DNA of 55,881 nt from Thraustochytrium sp. TN22 (Eukaryota; Sar; Bigyra; Thraustochytrida; Thraustochytriidae): NCBI GenBank assembly GCA_013306675.1, contig JABLUY010000242.1, positions 1 to 55,881 of the forward strand, in the 5' to 3' direction. Below the pieces are notes generated by a model, which searched no databases, had not been told where the DNA came from, and saw only the letters and a program-made list of their open reading frames with translations. Positions 1 to 55,881 of this stretch are shown here, piece by piece. Position 1 is the stretch's first letter; every line of letters starts with the position of its first letter. The position numbers and the translations under genes are program-made.

Positions 1-1892
1 TTTACGCGCTGCACCACATCTTCCTCACGGACAAGGGCCTGTACCTGGTGGTCTTTGACATGCGCGAGGTCCTCCGGGAGGAGACCGTGGAGACGGCGGT
101 GGAGTACCTGCGCTTCTGGCTCAACAGCATCGCGCTGCACGCGCCGGGGGCGCCCGTGCTCCTGGTGGGCACCTACCTGGACCAGGTGGACCCGATGCAG
201 GACTTGCGCAAGGTGGACCGCGTGCTGCGTGCGCAGCTCCGGGTTCACGAGATGTCGACGCTGGTGGAGCCGGCGGGCGAGCACCTCTTCTTCGCGGTCG
301 ACAACAGCAGCCTTGACCCGGAGCGCGCGTCGGAGCTGCGCAAGGCAGTCGTGGCGACGGCCCTGCAGCAGGACTACATGAAGCAGGAGGTGCCGCTGGC
401 GTGGCTCAAGGTGCATGAGGACCTCCTCCTGACGAAGGAGCCCTTTGTCCCGTACGAGGCCGTCCTGGAGCTGGCGGCCCGGTACGGCCGCTCTGGCGCG
501 GACGTGGACGCGATGCTGCGGTACTTTCACGGGCTCGGCGTGGTGGTGCACCTGCGCGGGTCGGAGACGCTGGCGCGCGTGGTGGTCCTGGAGCCGCAGT
601 GGCTGCTGGACAAGCTGGCGCGCGTCATCGCGGACGACCTGCACATGCATGGCTTGTACAGCAACGAGGCGCTGCAGGCGGCCGGGCTGCTTTCGGCGCT
701 GGTGCGCATGCGCGAGAAGGACGGCGTGGCGTCTCGGGCGCTGCTGGACTGGCTCTGGGGGGGCAAGCAGGTGGACTACCTGATCGCCTTCATGGAGGCC
801 AACCTGCTGCTGTGCGCGTGGCGCTTCGATGGGTCCGACTCGTACCTGGTCTCGGGTCTGCTGTCGGACTCGGTCCAGGAGGTGAAGACCTCGAGCTTCG
901 AGCGTGGCGCCTCGTGCGACCTGGACTTTTCGTCGTTCTTCCTGCCGAACGGCGTCTTTCACCGCCTCGTGGCGCAGTGCGCGACCTACGCGCTGAGCGA
1001 GGGCGTCCTCTCCACGTCTCGTTCCCGGCAGCCCTTGCCGCCCGAGGTGGACCGCAAGACGGCGCGCGTCTTTTTCGGGCGCGACTGCTTCCTGCTTGAG
1101 GTCCTCGGCGACGTGATTCGCATCACGGTGCGCAACAACGTGCAGCGCCCGGCCAAGATCGTCAAGCTGCTCGTGTCCATGTTTGAGGCGCAGAAGGAGG
1201 CGCTCTTCCACGGGCTCAGCCCGCAGCTCCTGCTGCGCAGCCCCGGCTCGCCGGTGGTGCGCGTGCTGTACGAGGACGTGGCCGAGGCGCGCCGCGTGCG
1301 CGACGAGGACGTCTGGGGCACGGACCCGGACGGCAACGTGGAGGTTGCAGCAACGGCCTTCTTTGCACCCTTCTTTGACGACGGCATCGGTCCGCTCAAC
1401 TCGGACGAGCGTGGTACGGACGTGCCGCGGTACACGGTGCCCAAGCTCCCTGCTGGTCTCACCAGCCACGTCTTCCTCAGCCACAAGGAGGACTATGGCG
1501 GCGACCTCGCGCAGCTGCTCTCGGACCGGCTCCGCGCCCGCGGGCTCGACGTTTGGATCTCGCAGGATTTCCGGGGCAACCTCAACATGCAGGCCATGAT
1601 GGACGGCGTGCGCGACACGCGCACCTTCGTGCTCGTCCTGACGCAGGGCGTCTTTAGCAGCGCCGCCGTGCGTCGCGAGCTTCGCCAGGCCGTGGACTGC
1701 GGCAAGAGGATCCTGTGTGTGAACGAGTCCATCCCGGACCGCCCGGGCTATGCTCCTTTTGGCGACTACATCAAGACCACGCCCGACTTTTGCGCGGGGC
1801 TCTTTCTCGAGGAGGAGTCTCTGCCCGTGCGTCGCCGCTACTACGAGGAGGAGGCCTTTTTGGCCGAGCTCATTCGTCGTGCTCTCCAGTGA
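1..1892 (+). CDS. ROCO (Roc-COR) protein with C-terminal TIR domain, 5' truncated
   Basis: The gene enters the window already in frame (first full codon at base 3) and ends with TGA at 1890-1892. The first ~75 codons are the end of a Roc GTPase: a hydrophobic strand ending VVFDMRE, then the NKxD-like motif VGTYLDQVD. A COR domain follows (about 380-1290), recognisable by the winged-helix stretch with LEPQWLLDKLARVI. From about 1467 to 1889 there is a TIR domain: HVFLSHKED at strand A, GLDVWIS at strand B, FVLVLTQGVF at strand D. ROCO proteins are Ras-like signalling GTPases that dimerise through COR, and TIR supplies homotypic assembly or NAD hydrolysis. At the position where NADase TIRs carry the catalytic Glu (after strand B) this one seems to have Asp (SQDFRG), so NADase activity is doubtful. 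The N-terminus, probably with repeats, lies outside the window. Confidence 0.88.
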   Translation, partial: YALHHIFLTDKGLYLVVFDMREVLREETVETAVEYLRFWLNSIALHAPGAPVLLVGTYLDQVDPMQDLRKVDRVLRAQLRVHEMSTLVEPAGEHLFFAVDNSSLDPERASELRKAVVATALQQDYMKQEVPLAWLKVHEDLLLTKEPFVPYEAVLELAARYGRSGADVDAMLRYFHGLGVVVHLRGSETLARVVVLEPQWLLDKLARVIADDLHMHGLYSNEALQAAGLLSALVRMREKDGVASRALLDWLWGGKQVDYLIAFMEANLLLCAWRFDGSDSYLVSGLLSDSVQEVKTSSFERGASCDLDFSSFFLPNGVFHRLVAQCATYALSEGVLSTSRSRQPLPPEVDRKTARVFFGRDCFLLEVLGDVIRITVRNNVQRPAKIVKLLVSMFEAQKEALFHGLSPQLLLRSPGSPVVRVLYEDVAEARRVRDEDVWGTDPDGNVEVAATAFFAPFFDDGIGPLNSDERGTDVPRYTVPKLPAGLTSHVFLSHKEDYGGDLAQLLSDRLRARGLDVWISQDFRGNLNMQAMMDGVRDTRTFVLVLTQGVFSSAAVRRELRQAVDCGKRILCVNESIPDRPGYAPFGDYIKTTPDFCAGLFLEEESLPVRRRYYEEEAFLAELIRRALQ

Positions 1893-2454
1893 GGTGATGC
1901 TCGCGACTGCATGTGTCGCATTGCGAGTGTGTGCTCGAGACCTTCGGGTCCAATTCATGTTTTGTTTTTGTTTGTTTGCAGTGATTGTCCTTGTGATTGC
2001 ACAGCGGTCAGAAAACAGCCATGGAGTCACTTTGCACAAGGACTTTCACGGGTACTTGCAAGACCGATCCAGCTCCGGGACGGCCTCGGGCTCTTGCGAG
2101 GCCACTTCGGCATGGAGTAGTCAACTGATCAGAACGTTGCTGGCGAAGATTGGCCTTACCGTGACACTGCAAGCCGAGTGTCAAGCGAGCGCACAGGACC
2201 GTGGCGCGCAAGTCAGCCAGTCACCAAGATGAGGAGATTTTGTCGCGAAGCGTGCCGCTTCTCCCTTGCTTGCTGCAAGACTGGCCTGCTCACTTGCCTT
2301 GGTGTTTTTTCCACCCTGCCGCCTGCGTTGAGACCGAGACCGTCGGGACGCGCGTCTCGTGGCGGTCGCTCTCGGCGCCGCTCGTCTCCCTGGCCAACCA
2401 GCCGCAAAGCGCCATCTAGCCCAGGAGCTCGGCCCGATCGCGCGGGCCCGCGCG
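1893..2454. other. Intergenic, ROCO-TIR to DUF3883 gene
   Basis: Tandem (plus/plus) intergenic of about 560 bp, clearly less GC-rich than the flanking genes. It contains a T-rich run ending in TTGCAG near 1958-1980, which resembles a splice acceptor. No convincing upstream exon was seen, so this is only a possible 5' UTR intron. Confidence 0.4.
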
Positions 2455-4311
2455 ATGCTGGCCGCGGCGGCGGCGGCGGAGGAGGAGGCGTACTTCGCGG
2501 CGGCGGCGGCGGCGGCGCGCGCCCCGGGCTTCGCGAGCGCCGATGCGGTGCTGGCGCGCATGGGCGGCGTGTACGCGGCGCAGCGCGTGGCCGCGACGCG
2601 CGGCGAAGCCATGCCGCAGTGCGTGGCGTACCTGTGCGACGTGCAGCGCAGGCTGGACGCCGTGGTGGAGGCCTTCTTCTTGACCAGGCCGGTGGCGTGC
2701 TATGTGGACCTGGAGAAGGAGGTGGTGCGTGCGCTCAACGCGGACGGCGTGCCGACGCTCGACCAGGCTCGCCGCGCAGCAGCAGCCGCCGTGGCGGCCG
2801 CAGGCGCTTGTGCTGGTGCCGGTGCTGGTGCTGGCGCTGGCGCCGGCGCCGAAAAGGGCGCCGCGGCGATTGCTGCGCATAGTCAATGTCCACAGGACCC
2901 GGACGAGATTAACCTGGACGAGGCGGAGGAGGAGGAGCTCGAGGCGCCCGCGGAGCCCGCGCCGCGCTGCTTTGCAGACTTTGGCCTCGGCCCGCTCTGG
3001 GCGCACCCACCGACGCGTGCGCGCTTTGCGTTCGGCGAGCCCAGGGCGCCTGCTGCGCAAGAAGACGTGCTGCGCCACCTCCAGGGCTTCCAGGGCGCGC
3101 TCGCAGACTTTCCCTATTTTCTCATGCAAACTCTTGGCGTGGCCAACCTTGCCGCCGACGCAGGCATCCTCGTCGACGTTAGCGCGCTCGCGCCTCTGCG
3201 CGCCTACCTGGCCGACTCCTTCGCGGACTGGGCCGTTCCTGCGCAAGCCGCCTCCTCGGCGACCCCAGACCAGCGAGCTGGCCCCGTCCCGCCCAAGCCG
3301 GGCTTCGGCGCTGTGCCCAAGTTGAAACGCCCACAGGGCAACCCGGCAGCGGTCGCCTTTGTTGACGCGGTCGAGGTCGCCATGGAAGAGGCCGACATGC
3401 GCTTCTCGCCATCCTTGGCGAAGCTCGAGGCCCTCATCGAGGAGCACGTCGAGGTCGACACGGCAGCCACCACCAAGATCTTGGCCGAATACGCGCTCCT
3501 CCACCTCGGGTCCTCCCGCTATCGCGCTAGGCGTTTTCTGCGGCAGGAGGAGGCCGACGGTGAGGAGGAGGCCAAAAATGAGGTGGCGGAGAAAGCCAAA
3601 GCAGAGGAGGAAGATGAAGGGGACGGCGATAGCAATCACGAGGGCACCAGTGACGCTAGCATGGAGCCCATGAGCAAGATCGATGCCAAGGCCCAGGCCG
3701 AGGTCAAGGCCGAGGTCCTCTGCAGCGATCTCAAGACCTCAGCAGGCGGCAGCGCGCAAGCAACAGGCGCAAGAAAGCGTGGCGGCTGCGAGACGGCCTC
3801 GAGAGCTGCGAAGCGGGCGCGGTTTGAGGCTGCCATGCCGCATCTTCGTGACGACCGATACGTCCGCTGGATTGAGGCGAGCGAGCTGGCAGGTGTGCTG
3901 CCAAGCCTGTCCGCGCTCGACGTGCGCGACCCGCGCCAAATGGGTCGGTGGGGCGAGAGCCTCGTGTACAAGTACCTGCGCGCCACGCATCCGGACTGCA
4001 AGGTGACCTGGGTGAACGAGGTGCAGGAGTCCAAGGCAAGCTACGACCTGACGGTGACGGAACGAAAGACGAACTCGCTGCGCACGACGCGTTTTGTTGA
4101 GGTGAAGACGACACGATTTGACAACAAGAACGCCTTTGAGGTCTCGCTGAACGAGTGGGAGTTCATCACGGGGCGCGGCGCGGGTACGCTTAATTTCGAG
4201 ATCTTTCGCGTCTTCAACGCCGGTAATCCCCGGGCGGTGCGCATCGCCGTTGTCGAGGACCCGCTGCGGCTTCTTCGCGAACAGAAGCTGCACCTCTGTC
4301 TTGCGATCTGA
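2455..4311 (+). CDS. DUF3883 (NO VEIN C-terminal type) protein, PD-(D/E)XK-like
   Basis: About 618 aa from the first ATG of the frame (2455); the frame opens further upstream only with non-ATG codons. The N-terminal third is Ala-rich and helical, with a low-complexity Gly/Ala run near 2810-2850 and an acidic patch. The middle (3540-3790) is charged, with Lys/Arg-rich nuclear-localisation-like sequence around 3770-3820. The last ~125 residues (about 3930-4300) match DUF3883: GRWGESLVYKYL, then WVNE, SYDLTV, FVEVKTT and NEWEF. The E...D...ExK pattern is the signature of a PD-(D/E)XK nuclease-like fold, and all acidic and Lys positions are present. The domain is known from plant NO VEIN and from many bacterial restriction or defence proteins. 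Here it sits between a TIR protein and E3 ligases. The substrate is unknown. Confidence 0.8.
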   Translation: MLAAAAAAEEEAYFAAAAAAARAPGFASADAVLARMGGVYAAQRVAATRGEAMPQCVAYLCDVQRRLDAVVEAFFLTRPVACYVDLEKEVVRALNADGVPTLDQARRAAAAAVAAAGACAGAGAGAGAGAGAEKGAAAIAAHSQCPQDPDEINLDEAEEEELEAPAEPAPRCFADFGLGPLWAHPPTRARFAFGEPRAPAAQEDVLRHLQGFQGALADFPYFLMQTLGVANLAADAGILVDVSALAPLRAYLADSFADWAVPAQAASSATPDQRAGPVPPKPGFGAVPKLKRPQGNPAAVAFVDAVEVAMEEADMRFSPSLAKLEALIEEHVEVDTAATTKILAEYALLHLGSSRYRARRFLRQEEADGEEEAKNEVAEKAKAEEEDEGDGDSNHEGTSDASMEPMSKIDAKAQAEVKAEVLCSDLKTSAGGSAQATGARKRGGCETASRAAKRARFEAAMPHLRDDRYVRWIEASELAGVLPSLSALDVRDPRQMGRWGESLVYKYLRATHPDCKVTWVNEVQESKASYDLTVTERKTNSLRTTRFVEVKTTRFDNKNAFEVSLNEWEFITGRGAGTLNFEIFRVFNAGNPRAVRIAVVEDPLRLLREQKLHLCLAI

Positions 4312-4386
4312 CGGCGAGTCATGCATGCGTTTCCAACGATCAAAATGAAGAAGGTTTGCCTTGTTGATCCGAGTCTTCAGATACTG

Positions 4387-6951
4387 TCAGCGTGAAAAGC
4401 CTTCCTCCGGCTGCGGCGCGATGACGAGCTCGAGCTGTGGTCTGGGGCTACTGCGACGCGGGATTGCCACGCTGATGCGTTGAGAGAGCCGCCGCGGCAG
4501 GGACGCGCGCGCAGCAGCGGCGCGCTCCTGGCTGCGGCGGGACAGGCGCCGGCCCAGCGCTACCTCGTGCGGCGTCTCCGGCTGTCGCGCTGGCGGGTGG
4601 TGCAGGAGCCGCAGGACGCTGGCTCGCACGTCATCGACGCTGCGGTTCACGTTGACAAAGTCCATCCCGGTGACGACCCAGCGCTCGCACACGTCCGCGT
4701 AGGACCAGACGGTGCTGCGGTCCGGCAAAAAGAGCACCGGGTCCACCATGGGCTCGCCCTTGAGGTCCACGAGGTCCGCCAGAGAATCGCCGAGATCCTC
4801 GAGGTCCTGGTCGCTGCGCGGGAGATCTGCGTAGTCCACGACGGCCTCGAAGCGGTCCTGGCGCTGCCACTCGGCCCAATCAGCCAGCCAGGCATCCAGG
4901 TCCTCCTCGGAAACGGCCAGCGCCTTTTCTCTGGCCGCAGCGAGATCGTCGCTGACTCGGACCTCGGGCGCCACGTAGATGAGGCGCGTCGAGGACACCG
5001 GCAGGTCCAGGGCCTCGCGGAGATCGATCTCGAACTGCAGAAAGACCGACACCTCATCGGACCGATGCGCGGCCGCAAAGCGCCGCGCGTGCTCGTGCAC
5101 GACGTCAAGGCGCATGATGCGGAGGCCGAGGGCGCGCAGCTTGGCGCGGTCGCCGCGCGCGTGGGCAATGGTGGAGACAAGTTCGGCTTGGCCCAGAGCC
5201 CAGATGGGCTTGTCGTTGCAGGTGTTGATGGCGTCCACGAGGCGGACGACGATCTCGAGACTTGCAATGGGGTCCGTAACGATGGACCGCAGCACGCCGC
5301 GTGCCCGCGCGCGGAGCTGATCGCGCGTGGCTTCGTTGCGGTATTCCGCGGACCCGAGAAGCTTGGTGAAGAAAATCAAAAGGCCCTGCAAGTACGCTGG
5401 GTCCACGTGGTTGCGCAGATTCTCCACATCGATGCCGAAGTCTTCGCGGATGCGAAGCAGGCTCACCGCTCCAGCCTCGAGCGTCATGTCAATCGTGTAG
5501 CGCGAAGCGGCTGCGCGAAGTGCGTCGCGCATGGCAGCAGCTTCTTCCGTGGAGATGCCGACATTCTCCAGTCGCACCGGCACGGAGCCGACCCATCGGT
5601 CCTCGCGCGACCGCTGAAAGATCTCCAGAGGGAGTCCGGCGAGCCTCGGGCAGTCCTTGAAGGTGACCTGGCTCGCGCGAAGCTGAAATGACGCGGGCAC
5701 GCGCGCGAGCGATGCGGCCTCGGCTACGAAAAGGATGTCGTCCACGCGCATGTCCACCGGCAGGCTCGCCAGCGCGTTGCACCCCTCGATGTGAAGGTAC
5801 GACACGTGAATGTTTCGCGGGAGCCTCTCTAGCGACGAGCATCCGAACATTTTTAGAGTGCCGCGCTCGGGGACGGGCGACGCGGGCAGCGACTCGAGCG
5901 CCACACAGTGATCCAAGACGACCGTGTTGCGCGCGTGCACGCCTGCAGGGAGCGACGTGATGCGAGCGTACGGGTCGGTCACCTCAAGATGGCCAACGCT
6001 CGCCTCCGCGTCACGAGCCATCACCACCACGACGCCTCGAATCCACAGCGTGCAGCCCACCTTCAGCCCATCAGGCAGAGCAAGGGCGCCGTCTCCGACG
6101 ATGGCCATGTCGCCATCGACCTTGGTGCCAGTCTGAAGCTCGCCCTCAGCGTCCCTGGCCACCACCAGAAGCAGATCGCTCTCCTCCAGGCGCAGGCGCG
6201 GGAGGTCTGGTTCTAGCTCGAGCCGCAGAGCCCGCCCTCGGCGCATGCGAATCACGAGCGCATCCGCCTCCTCGTCCCAGCGGAGCCCGACGACGTTCTT
6301 GTTGGCGGCGAGCGCCTCGCAAAGTGCACCGTTGCGCACTTTGTCGCGAACGGCCAGCAGCTTCGCCCTGCCTGCTGCTGCAAGGCCGCATGGGGTGTGT
6401 TCCCAGGCCTTGGACATGTCAGTTCTCAAAGCGGCACGCGATTCCTCGTCGCCAAGGCTCCGGATGCATCGCAGGGAGAAACGGGCCGGCTTGGCACCTG
6501 CGGTGCACAGCGGCGAAATGATCACGAGGGGCGGCCACGTCGCAGCGATCGTGCAAAGGAAGATGCCCACGCTGCACAGGGCGAACGGCATGGCGCAGTA
6601 GCCGAGTCGGTCGTCCTCCATTTCATTGCAGCAGTTGCCGAAGCCCTGAACGAAAGCGGACAAGCAGCGGAACCACGCCAGCTCCGGCCCCGCGGCCGCC
6701 TCCGCAGCGCTTCCAAGGCAGCCGCGCGGCGTGAGCATCCCGTACAAGTCCATCGCATCGAAGACCTCGCCGTGCAGCGGCATGTCTCTGCGCAGCTCCG
6801 AGGACAAGTTGGAGAAGCTCACGGGCCGCGCGCCCTCGAGGCAGGCGGAGCACGCCTCCCGCACGCAGCGCGACGCCGTGCGGGACTCGTGCGCCGCGAA
6901 CTCCTTCTCCACAGCGCGGCGCAGCTCAGCGTTCACCAAAGGTGATCGCAT
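4387..6951 (-). CDS. LRR-NEL-U-box protein, copy A (putative E3 ubiquitin ligase)
   Basis: About 854 aa from the first ATG (6951); the frame stays open to 6990 but without ATG. Order of parts: short N-terminus, a hydrophobic segment at residues ~118-152 (possible membrane anchor or hairpin), a linker, then ~7 short leucine-rich repeats of the bacterial LPxxL type (~290-447). A NEL domain follows (~502-707). NEL is the E3 ligase fold of bacterial effectors (IpaH/SspH/SlrP), and its active-site CxD motif is present as C578-N-D580. The conserved RLDVVHEHAR helix, the EVSVFLQFEIDLRE segment and the WLADWAEWQ end also match that family. At ~729-784 a U-box-like stretch begins with GEPMVDPVLFLPD. 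The Arg/Ser-rich tail may be regulatory. It converges with the DUF3883 gene 75 bp away. Copy A has lost the N-terminal CxxC pairs seen in B and C. Catalysis is inferred. Confidence 0.8.
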   Translation of the reverse strand: MRSPLVNAELRRAVEKEFAAHESRTASRCVREACSACLEGARPVSFSNLSSELRRDMPLHGEVFDAMDLYGMLTPRGCLGSAAEAAAGPELAWFRCLSAFVQGFGNCCNEMEDDRLGYCAMPFALCSVGIFLCTIAATWPPLVIISPLCTAGAKPARFSLRCIRSLGDEESRAALRTDMSKAWEHTPCGLAAAGRAKLLAVRDKVRNGALCEALAANKNVVGLRWDEEADALVIRMRRGRALRLELEPDLPRLRLEESDLLLVVARDAEGELQTGTKVDGDMAIVGDGALALPDGLKVGCTLWIRGVVVVMARDAEASVGHLEVTDPYARITSLPAGVHARNTVVLDHCVALESLPASPVPERGTLKMFGCSSLERLPRNIHVSYLHIEGCNALASLPVDMRVDDILFVAEAASLARVPASFQLRASQVTFKDCPRLAGLPLEIFQRSREDRWVGSVPVRLENVGISTEEAAAMRDALRAAASRYTIDMTLEAGAVSLLRIREDFGIDVENLRNHVDPAYLQGLLIFFTKLLGSAEYRNEATRDQLRARARGVLRSIVTDPIASLEIVVRLVDAINTCNDKPIWALGQAELVSTIAHARGDRAKLRALGLRIMRLDVVHEHARRFAAAHRSDEVSVFLQFEIDLREALDLPVSSTRLIYVAPEVRVSDDLAAAREKALAVSEEDLDAWLADWAEWQRQDRFEAVVDYADLPRSDQDLEDLGDSLADLVDLKGEPMVDPVLFLPDRSTVWSYADVCERWVVTGMDFVNVNRSVDDVRASVLRLLHHPPARQPETPHEVALGRRLSRRSQERAAAARASLPRRLSQRISVAIPRRSSPRPQLELVIAPQPEEGFSR

Positions 6952-7658
6952 CCTCCAGAGCCAACGCGGCGTTTCGCGTCTCCCGCCCACTCCGCCTGGC
7001 TCGCCACGCGACGCGCGTCACGGTGCTTGGCTGGTTGGTATGGTTGGCTTGGTACCGTCGACGGCCGCGAGCCCCGTGTCGATGGATCGCCAGGCGCCCG
7101 TGTGGCGAACCTCGAGCAGGTTCGCCGCGGCGGGACGGGCGACGCCGCTCCGACTGCCGCGAGCAGCCCGCGGCCCTCCCCGGCACCGCGCCCCCTCGCC
7201 GCCGCGAGCGGCCTGCCCTCGCGGCTCGCGCGGCACACGCCCGATTTCCCAGTCTGAGCCAGCTGAGCGAGGGCACCGCAGGTGGCACGTGCCCACCCGT
7301 TCTCGGCCCGGCGGGACGCTACGATTGGCACGATCAACGCGGCGAAGGAGAGGCTACGCATCGCGGCGCCGGAGAAGGACGGGCGAGGGCGCCCCGCGGC
7401 TTGCGCTGGCTGACCTCCGTCCTGCGGCGCGCTGGCAACCTCGCGAGGTGGGCAGGGATCGAGGGAGATTGCCTGCTGCTGGTCGGGTCCTACTTGGCGC
7501 GAGGAATGCAAACCCGGGTACCGTACTACAACCTGGGTACCAGGGGGATGCGCTTGGGATGAATGCCATGCGCCTGGGATGTATTGCCGCCTGGCCTTCG
7601 GTAGAGACACGCTCGCAGAAACCAGCATCGCAAGGATTTTGTTTGTGGACGGCTTCTA
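6952..7658. other. Intergenic between NEL copies A and B
   Basis: About 700 bp holding the promoter/5' UTR of copy A and the 3' flank of copy B. Long frames exist on both strands but show no domain and no consistent protein character. Between 7505 and 7590 there are short direct repeats: a CTGGGTACC-type element twice and a GCGCNTGGGATG element twice. Confidence 0.4.
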
Positions 7659-10463
7659 CTACCGCTCGAAAGCCTCCTCGGGCGCCGGTGCCTGTGTGCT
7701 GCGGAGCGATGCACGCCTGCCTTGGCTTTGGCTTTGGCTGAGGCGGCCCTGGCTCAAGCGCTGCGAGAATCGGCGAAGCGAGCTGCGACCTTCCTTCCGC
7801 TCCGCGTCGGCTGCATCGGCTGCGGCGGCCGCAGCGCGCTCCTGGCTGCGCCGCGAAAGGCGGCGCCCGAGGGCCACCTCCTGCGGCGTCTCCGCCTGGC
7901 GTTCCGGCTTGGCGTCCAGCAGACGCAGCACGCTCGCACTCACGTCGTCCACACTGCGGTTCACGTTCACAAAGTCCATCCCGGTGACCACCCATCGCTC
8001 GCACACGTCCGCATAAGACCACACGGTGCTGCGGTCCGGCAAAAAGAGCACCGGGTCCACCATGGGCTCGCCCTTGAGGTCCACGAGGTCCGCCAGAGGA
8101 TCGCCGAGGTCCTCGGGGTCCTGGTCGCCCCGCGGCAGCTCCATGTAGTCCACCACCGCCTCGAAGCGGTCCTGCCGCTGCCACTCGGGCCAGCCGGCGA
8201 GCCAGGCGTCGAGGTCCGCGTCGCCGATGGCGAGCGCCTTCTGCCTTGCCGCTGCGAGCTCCGTGCTGCCGGCCACGCTGCTGTTGCTGTGGATGAGCCG
8301 CGTCGAGGATACCGGCAGGTCGAGCTCCGCGCGCAGGTGGATCTCGAACTCGAGAAAGATCGACACGTCGTCGCCGCCGTGTGAGGAGACGTACAGCCGC
8401 GCGTGGTGGTGCACGATGTCGAGACGCATGACGCGGAGACCGAGGGCGCGCAGCTTGGCGCGGTCGCCGCGCGCATGCGCAATGGCCGACACGAGCTCGG
8501 CCTGGCCCAGAGCCCAAATGGGCTTGTCGTTGCAGGCGTTGATGGAGTCTGCGAGACGGACGACAATCTCCAGGCTGGCCACCGGGTCCGTCATGATGGT
8601 CTGCAGCACCTCGCTGACGCGGACGCGCAGGAGGTCCTGCGTGTCCGCTTGGCGGTACTCCGCGGACCCCAGCAGCTTGGTGAAAAAGACCATGACCGCA
8701 TGCAGGTAGGCCGGGTCGACGTGCTTGCGCAGGTCCTCGACGCCGACGCCGAAGACATCGCGGACCATGAAGGCGTTCACGCCGTTGATGACTTCGCTGC
8801 GCGTCGCCTCGGAGCCGTGCTGCACCCGAAACCTGGACGACCTCTCCGCAAGCGCGGCGCGTAGCGCCACGACGTCAACGCCGACGCCCTCGAGCAAGAG
8901 AGTCGCGGGGGGCCGGTCGCCTTCCCCTTGAAGAGCTTCGCCCGGGACGCTGAATGGGTCCAAAGGAAGGCTCTGGAGCAGCTCGCAGGAGACGAAGCTA
9001 ACGTGCGACCCGCTCACACGGATCGAAGCTGGCACCTGCGTCAAGAGAGGAGCGTCACGCACGCGAAGGTTGCCAGACACGACGAGCCCCGCCGGCAGGC
9101 TCGGCAGGGTGCGGCATGCCGAGATCGTGAGGTCTCCCTGCACGCGCATGTTTCGCGGCAAGCGGACCAATTCCTGGCACCCGTGGATCTCAAGGCCACC
9201 GTTCTTGGGGACGAGCGACAGGGGTAGCGACTCCAGCTCGGGGCACGAGTCGACCACGATGCCACCATCGACGTCGATGCTACCTTCGCGCAGAGAGGTG
9301 AGGCCGGCTCGAATGTCGAAAAGACGAAGGCTGCCGACGCGGACGTATGCGTCCGACCGCACCGTCACCTCGACGCGCTCAACCAGGAGATTGCGGCCCA
9401 CCTCCAGCCCATCAGGCAGAGCGACCGAGCAGCCCTGGAAGGGATCGGTCGAAGACCCCTCAGCCTCAATGATGGCCATGTCGCAATCCACATGCGTACC
9501 TTCCGGGATCTCTCCATCTGCGTCGACCGGAACCACCAGGAGCAGGTGGCTGTCTTCGAGGCGCAGGGGCGGCAGCCCCGGCGTGAGCTGGTTCAAATCC
9601 AGCCGCAACGGGCATCCGTCACGCATGCGCACCACGAGCGCGCCGGCCGCCTCATCCCAGCGCAGCCGTGCCACGTCGTCGTTCGCGGCTAGCTCCTTGC
9701 CAAAGGTGGTGTCCATGAGCTTGCCGGCCACAGCCCGCAGCTTCGCTGCCCGCGACGCTGCGCGGCCACACGCTGTACGCCGCCAGGCCTCCTTTGCGGC
9801 GTGCTGGATCTCAGCGCGCTCCTCGCTGTCGCACATGAAATCGTGCACGCAACAGCCGCAGCGAAGGCAAAGGTCGGCCGGCTTGCTTGCAGCAACGCAC
9901 ACCGGAGACAGGAGCGCAAAGATGGGCCAGGTGACAATCATGGAGGCGGAGAAGAGCCCAAATCCAACGTTCTCGTAGCACCACGCCCCGCGTGCCCCGG
10001 TGCGGCCCCACGACTCGCAGTGTCCCGCGCAGCGATCCTCGTCGAAGGCGGCCTCGCACGAGCCGGCAACGCATTGCACAGCACACGTCAGGCCTTCGAA
10101 CCACCCGACGCCCAGACCCTCCACATCCTCCACGGCCCTCGGGAAGCACCACCGCGGCGTCAAGCATCCGTAGTACCACATCATCGCCTCGACGTCGTCT
10201 TCACCGTCCTCGACCAGGTCCGAGCAGCTCAGGCACATGACGGTCTCCTTACAGGTCAGGCACCTGCACCACGGCCTCCGGGCCGCCCCCTCGCTGGGGC
10301 GGATGGCCTCCACCAGCTCATACGCCACGCCCATCCTCGCGCGACCGCCCTCTTCCGCCGTGCGCTCCGCCGTGCTGTCCTCATTCTGTGACCCTCCCAG
10401 GCCCAGAAGATCCGCGCCTTGGTAGATCACTACCCGTCCGCCGCCGTCCGTGCGCCACTCCAT
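7659..10463 (-). CDS. LRR-NEL-U-box protein, copy B (putative E3 ubiquitin ligase)
   Basis: About 934 aa from the ATG at 10463. The frame is open to an ATG at 10895, but that start lies only 10 bp past the stop of copy C. The Met at 10463 aligns with one of the first two ATGs of copy C, so I prefer it. Residues ~66-81 form a CRCLTC...CLSC cluster (possible zinc knuckle), followed by more Cys and a hydrophobic segment (~167-193, ending in ALLSPVCVAASKP). LPxxL repeats follow (~370-560). The NEL domain has C644-N-D646 as the CxD motif, and the U-box-like domain is at ~795-850. The tail is rich in RLSQ repeats. Over the last 1.2 kb it is nearly identical to copy C. By analogy it is a membrane-associated ubiquitin ligase using LRRs to bind a target or inhibit NEL. 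Function is inferred from fold only. Confidence 0.8.
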   Translation of the reverse strand: MEWRTDGGGRVVIYQGADLLGLGGSQNEDSTAERTAEEGGRARMGVAYELVEAIRPSEGAARRPWCRCLTCKETVMCLSCSDLVEDGEDDVEAMMWYYGCLTPRWCFPRAVEDVEGLGVGWFEGLTCAVQCVAGSCEAAFDEDRCAGHCESWGRTGARGAWCYENVGFGLFSASMIVTWPIFALLSPVCVAASKPADLCLRCGCCVHDFMCDSEERAEIQHAAKEAWRRTACGRAASRAAKLRAVAGKLMDTTFGKELAANDDVARLRWDEAAGALVVRMRDGCPLRLDLNQLTPGLPPLRLEDSHLLLVVPVDADGEIPEGTHVDCDMAIIEAEGSSTDPFQGCSVALPDGLEVGRNLLVERVEVTVRSDAYVRVGSLRLFDIRAGLTSLREGSIDVDGGIVVDSCPELESLPLSLVPKNGGLEIHGCQELVRLPRNMRVQGDLTISACRTLPSLPAGLVVSGNLRVRDAPLLTQVPASIRVSGSHVSFVSCELLQSLPLDPFSVPGEALQGEGDRPPATLLLEGVGVDVVALRAALAERSSRFRVQHGSEATRSEVINGVNAFMVRDVFGVGVEDLRKHVDPAYLHAVMVFFTKLLGSAEYRQADTQDLLRVRVSEVLQTIMTDPVASLEIVVRLADSINACNDKPIWALGQAELVSAIAHARGDRAKLRALGLRVMRLDIVHHHARLYVSSHGGDDVSIFLEFEIHLRAELDLPVSSTRLIHSNSSVAGSTELAAARQKALAIGDADLDAWLAGWPEWQRQDRFEAVVDYMELPRGDQDPEDLGDPLADLVDLKGEPMVDPVLFLPDRSTVWSYADVCERWVVTGMDFVNVNRSVDDVSASVLRLLDAKPERQAETPQEVALGRRLSRRSQERAAAAAADAADAERKEGRSSLRRFSQRLSQGRLSQSQSQGRRASLRSTQAPAPEEAFER
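7741..8908. repeat. Near-identical block shared with 10984-12151 (copy 1)
   Basis: Bases 7741-8908 align with 10984-12151 at a constant offset of 3243 with no insertion or deletion that I can find. There are stretches of well over 100 bases with no mismatch. The block covers the end of the NEL domain, the U-box-like domain and part of the tail. Similarity falls abruptly upstream, where the LRR region begins. Confidence 0.85.
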
Positions 10464-10904
10464 CTTCTCCAGGTGCACGTCCTCCACGTCCTCCAGCAGG
10501 CCCGGGTCGTCGCCGCTCCGCGTCGCCGCGGCCGACCGCGCCGCCGCCGCGCCCGCGCAGGGAGGCCAGCGGCGACACGGCGGCGCGCCGGGAGCCCCGC
10601 GCTCGCGACCGCCCGCCCCCTCGCGCGCCGCGGTCCGTCTCGCCGGCCGGCGCTCGTGGATCGGGCTCTGGTTGCGGCGGCGCGTCTTGAGACCCGCAAC
10701 CTGAGACTGCACGTGCCGACTTGCGGCGTTCTCCGCAACCACGAACCTGCCCGGACCCCGCCGGGACCGCCGGCCCTGCCGGCGCCGTGGACTCGCGCGC
10801 CGCGAGGGCACGGCGCCGACGCCAGCGGGGTTAACCTCCGTCAAGCTCTGCGCGCGCGATTCACCGAAAAGCTCGCGGACACCTTCAAGACTCATAAATG
10901 TTCA
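10464..10904. other. Intergenic between NEL copies B and C
   Basis: About 440 bp of extreme GC content upstream of copy B. The minus-strand frame remains open here, so an N-terminal extension of copy B cannot be excluded. The sequence loosely resembles that upstream of copy C, as expected for a duplicated promoter or 5' UTR. Confidence 0.4.
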
Positions 10905-13769
10905 CTACGACCTATCGAAGGCCTGCTCGGGCACCGGCGCCTGCGTGCTGCAGAGCGACGCACGGCTGCCCTCACTCTGGCTGAGGTGGCCCTGGCTCAA
11001 GCGCTGCGAGAGTCGGTGAAGCGAGCTGCGGACTTCCTTATGCTCCGCGGCGATTGCATCGGCTGCGGCGGCCGCAGCGCGCTCCTGGCTGCGCCGCGAG
11101 AGGCGGCGCCCGAGGGCCACCTCCTGCGGTGTCTCCGCCTGGCGCTCCGGCTTGGCGTCCAGCAGACGCAGCACGCTCGCACTCACGTCGTCCGCGCTGC
11201 GGTTCACGTTCACGAAGTCCATCCCGGTGACCACCCATCGCTCGCACACGTCCGCATAAGACCACACGGTGCTGCGGTCCGGCAAAAAGAGCACCGGGTC
11301 CACCATGGGCTCGCCCTTGAGGTCCACGAGGTCCGCCAGAGGATCGCCGAGGTCCTCGGGGTCCTGGTCGCCCCGCGGCAGCTCCATGTAGTCCACCACC
11401 GCCTCGAAGCGGTCCTGCCGCTGCCACTCGGGCCAGCCGGCGAGCCAGGCCTCGAAGTCGGCGTCGTCGATGGCGAGCGCCTTCTGCCTTGCCGCTGCGA
11501 GCTCCGTGCTGCCGGCCACGCTGCTGTTGCTGTGGATGAGCCGCGTCGAGGACACCGGCAGGTCGAGCTCCGCGCGCAGGTGGATCTCGAACTCGAGAAA
11601 GATCGACACGTCGTCGCCGCCGTGTGAGGAGACGTACAGCCGCGCGTGGTGGTGCACGATGTCGAGACGCATGACGCGGAGTCCGAGGGCGCGCAGCTTG
11701 GTGCGGTCGCCGCGCGCATGCGCGATGACCGACACGAGCTCGGCCTGGCCCAGGGCCCAAGTGGGCTTGTCGTTGCAGGCGTTGATGGAGTCTGCGAGAC
11801 GGACGACAATCTCCAGGCTGGCCACCGGGTCCGTCATGATGGTCTGCAGCACCTCGCTGACGCGGACGCGCAGGAGGTCCTGCGTGTCCGCTTGGCGGTA
11901 CTCCGCGGACCCCAGCAGCTTGGTGAAAAAGACCATGACCGCATGCAGGTAGGCCGGGTCGACGTGCTTGCGCAGGTCCTCGACGCCGACGCCGAAGACA
12001 TCGCGGACCATGAAGGCGTTCACGCCGTTGATGACTTCGCTGCGCGTCGCCTCGGAGCCGTGCTGCACCCGAAACCTGGACGACCTCTCCGCAAGCGCGG
12101 CGCGTAGCGCCACAACGTCAACGCCGACGTCCTCGAGCAGGAGGGTCGACCTTGGTTGGCTGTCTTCCCCGCGAAGCACTTCGTCTAAGCGGCAAAAAGG
12201 GTCCAGGGGTAGGCTTGAGAGCTGGGAGCAGGTCCTGAAGCTGACGTACGTTCCATCAATCCGGATCGAAGCTGGTACGCCTGTCAGCCGAGGGGCGTCA
12301 CGTATCATCAGGTTGCCGACGACCGTGAGCCCCGACGGCACACTCGTCAGCATCGGACAATGCGAGATTTTAAGGTCTCCCTGCACGCACATGTTCTGCG
12401 GAAGACTAGCCAGACGCGCGCAATGGGAAATAGTCAAGTTGCCGTGCTTGGGGACGAGCGGCTCGGGGATGGTCTCCAGCTCAGAGCACAAGCTTAAGGC
12501 CAGAGTGCAGTCGACCAGAATCACGCCCTTGCGCAATGAAGCGAGGCTCGTTCGAGTGTTGGACATTCGAAGACTACCCACGCTGATTTCGGCATCCGGG
12601 CGTGGAGCCACCTCTACGCCCTCGACCAGGAGCGTGCGGCCCACGACGAGCCCATCAGGCAGAGTGACCAAACAGCCCTCGGAGGCTCCCATGAAGAAGC
12701 CGTCAGACTTGACGATGGCCATGTCGCAATCCACGCGCGTGCCTTCCGGGATCTCGCCGCCACCGCTGTCGGGAACCGCCAGGAGCAGGTGGCTATCCTC
12801 GAGATGCAGGGGGGGCACCCCCGGCGTGAGCTGGTTCAAATCCAGCCGCAGCGGGCATCCGTCACGCATGCGCACCGCGAGCGCACCGGCCGCCTCGTCC
12901 CAGCGCAGCGCTGCAACGTCCTCGTCCGCGACTAAAGCCTCGCCGAGGGCATGGTTCTTGAGCTTGCCATCCACGGCCGCCAGCTTCGCAGCCCGCGACA
13001 TGGCACGACCGCACGCCGTGCGCTGCCATGCCTCTCTTGCCCGCGCCCGGGCTGCGGCGCGCTCTTCCTCGTCGCTTAGGAAGCCCCGCATGCAGCTGCC
13101 GCAGCCGAGACAAAGGTCGACCGGCTTGCTCGCGGCAACGCAAACTGGCGAGAGAAGCGCAAAGACAGGCCACGTCGCGAACATATAGGTGAGAAAAAGC
13201 CCAAAGCCCAAGGTTTCGCAGCAGCTGGCCGCGAGCTCGCCGGTGCGACCACACCACTCACAGTGGCCTGCGCAGCGCTCCGCCTCGAAGGTCGCCTCGA
13301 ACCAGTCGCCAATGCCACCCGATATACAATCCAAGCCCTCGAACCACGCCAGGCCCAGCCCGCTCACCTCCTCAGCAGCCCTTGGGAAGCACCACCGCGG
13401 CGTGAACCACCCGTAAAACCACATCATCTCCTCAGTGTCAATGTCTTCCGCCAGCCGCGAGCAGCTCAAGCACGTGACGACATCCGTGCAGCTCTGGCAC
13501 CTGCACCCGTGCATCCAAGGCCTTTCACCGCGGTCGCGAAGCTCTATCATCAGCTCCGGTGCCACCGTCGCGCTCCACATCCCGCTCAGATACCTCCTTT
13601 CCGGGCCTCGGCGCCGCTCCGGCTCGTTCGCTTCGCTCAAGTGCTCCTGCGACCACCTTCCCGGGACTTCATCCTCGCGGTCGGTAACGTCGCTGCGCTC
13701 CTCCAAGCCCCGGAGCTCTGCGCCCTGGTCAACGACCACCGCCCCTCGGCCGCTCACGCGCTGCACCAT
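10905..13769 (-). CDS. LRR-NEL-U-box protein, copy C (putative E3 ubiquitin ligase)
   Basis: About 954 aa. The frame has two adjacent ATGs, at 13772 and 13769, and everything upstream is non-ATG; 13769 is the one matching copy B. Residues ~89-103 contain a CRCQSC...CLSC cluster. A hydrophobic segment lies at ~188-214 (FGLFLTYMFATWPVFALLSP). LPxxL-type repeats follow (~395-575). The NEL domain has the CxD motif at C665-N-D667, then the RLDIVHHHAR helix and EFEIHLRAEL. The U-box-like domain is at ~816-871, then an RLSQ-rich tail. The LRR region differs from copy B at roughly 40-50 percent of residues by eye, while NEL and U-box differ at only a handful. That suggests one conserved catalytic part with diversified recognition. 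Confidence 0.8.
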   Translation of the reverse strand: MVQRVSGRGAVVVDQGAELRGLEERSDVTDREDEVPGRWSQEHLSEANEPERRRGPERRYLSGMWSATVAPELMIELRDRGERPWMHGCRCQSCTDVVTCLSCSRLAEDIDTEEMMWFYGWFTPRWCFPRAAEEVSGLGLAWFEGLDCISGGIGDWFEATFEAERCAGHCEWCGRTGELAASCCETLGFGLFLTYMFATWPVFALLSPVCVAASKPVDLCLGCGSCMRGFLSDEEERAAARARAREAWQRTACGRAMSRAAKLAAVDGKLKNHALGEALVADEDVAALRWDEAAGALAVRMRDGCPLRLDLNQLTPGVPPLHLEDSHLLLAVPDSGGGEIPEGTRVDCDMAIVKSDGFFMGASEGCLVTLPDGLVVGRTLLVEGVEVAPRPDAEISVGSLRMSNTRTSLASLRKGVILVDCTLALSLCSELETIPEPLVPKHGNLTISHCARLASLPQNMCVQGDLKISHCPMLTSVPSGLTVVGNLMIRDAPRLTGVPASIRIDGTYVSFRTCSQLSSLPLDPFCRLDEVLRGEDSQPRSTLLLEDVGVDVVALRAALAERSSRFRVQHGSEATRSEVINGVNAFMVRDVFGVGVEDLRKHVDPAYLHAVMVFFTKLLGSAEYRQADTQDLLRVRVSEVLQTIMTDPVASLEIVVRLADSINACNDKPTWALGQAELVSVIAHARGDRTKLRALGLRVMRLDIVHHHARLYVSSHGGDDVSIFLEFEIHLRAELDLPVSSTRLIHSNSSVAGSTELAAARQKALAIDDADFEAWLAGWPEWQRQDRFEAVVDYMELPRGDQDPEDLGDPLADLVDLKGEPMVDPVLFLPDRSTVWSYADVCERWVVTGMDFVNVNRSADDVSASVLRLLDAKPERQAETPQEVALGRRLSRRSQERAAAAAADAIAAEHKEVRSSLHRLSQRLSQGHLSQSEGSRASLCSTQAPVPEQAFDRS
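10984..12151. repeat. Near-identical block shared with 7741-8908 (copy 2)
   Basis: Second member of the 1.17-kb direct repeat with offset 3243. It encodes the same NEL/U-box portion of copy C, and the few differences are mainly single substitutions. Recent duplication or gene conversion would produce this pattern. Confidence 0.85.
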
Positions 13770-14610
13770 CATCTCGCGCTCCTCCGGGGCCAAGAAGAAC
13801 TCCTCGTCCACGACAAGATACCCCGCGAGCGAGCAGCAGCCGCGACGACTCCAGGTTCCGGTTCCCGCTCGACGCGCGACGCCGCTCCGCCCAGGGCGGC
13901 ACAGGCAGCGGCGCCGGCGCCAGCGGCCGTAGCAGTCTGGCGTCGCCCGCGCGTCGCCCGCGCGTCGCCCGCGCGGCCTGCCGAGCGCCCAGCCTGAGAT
14001 TGGGCTTTGATCGCGCCTTGCTGCCTGCTCTGCCTGCACGTGCGGCGCCGTTCTTCACAAGCTCACTCACAGTCAATGTCACTCGCACGTCAGTCAAGGT
14101 TGAACTCCTCTGTTCTGTTCCGAGTCGCGGCGCCGACGGACTCGGAGCCGGCCCGTCCAAGTCGCAGCCGGCGGCGCGGCCGTCTCGTACATGTAGCCAG
14201 CCACTGCAAAGACGGGGCCCGCCGGTGCAATGGCTATAGGTCTCCGGCCCTGCCACGTGCGCTTGTGAACGTCTCGCACGCTCTTCAAGTTGTTTTGCGT
14301 GGTACTGTACGAGGCCTCAACGTCCTTGGGGGACGTCGTGGTGGTACTGGCACTCACAGTCAGGCTGGGCTGGGAGACAAAAGGATGATTCATTAGCTTA
14401 GATCTGTCCGTGGCGGCGAACGCGGATGGAGACGCTGCGGATTGCACAGCATGATCTTCGCTACTGCACGAAATGTCTTTCGCTGTGGCAACAATCACCC
14501 TCTCACTACTGCAAACGCTCTCTCACGACTACGAACGCACGGTAAACCCATGCACAAAGATGCTTGCCGCACAAGTCGTCCACGGCGATTTCCTTTTTAG
14601 TTTTGGGGCA
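13770..14610. other. Intergenic, NEL copy C to CC2D2A
   Basis: About 840 bp with the promoter region of copy C and the 3' flank of CC2D2A. An 11-bp unit (GTCGCCCGCGC) is repeated three times at 13942-13974. From about 14040 the DNA is less GC-rich. No gene seen. Confidence 0.4.
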
Positions 14611-17600
14611 TCAAAAGCGGGTGCTGACGATGGTGGCGAGGTAAATCCAGACGGAGAAGACCTTGTTGGTGTAGGGTACGACCAGGACGCCGAGCGCAAA
14701 GGTGGTGTTGTCAATGGTGGTGTTGTGAATGTCAGTGTTGCGCACGGCGCGCAGAATGGCGTCCATCTCAGTGAAGGTCATGTTGAGCGGGAAGCCAAAG
14801 ACGCTGTTGTTGGAGAGGGTTTCACGCAGGCCGTCGAGGTGCTCCTGCACAGTGGCGGCCATGCCCTGCGGGAACCCATCGAGTTTGTGCTCCTCAAGGC
14901 TCTCGAGCAGGCTGCGCAGCTTGCGGCCGACAATCTTGTTGAAGCGCGTGGTGCCGCGCTTGGCGCGCCAGCGCCGCATGGACTTTTGCACCTGCTCGGA
15001 GATCTCGCCTTCGAGGTAGGATACAAAGCGGCGGTCGAGGCGCTCGTAGGTGAGTCGTTCCAGCTGCACCGAGGGCATCTCAATGCGCGGGACACGCTGC
15101 GACCAAAAGGGCAGCCAGTCCTTGGGGTTGTCCAGGTTCCAGCGCATCTGCCACGGCGCGCCGGTGTCCTGGACGTTGGCCCACACGTTGCGGTCGTTCA
15201 TGACGAGGCCTACGTCGCGCAGCGGGCAGTGCGGGTCCGACGTCGTGTAGCCGCGACCGGTGGAGGCGTTCACGAGCAGGCGCGAGGCCGCGTTCTGGTC
15301 CGTGAGCAGGACATAGACCGTCTCGCCCTCTGGAATGCCGCGGCCCATGATGATGTAGGGCTGCACGGACTGGCGGTCGCGGAAGAGCCAGGCGAGGTAA
15401 TTGCAGAGCAGGATGGCGTGCTCCTCCCAGTCGCCGGCGGAGATGTCAAGGAACTGCTGCGAGGTGCTCCAGACGTCGTCGCCGCCCTCCACAAAGGCCT
15501 GCCAGTCCTCGAGAAAGGGCACCAGCGAGACGAAGCGCACGAGCGCCGGCACGGTCTGCAGCTCGCTTCCGTCACGGCCCGCCGGAGGCACCTGCGGTGC
15601 CAGGTAGCGCGGCGCGAAGACGGCGTCGCCGTCGATGCCGACGCCGAAGAGCTGCGTGTTGACCGTCTCGGCGGGCCGCGAGGCTTTGGCGCGCACCTGG
15701 GCCTCCCACTGTTTCGCGTAGCGCACGAGCTTGGGGTTCTCGCCAGAGCCAAGAGCTGGCTTGCCATCGTCGCTGGCTGTTGCCAGTACTGGGTCCAATG
15801 TCGCCATCAGATACACGTAGGTGGCGTTGGAGGCCTCGTGTCTCGCGCGAGAGGCCATCTCCCCGACGTCGCGCAGGTCCGCGCCGTCCGCGGCACCGCC
15901 CACGTCACCCGGGTCGCCGGCGGGTGCGCCGGCGAGCTCGAGGTCGTCGCCAGCTGCACCACGCGAGCGCTGCACGTAGCCGAGATTCACGTCGGGCGTC
16001 TCCACGCGGAACATGCCCTCAATGCGGCCATTCATGTAGATGGTGGAGAATGGGATCGTGAAGCTGCCCAGGTAGCGGCGCTCACGGCGCTGGAACATGG
16101 CGTCCTCGTTGCGGTAGTCCTCGCCTTGCGTCTCGACGATGACCTCGTCGAAGAGATTGAAGTGCACGTGGTCCGTGATGCTCTGCAGGTTGGCCGGGCT
16201 GAAGTCCTTGCGCGGCGGGATGAACGGCAAGAAGACAGACTCATTCCACGTCGGCGACGGGCCCTCCTGCGCCGAGCTGCGTCGTGAGGTTCCCTGGAAT
16301 CGCACCTGCACGAAGGACATGACGCGCTCCAGTCCACTCGACACGCCATCGAGATCGTCCTCGTCCTCATCGCCCTCGCCATTGTTGTTATTGTCGTTGC
16401 TGCTGGGATTCTCGCTCGAACCGCGACGAGGGGACGCCGAGGACCTGGGCGAACGCCCCGGCGAACTGGGATACACGCCGTGCGTGGCGCGGCGCCGCAC
16501 TGGCACGTTCTGGGCGCGCACGACCTGCACAAAGATGGAGGCCTTTTCGACGCTGAGCGAGGCCGGCTTGCGCACCTTGGGCGCGGGCCTCAGGCGCCGC
16601 CGCGGCTCGAAAAGGGCGCGGAAGAAGTCCATGTTGATGCTGAACTGCGGCAGCGGACCCTCCTTGACGACACTGCCCACCGGAATGTCGCGTCGCCGCT
16701 GCGCGTGCACGTTGGTCGACTGCAGGCTTCGCACGCGCTGCAAGAAGTCGCTGATGCGCGCCTTCTGCATCCGCTGAATGCGGAGCACCTCGGACGAGGA
16801 CCGGCCGGACGCCGCGAAGGCGCTGTCCTGGTCTAACTCCAGCTGCGCCTCAGCCGGCAGCAGCAAGGTCTGCAAGGCTTCCTCGTCGCGAATCTCCGCC
16901 TCGGTGACCGGGATCGGGTGATGGAAGAGATGCGGCTTCTCGCGCCGCAGGCGCAGCAGCGCGACGCGACGCGACTCCACGAACTTGTGGGAGTCCGCCG
17001 ACGGAAAGAGCGCGTCTCGCAGCACACTCTCCGAGCGGAAGAGCACGCCGCGCTTGGAGGACCACCGAATGATGTCGAAGAGCCGCAGCACCGAGGCGTT
17101 GCGCGGATCGTTGGGGTCCAGCCCGCGCAGCTCCTCGATGAGCTTCTGAAAATCCACCTCGTTGGCGAAGTCTGGCACGGCGTCGTCGTACTCGGTGGCG
17201 TCCGCCGACACGCCGCCGCCGCCGCCGCCCAGGTCGCCGCCCGCCAGATCGCCGGCGTGGTCGCCCAGAAACCTCCCGTTCACCTGTCCGTGGCCCTGCG
17301 ACCACTCCGGGAGGCCCACCAGCGTCCCGGCGCCGCCGCCGGCCTCGCCGCTGCCGACAGCAGCCTCTGTCCCGCTTGAGGCCGCCGGGTCTTGATCGAG
17401 ACCATCCTCGGCGTCACGCGTATTCCACGTCACGAGCGCGCGCAGCTGGCCCGCCGTGAAGCGGTCTTCTGGCGCCGCAGAGGTTACCAGGTGGTCGCCC
17501 TGCAGGTGATCCGCAAAGAGCTCGCCCAGGTTGCGCGGCTTGACGCCCGGCCGCTCCCAGAGCCACTTGCGCATGGGCGCGCGACTCGCGAACTGATGCC

Positions 17601-19930
17601 ACTCGTCCTCCGCGCCCACGCCGTGAGCCAGCACGTTGGAGGAGAAGTCCGAAGCCGGCACCGGCACGTAGACCTGCGCCAGGCACCGGCTCATGAGCGC
17701 GCCGGATGCGCACACGTCGAGGCGCAGCTCCGAGGGTCGCTGCTGCAGCTTGAGCCGAAAGACGCGGTTCCAAGTCACCGTGAAGCCGGGGAAGTTCAGT
17801 GCGGCGTCGGCGCTCTGCACGACGCGCCGGCCGTTCACCAAGACCACCACGTGCAGCTTCTCCTGCCGCACTGCGCGCCGCCGCTTTAGCTCGCGCGGGT
17901 CTACCTCCTCGTCCTTGTCGTACGCGCCGTCGGTCGTTAGCCGCAGCACGACGGCCTCGCTGTCCAGGGCTGCTGCGCCGTCTGCGAGCACGTCGGCCGA
18001 CGAGGATGACGTCCGCCGCCGGCTGCGCTTATCCTTACCGCTGCGCGCGCCCTTGGTCTGCTCCGGCCGCGACAGCTTGTACCGCTTCAACAGCTCTTCC
18101 GCCTTGGTCAGCGCCGCGCCCTGCAGGCGGCCATCCAAAGCGGATCGCACCAGGCTCGCGACCTGAGAGTACTGGTGCTCGAGCTGCCGCGCCGTATGCG
18201 ATGGCTCCCTGCGCAGGGCCGACAGCTTGACGCTCGTGCTGGTGAAGCCTTGGTGCGTACGGATCGCCTTGAGGTCGGTCCACTGACTGTAGGTCTCCTT
18301 GGTCAGCTCGCGCAGCTCGAGCTCCTCGGCGAGACGCCGCGAGAACATGTCCAGGATCTGGCGCCTCACATCGAAGAGAGCGTCGCCACTCCCGGACCCG
18401 TTCTCCCGCAGGTCCGCTTCGTACTCGAGCAGTGCGCCTAGATGCGACGTCAAGTAGTCCAGCAAATTGTCCTGCACCTTGGTCTGATACTTGATGAAGA
18501 GCCCGCGCAGCTTGGCGGCGGCCACGTCCTCCTCGATGAAGAGCGGGTGGTCATCGAAGGCTAGCGAGCGCAGCGCCACGTCTAGCCCGGCGCTGGCCAC
18601 GCCATGCGCGCTGGCGGAGGAGTGCACGCCGGCCGCTGGCGGCACGAGCCGCGTGCCGCACCAGTCGAGCGCGTCCTTGTCCGCAAGAATCGGATCCGCG
18701 TCTAGGGGCTGCGTCACGTAGGCGTTGCTCGGGTCCTCCTCCACGTTGAGCGAGCCGCCGGGCGTGAACCAGTGCTCCGCCGAAGACAGGGTGGTCTTCC
18801 AGCCTGCGCGTGGTGGCGCAACCGCGGCGCCGTCCCCATGCATGTCGCCGTTGTCGCTCTTGCCGCTCGCAGAGCTGCGTCGCTTGTCCTTCTGCTCAGC
18901 CTCGGCTGTCGGAGCCTGATGCACGTTGAGCACCTCGCTCTCCATCTCGCGCAGGAGGCGGTCCTCGAGGCGTGCCACGTTGCGCCGCGGCACGCCTTGC
19001 GGCACCTCCGGCATGAAGAAGCCCTCGTCCTGCAGGAGCGCCAGGGACTCCTCGTGCTCGTCGTTCGCCAGGCCATCCTCCTCCCTCGCCGACAGCGGCG
19101 CGTCCGGGTCGCGCGCCTCCACCTTGAGCGGGACCTCGCCCCGGAGCGCGGCCTGCTGCTGCAGCGCCTGCCGCCGCCTGCGGACGTTTTGCGCGGCGCA
19201 ATACAGCGCCGAGGGCGCCACGACCTCGGGCTCGAGCTGGCGGGCCATGGTGGCGGTCGCTGGTGCTGTGCTGCCGAAGCCAAGCCGCGAGATTTCCGGG
19301 GCCATCACCACAACGCTGCGCTGGTCAAAGTCCGCGGCGTTCGGGGCAAGCGAGCGCGCATCCTGGTCTTTGAAGACAGGCACACCGTCCTCATCCACGT
19401 CACTGTCTTCGGAGGACTCTCCTTCGTCGTCGGAGCCGTCGCTCGCGTTGGGCCCCTCGCCAGCCCCGCTTTCTTTGCCGCGATGGCCCGGCTCGCGCGA
19501 GCGGCCCCTGGACCGAGCCACGCTGCTCGCCCCCGTCACGGAGGACGCGGCGTCGTGGCGGGGCGACGTCAGCGTTGACGTCAGCCGCTGCTTCTTCTCG
19601 CGCAGCGCAGCGAGTCTCTCCGCGGCCGTCATGCTCTCTACGCATCGGTCATCGTCCTCGTGCGTCAGTTTCCCTTCCCGCACGCCGCCACAAGGTCGCC
19701 CGCCGCCACTTACTTCTGAACGAGGAGGCCTCGCGCTCCTCGCGGCGCGCCGCTCCGCCCTCGTCGCCGCCCTCGTCCTGCGCCCCGCCGTCATCCTCGC
19801 GCCTCCTCGACCCGGACCGCGACCTCCTGCGTCGCTCGCGGCCCTGCTGCTCGCCGCCCTCCTCGTCCTGCGACGACCTCTGCGCATTCGCTCGCAGCCT
19901 CGCCAGCCGGTCCTGCACGGAGTCGCCCAT
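14611..19930 (-). CDS. CC2D2A: CC2D2A, ciliary transition-zone C2 protein (2 exons)
   Basis: Exon 1 is 19930-19714 and exon 2 is 19637-14611, giving 1747 aa. The large frame stays open upstream of exon 2 but reads low-complexity sequence without an early acceptable start. The 93-codon frame starting at the ATG at 19930 reads MGDSVQDRLARLRANAQ and joins exon 2 in phase through a GTAAGT...TAG intron. CC2D2A is a Joubert/Meckel syndrome protein of the MKS module at the base of cilia. Visible parts: a charged disordered N-terminus, a helical region with FIKYQTKVQDNLLDYL, a C2-like domain at ~665-730, a full C2 domain at ~1105-1290, an inactive transglutaminase/peptidase-like domain at ~1440-1580 with IIMGRGIPEGETVYVLL, and the diagnostic C-terminus VPYTNKVFSVWIYLATI. 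Length is close to the human protein (about 1600 aa). It implies a flagellated stage. Confidence 0.9.
19638..19713 (-). other. Intron in CC2D2A
   Basis: A 76-bp intron on the minus strand: donor GTAAGT at 19713, acceptor TAG ending at 19638. Splicing restores the frame (AAG-AGC-ATG) and replaces an implausible upstream reading frame. Inferred from sequence, not from transcripts. Confidence 0.75.
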
Positions 19931-20568
19931 GCCGTCCCCGCTCTAGCCCTCCTCCTCCTGCTGCTGCAGCCCCTGCTCGCCGCCGTCGCGCGGCGTCGCC
20001 GTCGCCGTCGCCGTGGAGGCCGCCCGGGACTGCCGCCCTCCGGCCTGCGTCCTGGCGGCGCGAGTTGCCGTGGGCTGGCCGGCGTCGCGTTGCATTGCAT
20101 CGCTTCGCTTCGCACCCGTCCCTCCCGTCGCATCCCGCCCCGCATCGCAGCGGTCCCGCTCCGCTCCGCACTCGGCATTCCATCGACCGCCAAGCCGGCA
20201 TTTGATCGTTCGCTGCCTCATGATATCCTCGCCGGGGTGCGCGCGCCCCGCAGCGCGCCCCGGGGTGTGCGCGGCGCGGAGCGCCACATCGGCGCGGCAC
20301 GTGCAGCGCTCTCCGAGTCGAGTCGAGTCGAGTCGAGTCGAGTCCACCGAGGCCAGCGGCGAGCTCGGCGGAGAGGGAGGGAGCTGGCTGGCCGCGAGGA
20401 GGCCGCGGGCCCGCGGAGGCCGAGCAGGCCCCGAGCTGGCTGCCGGGCGAGGGCGGCTGGCTCGAGCTGGAGCGGGACTCGGCGCGGCGCGGCGCGGCGC
20501 GGCGCGGCGCAGCTCGCGAGCCCCAGGCGAAAGGGAGGAAGAGCGAGCACGCTGCGCGAGACGAGCGG
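19931..20568. promoter_or_regulatory. Divergent promoter, CC2D2A / coiled-coil gene
   Basis: A 638-bp head-to-head intergenic region that probably serves both genes. It contains a GAGTC pentamer run (about 20313-20342) and a GGCGC run (about 20484-20513). No clear TATA element and no RFX-type X-box was identified by eye. Confidence 0.45.
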
Positions 20569-22443
20569 ATGCGCGGCGCGGAGGAGGAGCAAGAGGAGGA
20601 CGGCGACGCCTTCGAGGCGTTCTTTGGCGATGAGCTGGACGATGGCGCCACGGTGGCGACGGCGGGCGACCGAGCGACGATCGTGTCCGTGGGCGACCTG
20701 ATGCGCGGGGACACGAGCGCGACGCTCGGGCAGAGCGAGGAGATCGAGGCGCTCTTCGCGGAGAACGCGGCGGACCTGGAGACCTTCCGACCCGTGGCCG
20801 GCGCGAGCGCGCCTGCTGCGGCCGCGGCGAGTGATGGCGGCGCAGCGAACGATGGTGGCATGGGGAGTGATGGCGCCGCAGCGACTGGCATGAGCGCCAG
20901 CGCTCGCGCCGGCGCTCACGTCACCCCTCCCGCCAGCGCTCGCGCCGGCGCTCACGTCGCCCCTCCCGCCATCGACCGGCCCACTGGCAGCGAGGTGAGC
21001 GCCGTGGCTCAACTCGAGCTCTCCAAGACGCGCCGAGATCCTGCGGATCTAGGGCTGGCTTGCAAGGCGCCCCGGCAGGGCACAGACGAGCGTGGAGAGG
21101 GCAAGGAGGGCCACGACGAGGCTTCCGTGGCAGCACACACCCAAAAGCCGCGCAGAAAGCTCAAGCCGCTGCGCCGGCGTACGCACGTGGTCGCGCTCAA
21201 GGCACGACGGCTGCAGGAGCTGGGGCGGCAGCTGGAGGGTATGCGCGAGCGTAGGGACTATGAAGGCGCAGCGAGGGCTGCGGCACAGATCCGGGCGCTC
21301 GATGCCTCGCTGAGCAAGGCTCAGGCCGAGGAGGCCAGCGCAACGCACGAGCACGTCGTCAAGACGCTCGACGCCCGCAAGCAGGACTGCATCGAGGTTC
21401 TGCAGCGAAAATGGGAGGCCAAGCTGGATGCCTTTGACCAGGAGACACAGGCCCAGGTCAGTGCGCTGGAGCGCGAGCAGGCTAACGAGTGCCTCGCTCT
21501 GCGTCAGCGTACATACGAAGCATTTCGCGACAAGCCGCTACAATTCTCTGCGACGCTCATGGATCTCAAGCAGCGCGAGCTGGGCCTGTGCAAGGCGCAG
21601 GAGTACGATCAGGCGAAACTTCTTCAGGACAGGATTGAACGGCTCGCCGCGACGGAGCGCGAGCGAGCGCTGGAGGCTTGCCTGCGCAACATCGAGGCTT
21701 CCGTGGCCAACCTGCGCGCACAGCAGCAGCGCATCATGGCCGTCTTCAGAGACCGACGCGACTTGCAGCGGCAGCGCATGGTAAGTGAATCGCGCAGCGA
21801 GGAGCAAAAGGTGCACACGCGGTTCCAGACCGCGCACCGGAGTGCCGGCCTCGCGCATAGCATCGCGCGGCAGAACCTGGCGCGCGGCCGCCGCGAGACG
21901 ACGCTGCAAAAGTCAGCCTCTGCGGACGCCATCGCGCACATGTACCGCTCGTCGGCCGCGGACCGCAAGTACGCGGCGACGCTGACGTCGGTGACCACCT
22001 TGACGGCGTCGCTTCACATGACGAGCAGTGAGAGCGGCGACCATAAAGCCGCCGCCGCGGTGAGCAGCGAGCTATTGCTGGAGGACGGGCCGCGAGCCGG
22101 CGGCCGATCCGTGTCGATCGTGACGGCCATGACGACCGGGTCCGAGGCGCGCCCCGGAGGCTCGCGGCGGCGCGGGCGAAAGCTGCACGCGCACCTGCGG
22201 CAAGCGAGGCGCGAGGCCGGGGCTCCCGCGGCCTCCTGCGATGCGTGCAGACGGCGCATCTCGCAAAAGGCGAACGACTGGGTCTCCATCCCGCGCGACT
22301 ACGGGCGGCACGAGCAGGATGGCGTGGGTCGATTCTGCGGGTGGGCGTGCGCGAAGCGCTGGAACGCGGAAAAGTCGCCGCCACAGCTGCGCTGGGCGCG
22401 GGAACTCTTCATGCGCGCTGCGGAGCGCCGCACGGAGGATTGA
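20569..22443 (+). CDS. Coiled-coil protein with C-terminal FCS-like zinc finger
   Basis: 624 aa from an ATG. The first ~170 residues are acidic then Ala/Gly-rich, with a 17-residue duplication (SARAGAHV twice, near 20900-20960). Residues ~195-410 are a long, highly charged coiled coil. It contains two motifs resembling the UvrB/UvrC-interaction (UVR) helix pair: RDYEGAARAAAQIRAL and EYDQAKLLQDRIERL. The C-terminus (about 560-605) has CDAC...FCGWACAKRWN, a pattern of FCS-type zinc fingers (C-x2-C, then C-x3-C). I do not recognise an orthologue. Head-to-head arrangement with CC2D2A makes a flagellar or basal-body role attractive, but that is inference from position only. Confidence 0.72.
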   Translation: MRGAEEEQEEDGDAFEAFFGDELDDGATVATAGDRATIVSVGDLMRGDTSATLGQSEEIEALFAENAADLETFRPVAGASAPAAAAASDGGAANDGGMGSDGAAATGMSASARAGAHVTPPASARAGAHVAPPAIDRPTGSEVSAVAQLELSKTRRDPADLGLACKAPRQGTDERGEGKEGHDEASVAAHTQKPRRKLKPLRRRTHVVALKARRLQELGRQLEGMRERRDYEGAARAAAQIRALDASLSKAQAEEASATHEHVVKTLDARKQDCIEVLQRKWEAKLDAFDQETQAQVSALEREQANECLALRQRTYEAFRDKPLQFSATLMDLKQRELGLCKAQEYDQAKLLQDRIERLAATERERALEACLRNIEASVANLRAQQQRIMAVFRDRRDLQRQRMVSESRSEEQKVHTRFQTAHRSAGLAHSIARQNLARGRRETTLQKSASADAIAHMYRSSAADRKYAATLTSVTTLTASLHMTSSESGDHKAAAAVSSELLLEDGPRAGGRSVSIVTAMTTGSEARPGGSRRRGRKLHAHLRQARREAGAPAASCDACRRRISQKANDWVSIPRDYGRHEQDGVGRFCGWACAKRWNAEKSPPQLRWARELFMRAAERRTED

Positions 22444-22465
22444 GATTGAGCAGGCGCGATGGCAC

Positions 22466-25400
22466 TTATCGGATCTGTTCCCCGCAGCGGCAGCCGCAGC
22501 CCGAGGCGCACTCCTCGGAGGTGAGAAACCACTCATCGAGGTGCTGCGCATGGCCGCCGTGGCCGCACCAGGGGCAAAAGGTACAGAGGCCGTGCACGGC
22601 CTGATGGCAAATAATGCAGAGGAGCCCGGAGCCCTTGACGCGGCACGAAGGCTTGGTGCAGTGAAGGTCTGTGGGGCGGTCGCCGCAGTGCGTGCAGCCC
22701 GGGACGATGGTGAAGCGCTCGTGGTCGTGCGGGGCCGTGTCGGGCGCCACGTGCTTCATGATCTCGGTGCGCTTCACGTTGAGGCCCCACCGGTGGAGGA
22801 TGCTAGCGTAAGCGCGACGGAACTGATCGTATTGGTGTTTTTGTGCGGGGTCCAGAAGGGAAAGTGTGTTGTTCCACCTTGGGTCGTTGGCCTCGTCCTC
22901 CAGCACGCACGTGAGCGTAGCCAGCGTTTGGATGTCCTTGGATTGCGCGAGCTCGTCGAAGATGCGGCGGACGAGGGAGCGTCCACACGGGTGCATCGCC
23001 CAGCGCTCGCCGATCTCGCGTCGGCGATCCCTGGGCGTGACAATCTTGCTGAGCCCCTGCTCGAAGTCGGCGATGTCCGAGTTGCAGATGAGGCGAATGG
23101 TCAGCCAGGTCTGCACGAGGTCGAAGCGACCGACGGCCTGGCTCGCGTGCATGTTGGCAATGCTGAGCGGCTGCGCGTCCCATACGTGCACGTCCTGGTC
23201 GCTAAAGTCGTCGTACCAGCACAGCATCGACTCCAGAGTTGGATCATCATCGTCATCGTCCTCATCGTAGCTGCCATCGCGCCCGTCGCCATCGTCGTCG
23301 TCGTCGTCGTCGTTGTCGTTGGCGAAGGCGCCGCGGTGGCCAGCGTCCCGATCGACGAAGCCGTCTTCTTCGTCGGCACCGTTGTCCAGGCCGCTGAGAC
23401 TGATGTTGCGCGCGAGCGCGGCGGCGCGAATCGCGTCATCGGGCTCCAAGAGCGAGAGTCTGGCCATGGGCAAGTCGCCGCTCGGCAGGCGGACCTTGAA
23501 GGCGCGGTTGGGGCTCCGCATGAGCTCTTGGACGGGCTGTGAGAGCGGCGGGATGGCCTGCTGGCCGGTCGCCGGCGCGAAGAGGTGGCCCTGTGCGTCG
23601 CGGAAGCCGGCGGCTGGGCGCGCTTGGACAGCGTCGAGGACGCCGATGCGCAGCGCGCGGCCCAAAAAGCGCTGGACCGGGCTCAGCAGGCTGGCGTCGA
23701 GAATGACGACGCGGCGGCGCAGCCTGGCCTGCGAGTTCTTGGCCAGCACTGGGTCGTCCACCACGGGACTGTCGCCGGCGCCTGGAGGCCCTCCGAGGGA
23801 GGACGCCGACCCATGAGCGATCGCCAAGGAGGAGCGCCCCGGGTCGCGCGCCGGGTCGAGCTTGAGGTCCACCGTCCACATGAGGTCGTCGCTGGTGAGG
23901 TCGTCGCTGAGCAGCTGGTGCGGGGTCGCGAAGGACGTGAGCCCATCCTCGGCGAGCGAGAATGCGGACTCGTTGCTCAGGCGCTTGTCGGAGATGCTGC
24001 GGGGAATCGTTTCCGCAAGCTTGTCATCGCTCTTGAGGCGATTCATGAGGTCTCCGTATGTTCGCGGGATGCGCGACATGTCGGTCTGGTTGGCGCGCGA
24101 GGCGCGGGTGGGCGAGGTGAGGCGCCGTTGGCGCGTACGCGGGCTGGCGGCCTGGTGGAAGAGACGCTCGGCGATGCCGCTGCTGTACGCCACCAGGAGG
24201 CCGGGTCCGCTGAAGGTGGCCCCGGCGAAGCGCGGGCACGGCTGCGCGGATCGCTCCACGCCGGCGGAGTCGACCGAGGTGGAGCGCCCGCTCATGCGGA
24301 TGTCGCCCTCGTGCTTGGTGGCGACGGCGACAGCGATGGGCGCGGCGCTCGTGTCGACGAAGGGCGACCTGCGCGACGCTGTGCGCGCACCAGTGGGCAG
24401 CATGCCTCCGTTGGACGCACGCTCGAGCAGCGCGCTCACGCCGGACACCGACGAGCTCGATGAATTGTGACGCCGCGCCTGCATCGCCGACAGCGGGCGC
24501 AGCCGCTTGTGCGCGTCGGCCTGCTGCGTCATCTCCATGTCGAAGATGGCCGGCCCGGCACGAAAGGCCGAGCCGGGCAGCGCGCTGCCCGGGACGGCCG
24601 CCAGGGGTATCGCCGTCGAGATCGTCGCGGCCGCTGCCGTTGGCAGCAGTGCTGGCAAGAATGCAGATGCGGTGGCGTCCAGCTGCTGCGGCTGGTGCAG
24701 CTGCGGCGCGGTTTGCTCCAGGAGCCGCCGCCGCGCCTCCTCGGAGAGCATGTTGACGATCTTACAGAGCACCTTCTCGGGCTGGCTGCGCTTTGCCGAG
24801 AAGTTGATGATGGCCGTTCGGATGTTCTCGATGGCGTGCTCCAGCGTCTTGTCCTTGAGGTCTCGTAGCGGCAGGACGCCGTACTGCGGCGTGCCCGGGC
24901 CAGGCATGTCACTGTTCGCGCCCGAGTATGATACCAGCACGCGCACGGTGCACTCCATGAGCACCTGCATGCGGCGCGCGGGTGGGGCGTCCAGCGAGTC
25001 GAGCCTGCGCGGGTCGGGCGCGCAGCGCGCCACGCAGCACGAGCCGGCGAGGTCGACGCGCTCTAGCGAGACGCCAACGATCAAGCCGTCCTTAACGAGC
25101 CGCTGCAGCCCGATCAGCGCGCCGCGCGCCGTCTGCGGCTGCTGCGAGCCGGCCGTCAGGCTCGAGCTGACGCTCGCCGCCGTGCTCGCGACCGAGTCGC
25201 CACCCGTCGACGAGCTCCTCGCCATCGACGGCGACGACGGCTGCGGTAGATAGAAGATGCTGGTCAAGATCTGCGAGCTCTGCCCGCCCGCCTGCGCCGC
25301 CGCCTGCGCCGCCGCCTGCGCCGCCGCCTGCGCGTTGGCGCCGCCCGCCGCGCCGACCGCCTCCCCGCCGCCGCTGCCCGCCGCGCCCGCCGAGAGGTGC

Positions 25401-25471
25401 CGCTGCTTGCTCATGAACGGCCGCGTACGCGTGCTCCTGCGCGCACCGCCGCGCGCGCCGTCGCCCGCCAT
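22466..25471 (-). CDS. WDR59: WDR59-like GATOR2/SEA complex subunit without beta-propeller
   Basis: About 1001 aa from the first ATG (25471); an alternative start is at 25414. The frame extends to 25615 only through a TTG codon. Residues ~140-260 look like an RWD domain (TVRVLVSYSG, then a long helix with ENIRTAIINFS). The middle is low-complexity, with an acidic Asp run at ~760-780. From ~815 it follows the WDR59 C-terminal pattern: HPCGRSLVRRIF, DIQTLATLTCVLEDE, ILHRWGLNVKR. It ends in a zinc domain with CTHC, CIICHQAVHG, CPWCGHGGH and GCGCRC. WDR59/Sea3 is a component of the GATOR2/SEA complex that signals amino acids to TORC1 at the lysosome or vacuole. The normal N-terminal WD40 propeller is absent, and there is no room for it before the divergent YCII gene. 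Confidence 0.8.
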   Translation of the reverse strand: MAGDGARGGARRSTRTRPFMSKQRHLSAGAAGSGGGEAVGAAGGANAQAAAQAAAQAAAQAGGQSSQILTSIFYLPQPSSPSMARSSSTGGDSVASTAASVSSSLTAGSQQPQTARGALIGLQRLVKDGLIVGVSLERVDLAGSCCVARCAPDPRRLDSLDAPPARRMQVLMECTVRVLVSYSGANSDMPGPGTPQYGVLPLRDLKDKTLEHAIENIRTAIINFSAKRSQPEKVLCKIVNMLSEEARRRLLEQTAPQLHQPQQLDATASAFLPALLPTAAAATISTAIPLAAVPGSALPGSAFRAGPAIFDMEMTQQADAHKRLRPLSAMQARRHNSSSSSVSGVSALLERASNGGMLPTGARTASRRSPFVDTSAAPIAVAVATKHEGDIRMSGRSTSVDSAGVERSAQPCPRFAGATFSGPGLLVAYSSGIAERLFHQAASPRTRQRRLTSPTRASRANQTDMSRIPRTYGDLMNRLKSDDKLAETIPRSISDKRLSNESAFSLAEDGLTSFATPHQLLSDDLTSDDLMWTVDLKLDPARDPGRSSLAIAHGSASSLGGPPGAGDSPVVDDPVLAKNSQARLRRRVVILDASLLSPVQRFLGRALRIGVLDAVQARPAAGFRDAQGHLFAPATGQQAIPPLSQPVQELMRSPNRAFKVRLPSGDLPMARLSLLEPDDAIRAAALARNISLSGLDNGADEEDGFVDRDAGHRGAFANDNDDDDDDDGDGRDGSYDEDDDDDDPTLESMLCWYDDFSDQDVHVWDAQPLSIANMHASQAVGRFDLVQTWLTIRLICNSDIADFEQGLSKIVTPRDRRREIGERWAMHPCGRSLVRRIFDELAQSKDIQTLATLTCVLEDEANDPRWNNTLSLLDPAQKHQYDQFRRAYASILHRWGLNVKRTEIMKHVAPDTAPHDHERFTIVPGCTHCGDRPTDLHCTKPSCRVKGSGLLCIICHQAVHGLCTFCPWCGHGGHAQHLDEWFLTSEECASGCGCRCGEQIR

Positions 25472-25961
25472 CGCGCCGCGGGCCGCGCGCCGCGCGCCGC
25501 GCCGCGCCGCCGGCCGCGCGCGCGCGCGGCCGCACTGCTTGGGCTCTGCCGTCCTTTTCAAATTCAAAAAAGCCTCCACTCCAGCATGACGCCGGACTTC
25601 GCTTTCAAAATTCAAACCCCGTCGCCGCGCTCCGCTGCGACGCCGGCGGCGGCGGCCTCCGCGCGCCGCGCCGCGCCGCGCCGCGCCGCGCGGAGCCCGC
25701 CCGGCGCGCCCGCGGGCCCGCGCTCGGGGCGAGGCCGCGCATGAGCGCCATGCGGCGAGGATGCGGGCTCGCGGAAGATTGGACTCGGAAGCCGCACTGA
25801 GAAGCTAGGATACGCCGCCGAGGCCGCGGCGCGCGGCGGCAGAACGGGGCGGGGCGGCGGAGGCGGAGCCGGTGGACGAGGCGCGGGGCGCGGCGGCGAC
25901 GCTCGCGGGCGCTGGGGCAGGCAGACGGGTCGGGACGGGACGGGACGGTCGGCGAGCAGGC
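25472..25961. promoter_or_regulatory. Divergent promoter region, WDR59-like / YCII gene
   Basis: About 490 bp head-to-head. It has A/T-rich patches near 25555-25615 (TTCAAATTCAAAAAAG and a related TTTCAAAATTCAAA) inside otherwise extreme GC sequence, and a GGGAC repeat near 25932-25950. Nothing coding is supported. Confidence 0.4.
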
Positions 25962-26442
25962 ATGGTCATGATGGCAGGACTCGCGCGCGCGGCGAGGGGC
26001 GCGCGCGCGGCCGGGCTCGCGTCGCGCGCGATGCAGACGCGCGGCAAGCACTACGTGCTGACGTGTAGGTGGGGGCGATGCGGGGGCTGCGCACGCGACG
26101 CGGCGCAAAAGCGCGACGGGGTGGCCGCTGCTGAGATTGACTTGAGAGACTAACATGCCTGGCACCGCAGATGAGTACGTGGACGGCATGCTGGAGAAGC
26201 GTACGCCGTTCCGGCCGGACCATCTCAAGTTCGCGGAGGCGGAGTTCAACAAGGGCACGCTCAAGCTCGCGGGCTCGTACATGAACGGCGACGGCGCAAT
26301 TTTCCACTTTCACTGCGACGACGAGGCGCCGATCGAGGCCTTTGTCAAGGCGGACCCGTACTTCAAGAACGAGCTCGTCAAGGTGCACAAGATCCGCGAG
26401 TTTCTGGCTGTGTTTGCCCCGGAGGAGCTCAAGGTCAAGTGA
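25962..26442 (+). CDS. YCII-related domain protein, mitochondrial (2 exons)
   Basis: Exon 1 is 25962-26064 and exon 2 is 26171-26442, giving 124 aa. The in-frame ATG at 26155 lies inside the intron and would remove the first beta strand. Joining the exons across GTAGGT...CAG creates KHYVLTYEYVDGMLEKR, the expected start of a YCII domain. The domain continues with RTPFRPDHL, a glycine-rich strand with HFHCDDEAP and VKADPYFKNELVKVHKIREF. Residues 1-28 are Ala/Arg-rich without acids, a typical mitochondrial presequence. YCII proteins are small dimeric ferredoxin-fold proteins with a conserved His-Asp pair, and their reactions are mostly unknown. Confidence 0.85.
26065..26170 (+). other. Intron in YCII gene
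   Basis: 106 bp. Donor GTAGGT at 26065, branch-point-like GACTAAC at 26148-26154, acceptor GCACCGCAG ending at 26170. The phase is correct and the join completes the YCII fold. Confidence 0.85.
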
Positions 26443-26723
26443 TATCGCTCCTGTTGCGCCGGAGGATCTCAAGATACACAACCAAGTTCAAGACCAAGGG
26501 AGATCGCTTATTCTTGGCCGGCCGTTCTTTTGCCCTGGAGGAGCTCAAGACCGAATCAGGCGTCCCTATTCTCGCTCGCAAGACGGACCAGCCTCGCCGA
26601 ACACCCTGGCGCTTTTACGTTGCAAGCGACGACCGGACCAGAAAGCAAAATCTTCTCTCGACTTTCACGTTTCGCGGCAAGTACAGCGCACAGAGCCATT
26701 TGCTGGGCGTGTCAGTCAGACAA
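26443..26723. repeat. Decayed copies of the YCII 3' end in a convergent intergenic region
   Basis: The last codons of the YCII gene (GCCCC-GGAGGAGCTCAAG at 26416-26433) recur imperfectly at about 26456-26473 and 26533-26549. ATCGCT recurs with the first of these. The rest shows no coding signal. Confidence 0.5.
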
Positions 26724-27542
26724 TCAGTTGGCGGGCCCGTGGCGCTTGTCGCGGCGGTACACGCGGCCGAGGTGGTCGCGGAAGGCGTTGCGCTTGGCGT
26801 AGTCTTGCTTGATCTGCGCGACGCGCCAGCGTGGTGGCCGCGCCGGCATGCCAGCCTCCTTGTCAACCCGCATGTACTTCATGATCTCCTTGAAGTTGTC
26901 CGGGATGTACTGGTCGGTGCGCTGGCGGTGCTTGATCCAGCGGTGCACTTGGCTCATGGCCATGTGGTTGCGCACGATCATCTGCACGCTGGCGACGTCG
27001 ACGCCAGCCGAGGTGGCGATGCGGTCCATCTCGTTGGGGCCCAGCGGCGTCTCGCCGCTGAGCTCCTTGGACGTCATGACGTCGAAGGTGTTGAGCAGGC
27101 TCTCAACCTGCTCCTTGCCGGTCGCCTCGCTCACGCCCGGGATCTTGCTGAGCCAGTACTTGTAGCCCTCCGACTGGCCCTTGAGGTCGTTCTGGATGAT
27201 GTCGCGGAAGACGGAGAGCGGGAAGGAGTCGTGGTCCTTCATGACCTCGATGAAGCGCTTCTCCGACTTGGCCGTCTCCTTCTGCTGGTTGTCCGCCGCG
27301 CGGGTCTCGAGCGACTTGGTCAGCCGCTGGAAGAAGCCCTCCATGCGCACGCCCGTGGGCCGCGCCACCATCATCCCGCGCGCCTGCGCGAGCGTGAGCG
27401 CCGGCGTCCGCGTCACCACCTGCGCCTGCGCGAGCGCCGCGGCCGCCGGCGCCCGCGCCAGCTCGCCGCCCGCCTGCGCCGCCGCCGCCGCGCGCGCCGC
27501 GCTGCCGCCGCGCCGCGCCGCGCGCCGCGCCACCTGCTGCAT
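26724..27542 (-). CDS. SRP54/Ffh M-domain-like protein, putative mitochondrial
   Basis: About 272 aa from the ATG at 27542 (an upstream ATG at 27803 would add a low-complexity Ala/Arg extension). The first ~65 residues are rich in Ala, Arg and Gln with no acids until a single Glu, as in mitochondrial presequences. From ~115 to ~215 the protein follows the M domain of the signal recognition particle GTPase: FPLSVFRDI, then a LSKIPGVSE turn, LLNTFDVMTSKELSG, then DRIATSAGVDVASVQMIV. In SRP54 this Met-rich helical domain binds signal peptides and 7S RNA. The NG GTPase half is missing here. The basic C-terminal tail could contact RNA. A mitochondrial ribosome or insertion role is possible but not shown. 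Confidence 0.68.
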   Translation of the reverse strand: MQQVARRAARRGGSAARAAAAAQAGGELARAPAAAALAQAQVVTRTPALTLAQARGMMVARPTGVRMEGFFQRLTKSLETRAADNQQKETAKSEKRFIEVMKDHDSFPLSVFRDIIQNDLKGQSEGYKYWLSKIPGVSEATGKEQVESLLNTFDVMTSKELSGETPLGPNEMDRIATSAGVDVASVQMIVRNHMAMSQVHRWIKHRQRTDQYIPDNFKEIMKYMRVDKEAGMPARPPRWRVAQIKQDYAKRNAFRDHLGRVYRRDKRHGPAN

Positions 27543-28438
27543 GCTGCCGCCTGCGCCCCGCTGCGCCGCTCGCCGGGCTCCCGCCGGCCGCTCGGCCGGG
27601 CCGCGCTCCTCCGCCGCGCGCTCCGCCGCCGCCGCGAGCCTCCGCGCGCTCCGGGCCTGCCGCGCGCCGCCGCGCCGCGCCGCGCCGCGCCGCGCCGCCT
27701 GCGCCGCGCTGCAGCGCCGCGCCGCCGCCCATCCTTGGGCCGCTTCTTCGGCCGCTTTCCGCCGCCGTGCACGACTTCGGGTTGGCCACTTTTCTTGTCT
27801 CATTTGCTTCAAACTTCAAGTTCAACAATTTTTTTTCGGCCGCCCAAGTCACTGATCACGGGCACTCTGACTCATGATGATTGACAATGATGGACGATGA
27901 TCGCGGCTCTCTGAGTCGGCGAGGAGGAGGGCCACGAGGACGAGGACGAAATCGAGGACGAGAGGACGAGAGGACGGGAGGACGAGACGAGACGACAAGA
28001 CGACAAAAGACGACAAGACGACAACGACAACGACAAGAGACGACAAGAGACGACAAGAGACGACAAGACGACGAAAGACGGCAAGACAGCAAAAGACGAC
28101 AAGACGACAAGACGACAACAGACGACAAGACGACAAAAGACGACAAGACGACAGAAGACAAAAGACGACAAGACGACCGGTCGGCTTCTGTGTGCAGACT
28201 GCCTGTTTAGGAGCGGGGCGGGCGCGGGGTGAACACGTGCGATTTTTGCGATTGTTGCAAAAGGATGGAGTCATGCGCATTGCGCTTACGAGAGCTCAAA
28301 GGGTGAGACAGACGAACGCCGGACTCCCAGCAGTTTGGCGGAGGCGATGCATGCGTCCAGGTTTCTTCAGAGAAAAAAAAAATGTCTCAGCTCTTTGCTT
28401 GGCGGAATGTTCGCCTGCGCTCGGGAATTGTGGCAGAA
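27543..28438. other. Intergenic upstream of M-domain gene, downstream of XPG
   Basis: About 900 bp. It comprises GC-rich Ala/Arg-coding-like sequence to about 27770, an AT-rich patch with a T run at 27829-27836, the T-free repeat tract (27953-28180, listed separately), and a less structured end with an A run at 28373-28381. Confidence 0.45.
27953..28180. repeat. T-free GACGACAAGA minisatellite
   Basis: 228 consecutive plus-strand bases without T. It is built from variants of GACGACAAGACGACAAAA and GACGACAAGA. Open frames on both strands through it are compositional. It sits upstream of the M-domain gene. Confidence 0.9.
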
Positions 28439-31400
28439 TCAGGCCGTGGGATCCTCCTTGTTGCCCTTCTTCTTCTTCTTCGACTTTGCGCTGGCATCTG
28501 GATCATCGAGGTCAACACCAACGGCGTTGACGAAGCGGACGCGACCACGACCGCCCTTGGAGCCGACCTCCGGAGCAGAACTCATGCCCTTGATGACCTT
28601 CTGCAGACGCTTGGAGCGCACGGCGGCAAAGCGGGACTCGTCGCGGTAGGAGACGACAAAGGAATCAAGCGTGCTCTGCACGCTGCGCTCGCGGAAGGCG
28701 CGCAGAGGACGCTCGATCTGCGCGTCCGTGTCGGCGGCACTCCAGCCGAGCTTGGTGAAAAGGTAGCGCCGGATCTCGTCCACCTGCGGTTCGCGGAACT
28801 CAAAGCGGAAGCTGCGGTCCAGCGGCGCCACGATGGGCTTCTCGTAGGCCTCGAGCACTTGCTTGGACGGAAAGGTCTCCGGAACCACCCAGCGCTCGCG
28901 CGCCTTGCGGTGCGAGCGCTTGAACTCGCGCTGCAACGGGGGCTCATTCGCGCCGGCCGCGTTGCCGTCCAGCTCCGGTGGAGAGTTCACCCACTTTCGA
29001 AAGTCCGCCATGTCCTCGAACGCCTGCACAATCTCCGACGCATTCACCACACCGATGCCCTTGATACCTGTCGTATAGTCGCTGCCCAGCAGCAGCGCCA
29101 TGCGTATCATGCGCGCGCGGTTCAGCCCGAGCTCCTGCTCCACATCTGCGGTCTTGTACGCCTCCACGTACTTGCGATCGTCGAAGATGTTTTTGTACAC
29201 GTTGCGCGCGCCGAACAAGAAGGCGTCGCAGTCATCCGTCACCACGCCGTCCACCACGCCGGCCATTTCCAGCTCTGCGCACTGCGCCTCCGCCTCCATG
29301 GGGGACTCCACGTAGGGCAGGCCAAACAGCTGCAGTAGCTCCTTGACATCTTCTAGCATCACGGGCGTCACCGTCTCCGAATCGCGCTGCGCTGTGTTGC
29401 GCGCGCGCAGCAGCGCCTCCTTCTCCTCCACGAGCCCACGCCGCGCCGCCTGCAGGCGCCGGTCACGCTCCTCGGGTGACTCGTCGCGCGGCGGCGCCGG
29501 GGCGCGGCGTGCCGTGGGCGGTGCCACAACGCTGGTCGCGCCTGCGTTGAGGCTCGACGCTTCCTCCCCGAGCGCATCTTCCTCGTCCAGGGCAGCTTCG
29601 GCTTCCTTTTGGACACGCAGCGCATCTTCCTCGTCCAGGGCAGCTTCGGCTTCCTTTTGGACACGCATCTCCTCGGCCTCCAGGTTAAGAGCCTCCTCGT
29701 CCGCAAGGTCGACGTCCACAGACTCCTCGTCTGACTCAGCGCCGGCGTCGGCCGCTTCCGCCATGGCCATGTCCGCGTCTGCCTTGGACGCAGAGGCCGT
29801 GGGGACGGATGTTGGCACGCTCTTGACAGGCTCAGAATATGGTGTCTCGGTTTGTGCTGGGACTGGAGCCTCGTCACGGGAAGCAACGGGCTCCGCTGCG
29901 ACAGGCGCCGTGGTGATCGGCGCTGTGGTGAAGGCAGGAGCGGCCGGCGCAGGAGCGGCCGGCGCAGGAGCGACCGGCGCAGCGGCTTCCGTCAGAGCCT
30001 CCCTCGCCTCGGCCCCACCCTCGGAAGCAGCCGAGCGCTCCTGGCCCTCGGCTCGGGGACCCGCCATGTGCGCATGCAGCGCTTTGGGCAACCGCAGAGT
30101 CACGGCCTTGACCTCGTTCGCAGGCGTCTCGAACTTGATGGACTGCAGAAAGTCATCGTCCTCTGAATCTGAATCGTCCTCCGAACCCTCGTGGGTTTTC
30201 GCCGGCGGGGCAGACGCCGCGCTCTCCGTGGCTCGTGCCGTGACTGTCTGTTTTGGCGCCCCGTTATCAGAGGACGAGTCCTCGTCCACATCAAAGACTT
30301 CCACAGGCTGTTGTGCTGCGGGCTTGGGTGCGGACGATGACGCTCGCGAGGGCTTTCGCTCCAACTCGTCGTCGCTGGAGTCAAGGCTCGCTTGCTCCGC
30401 CCCGAGATGAGCAGGCTGCGGCTTGGCAGGCGCTCGCGCGCGCTTCACGACCTCCACGCTAGCACCCTCCTCCTCCTCCTCCTCGTCGTCGTCGTCGTCG
30501 GCCAAGATGACCTTGCGACGTTTGCTGGTGTGCGCAAGACTCTCTCGCTTGGCGCGCTCAAGCTCGCTCGCCTCGGCGTCAGCCAAACTGGCCCTTTTCG
30601 CAGCCTCGAGGCCGTCGTCTCCGTCGTCCTCGTCGTCCTCGTCGCTGTCGACGCTGCGCACGTCGCCATGAACGCCGCCTTTGCGGAGTTGTCGACGCGG
30701 ACGAGCATCTTTCGCTGCCTTCCCCCCTTGAGCGTGCGCGGTCTTCGCGGCAGCCTGCGCCGCAGCGCTGGCCTTGCGCTTACTCACGGCGTGGCGGACC
30801 GCGTTGGCTGCCCACGACGTCAGGTGGGAGGCGGTCTGCATGGCCTTGGTGAGCGCCTCCTCGCTCTCGGCGACGCCGTTGGTGCCGCTTGCCGCGGATT
30901 CGTCGGTGAAGAAGGTCTCCGAGAACTTGCCGGGCTTCTGCGCGAGAATGGCGGCAAGCGTGGACTCCTGTGCGTTGCGGCGAGCGGCCGCAGCGGCCAC
31001 GGGAGAGGCCTGCGTGGCGTTGTCCTTGAGCACGTACTTGGTGTTGGCGTCCGAAGCGATGCGCTTGCCGTCGCCCGAGGCCTTGGCCAGGTGCGACTCC
31101 ATGGTGTCGAGGCGCTTTTTGAGCTGCACGTCCTTGAGAAAGTGCGAGAGCTGCATGCGCGAGTACCTGCGCGGGTCGCCGGCGACCGGGATGAACTCGT
31201 TGCGCTTCGACTCGCGCTGGCGGCGCTTGTCCTTGAGCCGGGCGATGACCTCAAACTGGAGCCGTTGCGGCAGCACGTCCAGCGAGGTGATGTCTACCGT
31301 GCCGTCGGCCATCACCGGGAGCTGCTCGATGATCTCCTCGACCTGTTCCGACACATCCGCGAAGATGTCATCCGCGTCCTCGGTCGCCCGGCCCTTGCTC

Positions 31401-32125
31401 GCTGCCGCGACCGTCTCGTCCTTGGACATGGCCTCGATGTCGGCGGCCAGGTCGACGACAGCGGCGCCGGCCGACGCAATCTTCTGCGCCTTGGCCGCCG
31501 CAGCCGGCTGCACGGACCCGGTCTGTGACCAGGAGATGCCGAGCGGGAGATCCTCGTCGTCTTCGTCCTCGTCTTCATTTTCCACGGCCTGTGCGGCCGC
31601 GGCAGGGGCGGCGGTGGCGCCCACGCCCGCGCCCGTGCCAGTGCCCTGCTTGGAGGCTGGGCCGGCGCGGGACATGACAAAGTCGCCTGCGACGCCCGCC
31701 TGCTGCGGCTGCTGCGGCTGTTGCGGCTGCTGCTGCGCATTGGCGCCGGCGGCCTGCGCCTGCGTGACCTCGCGCATGAGCATCTGGTTGAGCAGCAGCT
31801 TCTGCGCGGCACGCTTGAGCATGCGCTCATTAAAGTCCGCCTTGGCGCGGCGCGCCTCACGGATGCGGCGCTTGAGCACCGGCACGCCGCCGTCGAAGAC
31901 GAAGAGCGGCTTGATCTTATTGGCCAGCAGCTTGAGAATGCGCCGCAGCGAGCCGAGCACGTGCGCGTTCGGTATCATGCGCCCGTCCTCCTTGGAGCGC
32001 ATCGCTTTGATGAACTGCGTCAGCCAGATGCTCGCGTCCACGGCCACCACCTTGCCCTGCAGCGTCTGCACGTCCACGCGCCGTCCCACCGGCGCCAGCA
32101 GGCGCCACAGCCCGTGCACGCCCAT
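28439..32125 (-). CDS. ERCC5: XPG/RAD2-type structure-specific DNA endonuclease
   Basis: 1228 aa from the ATG at 32125. This is the nucleotide-excision-repair 3' flap/bubble nuclease that works with TFIIH. The N nuclease region starts MGVHGLWRLLAPVGRRVDV, with metal-binding Asp residues in VVAVDASIWL and LFVFDGG. A long acidic disordered spacer (~120-900), typical of XPG rather than FEN1 or EXO1, follows. The I region (~917-1060) has YVESPMEAEAQCAELE, VVTDDCDAFLFGA and LLLGSDYTTGIKGIG, so all catalytic acids are present. A PCNA-box-like QSTLDSFV lies near the C-terminus, followed by a Lys-rich nuclear localisation signal. Length is close to human XPG (1186 aa). The spacer contains a perfect 16-residue duplication and Ala/Pro repeats. 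Confidence 0.95.
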   Translation of the reverse strand: MGVHGLWRLLAPVGRRVDVQTLQGKVVAVDASIWLTQFIKAMRSKEDGRMIPNAHVLGSLRRILKLLANKIKPLFVFDGGVPVLKRRIREARRAKADFNERMLKRAAQKLLLNQMLMREVTQAQAAGANAQQQPQQPQQPQQAGVAGDFVMSRAGPASKQGTGTGAGVGATAAPAAAAQAVENEDEDEDDEDLPLGISWSQTGSVQPAAAAKAQKIASAGAAVVDLAADIEAMSKDETVAAASKGRATEDADDIFADVSEQVEEIIEQLPVMADGTVDITSLDVLPQRLQFEVIARLKDKRRQRESKRNEFIPVAGDPRRYSRMQLSHFLKDVQLKKRLDTMESHLAKASGDGKRIASDANTKYVLKDNATQASPVAAAAARRNAQESTLAAILAQKPGKFSETFFTDESAASGTNGVAESEEALTKAMQTASHLTSWAANAVRHAVSKRKASAAAQAAAKTAHAQGGKAAKDARPRRQLRKGGVHGDVRSVDSDEDDEDDGDDGLEAAKRASLADAEASELERAKRESLAHTSKRRKVILADDDDDEEEEEEGASVEVVKRARAPAKPQPAHLGAEQASLDSSDDELERKPSRASSSAPKPAAQQPVEVFDVDEDSSSDNGAPKQTVTARATESAASAPPAKTHEGSEDDSDSEDDDFLQSIKFETPANEVKAVTLRLPKALHAHMAGPRAEGQERSAASEGGAEAREALTEAAAPVAPAPAAPAPAAPAFTTAPITTAPVAAEPVASRDEAPVPAQTETPYSEPVKSVPTSVPTASASKADADMAMAEAADAGAESDEESVDVDLADEEALNLEAEEMRVQKEAEAALDEEDALRVQKEAEAALDEEDALGEEASSLNAGATSVVAPPTARRAPAPPRDESPEERDRRLQAARRGLVEEKEALLRARNTAQRDSETVTPVMLEDVKELLQLFGLPYVESPMEAEAQCAELEMAGVVDGVVTDDCDAFLFGARNVYKNIFDDRKYVEAYKTADVEQELGLNRARMIRMALLLGSDYTTGIKGIGVVNASEIVQAFEDMADFRKWVNSPPELDGNAAGANEPPLQREFKRSHRKARERWVVPETFPSKQVLEAYEKPIVAPLDRSFRFEFREPQVDEIRRYLFTKLGWSAADTDAQIERPLRAFRERSVQSTLDSFVVSYRDESRFAAVRSKRLQKVIKGMSSAPEVGSKGGRGRVRFVNAVGVDLDDPDASAKSKKKKKGNKEDPTA
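29571..29666. repeat. Perfect 48-bp tandem duplication in the XPG spacer
   Basis: 29571-29618 is repeated exactly at 29619-29666, adding 16 residues (RVQKEAEAALDEEDAL) to the acidic spacer. Exact identity suggests a recent event. Confidence 0.9.
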
Positions 32126-32329
32126 GCCAGCGCGCGCGCGCCGCGCCCGCGCCCGCCGCCGCTCCGCCCTCGCGCCGCGCCCGGCGCAGTTCCGTGCCTG
32201 CCGCGCGCGCGCTCGAGCCCCTCGCGCTCCCGCTCATGCTCACGCTCATGCTCACGCTCATGCTCGTGCTCATGCCCATGCTCATGCCCAGACCCGCGCT
32301 CGTGCTCGCGCTCGCGCGCGGGGTCCGCG
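32126..32329. repeat. Short intergenic with CTCATG repeats (XPG promoter)
   Basis: About 200 bp between the XPG start and the stop of the next gene. From 32231 to 32289 there are GCTCATGCTCAC / GCTCATGCCCAT hexamer-type repeats. Any XPG promoter must overlap this. Confidence 0.6.
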
Positions 32330-32715
32330 TCAGCGCGGCGGCGGCGCGGCGCGGCGCAGCGCGGCCTCCAGCGCGCGCGCCGCCGCCTCGGCGGCCACGG
32401 CGGCGCGCAGGCGCGCCAGGCGCGCGGCCTGCGCGCGCGCGGCGAGCGCCACGCCGCAGCTCGACGACGAGCAGACCACGGCCACCGCGGCCAGCGTCTC
32501 GCTCGGCGCGGCGGCGCGGCGCGCGGCGGCGCGCGGCTCGAGGCGAAGCTCGCCGGCCTGCTCGTGGGCGCCGCCGGCGTCGCGGTCGCCGTGCACGAGG
32601 AGAAGGAGGTCGGCGTCGACGTCGGGGTCGACGTCGGCGTCGACGTCGGCGTCGCGGGCGGCGGCGCGGGGCCTGGGGCTGGGCGCGGAGGACGACGGCT
32701 GGTTGACGCGCGAGA

Positions 32716-32772
<57 letters not shown>

Positions 32773-34348
32773 GGGCGACGGCACGGTGGCTGGGGCTAAG
32801 CGAGGAGGAGGACGGCTGGCTGACGCGCGAGACGGCGGCCTCCAGCGCGTCCTGCACGGCGACGCGGGCGGCGAGGCGGAGGTCGGCGGCCTCCTCGTCG
32901 ACGGGCGAGGCCGGCGAAGGGCTGAGCGGCTCGCGCAGCTTGCGGCGCGTCTGCTCGCGCACGGCGCGGTCCACGCGCATGGCTTGGTCCTGGATGAAGC
33001 AGTGGCGCGCCACGAGCTTCTTCTGCAGCTCGACGCGACGGTACGTGAGGCTCTTGGTCACGCGCTGGAACTTGTTGCGCAGCGCCTCCAGCTCCGGCGG
33101 CGCGCGCATGGTGGGCCTGCGCAGGCGCGCCTCCTGCTTCTGCAGCGCCTCCTGCAGCTGCGCCACGGCCGCCTCCAGCGTGCAGATGACCTCCTGGCTC
33201 GCCGCAATGTCCGCGTCCATGCGTTCCAGCTTGCTACGGCTGTCCCGCCTGAAGGCGTGCAGGTCTGTCTCGCTGAGTGGCGGCAGCTCCTTCGGGTTCG
33301 CCAGGGCCGTCGCGACGGAAAAGGTCGGCGGCGGGTCTGCGCACTGGCACGGCCGGGAGGCGGCCGGTACCGGGGCGCAGGCGGCCTCGTCCGCATCGAG
33401 GCGCTGCAGGGGCTCCAGCTTGGCGCCCGCGTTCGGCTTGCGGCGCCGCGGGGCCGCCTCGCCGCTCGGGGAGGCAGGCGCGCCCTCCGAATCGTCCTCG
33501 CCGTCGCGCTTGCGCTGCCGCGCCCGCGCCTGCTCGCGCTCCTCGACCAGTATCGCCCACGCCATGGCCATGCGTCGGTCGCCGAGCGCGGCGATCTGGC
33601 TCGTGTCCTGCGCGTCATCCGGGAGCGCGTCTTGCGCCTCCGGGACGGCCGGCTCGCCGGCAGCGTCCGCGGGCAGCAAGAACGGGTTGCCGCCCAGGCG
33701 GAAGTGCTCCGGGTCCCGGCGCAGCGTCGAGGCGATAGCCCTTCGCAGGTCGTCCTTGGCGTCGAGCGGGTTGAGATCGACGAGCATGCGCAGCAGGTAG
33801 TTGCGGTTCTCAAAGACAAAGGGCAGCGGCTCCGGCAGGCAGGCGCGCCACTTGGAGATGGCCTCCACGGCGAGCAGCGTGGCGTGGCGCACCTCGTGCA
33901 GCAGCTGGAAGATGGGCTTGCGAGGCGGGCCCGGGTCCGCCTCCGCGTGCGCCAGCAGCAGGCCCACCAGCTCCTCACGCTCCAAGATGCGCTTGATCAC
34001 GTTCATCTCCACGCCCTTGACCTCGTCGTCCACCAGCTGCAGGGTCACGCCGGCCTTGCCCTTGCGGCCTTTGCGGCCGACGTCCAGCTGCACCTGCGTC
34101 GCGCCCGCGACCTGCGGTTCGGGCTCCAGAAGCGCGAGCGCAGCCTGCGCCTGCGCGTGCTTGCCCTTGCCTCCGCGCAGCAGCGCCCGACGCTGGCGCT
34201 CTACGCGCTCGCGCTCGGCCCTGCGCAGCGCGCGGTCGCGGCCCGCATCGTACGCGGGAATGCCGCACTCAGACGTAGGGAACTGCGTGCGCCACGCCGG
34301 CCGCTCTGGCGCAGGCTTGCGCCGCTGTGCACGCGCGTGGTCCGCCAT
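32330..34348 (-). CDS. Conserved-looking coiled-coil protein of unknown function
   Basis: About 672 aa from the ATG at 34348; upstream frame to 34747 reads like untranslated DNA. The N-terminus is basic (MADHARAQRRKP), followed by RTQFPTSECGIPAYDAGRDRALR. A globular-looking segment (~100-250) contains MNVIKRILEREELVGLLLAHAE and KWRACLPEPLPFVFENRNYL, with aromatic and Asn residues that look selected. Residues ~390-510 form a coiled coil. The C-terminal ~150 residues are low complexity with Asp-Ala repeats, then an Ala/Arg tail. I recognise no named family. The mix of a basic start, a compact helical core and a coiled coil is seen in many axonemal proteins, but that is only an impression. Confidence 0.6.
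32717..32770. repeat. (GGCGTC)9 hexamer repeat, coding
   Basis: Nine hexamer copies, read on the minus strand as Asp-Ala repeats in the coiled-coil protein. A related GTCGAC/GTCGGC run lies at 32606-32660. Confidence 0.85.
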
Positions 34349-34853
34349 GCCGCCGCTGCTGGTCGCGCACTTGCTCGTCGCGCGCGTGCGCGCGAGCGAC
34401 TGCTCCAGCGAGCGATGTCCTCTTGGCAGCAGCCGCAGCAGGCGAGCATTGGCAAGAAGCGGCAAAAGGCTGCGAGAAGCGGCGTGAAGACGAGAAGCGG
34501 CGAGACGCGGCGAGAACAGCGAGTCCAAGTTCGCTTTTGCCGCGCGCGAACCAGCTGTGGGTGTGCGACGCGCGGCGCGGACCCCGGGGCGGCTAACCAA
34601 GACGCAGCCTACTACAAGCGACTCGGACGGGCAAGCATACGGGGTCGGGAAGGGGAGGAGTACATGCGTCCTGGCACGACGCGTCAGGCACAACGCTCCA
34701 CGTGTCATGGCGCGGTGCCTCAAGCGTCCTGGCCTATTCGATACCAAGAGGTCTTGCTTGCCGTTCTCAAGAGGTCTTGCTTGCCGTCCGGATTCTTAGC
34801 GTCGGCAACGCTTCAAGTGCCAGGGCAAAGAGATAGTAGGAGACTTGTGGAGC
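34349..34853. other. Intergenic with 23-bp duplication and an AIMP1 3'-end relic
   Basis: About 500 bp. A 20-bp unit (CAAGAGGTCTTGCTTGCCGT) occurs at 34745-34764 and 34768-34787. Read on the minus strand, 34745-34815 resembles the last coding part of the adjacent AIMP1 gene (GACGC-AAGAA-CC, GACGGCAAGCA), so it looks like a decayed partial duplication. Confidence 0.5.
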
Positions 34854-36164
34854 TTATGAGACGGTGCCACCGGCGATGGAGGGCACGGAGCAGGGGCCCT
34901 TGGAGGTGACGAAGAGATGCTGCTTGCCGTCCTCGCCGACCCAGCAGGGGTTCTTGGCGTCGGTGGTCTTGAGGTTGGGGGCGACGGCCTCGAAGATCTT
35001 CTTCTTGGCAATCTGCGAGGGCGCCACGGGCTCAAAGGGACCGCCCTCGATGCCGTCAAAGGTGACGCGCTCGCCGACCTCGGCGCCCGCAGGCGGGTCA
35101 ACGATCTCCACGGCAGTGTGGTCGGCGTTGCTCGCGCAAAGCACCATGCCGTTGGACGTGTAGCCGGCGAGCTTGCGCGGCTTGAGGTTGCAGAGAACGA
35201 GGACGAGACGGCCCTCCAGCTCGGAGGCGTCCTTGTAGAACGCGCGCAGGCCCGAGGCGATGGGGCGCGGCTCCGCCTCGCCCACGTCGATGGTCTCGCA
35301 ATAGAGCTTGTCGGACTCCTCGTGGTTCCAGCACTTGGTGATCTTGCCCACACGAATGTCCAGCTTGGTGACGATGGGCTGGTCGTCGTCGGCCGGCGGC
35401 GCAGGGGCGCCACCCTTCTTCTTGCCGTCGCCGCCCTTGGCCGCCTCCTTGCCGCTGCCCTTGCCGCCCTTGCCGCCCTCCTTGGCCGGCGCGCCGCCGG
35501 CCGGAGCAGCCGCCGCCGCCTCCGCCTTCTTGTCCTTGCCCTTGCCCTTGCCCTTGGCATCCTTGGCGTCCTTGGCGCCCTCGGTGCGCGCAGACTTGGC
35601 GGCCGGCGGCGCGGCCGCAGCGCCAGCCTCCGGCAGCTTCGCCAGCACGTCCGGGTCCGGGAACTTGACCTGCTTCAGGTCCGCGCCGGCGGACGCCTGC
35701 ACGTTCTCGTCGAGCTGCAGCGAGTTGAACCAGCGGCAGGCCGCCGGCAGCGTGGACGCCGTCTGCGGCTGGAAGCTGCCGCGCAGCGCCCAAAAGAGCG
35801 CCACGTCCGCCAGCGAAGGGTACAGCGCCGAGGCCACAAAGGCCTGCGTCTGCAGGCAGCTGTCGAGCTGCTTGAGCACCTCTCCAGCGCGCGCCTCGTC
35901 GCCGTTCACCACATCCTGCGACTTGACGCTCAGCCACTGCGCCACGCGGGCCTGCTCCTCCGGCGTGCGCCCCAGCCATCGCTGCTGCACCTCCGCCGGC
36001 GCCTTGGCGGCCTCCACCGCCGCGCGAAGCTGCGTGTTGACCTGCTCCGCGCGCGAGGCCGCCTCGTTCGCCACCGCGGCCGCCAGCTCCGCCACCGCGC
36101 CGCCCGCGCCGGCGCTGCGCAGCACCACGCCCGCCACGAACTGCAGCTCGCCGCGCGCCGCCAT
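34854..36164 (-). CDS. AIMP1: AIMP1/Arc1-type tRNA-binding cofactor (GST-C plus EMAP II)
   Basis: 436 aa from the only ATG near the start (36164). Residues ~1-190 are helical and resemble a GST-C-like domain (SLADVALFWALRGSF, RWFNSLQ), as in Arc1p and other multi-synthetase-complex proteins. A Lys/Ala/Gly-rich linker (~200-265) follows. From ~268 to the end is a complete EMAP II module: the OB-fold tRNA-binding domain with KLDIRVGKITKCWNHEESDKLY, GLRAFY and NLKPRKLAGYTSNGMVLCAS, then the C-terminal extension ending in GPCSVPSIAGG. Such proteins deliver tRNA to methionyl- and other tRNA synthetases in the cytosol. There is no synthetase catalytic domain, so it is a cofactor and not MetRS itself. 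Confidence 0.9.
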   Translation of the reverse strand: MAARGELQFVAGVVLRSAGAGGAVAELAAAVANEAASRAEQVNTQLRAAVEAAKAPAEVQQRWLGRTPEEQARVAQWLSVKSQDVVNGDEARAGEVLKQLDSCLQTQAFVASALYPSLADVALFWALRGSFQPQTASTLPAACRWFNSLQLDENVQASAGADLKQVKFPDPDVLAKLPEAGAAAAPPAAKSARTEGAKDAKDAKGKGKGKDKKAEAAAAAPAGGAPAKEGGKGGKGSGKEAAKGGDGKKKGGAPAPPADDDQPIVTKLDIRVGKITKCWNHEESDKLYCETIDVGEAEPRPIASGLRAFYKDASELEGRLVLVLCNLKPRKLAGYTSNGMVLCASNADHTAVEIVDPPAGAEVGERVTFDGIEGGPFEPVAPSQIAKKKIFEAVAPNLKTTDAKNPCWVGEDGKQHLFVTSKGPCSVPSIAGGTVS

Positions 36165-36772
36165 CCTCGCCTGGCCTCGACTGCGCCTCCGCCTGTGCCC
36201 TCGCCAGCGCTTCTCGATTTGATCCTCGATCTTGGCTTGCGCGGCCGCGGCGGCCACGGCGCCAGCCGCCACCGGGCTGGCCACACGTGCCGCGGACCCC
36301 GTGCGCGCTCGCGCGGGGACCCGTCATCGCAAGTCAAACTCGGACTCGAGCTCACTGACAGCTCAGGAGCGGCAGTGACGCCGCGTGGTGGCTCAGACTC
36401 CGACGCTGCATGTGGTCGCGAGCCCCCTGCTTTCCCACGTTTGGATGGCGGCGACGCGGCTCGGTTGAGGCAAGAGGAGCAGCGTCAACTTTTTTGGAAT
36501 AAAAGATTGTCTTGCCGGTCGGGCGCAGCAAACTTGTCAGCCTTGGAGCGCCTTGGAGCACTCGTGTCTTGGTATGGTTTCGTCTGGGCTGCCAGGAGCT
36601 GCGAGGCCTGCTTGCGAGGCTTCCTTGCGAAAGTTGTGTCATGATCAAAGATGAGGTGCACACCAGGGGGTAGTACCCGCGTCAGTGGCACACACGTGGT
36701 TCGAGTTTGCGGCCACCTTCACTGTCAAGTCAGACAGATCAGCAGCGTCAGGAGCAGTGCCGGGTCGGCGCG
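36165..36772. promoter_or_regulatory. Divergent promoter, AIMP1 / TRAF-finger gene
   Basis: About 600 bp head-to-head. The AIMP1 side is GC-rich and the centre (36480-36700) is AT-richer, with TTTTTTGGAATAAAAG near 36488. No gene is supported inside. Confidence 0.4.
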
Positions 36773-38431
36773 ATGGCGCTGGTATTCAGGCGTGCGCGGC
36801 TGGGCAGCGCAGCTGCAGAGGCGCGGCCAGCGCTGCGGCCAGCGCCGGTGGAGCACGAGACTGCAAGGCAGCAGCAGGAGCACGAGGACGAGGACGAGGA
36901 CGAGCAGGACGAGGAGCTGGAGCGGGCGCAGTGGACGCAGTGCCAGGCGTGCGGCGCACAGACGCATGTGCACAAGCTCCGAGAGCATGCGGAGTCGGTG
37001 TGCGAGCGCCGCAGCGTGCCGTGCGGAAGGCCAGGGTGCGCGGTGCGCGTGGCGGCGGAGGACCTGGCGTGGCACCGCGCCGTGGACTGCCGCTACGCGG
37101 CGCGGCGGCGCAGACTTGTGCGCGCAGGAGGCAAGCGCGCCGTCAAGGCCGCCGGCGAGGCGCGGTGTGAGGCCTGCGGAGCTTCGTGCGACGGCCAGAG
37201 CGGCCTGCGCGCGCACGCCTGGGTCTGCCCGGAGCAGCGCGTGGCATGCCCCAATGTCATCACCGGATGCCTGGTGTCCGTGCGCGCCGTGGACCTCGCC
37301 GATCACCTAGAGCACGACTGCGCGCTTGAAGCGCGCCGGCGTGCGCTCGCAGGCGCCTTCCGCGAAAAGGAGGCGCACGGCGTGCCGTGCGCGGCCTGCG
37401 GTGCCAAGGTCGGCGCCAGGGACATGCGCTCGCACCGCGACCACGAGTGCCCAAAGCGCATCGTGGAGTGCCCCCTGCGCTGCGGCGCGCAAAATGTGAC
37501 CCAAGAGGGCCTCCAGGAGCACTTCGACAGCACGTGCTCTCGCATGCGCGCCAGGGAGAGCCTGCTCCGCGCGAGCCACGCCAAGGAGGTGACTGAGTTC
37601 CGGTGCACCATGGGCTGCGGCATGCGCATTCCGGAGGCATGCATGCCGGGGCATGTCAAGCGCGAGTGCATGAACCGCTTCGTAGCGTGCGCGTGCGGGA
37701 GCACGATTCGCGCAAAGGACGTGGAGGCGCACCAGCGCGAGGCCCTGGTCTACACGGTGCACCGCGTCGCGCGCTGCGTCTTCTCGGTGCGCCGCCAGGG
37801 CCTGGCCGCCATATCGCTCGCGCGCAACCGTGAGCCGGAGCGGATCCCCTGCCCGCTACAGTGCGGGGACCAAGTCACACGCAAGGATCTGCGCGAACAC
37901 CTCCGCCAGCACTGTGGCCACCGCCTCGTGCGGTGCCGCTTCACGCTCATTGACTGCTCGCGCAGCGGCGCCCTCCTTCGCGCTTGCGACCTCGCGAACC
38001 ACGAGGCGCACGAGTGCCCGGGCGCTGCGGCGTATCGCCGTCAGATCGAGGCCGGCAAGGCTCATCGGGACCTCGGTCCATGTCCTCAGGGCTGTGGCAT
38101 GCTCGTGCCTGGCACACAGCTGCGGTCGCACCTTGCGTTCGCCTGCACGCGCCGGCCGGAGCCCTGCCGCAGCGGCTGCTCGGAGCTTGTGCCTCAGGAC
38201 GGCCACGACGCGCACGTGCGCTCAGGCGCTTGTGCCGTGGCGCAAGACCGCGACCGCCTTGCGCTGCGGGCCAAGGCCCGCGCAGAACGCAAGGCAGAGC
38301 TGGTTTTGCAGGCTGCTGCACAAGACCAGGAGGCATCCGAGGAGGAGAGCTCCGAGGAAGAGGGGGCCGAGGAGGACTTCGAAGAAGACCTCGGGGACGA
38401 TGAAAAAATCCGCGAAGAAAGAGGAGCGTGA
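36773..38431 (+). CDS. Protein with about 12 TRAF-type zinc fingers
   Basis: 552 aa from the first ATG (36773). After a short acidic stretch (EDEDEDEQDEE) come about twelve tandem Cys/His modules spaced 22-30 residues, each of the TRAF zinc-finger type: C-x2-6-C, then a helix with HxxxxC. Examples: CQACGAQTHVHKLREHAESVC, CPLRCGAQNVTQEGLQEHF, CPQGCGMLVPGTQLRSHLAF. The C-terminus is a Gln/Glu coiled coil and an acidic tail (EEDFEEDLGDDEK). There is no RING and no MATH domain, so it is a finger-only scaffold rather than a canonical TRAF ligase. TRAF-type fingers usually bind proteins in ubiquitin signalling. Eighth-module spacing is irregular. It converges with the next gene (59 bp). Confidence 0.82.
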   Translation: MALVFRRARLGSAAAEARPALRPAPVEHETARQQQEHEDEDEDEQDEELERAQWTQCQACGAQTHVHKLREHAESVCERRSVPCGRPGCAVRVAAEDLAWHRAVDCRYAARRRRLVRAGGKRAVKAAGEARCEACGASCDGQSGLRAHAWVCPEQRVACPNVITGCLVSVRAVDLADHLEHDCALEARRRALAGAFREKEAHGVPCAACGAKVGARDMRSHRDHECPKRIVECPLRCGAQNVTQEGLQEHFDSTCSRMRARESLLRASHAKEVTEFRCTMGCGMRIPEACMPGHVKRECMNRFVACACGSTIRAKDVEAHQREALVYTVHRVARCVFSVRRQGLAAISLARNREPERIPCPLQCGDQVTRKDLREHLRQHCGHRLVRCRFTLIDCSRSGALLRACDLANHEAHECPGAAAYRRQIEAGKAHRDLGPCPQGCGMLVPGTQLRSHLAFACTRRPEPCRSGCSELVPQDGHDAHVRSGACAVAQDRDRLALRAKARAERKAELVLQAAAQDQEASEEESSEEEGAEEDFEEDLGDDEKIREERGA

Positions 38432-38490
38432 TTGTTGAACTCATACGAAAGAGGTTTCAGTCTTACTTTTCTATCAACGAGAGCCCGAAC

Positions 38491-40170
38491 CTACGCGTTC
38501 CGCAAACGCTCGTGGAGGTCCGAGATCATAATGTCAAGGCGGTCTCCGTACGCGAGACCGCCGGCAAAGTCCTCCACAATGGCCTTCGAGCGCGATGGCT
38601 TGCGGACGTTCGCGGCGTCTCTGCCAGCACCCCATGAAGGTAAGAGGGTTTCGTCGTCCTGTGCACGGCGTCGCGCCAGCTGGTTCTGAGCAGGAGCGGC
38701 CCCCAGCAGCCGCGGGACCTGCTTGGTGGACCGAATAGGGGCCTCCACCGAAGACCTGGCGTGCTCTTGCGCCTCAAAGGCGTCAAACTCGGCGAGCAGA
38801 TCCTCGACGGACGGGCTGCGCAACTCGCGCTCGAGGTCCTCGGGCTCGAAGACGCGCTTGCGCGGTAGCGTTGGGACGCGCTCCAGGCGACGCAAGAGGC
38901 GGTCCACGTCGCGGTCCACGTCGCGATGCGCGTAGCGCTCGGGCTCGATGGCACGCGCCGCGCGCTTGAGCACATCCACGGACTGCTGCTTCCGCCACTT
39001 GGACTGCTTTTGTGTGCTGGTGTTCCTCTTCTTGTCTTTGGTGTCCCTTGCTCCCGAAGCGGATCGCACGTTGCGCTCGCGCGGTGCCTCCCGTGAAGGC
39101 CGCCGCGGGACGGCCGACTGGGGTCTGGCTCGTAGCGCTGGCGGCATGGCCGGCCTACTCTGCGCGGCGGCGCCCCCCCCACTTGCGCTCCGCCCGGTAT
39201 GCACGCGAAGAGCGCCGCCCCGGGTGTCGTCCGTCTCGAAGGTGTCCGTGTAGTACAGGTCGTCGCCGTCCGTCAAGGACCCATTGACGGCGACCTCGTC
39301 CTCGTCCTCGTCCTCGTCTTCACTGTTAATGCCTGCTGGCATCGAGGGCGGCGCCGCGTCTGCGGCGAGCACCGCGTCGTAAATCTCGATCAGGTCGTGC
39401 GTGCGCGTGTCGCGAGCCTCGGTCTGCTCGATGCGAAAGAGCTCGCGGTGGCGGCCGCGCAGCCGAGTCCGAGCCATGGTCGCGAGCGCCAGCACGCCGG
39501 CGCGTACCATGCGCTTGTGCGAGGTTTGCACGTGGCGAAAGGTCGTGGCGAGCGCGTCGAGCATGTCGTCGTCCACCAGGGTTCGGCGGCACAGCGCATA
39601 GGTGCCATCCACGCGCAAGAACGCGCCCTCGTCCACGCCCTTGAGCGCACGCACTACCGCCGTGCGGTTAGGGCCGAGAGCCTCCAAATAGAGCACCGCA
39701 AAGCGGCAGACGTCAGAGGCCAGCGCGGGCGCCTCGCGGACGTAGCGTACGAGGCACTGCAACGCGGACTCCAGGTCCGCGCACACGAGCGCCTCGGCGA
39801 GGGGTCCGCGCGCCACGACGCAGAGCAGCTTGATCGCAAGCTGGCAGGTTTCGATCTCGTGCGGGTTGGCGCGTAGCACCTGCGCCAGTTTCCGCGGCGC
39901 CAGGCTCGCGCGCACCTGATCGCGGCCGCGCGCTGTCGCCTTGCTCACGTACACGAGCACGCGCAGCACCTCGAAGCCCGCGCGGCCCTGCAGCGACTTG
40001 GCCAGCGCCTGCGTCAGCCCGTGCTCCAGCGCATATGCGAGCGCTGCGCCATCTCTGCGCACTGCATCGCCCAGCTTGCGCACATCTGAGACCTCCACGG
40101 GCGCGGTCCGCAGCAGCTGCAGCAGGTTGTCCACCAGAGCCGCCGTCACGCCCTTGGCCGACGGCGCCAT
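38491..40170 (-). CDS. Helical-repeat (armadillo-like) protein of unknown function
   Basis: About 559 aa from the first ATG (40170). Residues ~1-290 are regular amphipathic helices with Leu/Val/Ala periodicity (LVDNLLQLL, EVLRVLVYVSKATARG, CQLAIKLLCVVARGPLAEAL), matching an armadillo or HEAT-like solenoid, although no repeat is canonical. Residues ~290-400 are acidic then Ser/Arg-rich and probably disordered. The C-terminal ~150 residues are charged, with short helices (RDVDRDVDRLLRRLERVPTLPRK, VEDLLAEFDAFE) and a final DLHERLRNA. No family is recognised. Divergent to the lipase gene. Confidence 0.65.
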   Translation of the reverse strand: MAPSAKGVTAALVDNLLQLLRTAPVEVSDVRKLGDAVRRDGAALAYALEHGLTQALAKSLQGRAGFEVLRVLVYVSKATARGRDQVRASLAPRKLAQVLRANPHEIETCQLAIKLLCVVARGPLAEALVCADLESALQCLVRYVREAPALASDVCRFAVLYLEALGPNRTAVVRALKGVDEGAFLRVDGTYALCRRTLVDDDMLDALATTFRHVQTSHKRMVRAGVLALATMARTRLRGRHRELFRIEQTEARDTRTHDLIEIYDAVLAADAAPPSMPAGINSEDEDEDEDEVAVNGSLTDGDDLYYTDTFETDDTRGGALRVHTGRSASGGGAAAQSRPAMPPALRARPQSAVPRRPSREAPRERNVRSASGARDTKDKKRNTSTQKQSKWRKQQSVDVLKRAARAIEPERYAHRDVDRDVDRLLRRLERVPTLPRKRVFEPEDLERELRSPSVEDLLAEFDAFEAQEHARSSVEAPIRSTKQVPRLLGAAPAQNQLARRRAQDDETLLPSWGAGRDAANVRKPSRSKAIVEDFAGGLAYGDRLDIMISDLHERLRNA

Positions 40171-40633
40171 CACGGCTGCCGCGCCGCAGCCGCGTCGCCG
40201 CGGCCACGCCTCTGCCACCGCGCCGCCGAGCTTGGATTGGATTGGCGCCTTGGTGCCTCGCTGCCTGCCTCCACTGTCTGTGCGCTCCGGTTGCCATGCA
40301 TTTCCTCATGCGCTTTTTGCGCTCTCACCGGACAACTTGAAGTGGCGGGCCGAATCGACCCGTGCGCGGCGGCTTCCAGCGTCATTTCGTGGCATCGGCA
40401 GCTGCGGTAAGTCACGTTAGCGCCAGCGCGACCTGCGAGAACTTCGGACCAGGGTTGATTGTAGACGCGGCAGGCCGTCAACTGGTGCTGCACGGCGAGC
40501 ATCCGATCCTGCACGACGCCTTGTCTTGTTCTGCATGCCAAGACCTCGACCTCGCCGACACCTGATTCTGCGCGACGTTTGCGGCGCTTGATCATCTTTC
40601 AATTGTCGTGCAAATGCTCTGGCGAGGAGAGCA
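40171..40633. promoter_or_regulatory. Divergent promoter, helical-repeat gene / lipase
   Basis: About 460 bp head-to-head, moderately GC-rich, with no coding signal. The lipase N-terminus is basic and low complexity, so its real start may be an ATG near 40784-40796 and the intergenic region may be longer. Confidence 0.4.
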
Positions 40634-43600
40634 ATGGCAGAGCAGAGCAGAGGAGATGAAGGAATCAATGAACGGAGCGCGCAACACAGACCGCAGCGAG
40701 CGATAGGACGACCGCGACGGCGGCCCCGAGGCGCCCAGGGCTCGTTCTGGGCGGTGGTCGGCGCGTGTCGGTGGCCGAGGATGAGGATGGTGATGGATGG
40801 AGTCCAAGTCGAAGGCCCCGCGCTGAAGCGCTCGCGCGTCGCGACCCGGGCAGAGCGCGAAGGCGGGATGGGCGGCGCGGCGGGCGCGGCGGCGGCGGCG
40901 GCGGACGGGCCGCCGCGGCTCGCGAGCTCCGGCAGCGGCGACAGCCGGCCGCCGAGCGGGCCGGCGCGCGAGGACGGCAGGGAGGACGACGAGGATGGGC
41001 GCGAGGCCGTGGCGCAGCTGCAGCGGCTGGAGCGCGCGACGATGTTCCTGAACGTGGGCATGATCCCGCAGCTCAAGATCGAGGTGATCTCGTCCGGCTC
41101 GCTCGACCTGGTGTGGCTCGTGCTGGCGGCGACGGGGCTGGTCACGCTCGTGCTGACCGGGCTCACCATTGCAAAGTACGACGACGACGAGGTGCAGATG
41201 CCGCTGGCCGTGCTGGCCGGGGTGGCGCACGTGGGCTCGGCCGCCGTGGTGGTCTTCGTGGTGGTGGCGTTCCCGCAGCGTATCCTGCGCAAGCTGTTCC
41301 TGTCCAAGCGGTCCAAGCCACTGCCGGAGCAGCTGCTCGTGGTCATGGTGGTGTTCTTCGCACTCGGCAATCCGGTGACCTCGGTATGGGGCCTGAACTG
41401 GTATTGGGACAGCGTCGTCGAGGCGCTCGGCGACGATGAGTCGGCGAGTTTCCTATCGCGGCGTGCCAGCTATGTGAATTTCTACCGCCTGCGCTCGCTT
41501 TCACTGGTGAGCGCCGCCATGTCGTACATGCTCATCGCCACCTTTGGGCTGCTCTCGGAGCTCACGCGCGTCGTGCTGCGCTCTGCCGAGGCCTCGTACT
41601 CGCACAACGAGAAGCCATCGACCTCGTCCGTCGAGGGCGAGTCGGCCAAGGCCGAGGATGCGCCACAAGCTGTGGAGGAGCGCGTGGGCAGTGAGGCGCG
41701 GGCGCCCAGGGCCGGGGCGCCCAAGGCTGGCGCCCCCTCTTTTACGGAAGATGACGCCGCCTTTGGACTCGAACACGCGGTGCAGCGCATGCGCAGGTTC
41801 ATGGAGACGCAGCTCTGGGACGAGCGCGGCTACAAGGAGCTCCTGTATATTTCCAAGGTGGGCGTCTTCCACGCGGGCGCGGGTGTCACGCTGGTGACCG
41901 TGAACTGCGTCTTTGCGCTGCGCTGGTCCTTTATTCCAAATACTGTGCCGCTCATGGGCATGGTGAGCGTGTTGCGGGTCTGCACGCAGCGCGACGAGGA
42001 TGGGAGCTCGCTGTGCGCTCAGGACATCGTCTTCAAGCGAGCCGTGGCGTCGAGCACGATCTTTTTGCTTGAGCTGGCGCAGCTGGTCTCGTACTGGCGA
42101 CTGCTCAAGCGCGCCAAGCGGGCGTTGTGGCGCGTGCCATACTCGGTGACGCGGCCTCAGCAGGTGAGCTTCCTCTTTTACTCGGTGCAGTCCCTCATGC
42201 TGTTCTCGCTCATTGGCCTGCTCAGCCTGCTGCTTGTTGCGCTGCTGGATGTGAACTTTTGGATCATACGCCCGACGCGCGACGCGGACGGTGCCCTGGT
42301 GCTCGAGGTGGACCCGCTGTACCAGGTCGGCCTCACGGGCGCGGCGCTGCCGCTGTACTTTTTCGGCTTCTTGCTGTCGGTAAACATCGCGCTCATGACG
42401 CTCGCGTACCTGCCGGCGGACGCCACGGGTATACGGGGCTGCTTTTGCCCGCTGCGCAAGCCGTCGCAGTCGGAGAGCGCGGCGATGCGCTCGTTCCAGA
42501 GCGAGCACAGCAGCCCGGACCTGGAGGATGCGCGCGAGACACTGGCAGAGATCTCGGCGTTGGGCCGCCAGCGCAGCAGCGCCACGGTGCTCTCGGACCG
42601 GCAAAAGGAGGCGGCGCTCCTCTTCTTCCGCGAGCGTCTCGTCGTGCGGCGCACCCTGCGCCTCGAGGACCAGGAGCGTCCCGTGTATATTATGGCGGAG
42701 GAGGGCGCGCGGCGCATTCAGCACATTGTGCCGCTGCTGGCGCTCTCGCACCTGGGCAAGAAGCGCCAGAAGCAGCTGCAGCGTCAAAAGGGCGTGCGCC
42801 GGCAGCTGGTCGCGGCTGCCTCGCGGCGTGCGCTCCGGCGCTTCGGGACATCGCGTCGCGCGGACGGCGGCAGCGGTGGCGGCGGTGGCGGCGGCAGCAG
42901 GATGGGCCCCGCTCCGCCTCTCGGCAGCATGCTGCCGCACTTCGACGAGCTGTCGGAATCATGGCAGGACCTGGCGTCCATGGCGCGCGCGGAGATCTTG
43001 GGCGAGCCGTCGATCGTAACGACGCTGCGCGACCTGAACGTCTTGATCCTCGAGTCGGAGCTGCTCGCCTTCAATTTCACGGTGGTGACGTACTTTCTGG
43101 CCGAGAAGCGCGGCGCCAAGACGCTCGAAGAGGAGCAAGCGCTTATCGAGTCTCCCAAGTTCAAGCTCGAAGAACACATCATCGACGACCTCACAGATAC
43201 GCATTGCCTCGTGGCGACCAGCGAGGATCGCATCATGGTCGCCTTCCGCGGCACCGCATCGGACGCCAACGCGCGTACTGACCTAGCCATGCAGCTCGTG
43301 CCGTGGGACCTAGCCAACGACCCGAGCACGGTCAAGAATATTGACTCGCCGCAGGAAGCCAGCTTCACCACGCGAAGGCTCACGGCACACGTGCACCGCG
43401 GCTTTATGGCGGCCTACATGTCGGTGCGCGACGCCATTCTGGCGCACGTCGACCAACTCGCCGTGGACCAGTTCGGCAACCAGATCCGCGCCGTGCACTG
43501 CACCGGCCACTCTCTGGGCGGCGGTCTCGCCACGCTGTGCGCCTTCGATATCGGCACACGCCTGCGCAAGCACCTGCGTCGCCCGGACGTGGCCATTGCT

Positions 43601-44644
43601 TGCACGACCTTTGGCGCGCCACGCTGTGGCAACTACGTTTTCCAGGCGCGCTACAACCTTGTTGTGCCCAAGACGAACCGCTTCGTCAACGCCGGCGACA
43701 TTATCCCCAAGGGACCGCCGCGCAACCTTCTGCGTGGCTTCAATCGCACCGGCTACAAGCACGTCGGCCGTCAGATCCTCATGGACGTCAACGGCCGCTT
43801 CATCATCAGCCCCTCGCGCATCGAGCGCTTCTTGCAGCACGGGAATCTCTGCTGGGGCAACAAGCCGAGCGCGCACTCCACCATGCGCTACGCCTTTAGT
43901 CTCCTGCTGTGGTGCATCCAGGCGCACTATCACATCTTTGACCCTGATCTCTGGCACATTCACATGCAGACCATCGACTCCATCGGCCGCTCGCGCAAGA
44001 GCCTCATGAACCCGGTTGTGCTCGAGCGCTACAACGAGGTCATTCGCAACAAGGGCTTTCTCTACCGCGTCAACCAGAAGGATGTGCGCAATGTCCAGGT
44101 ACAAACGGACCTCGGTATTGGCCCCGACCTTGACGAGGACGCCGATGAGGACGCTGGCAGCGTGTTTGGTGGCGGCATCTCGGCTGCCACGTCCTCCCGT
44201 TTCCTCGCCAACTTTCGCCACCTCGCTGCCACCAACCCGGACGACGAGGAGATCCGTGACGTCATCGAGCGCATGCATCATGTCGTCCACCGCTTTGACA
44301 TGGACACCGACTGTCTTGCCTGCCACCACGACGACTCCGACGACTCCGCCGACCTCAAGGCAGACGCCAGCATGGAAGTTTCTGTCCAGAACGACGGGCC
44401 TGACTGCACGCCTGAAGAGGCTGCGCACAAGGCAGCCACAGATCCGAACTACAGGCCCGAGGAGGCGGCGTATGGCGCCGGGGCAGACGACGAGAACGAC
44501 ACAATCGTCGGCGACGATCTCGACGACGACCTCGACGACGATCTTGAGGAGAACGAGCCTGAGGCGGAGACTCCTGCCACCGTCACTTCTCAAACAAGCG
44601 ACGCGCGCGATCTTGACGGTTGCGTGCGTTTGACCATACAGTAG
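40634..44644 (+). CDS. Multi-pass class 3 lipase (sn-1 diacylglycerol lipase type)
   Basis: 1336 aa. About eight membrane segments (near residues 160, 205, 245, 300, 425, 485, 530 and 577) come first, followed by a cytosolic region with Ser/Gly linkers. The alpha/beta-hydrolase lipase_3 domain (~850-1090) has the oxyanion strand MVAFRGT, HRGFMAAY, the nucleophile elbow GHS960LGG, and the likely triad partners Asp1022 (NAGDIIPKGP) and His1043 (GYKHVGRQ). All three catalytic residues are present. Animal DAG lipases have four membrane segments; this has about twice as many, as in some protist members. The likely role is hydrolysis of diacylglycerol or related lipids at a membrane. The acidic C-terminal ~200 residues, with Asp runs, are probably disordered and regulatory. 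Confidence 0.85.
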   Translation: MAEQSRGDEGINERSAQHRPQRAIGRPRRRPRGAQGSFWAVVGACRWPRMRMVMDGVQVEGPALKRSRVATRAEREGGMGGAAGAAAAAADGPPRLASSGSGDSRPPSGPAREDGREDDEDGREAVAQLQRLERATMFLNVGMIPQLKIEVISSGSLDLVWLVLAATGLVTLVLTGLTIAKYDDDEVQMPLAVLAGVAHVGSAAVVVFVVVAFPQRILRKLFLSKRSKPLPEQLLVVMVVFFALGNPVTSVWGLNWYWDSVVEALGDDESASFLSRRASYVNFYRLRSLSLVSAAMSYMLIATFGLLSELTRVVLRSAEASYSHNEKPSTSSVEGESAKAEDAPQAVEERVGSEARAPRAGAPKAGAPSFTEDDAAFGLEHAVQRMRRFMETQLWDERGYKELLYISKVGVFHAGAGVTLVTVNCVFALRWSFIPNTVPLMGMVSVLRVCTQRDEDGSSLCAQDIVFKRAVASSTIFLLELAQLVSYWRLLKRAKRALWRVPYSVTRPQQVSFLFYSVQSLMLFSLIGLLSLLLVALLDVNFWIIRPTRDADGALVLEVDPLYQVGLTGAALPLYFFGFLLSVNIALMTLAYLPADATGIRGCFCPLRKPSQSESAAMRSFQSEHSSPDLEDARETLAEISALGRQRSSATVLSDRQKEAALLFFRERLVVRRTLRLEDQERPVYIMAEEGARRIQHIVPLLALSHLGKKRQKQLQRQKGVRRQLVAAASRRALRRFGTSRRADGGSGGGGGGGSRMGPAPPLGSMLPHFDELSESWQDLASMARAEILGEPSIVTTLRDLNVLILESELLAFNFTVVTYFLAEKRGAKTLEEEQALIESPKFKLEEHIIDDLTDTHCLVATSEDRIMVAFRGTASDANARTDLAMQLVPWDLANDPSTVKNIDSPQEASFTTRRLTAHVHRGFMAAYMSVRDAILAHVDQLAVDQFGNQIRAVHCTGHSLGGGLATLCAFDIGTRLRKHLRRPDVAIACTTFGAPRCGNYVFQARYNLVVPKTNRFVNAGDIIPKGPPRNLLRGFNRTGYKHVGRQILMDVNGRFIISPSRIERFLQHGNLCWGNKPSAHSTMRYAFSLLLWCIQAHYHIFDPDLWHIHMQTIDSIGRSRKSLMNPVVLERYNEVIRNKGFLYRVNQKDVRNVQVQTDLGIGPDLDEDADEDAGSVFGGGISAATSSRFLANFRHLAATNPDDEEIRDVIERMHHVVHRFDMDTDCLACHHDDSDDSADLKADASMEVSVQNDGPDCTPEEAAHKAATDPNYRPEEAAYGAGADDENDTIVGDDLDDDLDDDLEENEPEAETPATVTSQTSDARDLDGCVRLTIQ

Positions 44645-44806
44645 CTGAGTGAGAGGTCATTAGACGGCCTCGTGTAGCATAATGACGTAGCACAAGGACT
44701 CAGTTTTCGCACGCCTGGGCCCCGAGCCGCAAGCATGTTCTTGTCAGTGCGTCAGCCAAACTCCGGGCCTGGCGTTTTGCAAAGTGCTCAGGCTCTGCGC
44801 ATCGTG

Positions 44807-45052
44807 CATATCGCAACAACTCGCACAGCACGGCACCCAGCGCATCGCACGGCATCGTGCATCGCATCGTGCATCGCACCACGCATCACATATCGCAACA
44901 ACTCGCACAGCACGGCACCCAGCGCATCGCAGCGCATCGTGCATCGCATCGTGCATCGCACCACGCATCACATATCGCAACAACTCGCACAGCACGGCAC
45001 CCAGCGCATCGCAGCGCATCGTGCATCGCATCGTGCATCGCACCACGCATCA
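44807..45052. repeat. 82-bp tandem repeat, three copies
   Basis: Copies start at 44807, 44889 and 44971 and are nearly identical; the first differs at CGCACGGC versus CGCAGCGC. Each begins CATATCGCAACAACTCGCAC and ends in GCATCGTGCATCGCA-type subrepeats. Confidence 0.92.
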
Positions 45053-45090
45053 CGCCGCGTGGAGCCACAGAGAGCCCCGCAAACCATCGA

Positions 45091-45325
45091 ACTCACAAGC
45101 ATCGAAGCCCGTCTCGCTGCACTGCATGGCAGGGCATCACATCGTCCGCGGCATCGCCTGTCATCCGCCTGGCGCGCCTCCTTGTCGACGATCGCGGCTC
45201 CACCATTTCCTCTCCGCACTCCCCTGCAGCAGAGTGGCCCTCAACCCATGAAACTCACGAGCATCGAAGCCCGTCTCGCTGCACTGCACGGCAGGGCACC
45301 GCACCGTCCTCGGCATCGCCGGGAC
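45091..45325. repeat. Imperfect direct repeat of ~70 bp, spacing 162
   Basis: ACTCACAAGCATCGAAGCCC... at 45091 recurs as ACTCACGAGCATCGAAGCCC... at 45253, continuing through CGTCTCGCTGCACTGCA and GGCATCGCC. The spacing is close to twice the 82-bp unit next to it. Confidence 0.8.
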
Positions 45326-45765
45326 GATTGCCCTGCGCTGCTGCCGCGCCGAGCTCGGGTCGTGCCTGGACGTCATCTGTCATTTGATCACAAGTCTCGT
45401 CACGGCGATGAGACGGTTAATGTAAAAGCGGCGCAGCAGGATAGCAAGGCGCGGGTCGCGGCAGACAGCTAGCACCGCGGGCACGATCAAGGTCGGCGGC
45501 GGGCGGCGAGCAAAGCCCGTTCGGAGGAGCGGCGGCGGCGGCGGCGCGCGTGCGCGGCGCGGGCTGCGCGGGCTGCGCGGCGGCGCGCGTGCGCGCGTGC
45601 GCGGCGCGGGCCGGCTGCGCGGCGGCGGGCCGGGCGCGGCGCGGGCGCGGCGGCCGCGACCGCGAGCGGCTCCCTGCGCGGCGCGCGGCGGCGCGCGGCG
45701 GCGGCGGCGGCGGCGGCGGGCGCGCGGCGGCGGCGGCGCGGCGGGCACGCGCGGCGGCGGGCAGG

Positions 45766-48700
45766 ATGCTGTCGCAGCGCAACAATGAGCCGTGGTTTTT
45801 GGACGTGACGGAGGTGGTGGACGCGCTGCGCACGAGCCTGAGCCGCGGGCTGAGCGAGGAGGAGGCCGTGCAGCGCGCCGCGCTGCACGGGAGGAACGAG
45901 CTGCCGGCGGAGGAGCCGACGCCGTTCTTCAAGCTGGTGCTGAAGCAGTTCGAGGACCTCATGGTGCTGCTGCTGCTGGGCGCGGCGACCATCTCGTTCG
46001 TGCTGGCGCTCTTCGAGGACGCGGAGGACATGATGACGGCCTTCATGGAGCCGCTGGTGATTCTGCTGATCCTGATCGCGAACGCGGTGGTGGGCGTGGT
46101 GCAGGAGTCGAACGCGGAGCGCGCGATCCAGGAGCTCAAGGAGTACGAGGCGGCGTCGGCGCTGGTGCTGCGCGACGGCGCAGAGCGCACGGTGCCGTCT
46201 GCGGACCTGGTGCCGGGCGACCTGATCGTGATGCGCGTGGGCGACAAGGTGCCGGCGGACTGCCGTCTGGTCGTCGTGCACGGGTCGCACATGACAGTGG
46301 ACCAGTCGGTGTTGACCGGGGAGAGCGACTCGATCCAGAAGACGGTGGAGCGTCTGCAGCGGCGGCCGCAGCAGGACGCCTCGCTGCTTGTGAATCAGGA
46401 CAAGGTGAACATGCTCTTCGCCGGCACGCTGGTGACGCGCGGGCGCGGGTTGGCTGTGGTCACGTCGACGGGCGTCAACACGGCCATCGGCACGATCCAC
46501 CGCAGCATCGCGGAGCAGGAGCCGGAGAAGACGCCGCTCAAGATCCAGCTGGACGAGTTTGGCGAACAGTTGAGCAAGTGGATTGCCATCATTTGCATCG
46601 TCGTCTGGGTCATCAACATCCACCACTTCGACGACCCGATCCACGGTGGCATTCTGCGCGGCGCCATTTACTACTTCAAGATCGCCGTGGCGCTGGCCGT
46701 GGCGGCCATTCCTGAGGGCCTTCCGGCGGTCGTCACCACGTGCCTGGCGCTTGGCACGCGCATCATGGCGCGCGAGGGCGCCATCGTGCGCTCTCTGCCC
46801 AGCGTCGAGACGCTGGGCTGCACCTCGGTCATCTGCGCCGACAAGACCGGCACGCTCACTACGAACCAGATGGTCGTGCACAAGATCATCATTGCCACGG
46901 ACGCGCGCAGCGCTCTGGACGTGGGCGCTGGCGCCGCCGCGGACGGCCGGCATGCCATGTCGTCGTTGGCGTCGGCCGGGGCGTCGGCGGCGGCGGCGGC
47001 GCCCGCCTCTTCGTCCTCCTCGGTCATGGCGGCCTTCGCGAGCGCCATGTCGGGCGCCGCAGGCGGCGGCGGCAGCTCCGGGAGCGGCAGCAGCGCGGCC
47101 ATTGCCGGTGCCGGCGCGTCTGCGCGCGAGCCCGTGCTCCTGGAGCTCGAGGTGGACGGCGCCGACTATACGCCGGTGGGCCGCGTCAAGCTGGCGACGC
47201 GCGGCGCCGGCAGCGGCGGCAAGGCACCGGTGGTGATCGAGAGCCCGGCGGCGTCAAACCCGTCGCTGCAGGATGTTGCGCGCATCGCGGCGCTGTGCAA
47301 CGAGTCGGCGCTGCACTTTGACGCCACCTCGCGGCACTTCATGCGCACGGGCGAGCCGACCGAGGCGGCGCTGCGTGTGCTGGTGGAGAAGCTGGGTTTG
47401 CCAAACGATCTCATCGCCAACGACCGCGAGGACCTGCGCGTGATGATGCAGCGCGGCGACGACGCCGGGTCCATCACCGAGAGCGCGCGCACGTGCTCGT
47501 ACTTTTGGGAGGCGCAGTTCCGCAAGGAGGCCACCTTGGAGTTCACGCGGTCGCGCAAGAGCATGAGCGTCATCTGCGCGCCCGTGGTGCCAGGCGCCAC
47601 GCCGGCCGGCCAGCCGCGCGTGCTCTTCGTCAAGGGCGCTCCGGAGTCCATCATCCACCGGTGCACGCGCGCGCGGCTCAATTCGGGCGGCTCGGTGCCC
47701 ATCTCCAACAGCTTCCGCGACCACTTTCTGGCCAAGGTCACGGAGCTCATGTCGCAGGGCCTGCGCTGCCTGGCGCTTGCGCAGGGCGAGGCGCCGCTCA
47801 TGGCGGCCGCGCAGTCGTCGCTGGACGTGACGAACGCCAGCCACTTTGAGGCAATCGAGCAACAGCTCACCTTCGTGGGCGTCGTCGCCATGCACGACCC
47901 GCCGCGGCCCGAGGTGCGGCCGGCGATCCAGGAGTGCCAGCGCGCCGGGATCCGCGTCATGGTCATCACGGGCGACGGCAAGCAGACCGCCGAGGCCGTG
48001 TGCCGCGAGATCGGTGTCTTGCCGCCCGAAGACGCGCACGAGTCGGCTTACATGTCCACGGCGAGCGACCGCGACCTGCTCAGCGGCGCGGCCGGCGCCG
48101 GCGCCGTGGGTGCCGCGGACGACGACGACACGCTGGGCGGCCGCTCCATCACTGGCGCCATGTGGTCCAACATGAGTGTGGACCAGCAGCGGCGCGCCGT
48201 GCGTCGGCTCGCTGTGTTCTCGCGCGTCGAGCCGCAGCACAAGCTGGAGGTCGTGCGATACCTGCGCGAGGCCGGCGAGGTGGTGGCGATGACGGGCGAC
48301 GGCGTCAACGACGCGCCGGCGCTCAAGCAGGCCGACATCGGCATCGCCATGGGGTCCGGCATGCCCGTGGCACGCGAGGCCAGCAACATGGTGCTGGTGG
48401 ACGACAACTTCAGCACCATCGTCAAGGCTGTGCGCCAGGGCCGTGCCATCTTCGCCAACACGAAGCAGTTCATCCGCTACCTCATCTCCTCCAACATCGG
48501 CGAGGTGGCCTGCATCTTCTTCACGGCGCTCCTCGGCACGCCCGAGGCGCTCATCCCGGTGCAGCTGCTCTGGGTCAACTTTGTCACGGACGGTCTGCCC
48601 GCCACGGCGCTCTCGTTCAACCTGCCCGACTCGGACGTGATGCGCCGCAAGCCGCGCAGCCGCCGCGAAGGCATCGTCGACGCCTGGATGGCCTTTCGCT

Positions 48701-49293
48701 ACTTCATCATCGGCCTCTACGTTGGCTTGGCCGTCGTGCTGGGCTTTTGCTGGTGGTACACGCTCTTTGAGGGCGGGCCCAAGATTACATTCTCGCAGCT
48801 CGTCTCCTTTGAGAGCTGCGTTGAGGACGACGCCGCGCTCCAGGGCTACTCGTGCCGGATCTTTAAGCACGGCCACGACGGCCAGATCCAGCACCCGAGC
48901 ACCATCGCGCTCTCCATCCTCGTCACCATCGAGATGTTCAACGCGCTCAACTCGCTCTCAGAGAACGAGTCCCTGCTCTCGGTGCCGCCCTGGTCCAACG
49001 CCTGGCTGCTTGCCGCCATCGCGCTCTCCTTCTTGCTGCACTTTGCCATCCTCTACATTCCCTCGCTCGCCAACATCTTCTCGGTCGCGCCCATCACCTT
49101 TGATGAATGGCTCGCCGTCTTTTGGTTCTCCTTCCCCGTCATTTTGCTCGACGAGACCGTCAAGTTCTTCTCGCGCCGCCTGCTTTCGAAGGGCTTCCTC
49201 AACACTTCGCGCAAGGCCGCCATCTCCAAGCCCAGCTTCAACTTTGGCGGCGTTTCCTTTCGCGACGAGCCCGGCGGTCTCAAGCAGGTCTGA
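45766..49293 (+). CDS. SERCA-type (P2A) calcium-transporting ATPase
   Basis: 1175 aa starting at the ATG at 45766; the Gly/Ala/Arg codons upstream are low complexity. All P-type landmarks are present: actuator TGES (Glu186), IPEGLPAVVTT in M4, the phosphorylation site CADKTGTLTTNQM (Asp359), nucleotide-binding KGAPE (623-627) and hinge TGDGVNDAPA (843-851). The run DDPIHGGILRGAIYYFKIAVALAVAAIPEG is characteristic of SERCA pumps rather than plasma-membrane or Golgi (PMR1) types. It moves cytosolic Ca2+ into the ER at ATP expense. An Ala/Ser/Gly-rich insert of about 70 residues follows the phosphorylation site (~385-455), and a second small insert lies near 775. No obvious ER-retrieval signal. 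Confidence 0.95.
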   Translation: MLSQRNNEPWFLDVTEVVDALRTSLSRGLSEEEAVQRAALHGRNELPAEEPTPFFKLVLKQFEDLMVLLLLGAATISFVLALFEDAEDMMTAFMEPLVILLILIANAVVGVVQESNAERAIQELKEYEAASALVLRDGAERTVPSADLVPGDLIVMRVGDKVPADCRLVVVHGSHMTVDQSVLTGESDSIQKTVERLQRRPQQDASLLVNQDKVNMLFAGTLVTRGRGLAVVTSTGVNTAIGTIHRSIAEQEPEKTPLKIQLDEFGEQLSKWIAIICIVVWVINIHHFDDPIHGGILRGAIYYFKIAVALAVAAIPEGLPAVVTTCLALGTRIMAREGAIVRSLPSVETLGCTSVICADKTGTLTTNQMVVHKIIIATDARSALDVGAGAAADGRHAMSSLASAGASAAAAAPASSSSSVMAAFASAMSGAAGGGGSSGSGSSAAIAGAGASAREPVLLELEVDGADYTPVGRVKLATRGAGSGGKAPVVIESPAASNPSLQDVARIAALCNESALHFDATSRHFMRTGEPTEAALRVLVEKLGLPNDLIANDREDLRVMMQRGDDAGSITESARTCSYFWEAQFRKEATLEFTRSRKSMSVICAPVVPGATPAGQPRVLFVKGAPESIIHRCTRARLNSGGSVPISNSFRDHFLAKVTELMSQGLRCLALAQGEAPLMAAAQSSLDVTNASHFEAIEQQLTFVGVVAMHDPPRPEVRPAIQECQRAGIRVMVITGDGKQTAEAVCREIGVLPPEDAHESAYMSTASDRDLLSGAAGAGAVGAADDDDTLGGRSITGAMWSNMSVDQQRRAVRRLAVFSRVEPQHKLEVVRYLREAGEVVAMTGDGVNDAPALKQADIGIAMGSGMPVAREASNMVLVDDNFSTIVKAVRQGRAIFANTKQFIRYLISSNIGEVACIFFTALLGTPEALIPVQLLWVNFVTDGLPATALSFNLPDSDVMRRKPRSRREGIVDAWMAFRYFIIGLYVGLAVVLGFCWWYTLFEGGPKITFSQLVSFESCVEDDAALQGYSCRIFKHGHDGQIQHPSTIALSILVTIEMFNALNSLSENESLLSVPPWSNAWLLAAIALSFLLHFAILYIPSLANIFSVAPITFDEWLAVFWFSFPVILLDETVKFFSRRLLSKGFLNTSRKAAISKPSFNFGGVSFRDEPGGLKQV

Positions 49294-49596
49294 GTAGTGA
49301 GTAGGAGAAGGGCCTGCGCTGAGCCAAGCCAAGCCAAGCCAAGCCAAGCCAAGCCAAGCCAAGCCAAGCCAAGCCAAGCAGAGCCCGCCGTGGTGTGACG
49401 TTGCGGTCCAGAGATGGGCAGCAAAGAGGTACGCAAAGCAAGCCAAGCCAAGCCAAGCCACGGCTCGGCACGGCACTGCAACCAGGCGCCGCACGGCACT
49501 GCATGGGTTGCAGAGCAGACGGACCAACGGGAGAGGGGCAGACAGACTGTGTATTTGTGTGTTTGTGAGGGGCGCATCAACCTGGTGGTGGGGTGG

Positions 49597-49628
<32 letters not shown>

Positions 49629-49749
49629 ACCACCTCTCTGAAGTAGCTATAGAATCGGAGAAGAAATCCTTCCAACTCTTCTAACTTGTTACCAGCAAAA
49701 AGGAGGAAAGTGTGTGTCTTCATGTGCGAGACTATCTAACTTTAGTTTT
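49294..49749. repeat. Convergent intergenic with (CCAAG)n and (TGGC)n
   Basis: CCAAG is repeated about 11 times at 49324-49379, a shorter run of it lies at 49440-49459, and TGGC is repeated 7 times at 49601-49628. The rest is AT-richer 3' flank of the pump and channel genes. Confidence 0.85.
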
Positions 49750-52665
49750 CTAAACCTTCTTGAGAAGGGCATTGCTAATCAGGCTGTGCAAGCTGTCGAG
49801 ACTATCGCGCAGCTTGCGGTTATCCTCGCGCAGACTGACAATGGTTGCGTCGACCTGAGACATCCAAGAGCGCACCTCGTTCAACGTCTCGGCCTTGATG
49901 GCGGAGTCGTCATCGTTGTCCTCCTCGTTGTCCTCATACTCGTTGTCATCGTAAGCGGAGTCGGCGAGGGAAACGTAGCTCTTGGCCGGAACGAGGACCG
50001 GCGCGAGCGGGTCGCTGCCGCGGGCCGAGCCCATCCCGACGCCGGGCACTTGAGGCTTGTCAGGCTCATCGTCGCGGGTGTGCGCGCCGGGAAAGCTGGT
50101 CATGAAGTTCTGCGCGCGCATCCGCGATAGGTCTGCAGCGGCGCCTCCCGAGTTGCGACGCTGGTTGACATGCTCGAGTCGGCGCTTGGCCGTGAGTCGG
50201 ATCTCGCTGGCCACGTCCGGGTACTCGTCCATAAGCGTCTTGAGGTCCTGCTTACTGAGGGCATAAACGTGGCACTCGGTGGCGGCCAGTACAGATACGC
50301 GGTGGCGCTCCGAGAGCATGCAGCCGATCTCGCCAAAGTAAGAGCCTGCAATGATGGACTTGAACTTGCGGCCGTCAGGCAGCACCACGACGGCACGACC
50401 CTCGATGAGAAAGAACATCTCGTCCGCGTGCTGGCCACGCGTGGAAATATAGTCCCCACGACCGTACTGCAGCGGGCGCAGAAGGGCGACGGTCGAGGCA
50501 ATGAATTGCGGGCTCTTCTTGAGGAAGAAGGGAATCTTGGGAACCAGCTCTCGATGCACATGTAGCGTGACCTCGGTGCGCAGTTGCGTAGAGAGCATGG
50601 ACAGAACGCTGGCCATCTCGTTCGGATCAGAGTCGCCGCCGACGCGCGTCGTGACGTAGTCAAAGTACGTCATGATGCGGCGGCGCATGGCCCAGGGCAT
50701 GGACGTCTCACGCATGAAATCCACCAAGAGGCGCTGCTTGCGCTTGACCGCGGCGGTGCGGCGGTCGAACATGGTCATGATGGACGAGATGGTACTGATG
50801 ACGAAGGCGTACCAGCTGACGCCCACGACCATGCAGACGATGCTAAAGATCTTCTCTCGGTTGGTGAAAGCGTGTACCTGTGTGGATGAGAAGCGAGAGA
50901 GCAAGCGGAGGGGTCAGTGAGCGAGTGCATGCGCGCAAGAGTGGGCTGGGCGAGAAGGAGGTGCACGTACGTCTCCGTAGCCGATTGTGGTGAGCGTGCT
51001 AAAGGACCAGTAAATGGAGCTGAGGTACTTGGACATGTGGTCGTGATCCTGTATGCCGTACTGGAAGATCCAGCTGTCGGTCGGGATCTCATCGTAGCCA
51101 ACCCAGGCTACAAAGTACCAGAAGCAGCCGATGAGGTGCGTGACGAGGAAGACGCCGAAAATGACCTTGAACATGCGCGTGAAGGCACCGTTGATGCCGA
51201 TATTGTGGCGTTCCCACTGGTGAAAGTAGCGCAGCAGCTTGAAGACGCGCAGCAGCTTGAGCAGGCGCAGCAGCTTCATGAGGCGCAGCAGGCGGGGCAG
51301 GCGCGCGATCTTGCCGAGGCGGTTAAGCTGCGCGTCCGCCTCGGTGGTATTCTGCAACGCGAGCAGCTTGTAGAGCGGCACGGACGCGATGAGGTCGATA
51401 AGGAGCCAGGTTCGCGCGTAGTGGATGAGAATCAGCTTGGGATCTACGACGAGCTCGCCGTTGCGGTCCTCGTGTGCGCATATCAGGTTCACGAAGATGT
51501 CGAGGATGAAGAGGATGTCAACGAGCAGGTCGAAGGCGTCGGCGCCTCCGTCCGGCTCAATGTCAAAGCACACGCGGACGGGCACGGTTACCACCACATA
51601 GAAGAGCATGAGCACGAGGACCGCCTCCCAGGCGCGGCGGAAGCGGTTGCGCGGCATCATGATGAACCAATGCTTGAAGGTGTAGGCCGGCTGCGTGTAG
51701 AAGCGCGGGTCGGTCTCGTCGTACATTTCGGCGTGGCCCGCATTGGTCACACCATACATGCGCAAGTCCTCCTCCATGCGCTTAATGCCGCCCATGGTCT
51801 TGGTGGCAACCCTGAGCTTACGCCAGCCGCGGCTCGCCGCCCCCTTGAAGCTGGACTCCTCGGAGAGCCGACGGTTGGCGTCCGAAGGCAGGTCGCCGAC
51901 CTGGTCTCGCAGCTCGGAGGCGACGAGCTCCTCGCTGGGGCGGCGTCCGCCGTGCGGCGGACTCGCTCCCTGTGCGTCGCGCGCCTGGCTCCGCCTCTTG
52001 CGCATGGAGCCGCGGCGCGGCTCGCTGGTGTGCTCTTGTGTCGAAGCGCGCACCGCGCTCGTGCGCCGATCCAGGGTCGGGATGATGCCGGTCGAGGACT
52101 CGGGCTCCTCTTCGTCGTTCTCCTCTCCCTCCACCAAGCCTTGGAGGTCTTTGGCGTCCTCTTGCGCGCCGCAGTCGTTGGCGCTGTCTGCGCAGTCCCT
52201 GCTGGAGCGCCGCCTGCTGGAGCGGCTCTTGCTCGACTGCGTCTTGCCGGATGCATCCAGCTCCCGCGCGTCCTCCGCGATCGACTCGAGGCTTCCGGAC
52301 GGAATAATAGGTGCCCGGCCCGAGGCCAGGTTCAGGGTGCTGTCCACGCCTCCCGCGTCGCGGGCGAAGCTGTCGTCCTCGTCTTCGCCTGTGGAGGACG
52401 CCTGCGAATCTTCTTCGTCCTCGCCATCCGACTGGTGCACGGTCGGCAAGGGCACGACCTTGACGCGCGACTGCATGAGGTTGGTGCTGGGCCCCACATA
52501 CTCCTCGTACTGGTAGCGTAGCAAGTCGATGCCCGTCGGGCCGAGACCCTCGGCCGAGTCGAGCACGCTCAGGTCGCCATCAAATCGGGTGCGCTCGCGT
52601 GGCCGCTGGAAAGACTTGCTCCTCTCGATGGACGCCAGCAAATGGTTCGGGTTCACGCCACTCAT
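49750..52665 (-). CDS. Cyclic-nucleotide-binding voltage-type cation channel (2 exons)
   Basis: Exon 1 is 52665-50971 and exon 2 is 50877-49750, giving 940 aa. A long disordered Ser/Glu-rich N-terminus (~1-330) precedes six membrane segments. S4 is an Arg/Lys ladder (KIARLPRLLRLMKLLRLLKLL). The pore ends TTIGYGD in exon 1, and exon 2 continues VHAFTNREKIFS into S6. A C-linker (MPWAMRRRIMTYFDYV) and a cyclic-nucleotide-binding domain (~660-770) follow, with DEMFFLIEGRAVVVLPDG and GSYFGEIGCML. The phosphate-binding cassette Arg seems to be in RHRVSV. The filter GYGD suggests K+ selectivity, as in EAG/HCN/plant AKT relatives. A C-terminal coiled coil (SLREDNRKLRDSLDSLHSLI) may aid tetramerisation. 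Confidence 0.92.
50878..50970 (-). other. Intron in the channel gene
   Basis: 93 bp on the minus strand. Donor GTACGT begins at 50970, right after the Asp codon of the GYGD filter; acceptor CACACAG ends at 50878. Without splicing both halves end or start nonsensically. Confidence 0.9.
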
Positions 52666-53860
52666 GGTGTGTCACTGCGCGAGCGAGCGAGCGAGTGAGC
52701 GAGCCTGACGGCGAGCGGGCCTGCGATCAAGCAAGCGAGCGAGCGAGCGGCCGACCGCTGCGCCTCGCCTCGCTTTGCCGCGCCTCGCCTTGCCGCGCCT
52801 CGTCGCGCTGCGCCAAACCGAGCCGCGCGGCGTGCGCCGCGCGCGCTCCGGTCTGTTCGCCACCAGGGTAGGCGCCCCAGCCGCCGCCACTAGCGCCTTA
52901 GGCCTAGAGGAGCCGTTTCTCTCAAAGAGGAAATCTTCTCCATATTTTGCCAAGTTCTGCAGTGCTTTCAGTCCCCTTCAATTTGCCTGACTCAATGGCG
53001 GAGCCGTTGCGCTTTTGGCCGCCCACCGCCAGCTCTGGGACATAAAACCAAGCACGAGGTCAATGGAAGCTGCTGAGCTGCGGCCACGTCCCAAGCTAGT
53101 TTCCGAGTGAAAAGAAGGCTGGTGCTGCTGGCGATGCTTGCGTGAAGGGCCGTGAATCCACAAGCACGGTTCGCTTTGCGAACCTTGTGCACCGTTTCTG
53201 CGGGGCAGGGACCCGGTGTGTAGCTTGAGGACCCCGGGCCCAATCAGGCAACACATGGTGCACACTTCTGCCACTGCTGGCTGGCCACTCCGGGGATGGC
53301 GAGCTTCACGCGTTGCGCGCTCTGAAGCTGTGCGAGGCGCAGAGAACGGGCGATGCGACCCCGGCGACCCGGGCGACCCCGGCGAATGGCGGTCCGAGTC
53401 TGGCCAGCCTCAGGCGAGGCGGCCCTCCGCACGGCCGCTCGCCACGAGCTTCTCGCGAAGTACCATGGACGCCGCCTCCGACGCTCAGATGATCAGCAGG
53501 CTGACTCGGAGCCGGCCAGCCATGCTTATGTGAGGCAGGCTGCCAGAGCGCGGGCTATTGTGAGCCACTCGCCGGCCCACTCTTGCAACCCAAGCGTGAG
53601 CAGTGAGTTGTGATCACTGTCGCTACGCATGCCTCCTTGCGACAGTGTGGTTTCGACAGACCGTGAGGCGCAGGTCGGCGGGCGACGGGCCGGCGGCGAC
53701 GCGCGCAGCGGCTGCCGAAGGGCACAAGGTCCCTGCGCAGTCTATGCCCTGCGGCAGACTCGCATCGCCCAGCAGCAAACCTGAATCGAGATCAGCGGCG
53801 AGCAAAGCAACAAACAGGACAGCCAGCCCGAAACCGCAAACGAGCTCAGCAGAAAACAGA
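52666..53860. other. 1.2-kb divergent intergenic, channel / cystatin
   Basis: Contains GCGA tetramer repeats (about 52678-52698 and 52733-52750) and CGCCTCG/TTGCCG repeats (52765-52805) close to the channel start, then ordinary sequence. Frames in it (for example 53216-53533) show no domain. Probably two promoters. Confidence 0.45.
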
Positions 53861-54274
53861 ATGACGGAGGTGGAGCAGCAGCAGGTGGAGCAGGCCGTGG
53901 AGGGCCGCCGCGAGGAGGTGCCGCGGCAGCAGAAGATGGTGGGCGCCTTCGGCGACCTGCAGGAGCCGGATGAGACGACGCACCAGCTGCTGGACACCTT
54001 TCTGCCGATGCTGGAGCAGAAGGTGCAGGAGAGCGGCGAGAACGCCGCCGTCAAGGACGTGGCGGACGTCAAGATCATGGGCGTCAAGCGCCAGGTCGTG
54101 GCTGGTACCAACCACAAGATTTACCTGTCGCTCAAGTCGTCCGGCTCGCAGTGGGTGGTGACGATCTTTGAGCCGCTCCCGAGCGCGCGCCAGGCGCCCA
54201 CGCTCATGGACGTCTCCAAGCACGACGCGGAGGCGGAGGCCAAGGGCGAGCAGCAGGCGGCCAAGGAGGAGTAA
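53861..54274 (+). CDS. Stefin-type cystatin (cysteine protease inhibitor)
   Basis: 137 aa from the ATG at 53861, in a favourable context (AACAGAATGA). The frame upstream is not supported. It has the three cystatin contact sites: an N-terminal Gly region (MVGAFGD, residues 26-32), the first hairpin QVVAG (78-82) followed by TNHKIYLSLK, and a second hairpin region with PLP (105-107). There is no signal peptide and no disulphide Cys, so it is an intracellular type 1 (stefin) inhibitor of papain-family proteases such as cathepsins. It is longer than animal stefins (about 98 aa) because of a Gln/Glu-rich N-terminus and a charged tail. Confidence 0.88.
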   Translation: MTEVEQQQVEQAVEGRREEVPRQQKMVGAFGDLQEPDETTHQLLDTFLPMLEQKVQESGENAAVKDVADVKIMGVKRQVVAGTNHKIYLSLKSSGSQWVVTIFEPLPSARQAPTLMDVSKHDAEAEAKGEQQAAKEE

Positions 54275-54765
54275 ATTGATGAATGAATTTTGACCCACAA
54301 GACGCCAAGCGGTGTGTGCGCGTTCACGTCTTGCGACAAGATCATGGCCGTCGTGTGACCTCGCGTAAGCCAAGAGCCTACGCGAAAGCCACAAGAGACC
54401 ACGCGAAAACCAAGTGATGCAAGCGATGCGTGTGACCATAGTCATGCGTCCACGTCATGCGACAAGACAAAGGCCGTGTAAGCTCGCGGAAGCGAAGAGA
54501 CCACGCAAAAGCAAATTGATGCGCACCTAACCGCTGCCACGCTGTAGACCGGGCAAAGAGTGGCTCTCCAGCACATGCACCCTTGCACTCCTGTGACTTG
54601 CTTGATTCCGGTCCACTGATCGTTCGCGTCCCGGAGGGTTCCCTTTGTGTGTGTTTTGGGGGTGTCTTATCTTTTTTGGGTCTTATCTTTTTTGGGTTCT
54701 TTTTTCAATCAGATTCTAACTGCTGGTGCTGCTGGTGCTGCTGGTGAGAGCCCCACTAACGTAGC
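54275..54765. repeat. Convergent intergenic with ~90-bp imperfect direct repeat
   Basis: CACGTCTTGCGACAAG at 54325 and CACGTCATGCGACAAG at 54451 begin two similar segments (54325-54418 and 54451-54522) that share GGCCGT, CTCGCG-AAGC and CCACGC-AAA. Further on, TCTTATCTTTTTTGGG occurs twice (54665-54695) and GCTGGT is repeated at 54721-54745. Confidence 0.6.
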
Positions 54766-55686
54766 TTAGTACGGGTCGGCGCCACCAAGCTGGATGCGCA
54801 TGGCCTCCTCCTCGGTAAGTGGCGGCAGGCGGCCAAAGCTGGCAGGCACGTTCTCGAGGTACTCGACCTTGGTGTCCGGGATGCCGGCCGCCTTGGTGAT
54901 CTCGGTGCGCGAAGCCTTGGGCGGGCCGGTGGGCGGCGCAGCGCCGCCGGCCCCGTACGAGGCGGTCTGGGCAGTCTGCTCGCCGGTAGAAGAGGCCTCC
55001 GCGGCGGCCGGCGGCACGCCCATGGCCTTGTCGATGGCCGCGCGGTCGCCGTAGCGGAAGTGGATCATGGGCTTCTTGAGCGGCTCAAGGTGCATGTCGT
55101 GCTCTGGCGCGGCCTCGGCGCTGCCGGAGCCGGAGCCGGCGGCCTGCGCGGGCGCGGCGTCCTCGGCCTTGCCGGCGTCCGAGCCGGCGGCGGCAGCCGC
55201 CTTCTTGGGCGCGGCCTCCCCGACCTCGATCTCCGCGATGGGCTGGTCCGTGTGCACCGTATCCTCGACCTGCGCCAGCTGCTTGGTCAGTGTGCCGGCC
55301 GTGGGCGACCGGATGTCCACGGCCACCTTGTCGGTCTCGATGACGCAGATCACCTCGTCCATCTCCACGCTGTCGCCGGGCTGCTTCAGCCACTCCACCA
55401 GGTCGCCCTGCGTCACGGCCTCGCCCATGGCCGGCACCGGCACGGTCTGCGTCTCCATGAGCAGGCCGCTCGCGCGGAACGCGCGCGTCTGCGCCGCCCA
55501 CGCCGCGCCGCCCTGCGCGCGCATCGTCAGCGCAGGCGCCTGCGTCAGCGTCAGCTCGGGCGCCATGGCGCCGCCCAGCCCGCCGCGCGCCTCCGCGCCG
55601 CCCAGCCGCCTCGCCGCTGCCGCCAGGAGCCCGCCGGCGTGCCTCCGCGCCGCGCCGCGCGCCGCCGCCGCCGGCGCCATCGCCAT
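54766..55686 (-). CDS. KGD4: Lipoyl domain fused to a KGD4/MRPS36-like tail, mitochondrial
   Basis: 306 aa from the ATG at 55686. Residues 1-75 form an Ala/Arg-rich mitochondrial presequence. Residues ~77-155 are a lipoyl domain of the 2-oxoglutarate dehydrogenase E2 kind: [19 protein letters not shown], with the lipoylated Lys120 in [14 protein letters not shown]. An Ala/Ser/Gly linker follows. Instead of a peripheral-subunit-binding domain and acyltransferase, the C-terminus has [12 protein letters not shown] (204-215) and [19 protein letters not shown] (288-306). These match the two conserved ends of KGD4/MRPS36, the adaptor that holds E3 to the 2-oxoglutarate dehydrogenase core. The protein thus looks complete and not a truncated E2. 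It would both carry lipoate and recruit E3, which is inference. Confidence 0.78.
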
Positions 55687-55881
55687 CCCGCCGCGCGTCG
55701 CCTCGCCTCGCCGGCCTCGCCTCGCCCGCCCGCCCGCCGCGGATGCCGCGATGCCGCGAAGCCGCGATGCCGCGATGCCGCGATGCCGCGATGCCGCCGC
55801 GATGCCGCGATGCCGCCGCGCAGCCCCGCCGCCCGCCGCCGCCGCCCGCCGCCGCCGCCGCCGCCGCGCTCCCGGTCTGCT
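55687..55881. repeat. GATGCCGC octamer repeat upstream of the lipoyl-KGD4 gene
   Basis: Variants of CGCGATGC/GATGCCGC are repeated about nine times between 55740 and 55820, followed by GCC-rich sequence to the window edge. Likely 5' flank of the lipoyl-KGD4 gene. Confidence 0.75.

Follow-up and report, generated by a model that had tools for sequence, protein, structure and literature searches.

A protist family of NEL proteins in which a U-box-like fold appears to occupy the place of the bacterial E2-binding thumb

The gene array and its neighbourhood

The array lies on contig C158 of a 37.9-Mb genome comprising 453 contigs. This contig is the window, i.e. the whole analysed stretch of 55,881 nucleotides, and its GC content is 62–76% in 2-kb steps. 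Three adjacent open frames, all on the minus strand (4387–6990, 7659–10895 and 10905–14039), hold genes A, B and C. The starts given below are predicted; they are the likely ones, chosen to fit the mutual alignment of the three proteins.

4387..6951, minus strand: copy A gene, 854 aa from the Met at 6951; TM-like segment, LRR-like region, NEL and U-box-like domain
7659..10463, minus strand: copy B gene, 934 aa from the Met at 10463; alternative start 10334
10905..13772, minus strand: copy C gene, 955 aa from the Met at 13772; alternative start 13580
6532..6585, minus strand: copy A hydrophobic (TM-like) segment
9903..9968, minus strand: copy B hydrophobic segment
13125..13187, minus strand: copy C hydrophobic segment
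5620..6078, minus strand: copy A LRR-like region (LPxxL motifs and 7crb match)
8955..9419, minus strand: copy B LRR-like region (LPxxL motifs)
12198..12662, minus strand: copy C LRR-like region (LPxxL motifs)

All three proteins share one order. An N-terminal part with a single hydrophobic segment leads to LPxxL repeats, after which come the NEL domain and then a C-terminal stretch of about 58 residues (hereafter the tail), in which the string GEPMVDPV is identical in A, B and C. The preliminary description had named three adjacent minus-strand genes with a hydrophobic segment, LPxxL repeats, a NEL domain with C-N-D and GEPMVDPV; every one of these elements was found, and its start for copy C coincides with ours.

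Upstream of the NEL there are five LPxxL motifs in A, four in B and two in C. Pfam reports no LRR family in these proteins; it does so in two other copies from the genome, L009 and L016. Residues 345–457 of copy A weakly match the NADase chain 7crb (E 1.6e-4), in a part which we take to be the LRR of a plant TIR-NLR. The LRR reading of A–C is based on the LPxxL repeats and, for copy A, on this match.

The neighbours are eukaryotic in type and include CC2D2A/CEP76-type, XPG nuclease, cation-ATPase (Ca-ATPase-type), ion channel, COR-TIR and NO VEIN C-terminal proteins. Bacterial contamination as the source of A–C was ruled out because of these neighbours and the domain fusions. With CEP76/CC2D2A-type, XPG and Ca-ATPase-type genes next to them, A–C are, by context, not secreted bacterial effectors either.

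Four neighbouring frames deserve mention in their own right. A COR-A protein with a C-terminal TIR domain is encoded near the array at 48–1892 (plus strand, open at the window start), and between it and the array lies a frame of 650 aa (2359–4311, plus strand) that terminates in a NO VEIN C-terminal domain. The single frame at 14611–20193 (minus strand) combines a CC2D2A N-terminal C2 domain with CEP76 peptidase-like and CEP76 C-terminal domains. At 22466–25615 (minus strand) a 1049-aa frame carries a C-terminal RING_16 domain, making it another ubiquitin-type gene near the array.

The NEL domain, its family and its bacterial counterparts

According to the portion of PMC12506513 available to us, NEL ligases are bacterial enzymes and resemble no eukaryotic E3 in the structure of their catalytic domain. 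Likewise, NEL is treated as bacterial in the accessible part of PMC9320238, and in that of PMC7029713 its model, PF14496, is merely one of the search models.

4861..5388, minus strand: copy A NEL catalytic domain (Pfam, predicted fold)
8175..8696, minus strand: copy B NEL catalytic domain (Pfam)
11418..11939, minus strand: copy C NEL catalytic domain (Pfam)
5218..5220, minus strand: copy A catalytic Cys codon of C-N-D
8532..8534, minus strand: copy B catalytic Cys codon
11775..11777, minus strand: copy C catalytic Cys codon

The proposed NEL identity of A–C was upheld both by Pfam (PF14496; E 1.4e-16 in A, 2.9e-15 in B and 1.5e-16 in C, at 57–61 bits against a cut-off of 24) and by the predicted structure of copy A, in which the NEL catalytic-domain fold is present. 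The suggested superposition on a NEL structure succeeded as well, with the copy A model aligning to residues 401–623 of SspH1. In addition, a profile of all 25 genomic copies matched 12 NEL sequences among solved structures (E 7e-24 to 2e-21).

In the alignment, the Cys and Asp of C-x-D are kept in all 51 eukaryotic and all 20 bacterial NEL rows, and A–C carry C-N-D at the active-site column. The remaining columns common to both groups hold mostly Leu and Trp, together with Asp 654 of the copy A open frame (0.98 in eukaryotes, 0.90 in bacteria). The family shares with the bacterial LRR-NEL effectors (IpaH/SspH/SlrP, NopM; PF14496) the NEL fold, the C-x-D motif and LPxxL repeats before the NEL. 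It differs from them in its eukaryotic genome, its 25 places and, in some copies, its SPRY or Arm heads.

In total, NEL is found at 25 or more places in the genome, 3 in the window and 22 retrieved elsewhere, all above the Pfam cut-off. Their open frames range from 471 to 3511 aa, the shortest being truncated by a contig end. A domain scan of four frames gave SPRY, LRR and NEL in L009 and L016, Arm and NEL in L015, and NEL only in L012. The tail segment is present in 25/25 genomic NELs and in 25/25 relatives obtained by protein searches (P0001–P0025), two of these 50 having it partly. When the genome was scanned with the tail, it was located behind NEL at 24 places and in one contig-end piece. 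The U-box-like tail at the contig end at G000:C358:35-193 (plus strand) perhaps represents a 26th copy.

The closest named relatives of the A–C proteins come from Hondaea fermentalgiana (Thraustochytrida, Labyrinthulomycetes). Two further proteins were then added, namely P0026 from Hondaea, whose NEL part carries the machine annotation 'NEL domain-containing', and P0027, a Bradyrhizobium LRR-NEL protein. Since P0018 is an MMETSP transcript, one gene of this kind is transcribed in some species. The genes lie among eukaryotic ones, and Hondaea and other relatives have the same architecture; the earlier proposal of a protist in which an LRR-NEL system is joined to a U-box is therefore supported. 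P0002 from Hondaea fuses LRR-NEL-U-box with tubulin in one predicted protein and is probably a run-on gene model. For two NEL proteins, P0009 and P0011, the database names Durusdinium trenchii as the source, but they may stem from thraustochytrid contamination.

On the bacterial side, NEL was found in 9 of 398 genomes from the Bradyrhizobium phylum, counting the central Bradyrhizobium genome. An alignment scan of genome contigs for NEL or the tail in bacteria gave 59 pattern matches and no confirmed one, and tblastn with one NEL query found no NEL on plasmids. The tail was absent from the NEL frame at all 20 bacterial loci (those of the 28 matches that have loci). The best tail-HMM match among them (L043, E 0.0011) was taken as chance, since it lies on the strand opposite to NEL.

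The NEL tree contains 71 of 72 rows, 51 eukaryotic and 20 bacterial, after L056 was dropped for too low a score; since P0027 duplicates L037, 19 of the bacterial rows are distinct. A single branch with support of 100/99 parts the eukaryotic from the bacterial NELs; the tree is unrooted and separates the two groups without giving the direction of transfer. Several well-supported pairings cross the sources: Arm-NEL L015 with P0013 (Hondaea), SPRY-LRR-NEL L009 with P0022 and L016 with P0020, L011 with P0003 and P0004 (the latter from Hondaea), L020 with P0010 and P0014 (the latter from Hondaea), L019 with P0023, and L014 with P0024. The family had therefore diversified before the split of the source species and Hondaea. 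Copies A–C belong to a younger clade of eight, together with four copies on C335 and one on C427.

Across eight pairs, dN/dS was 0.36–0.78 in the stretch before NEL (N-terminal part and LRR, about 410 residues), 0.09–0.39 in NEL and 0.10–0.42 in the tail. The N-terminal/LRR value exceeded that of NEL in 7/8 pairs, B and C being level. Between B and C (7659–14039), dS is 0.03 over NEL and 0.70 over the N-terminal/LRR part, so the NEL half of these copies has likely been homogenised by gene conversion. A head that varies while the catalytic half is homogenised would point to recognition of targets that change.

Such tandem arrays with faster-evolving heads would be typical of recognition proteins, and some copies of the family are divergent (C44, C156). 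The family might therefore be catalytically weak or a decoy, its members serving as baits or sensors that resemble NEL but do not act as ligases. We regard this as improbable, as the intact C-x-D in every row and the low dN/dS of NEL both speak against it.

The U-box-like tail and the place of the thumb

4603..4776, minus strand: copy A U-box-like domain (predicted fold)
7917..8090, minus strand: copy B U-box-like domain (tail alignment)
11160..11333, minus strand: copy C U-box-like domain (tail alignment)

The U-box-like domain of the preliminary description was recovered at the level of predicted fold. In a structure comparison including 180 chains, the tail model matched U-box folds over the whole domain, a Prp19 U-box dimer entry being among the closest. 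Pfam, by contrast, gave no U-box match in the whole A–C proteins or in any of the 25 tails at E<=10; its seven U-box matches in the genome are all away from the NEL places. A PDB profile search with the tails returned no U-box, the single match being keratin (E 0.25). Aligning the tails with the seven U-boxes of the same genome by hhalign gave 8.8% probability; with 48 tails it rose to 20%, at a score of 20.3 against 9.2 ± 2.1 in 200 column-permuted controls, one of which scored as high. The sequence similarity is suggestive only.

The tail columns were counted in 48 of the 50 rows, the partial tails P0014 and L017 being left out. Like the U-boxes of Prp19, Ufd2, E4B and CHIP, the tail has the whole-domain fold and no zinc-ligand set: unlike in RING, its columns hold no conserved set of Cys and His, and copy A has one Cys there. 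It departs from them in the Pfam result, in its position behind NEL and in loop 2. The loop-2 Pro is part of the U-box E2 contact. The hydrophobic position of loop 1 is kept in 48/48 rows (Leu in copy A, L752 of the open frame), but the loop-2 Pro in only 20/48; in place of the usual loop 2 the family has T-G-x-D-[FL]-x-N, with G in 48, D in 47 and N in 44 of 48. The E2 contact, if any, is thus not the textbook one.

In SspH1, the catalytic NEL spans residues 405–622 and is followed by the E2-UbBD 'thumb' (623–697), two long antiparallel helices, according to the part of PMC12506513 at hand. The match of the copy A model ends where this thumb would begin; other solved NEL chains align with the model up to residues 468–711, the thumb boundaries being known here for SspH1 alone. 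No helix of four or more residues is present between residues 231 and 279 of the model.

The spacer between the U-box and the last conserved Trp before it measures 26–31 residues (about 28) in 48/50 rows, and 19 and 22 in the others; P0026 was left out of this count, as it was from the tail HMM. In 23/50 rows, 25 residues or fewer lie beyond the U-box, which leaves no thumb behind it there. A thumb profile built from five bacterial sequences matched none of the eukaryotic rows at the thumb place, but this negative is weak because it also missed 13/20 bacterial rows. In solved chains, the family sequence profile continues past the start of the thumb for about 30 positions (reaching 549 of 5kh1), so that, contrary to a clean swap, the spacer may be a thumb remnant.

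Taken as a whole, the full E2-UbBD thumb of the bacterial effectors is not seen in the model, and the bacterial E2~Ub-binding part appears to be missing, with a eukaryotic-type U-box fold in its place. We read this as one E2-binding part, the thumb, having given way to another.

As to the role of the tail, the chief alternative to E2 contact is that it packs on NEL or dimerises. Prp19 and CHIP form dimers through their U-boxes. The tail could correspondingly serve for dimerisation or as a scaffold, bringing two NELs together or keeping NEL inactive, while E2 would bind to the NEL core or to whatever remains of the thumb in the spacer. The Prp19 dimer entry among the closest folds, the near-invariant loop where the Pro is poorly kept, a spacing narrow enough for packing on NEL and the reach of the family profile into the thumb would all fit this arrangement. 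Nevertheless, we find it rather unlikely, given a model devoid of thumb-like helices and a loop-1 hydrophobic residue without exception.

A proposed ubiquitin relay and its meaning

We see an even chance that A–C represent an endogenous thraustochytrid family of Cys-type ubiquitin ligases in which the U-box docks E2~Ub in place of the thumb and ubiquitin is passed, RBR-like, to the NEL Cys. The basis is computational: NEL homology, active-site residues, predicted folds, a match ending at the thumb start, narrow spacing, conservation and dN/dS below 1. In such a ligase, the variable N-terminal part and the LRR would choose the target, and the U-box, some 28 residues behind NEL, would dock E2~Ub. 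The Cys of C-x-D would accept ubiquitin and then hand it on, so that the route would run from E2 through the NEL Cys to the target. Ligase activity, target sensing and a role in intracellular surveillance would follow the same reading.

RBR ligases combine an E2-binding RING-type fold and a catalytic Cys in one chain. The likeness would lie in this logic only, with a RING/U-box-type fold and a catalytic Cys; A–C have no Pfam RING or IBR, and their catalytic domain is NEL.

The preliminary description had proposed two E3 modules. Both folds do occur in one chain; a single composite ligase is nevertheless likelier than two ligases, because the U-box would occupy the position of the bacterial E2~Ub thumb. 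Two independent ligases, with NEL working through its Cys and the U-box separately activating E2~Ub on other targets, hardly seem probable: NEL would be left without a known E2 site, and the narrow spacing and constant pairing of NEL and U-box suggest one unit.

It is only just short of an even prospect that a eukaryotic lineage put a U-box where the NEL thumb had been and so arrived at another class of Cys-relay E3s, convergent with RBR, with about 25 sensor-like ligases bearing LRR, SPRY-LRR or Arm heads.

A NEL link in a eukaryote has been claimed for green-algal NLR genes (PMC7145615). In the part of that paper available, an LRR-superfamily segment is equated with NEL, and that part contains no C-x-D, U-box or ligase family. 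Among the literature matches listed, most subscription journals lying outside the coverage, we recognised none on thraustochytrid NEL proteins or on NEL with a U-box.

NEL has been known mainly from proteins injected by bacteria; here it is a large family owned by a protist, probably a thraustochytrid. To our knowledge, little has been established about immunity in this lineage, and the NEL proteins are candidate intracellular recognition proteins of thraustochytrids. With a eukaryotic NEL family whose active site is intact and whose E2 module is apparently replaced, the building of a Cys-type E3 by exchange of parts becomes testable.
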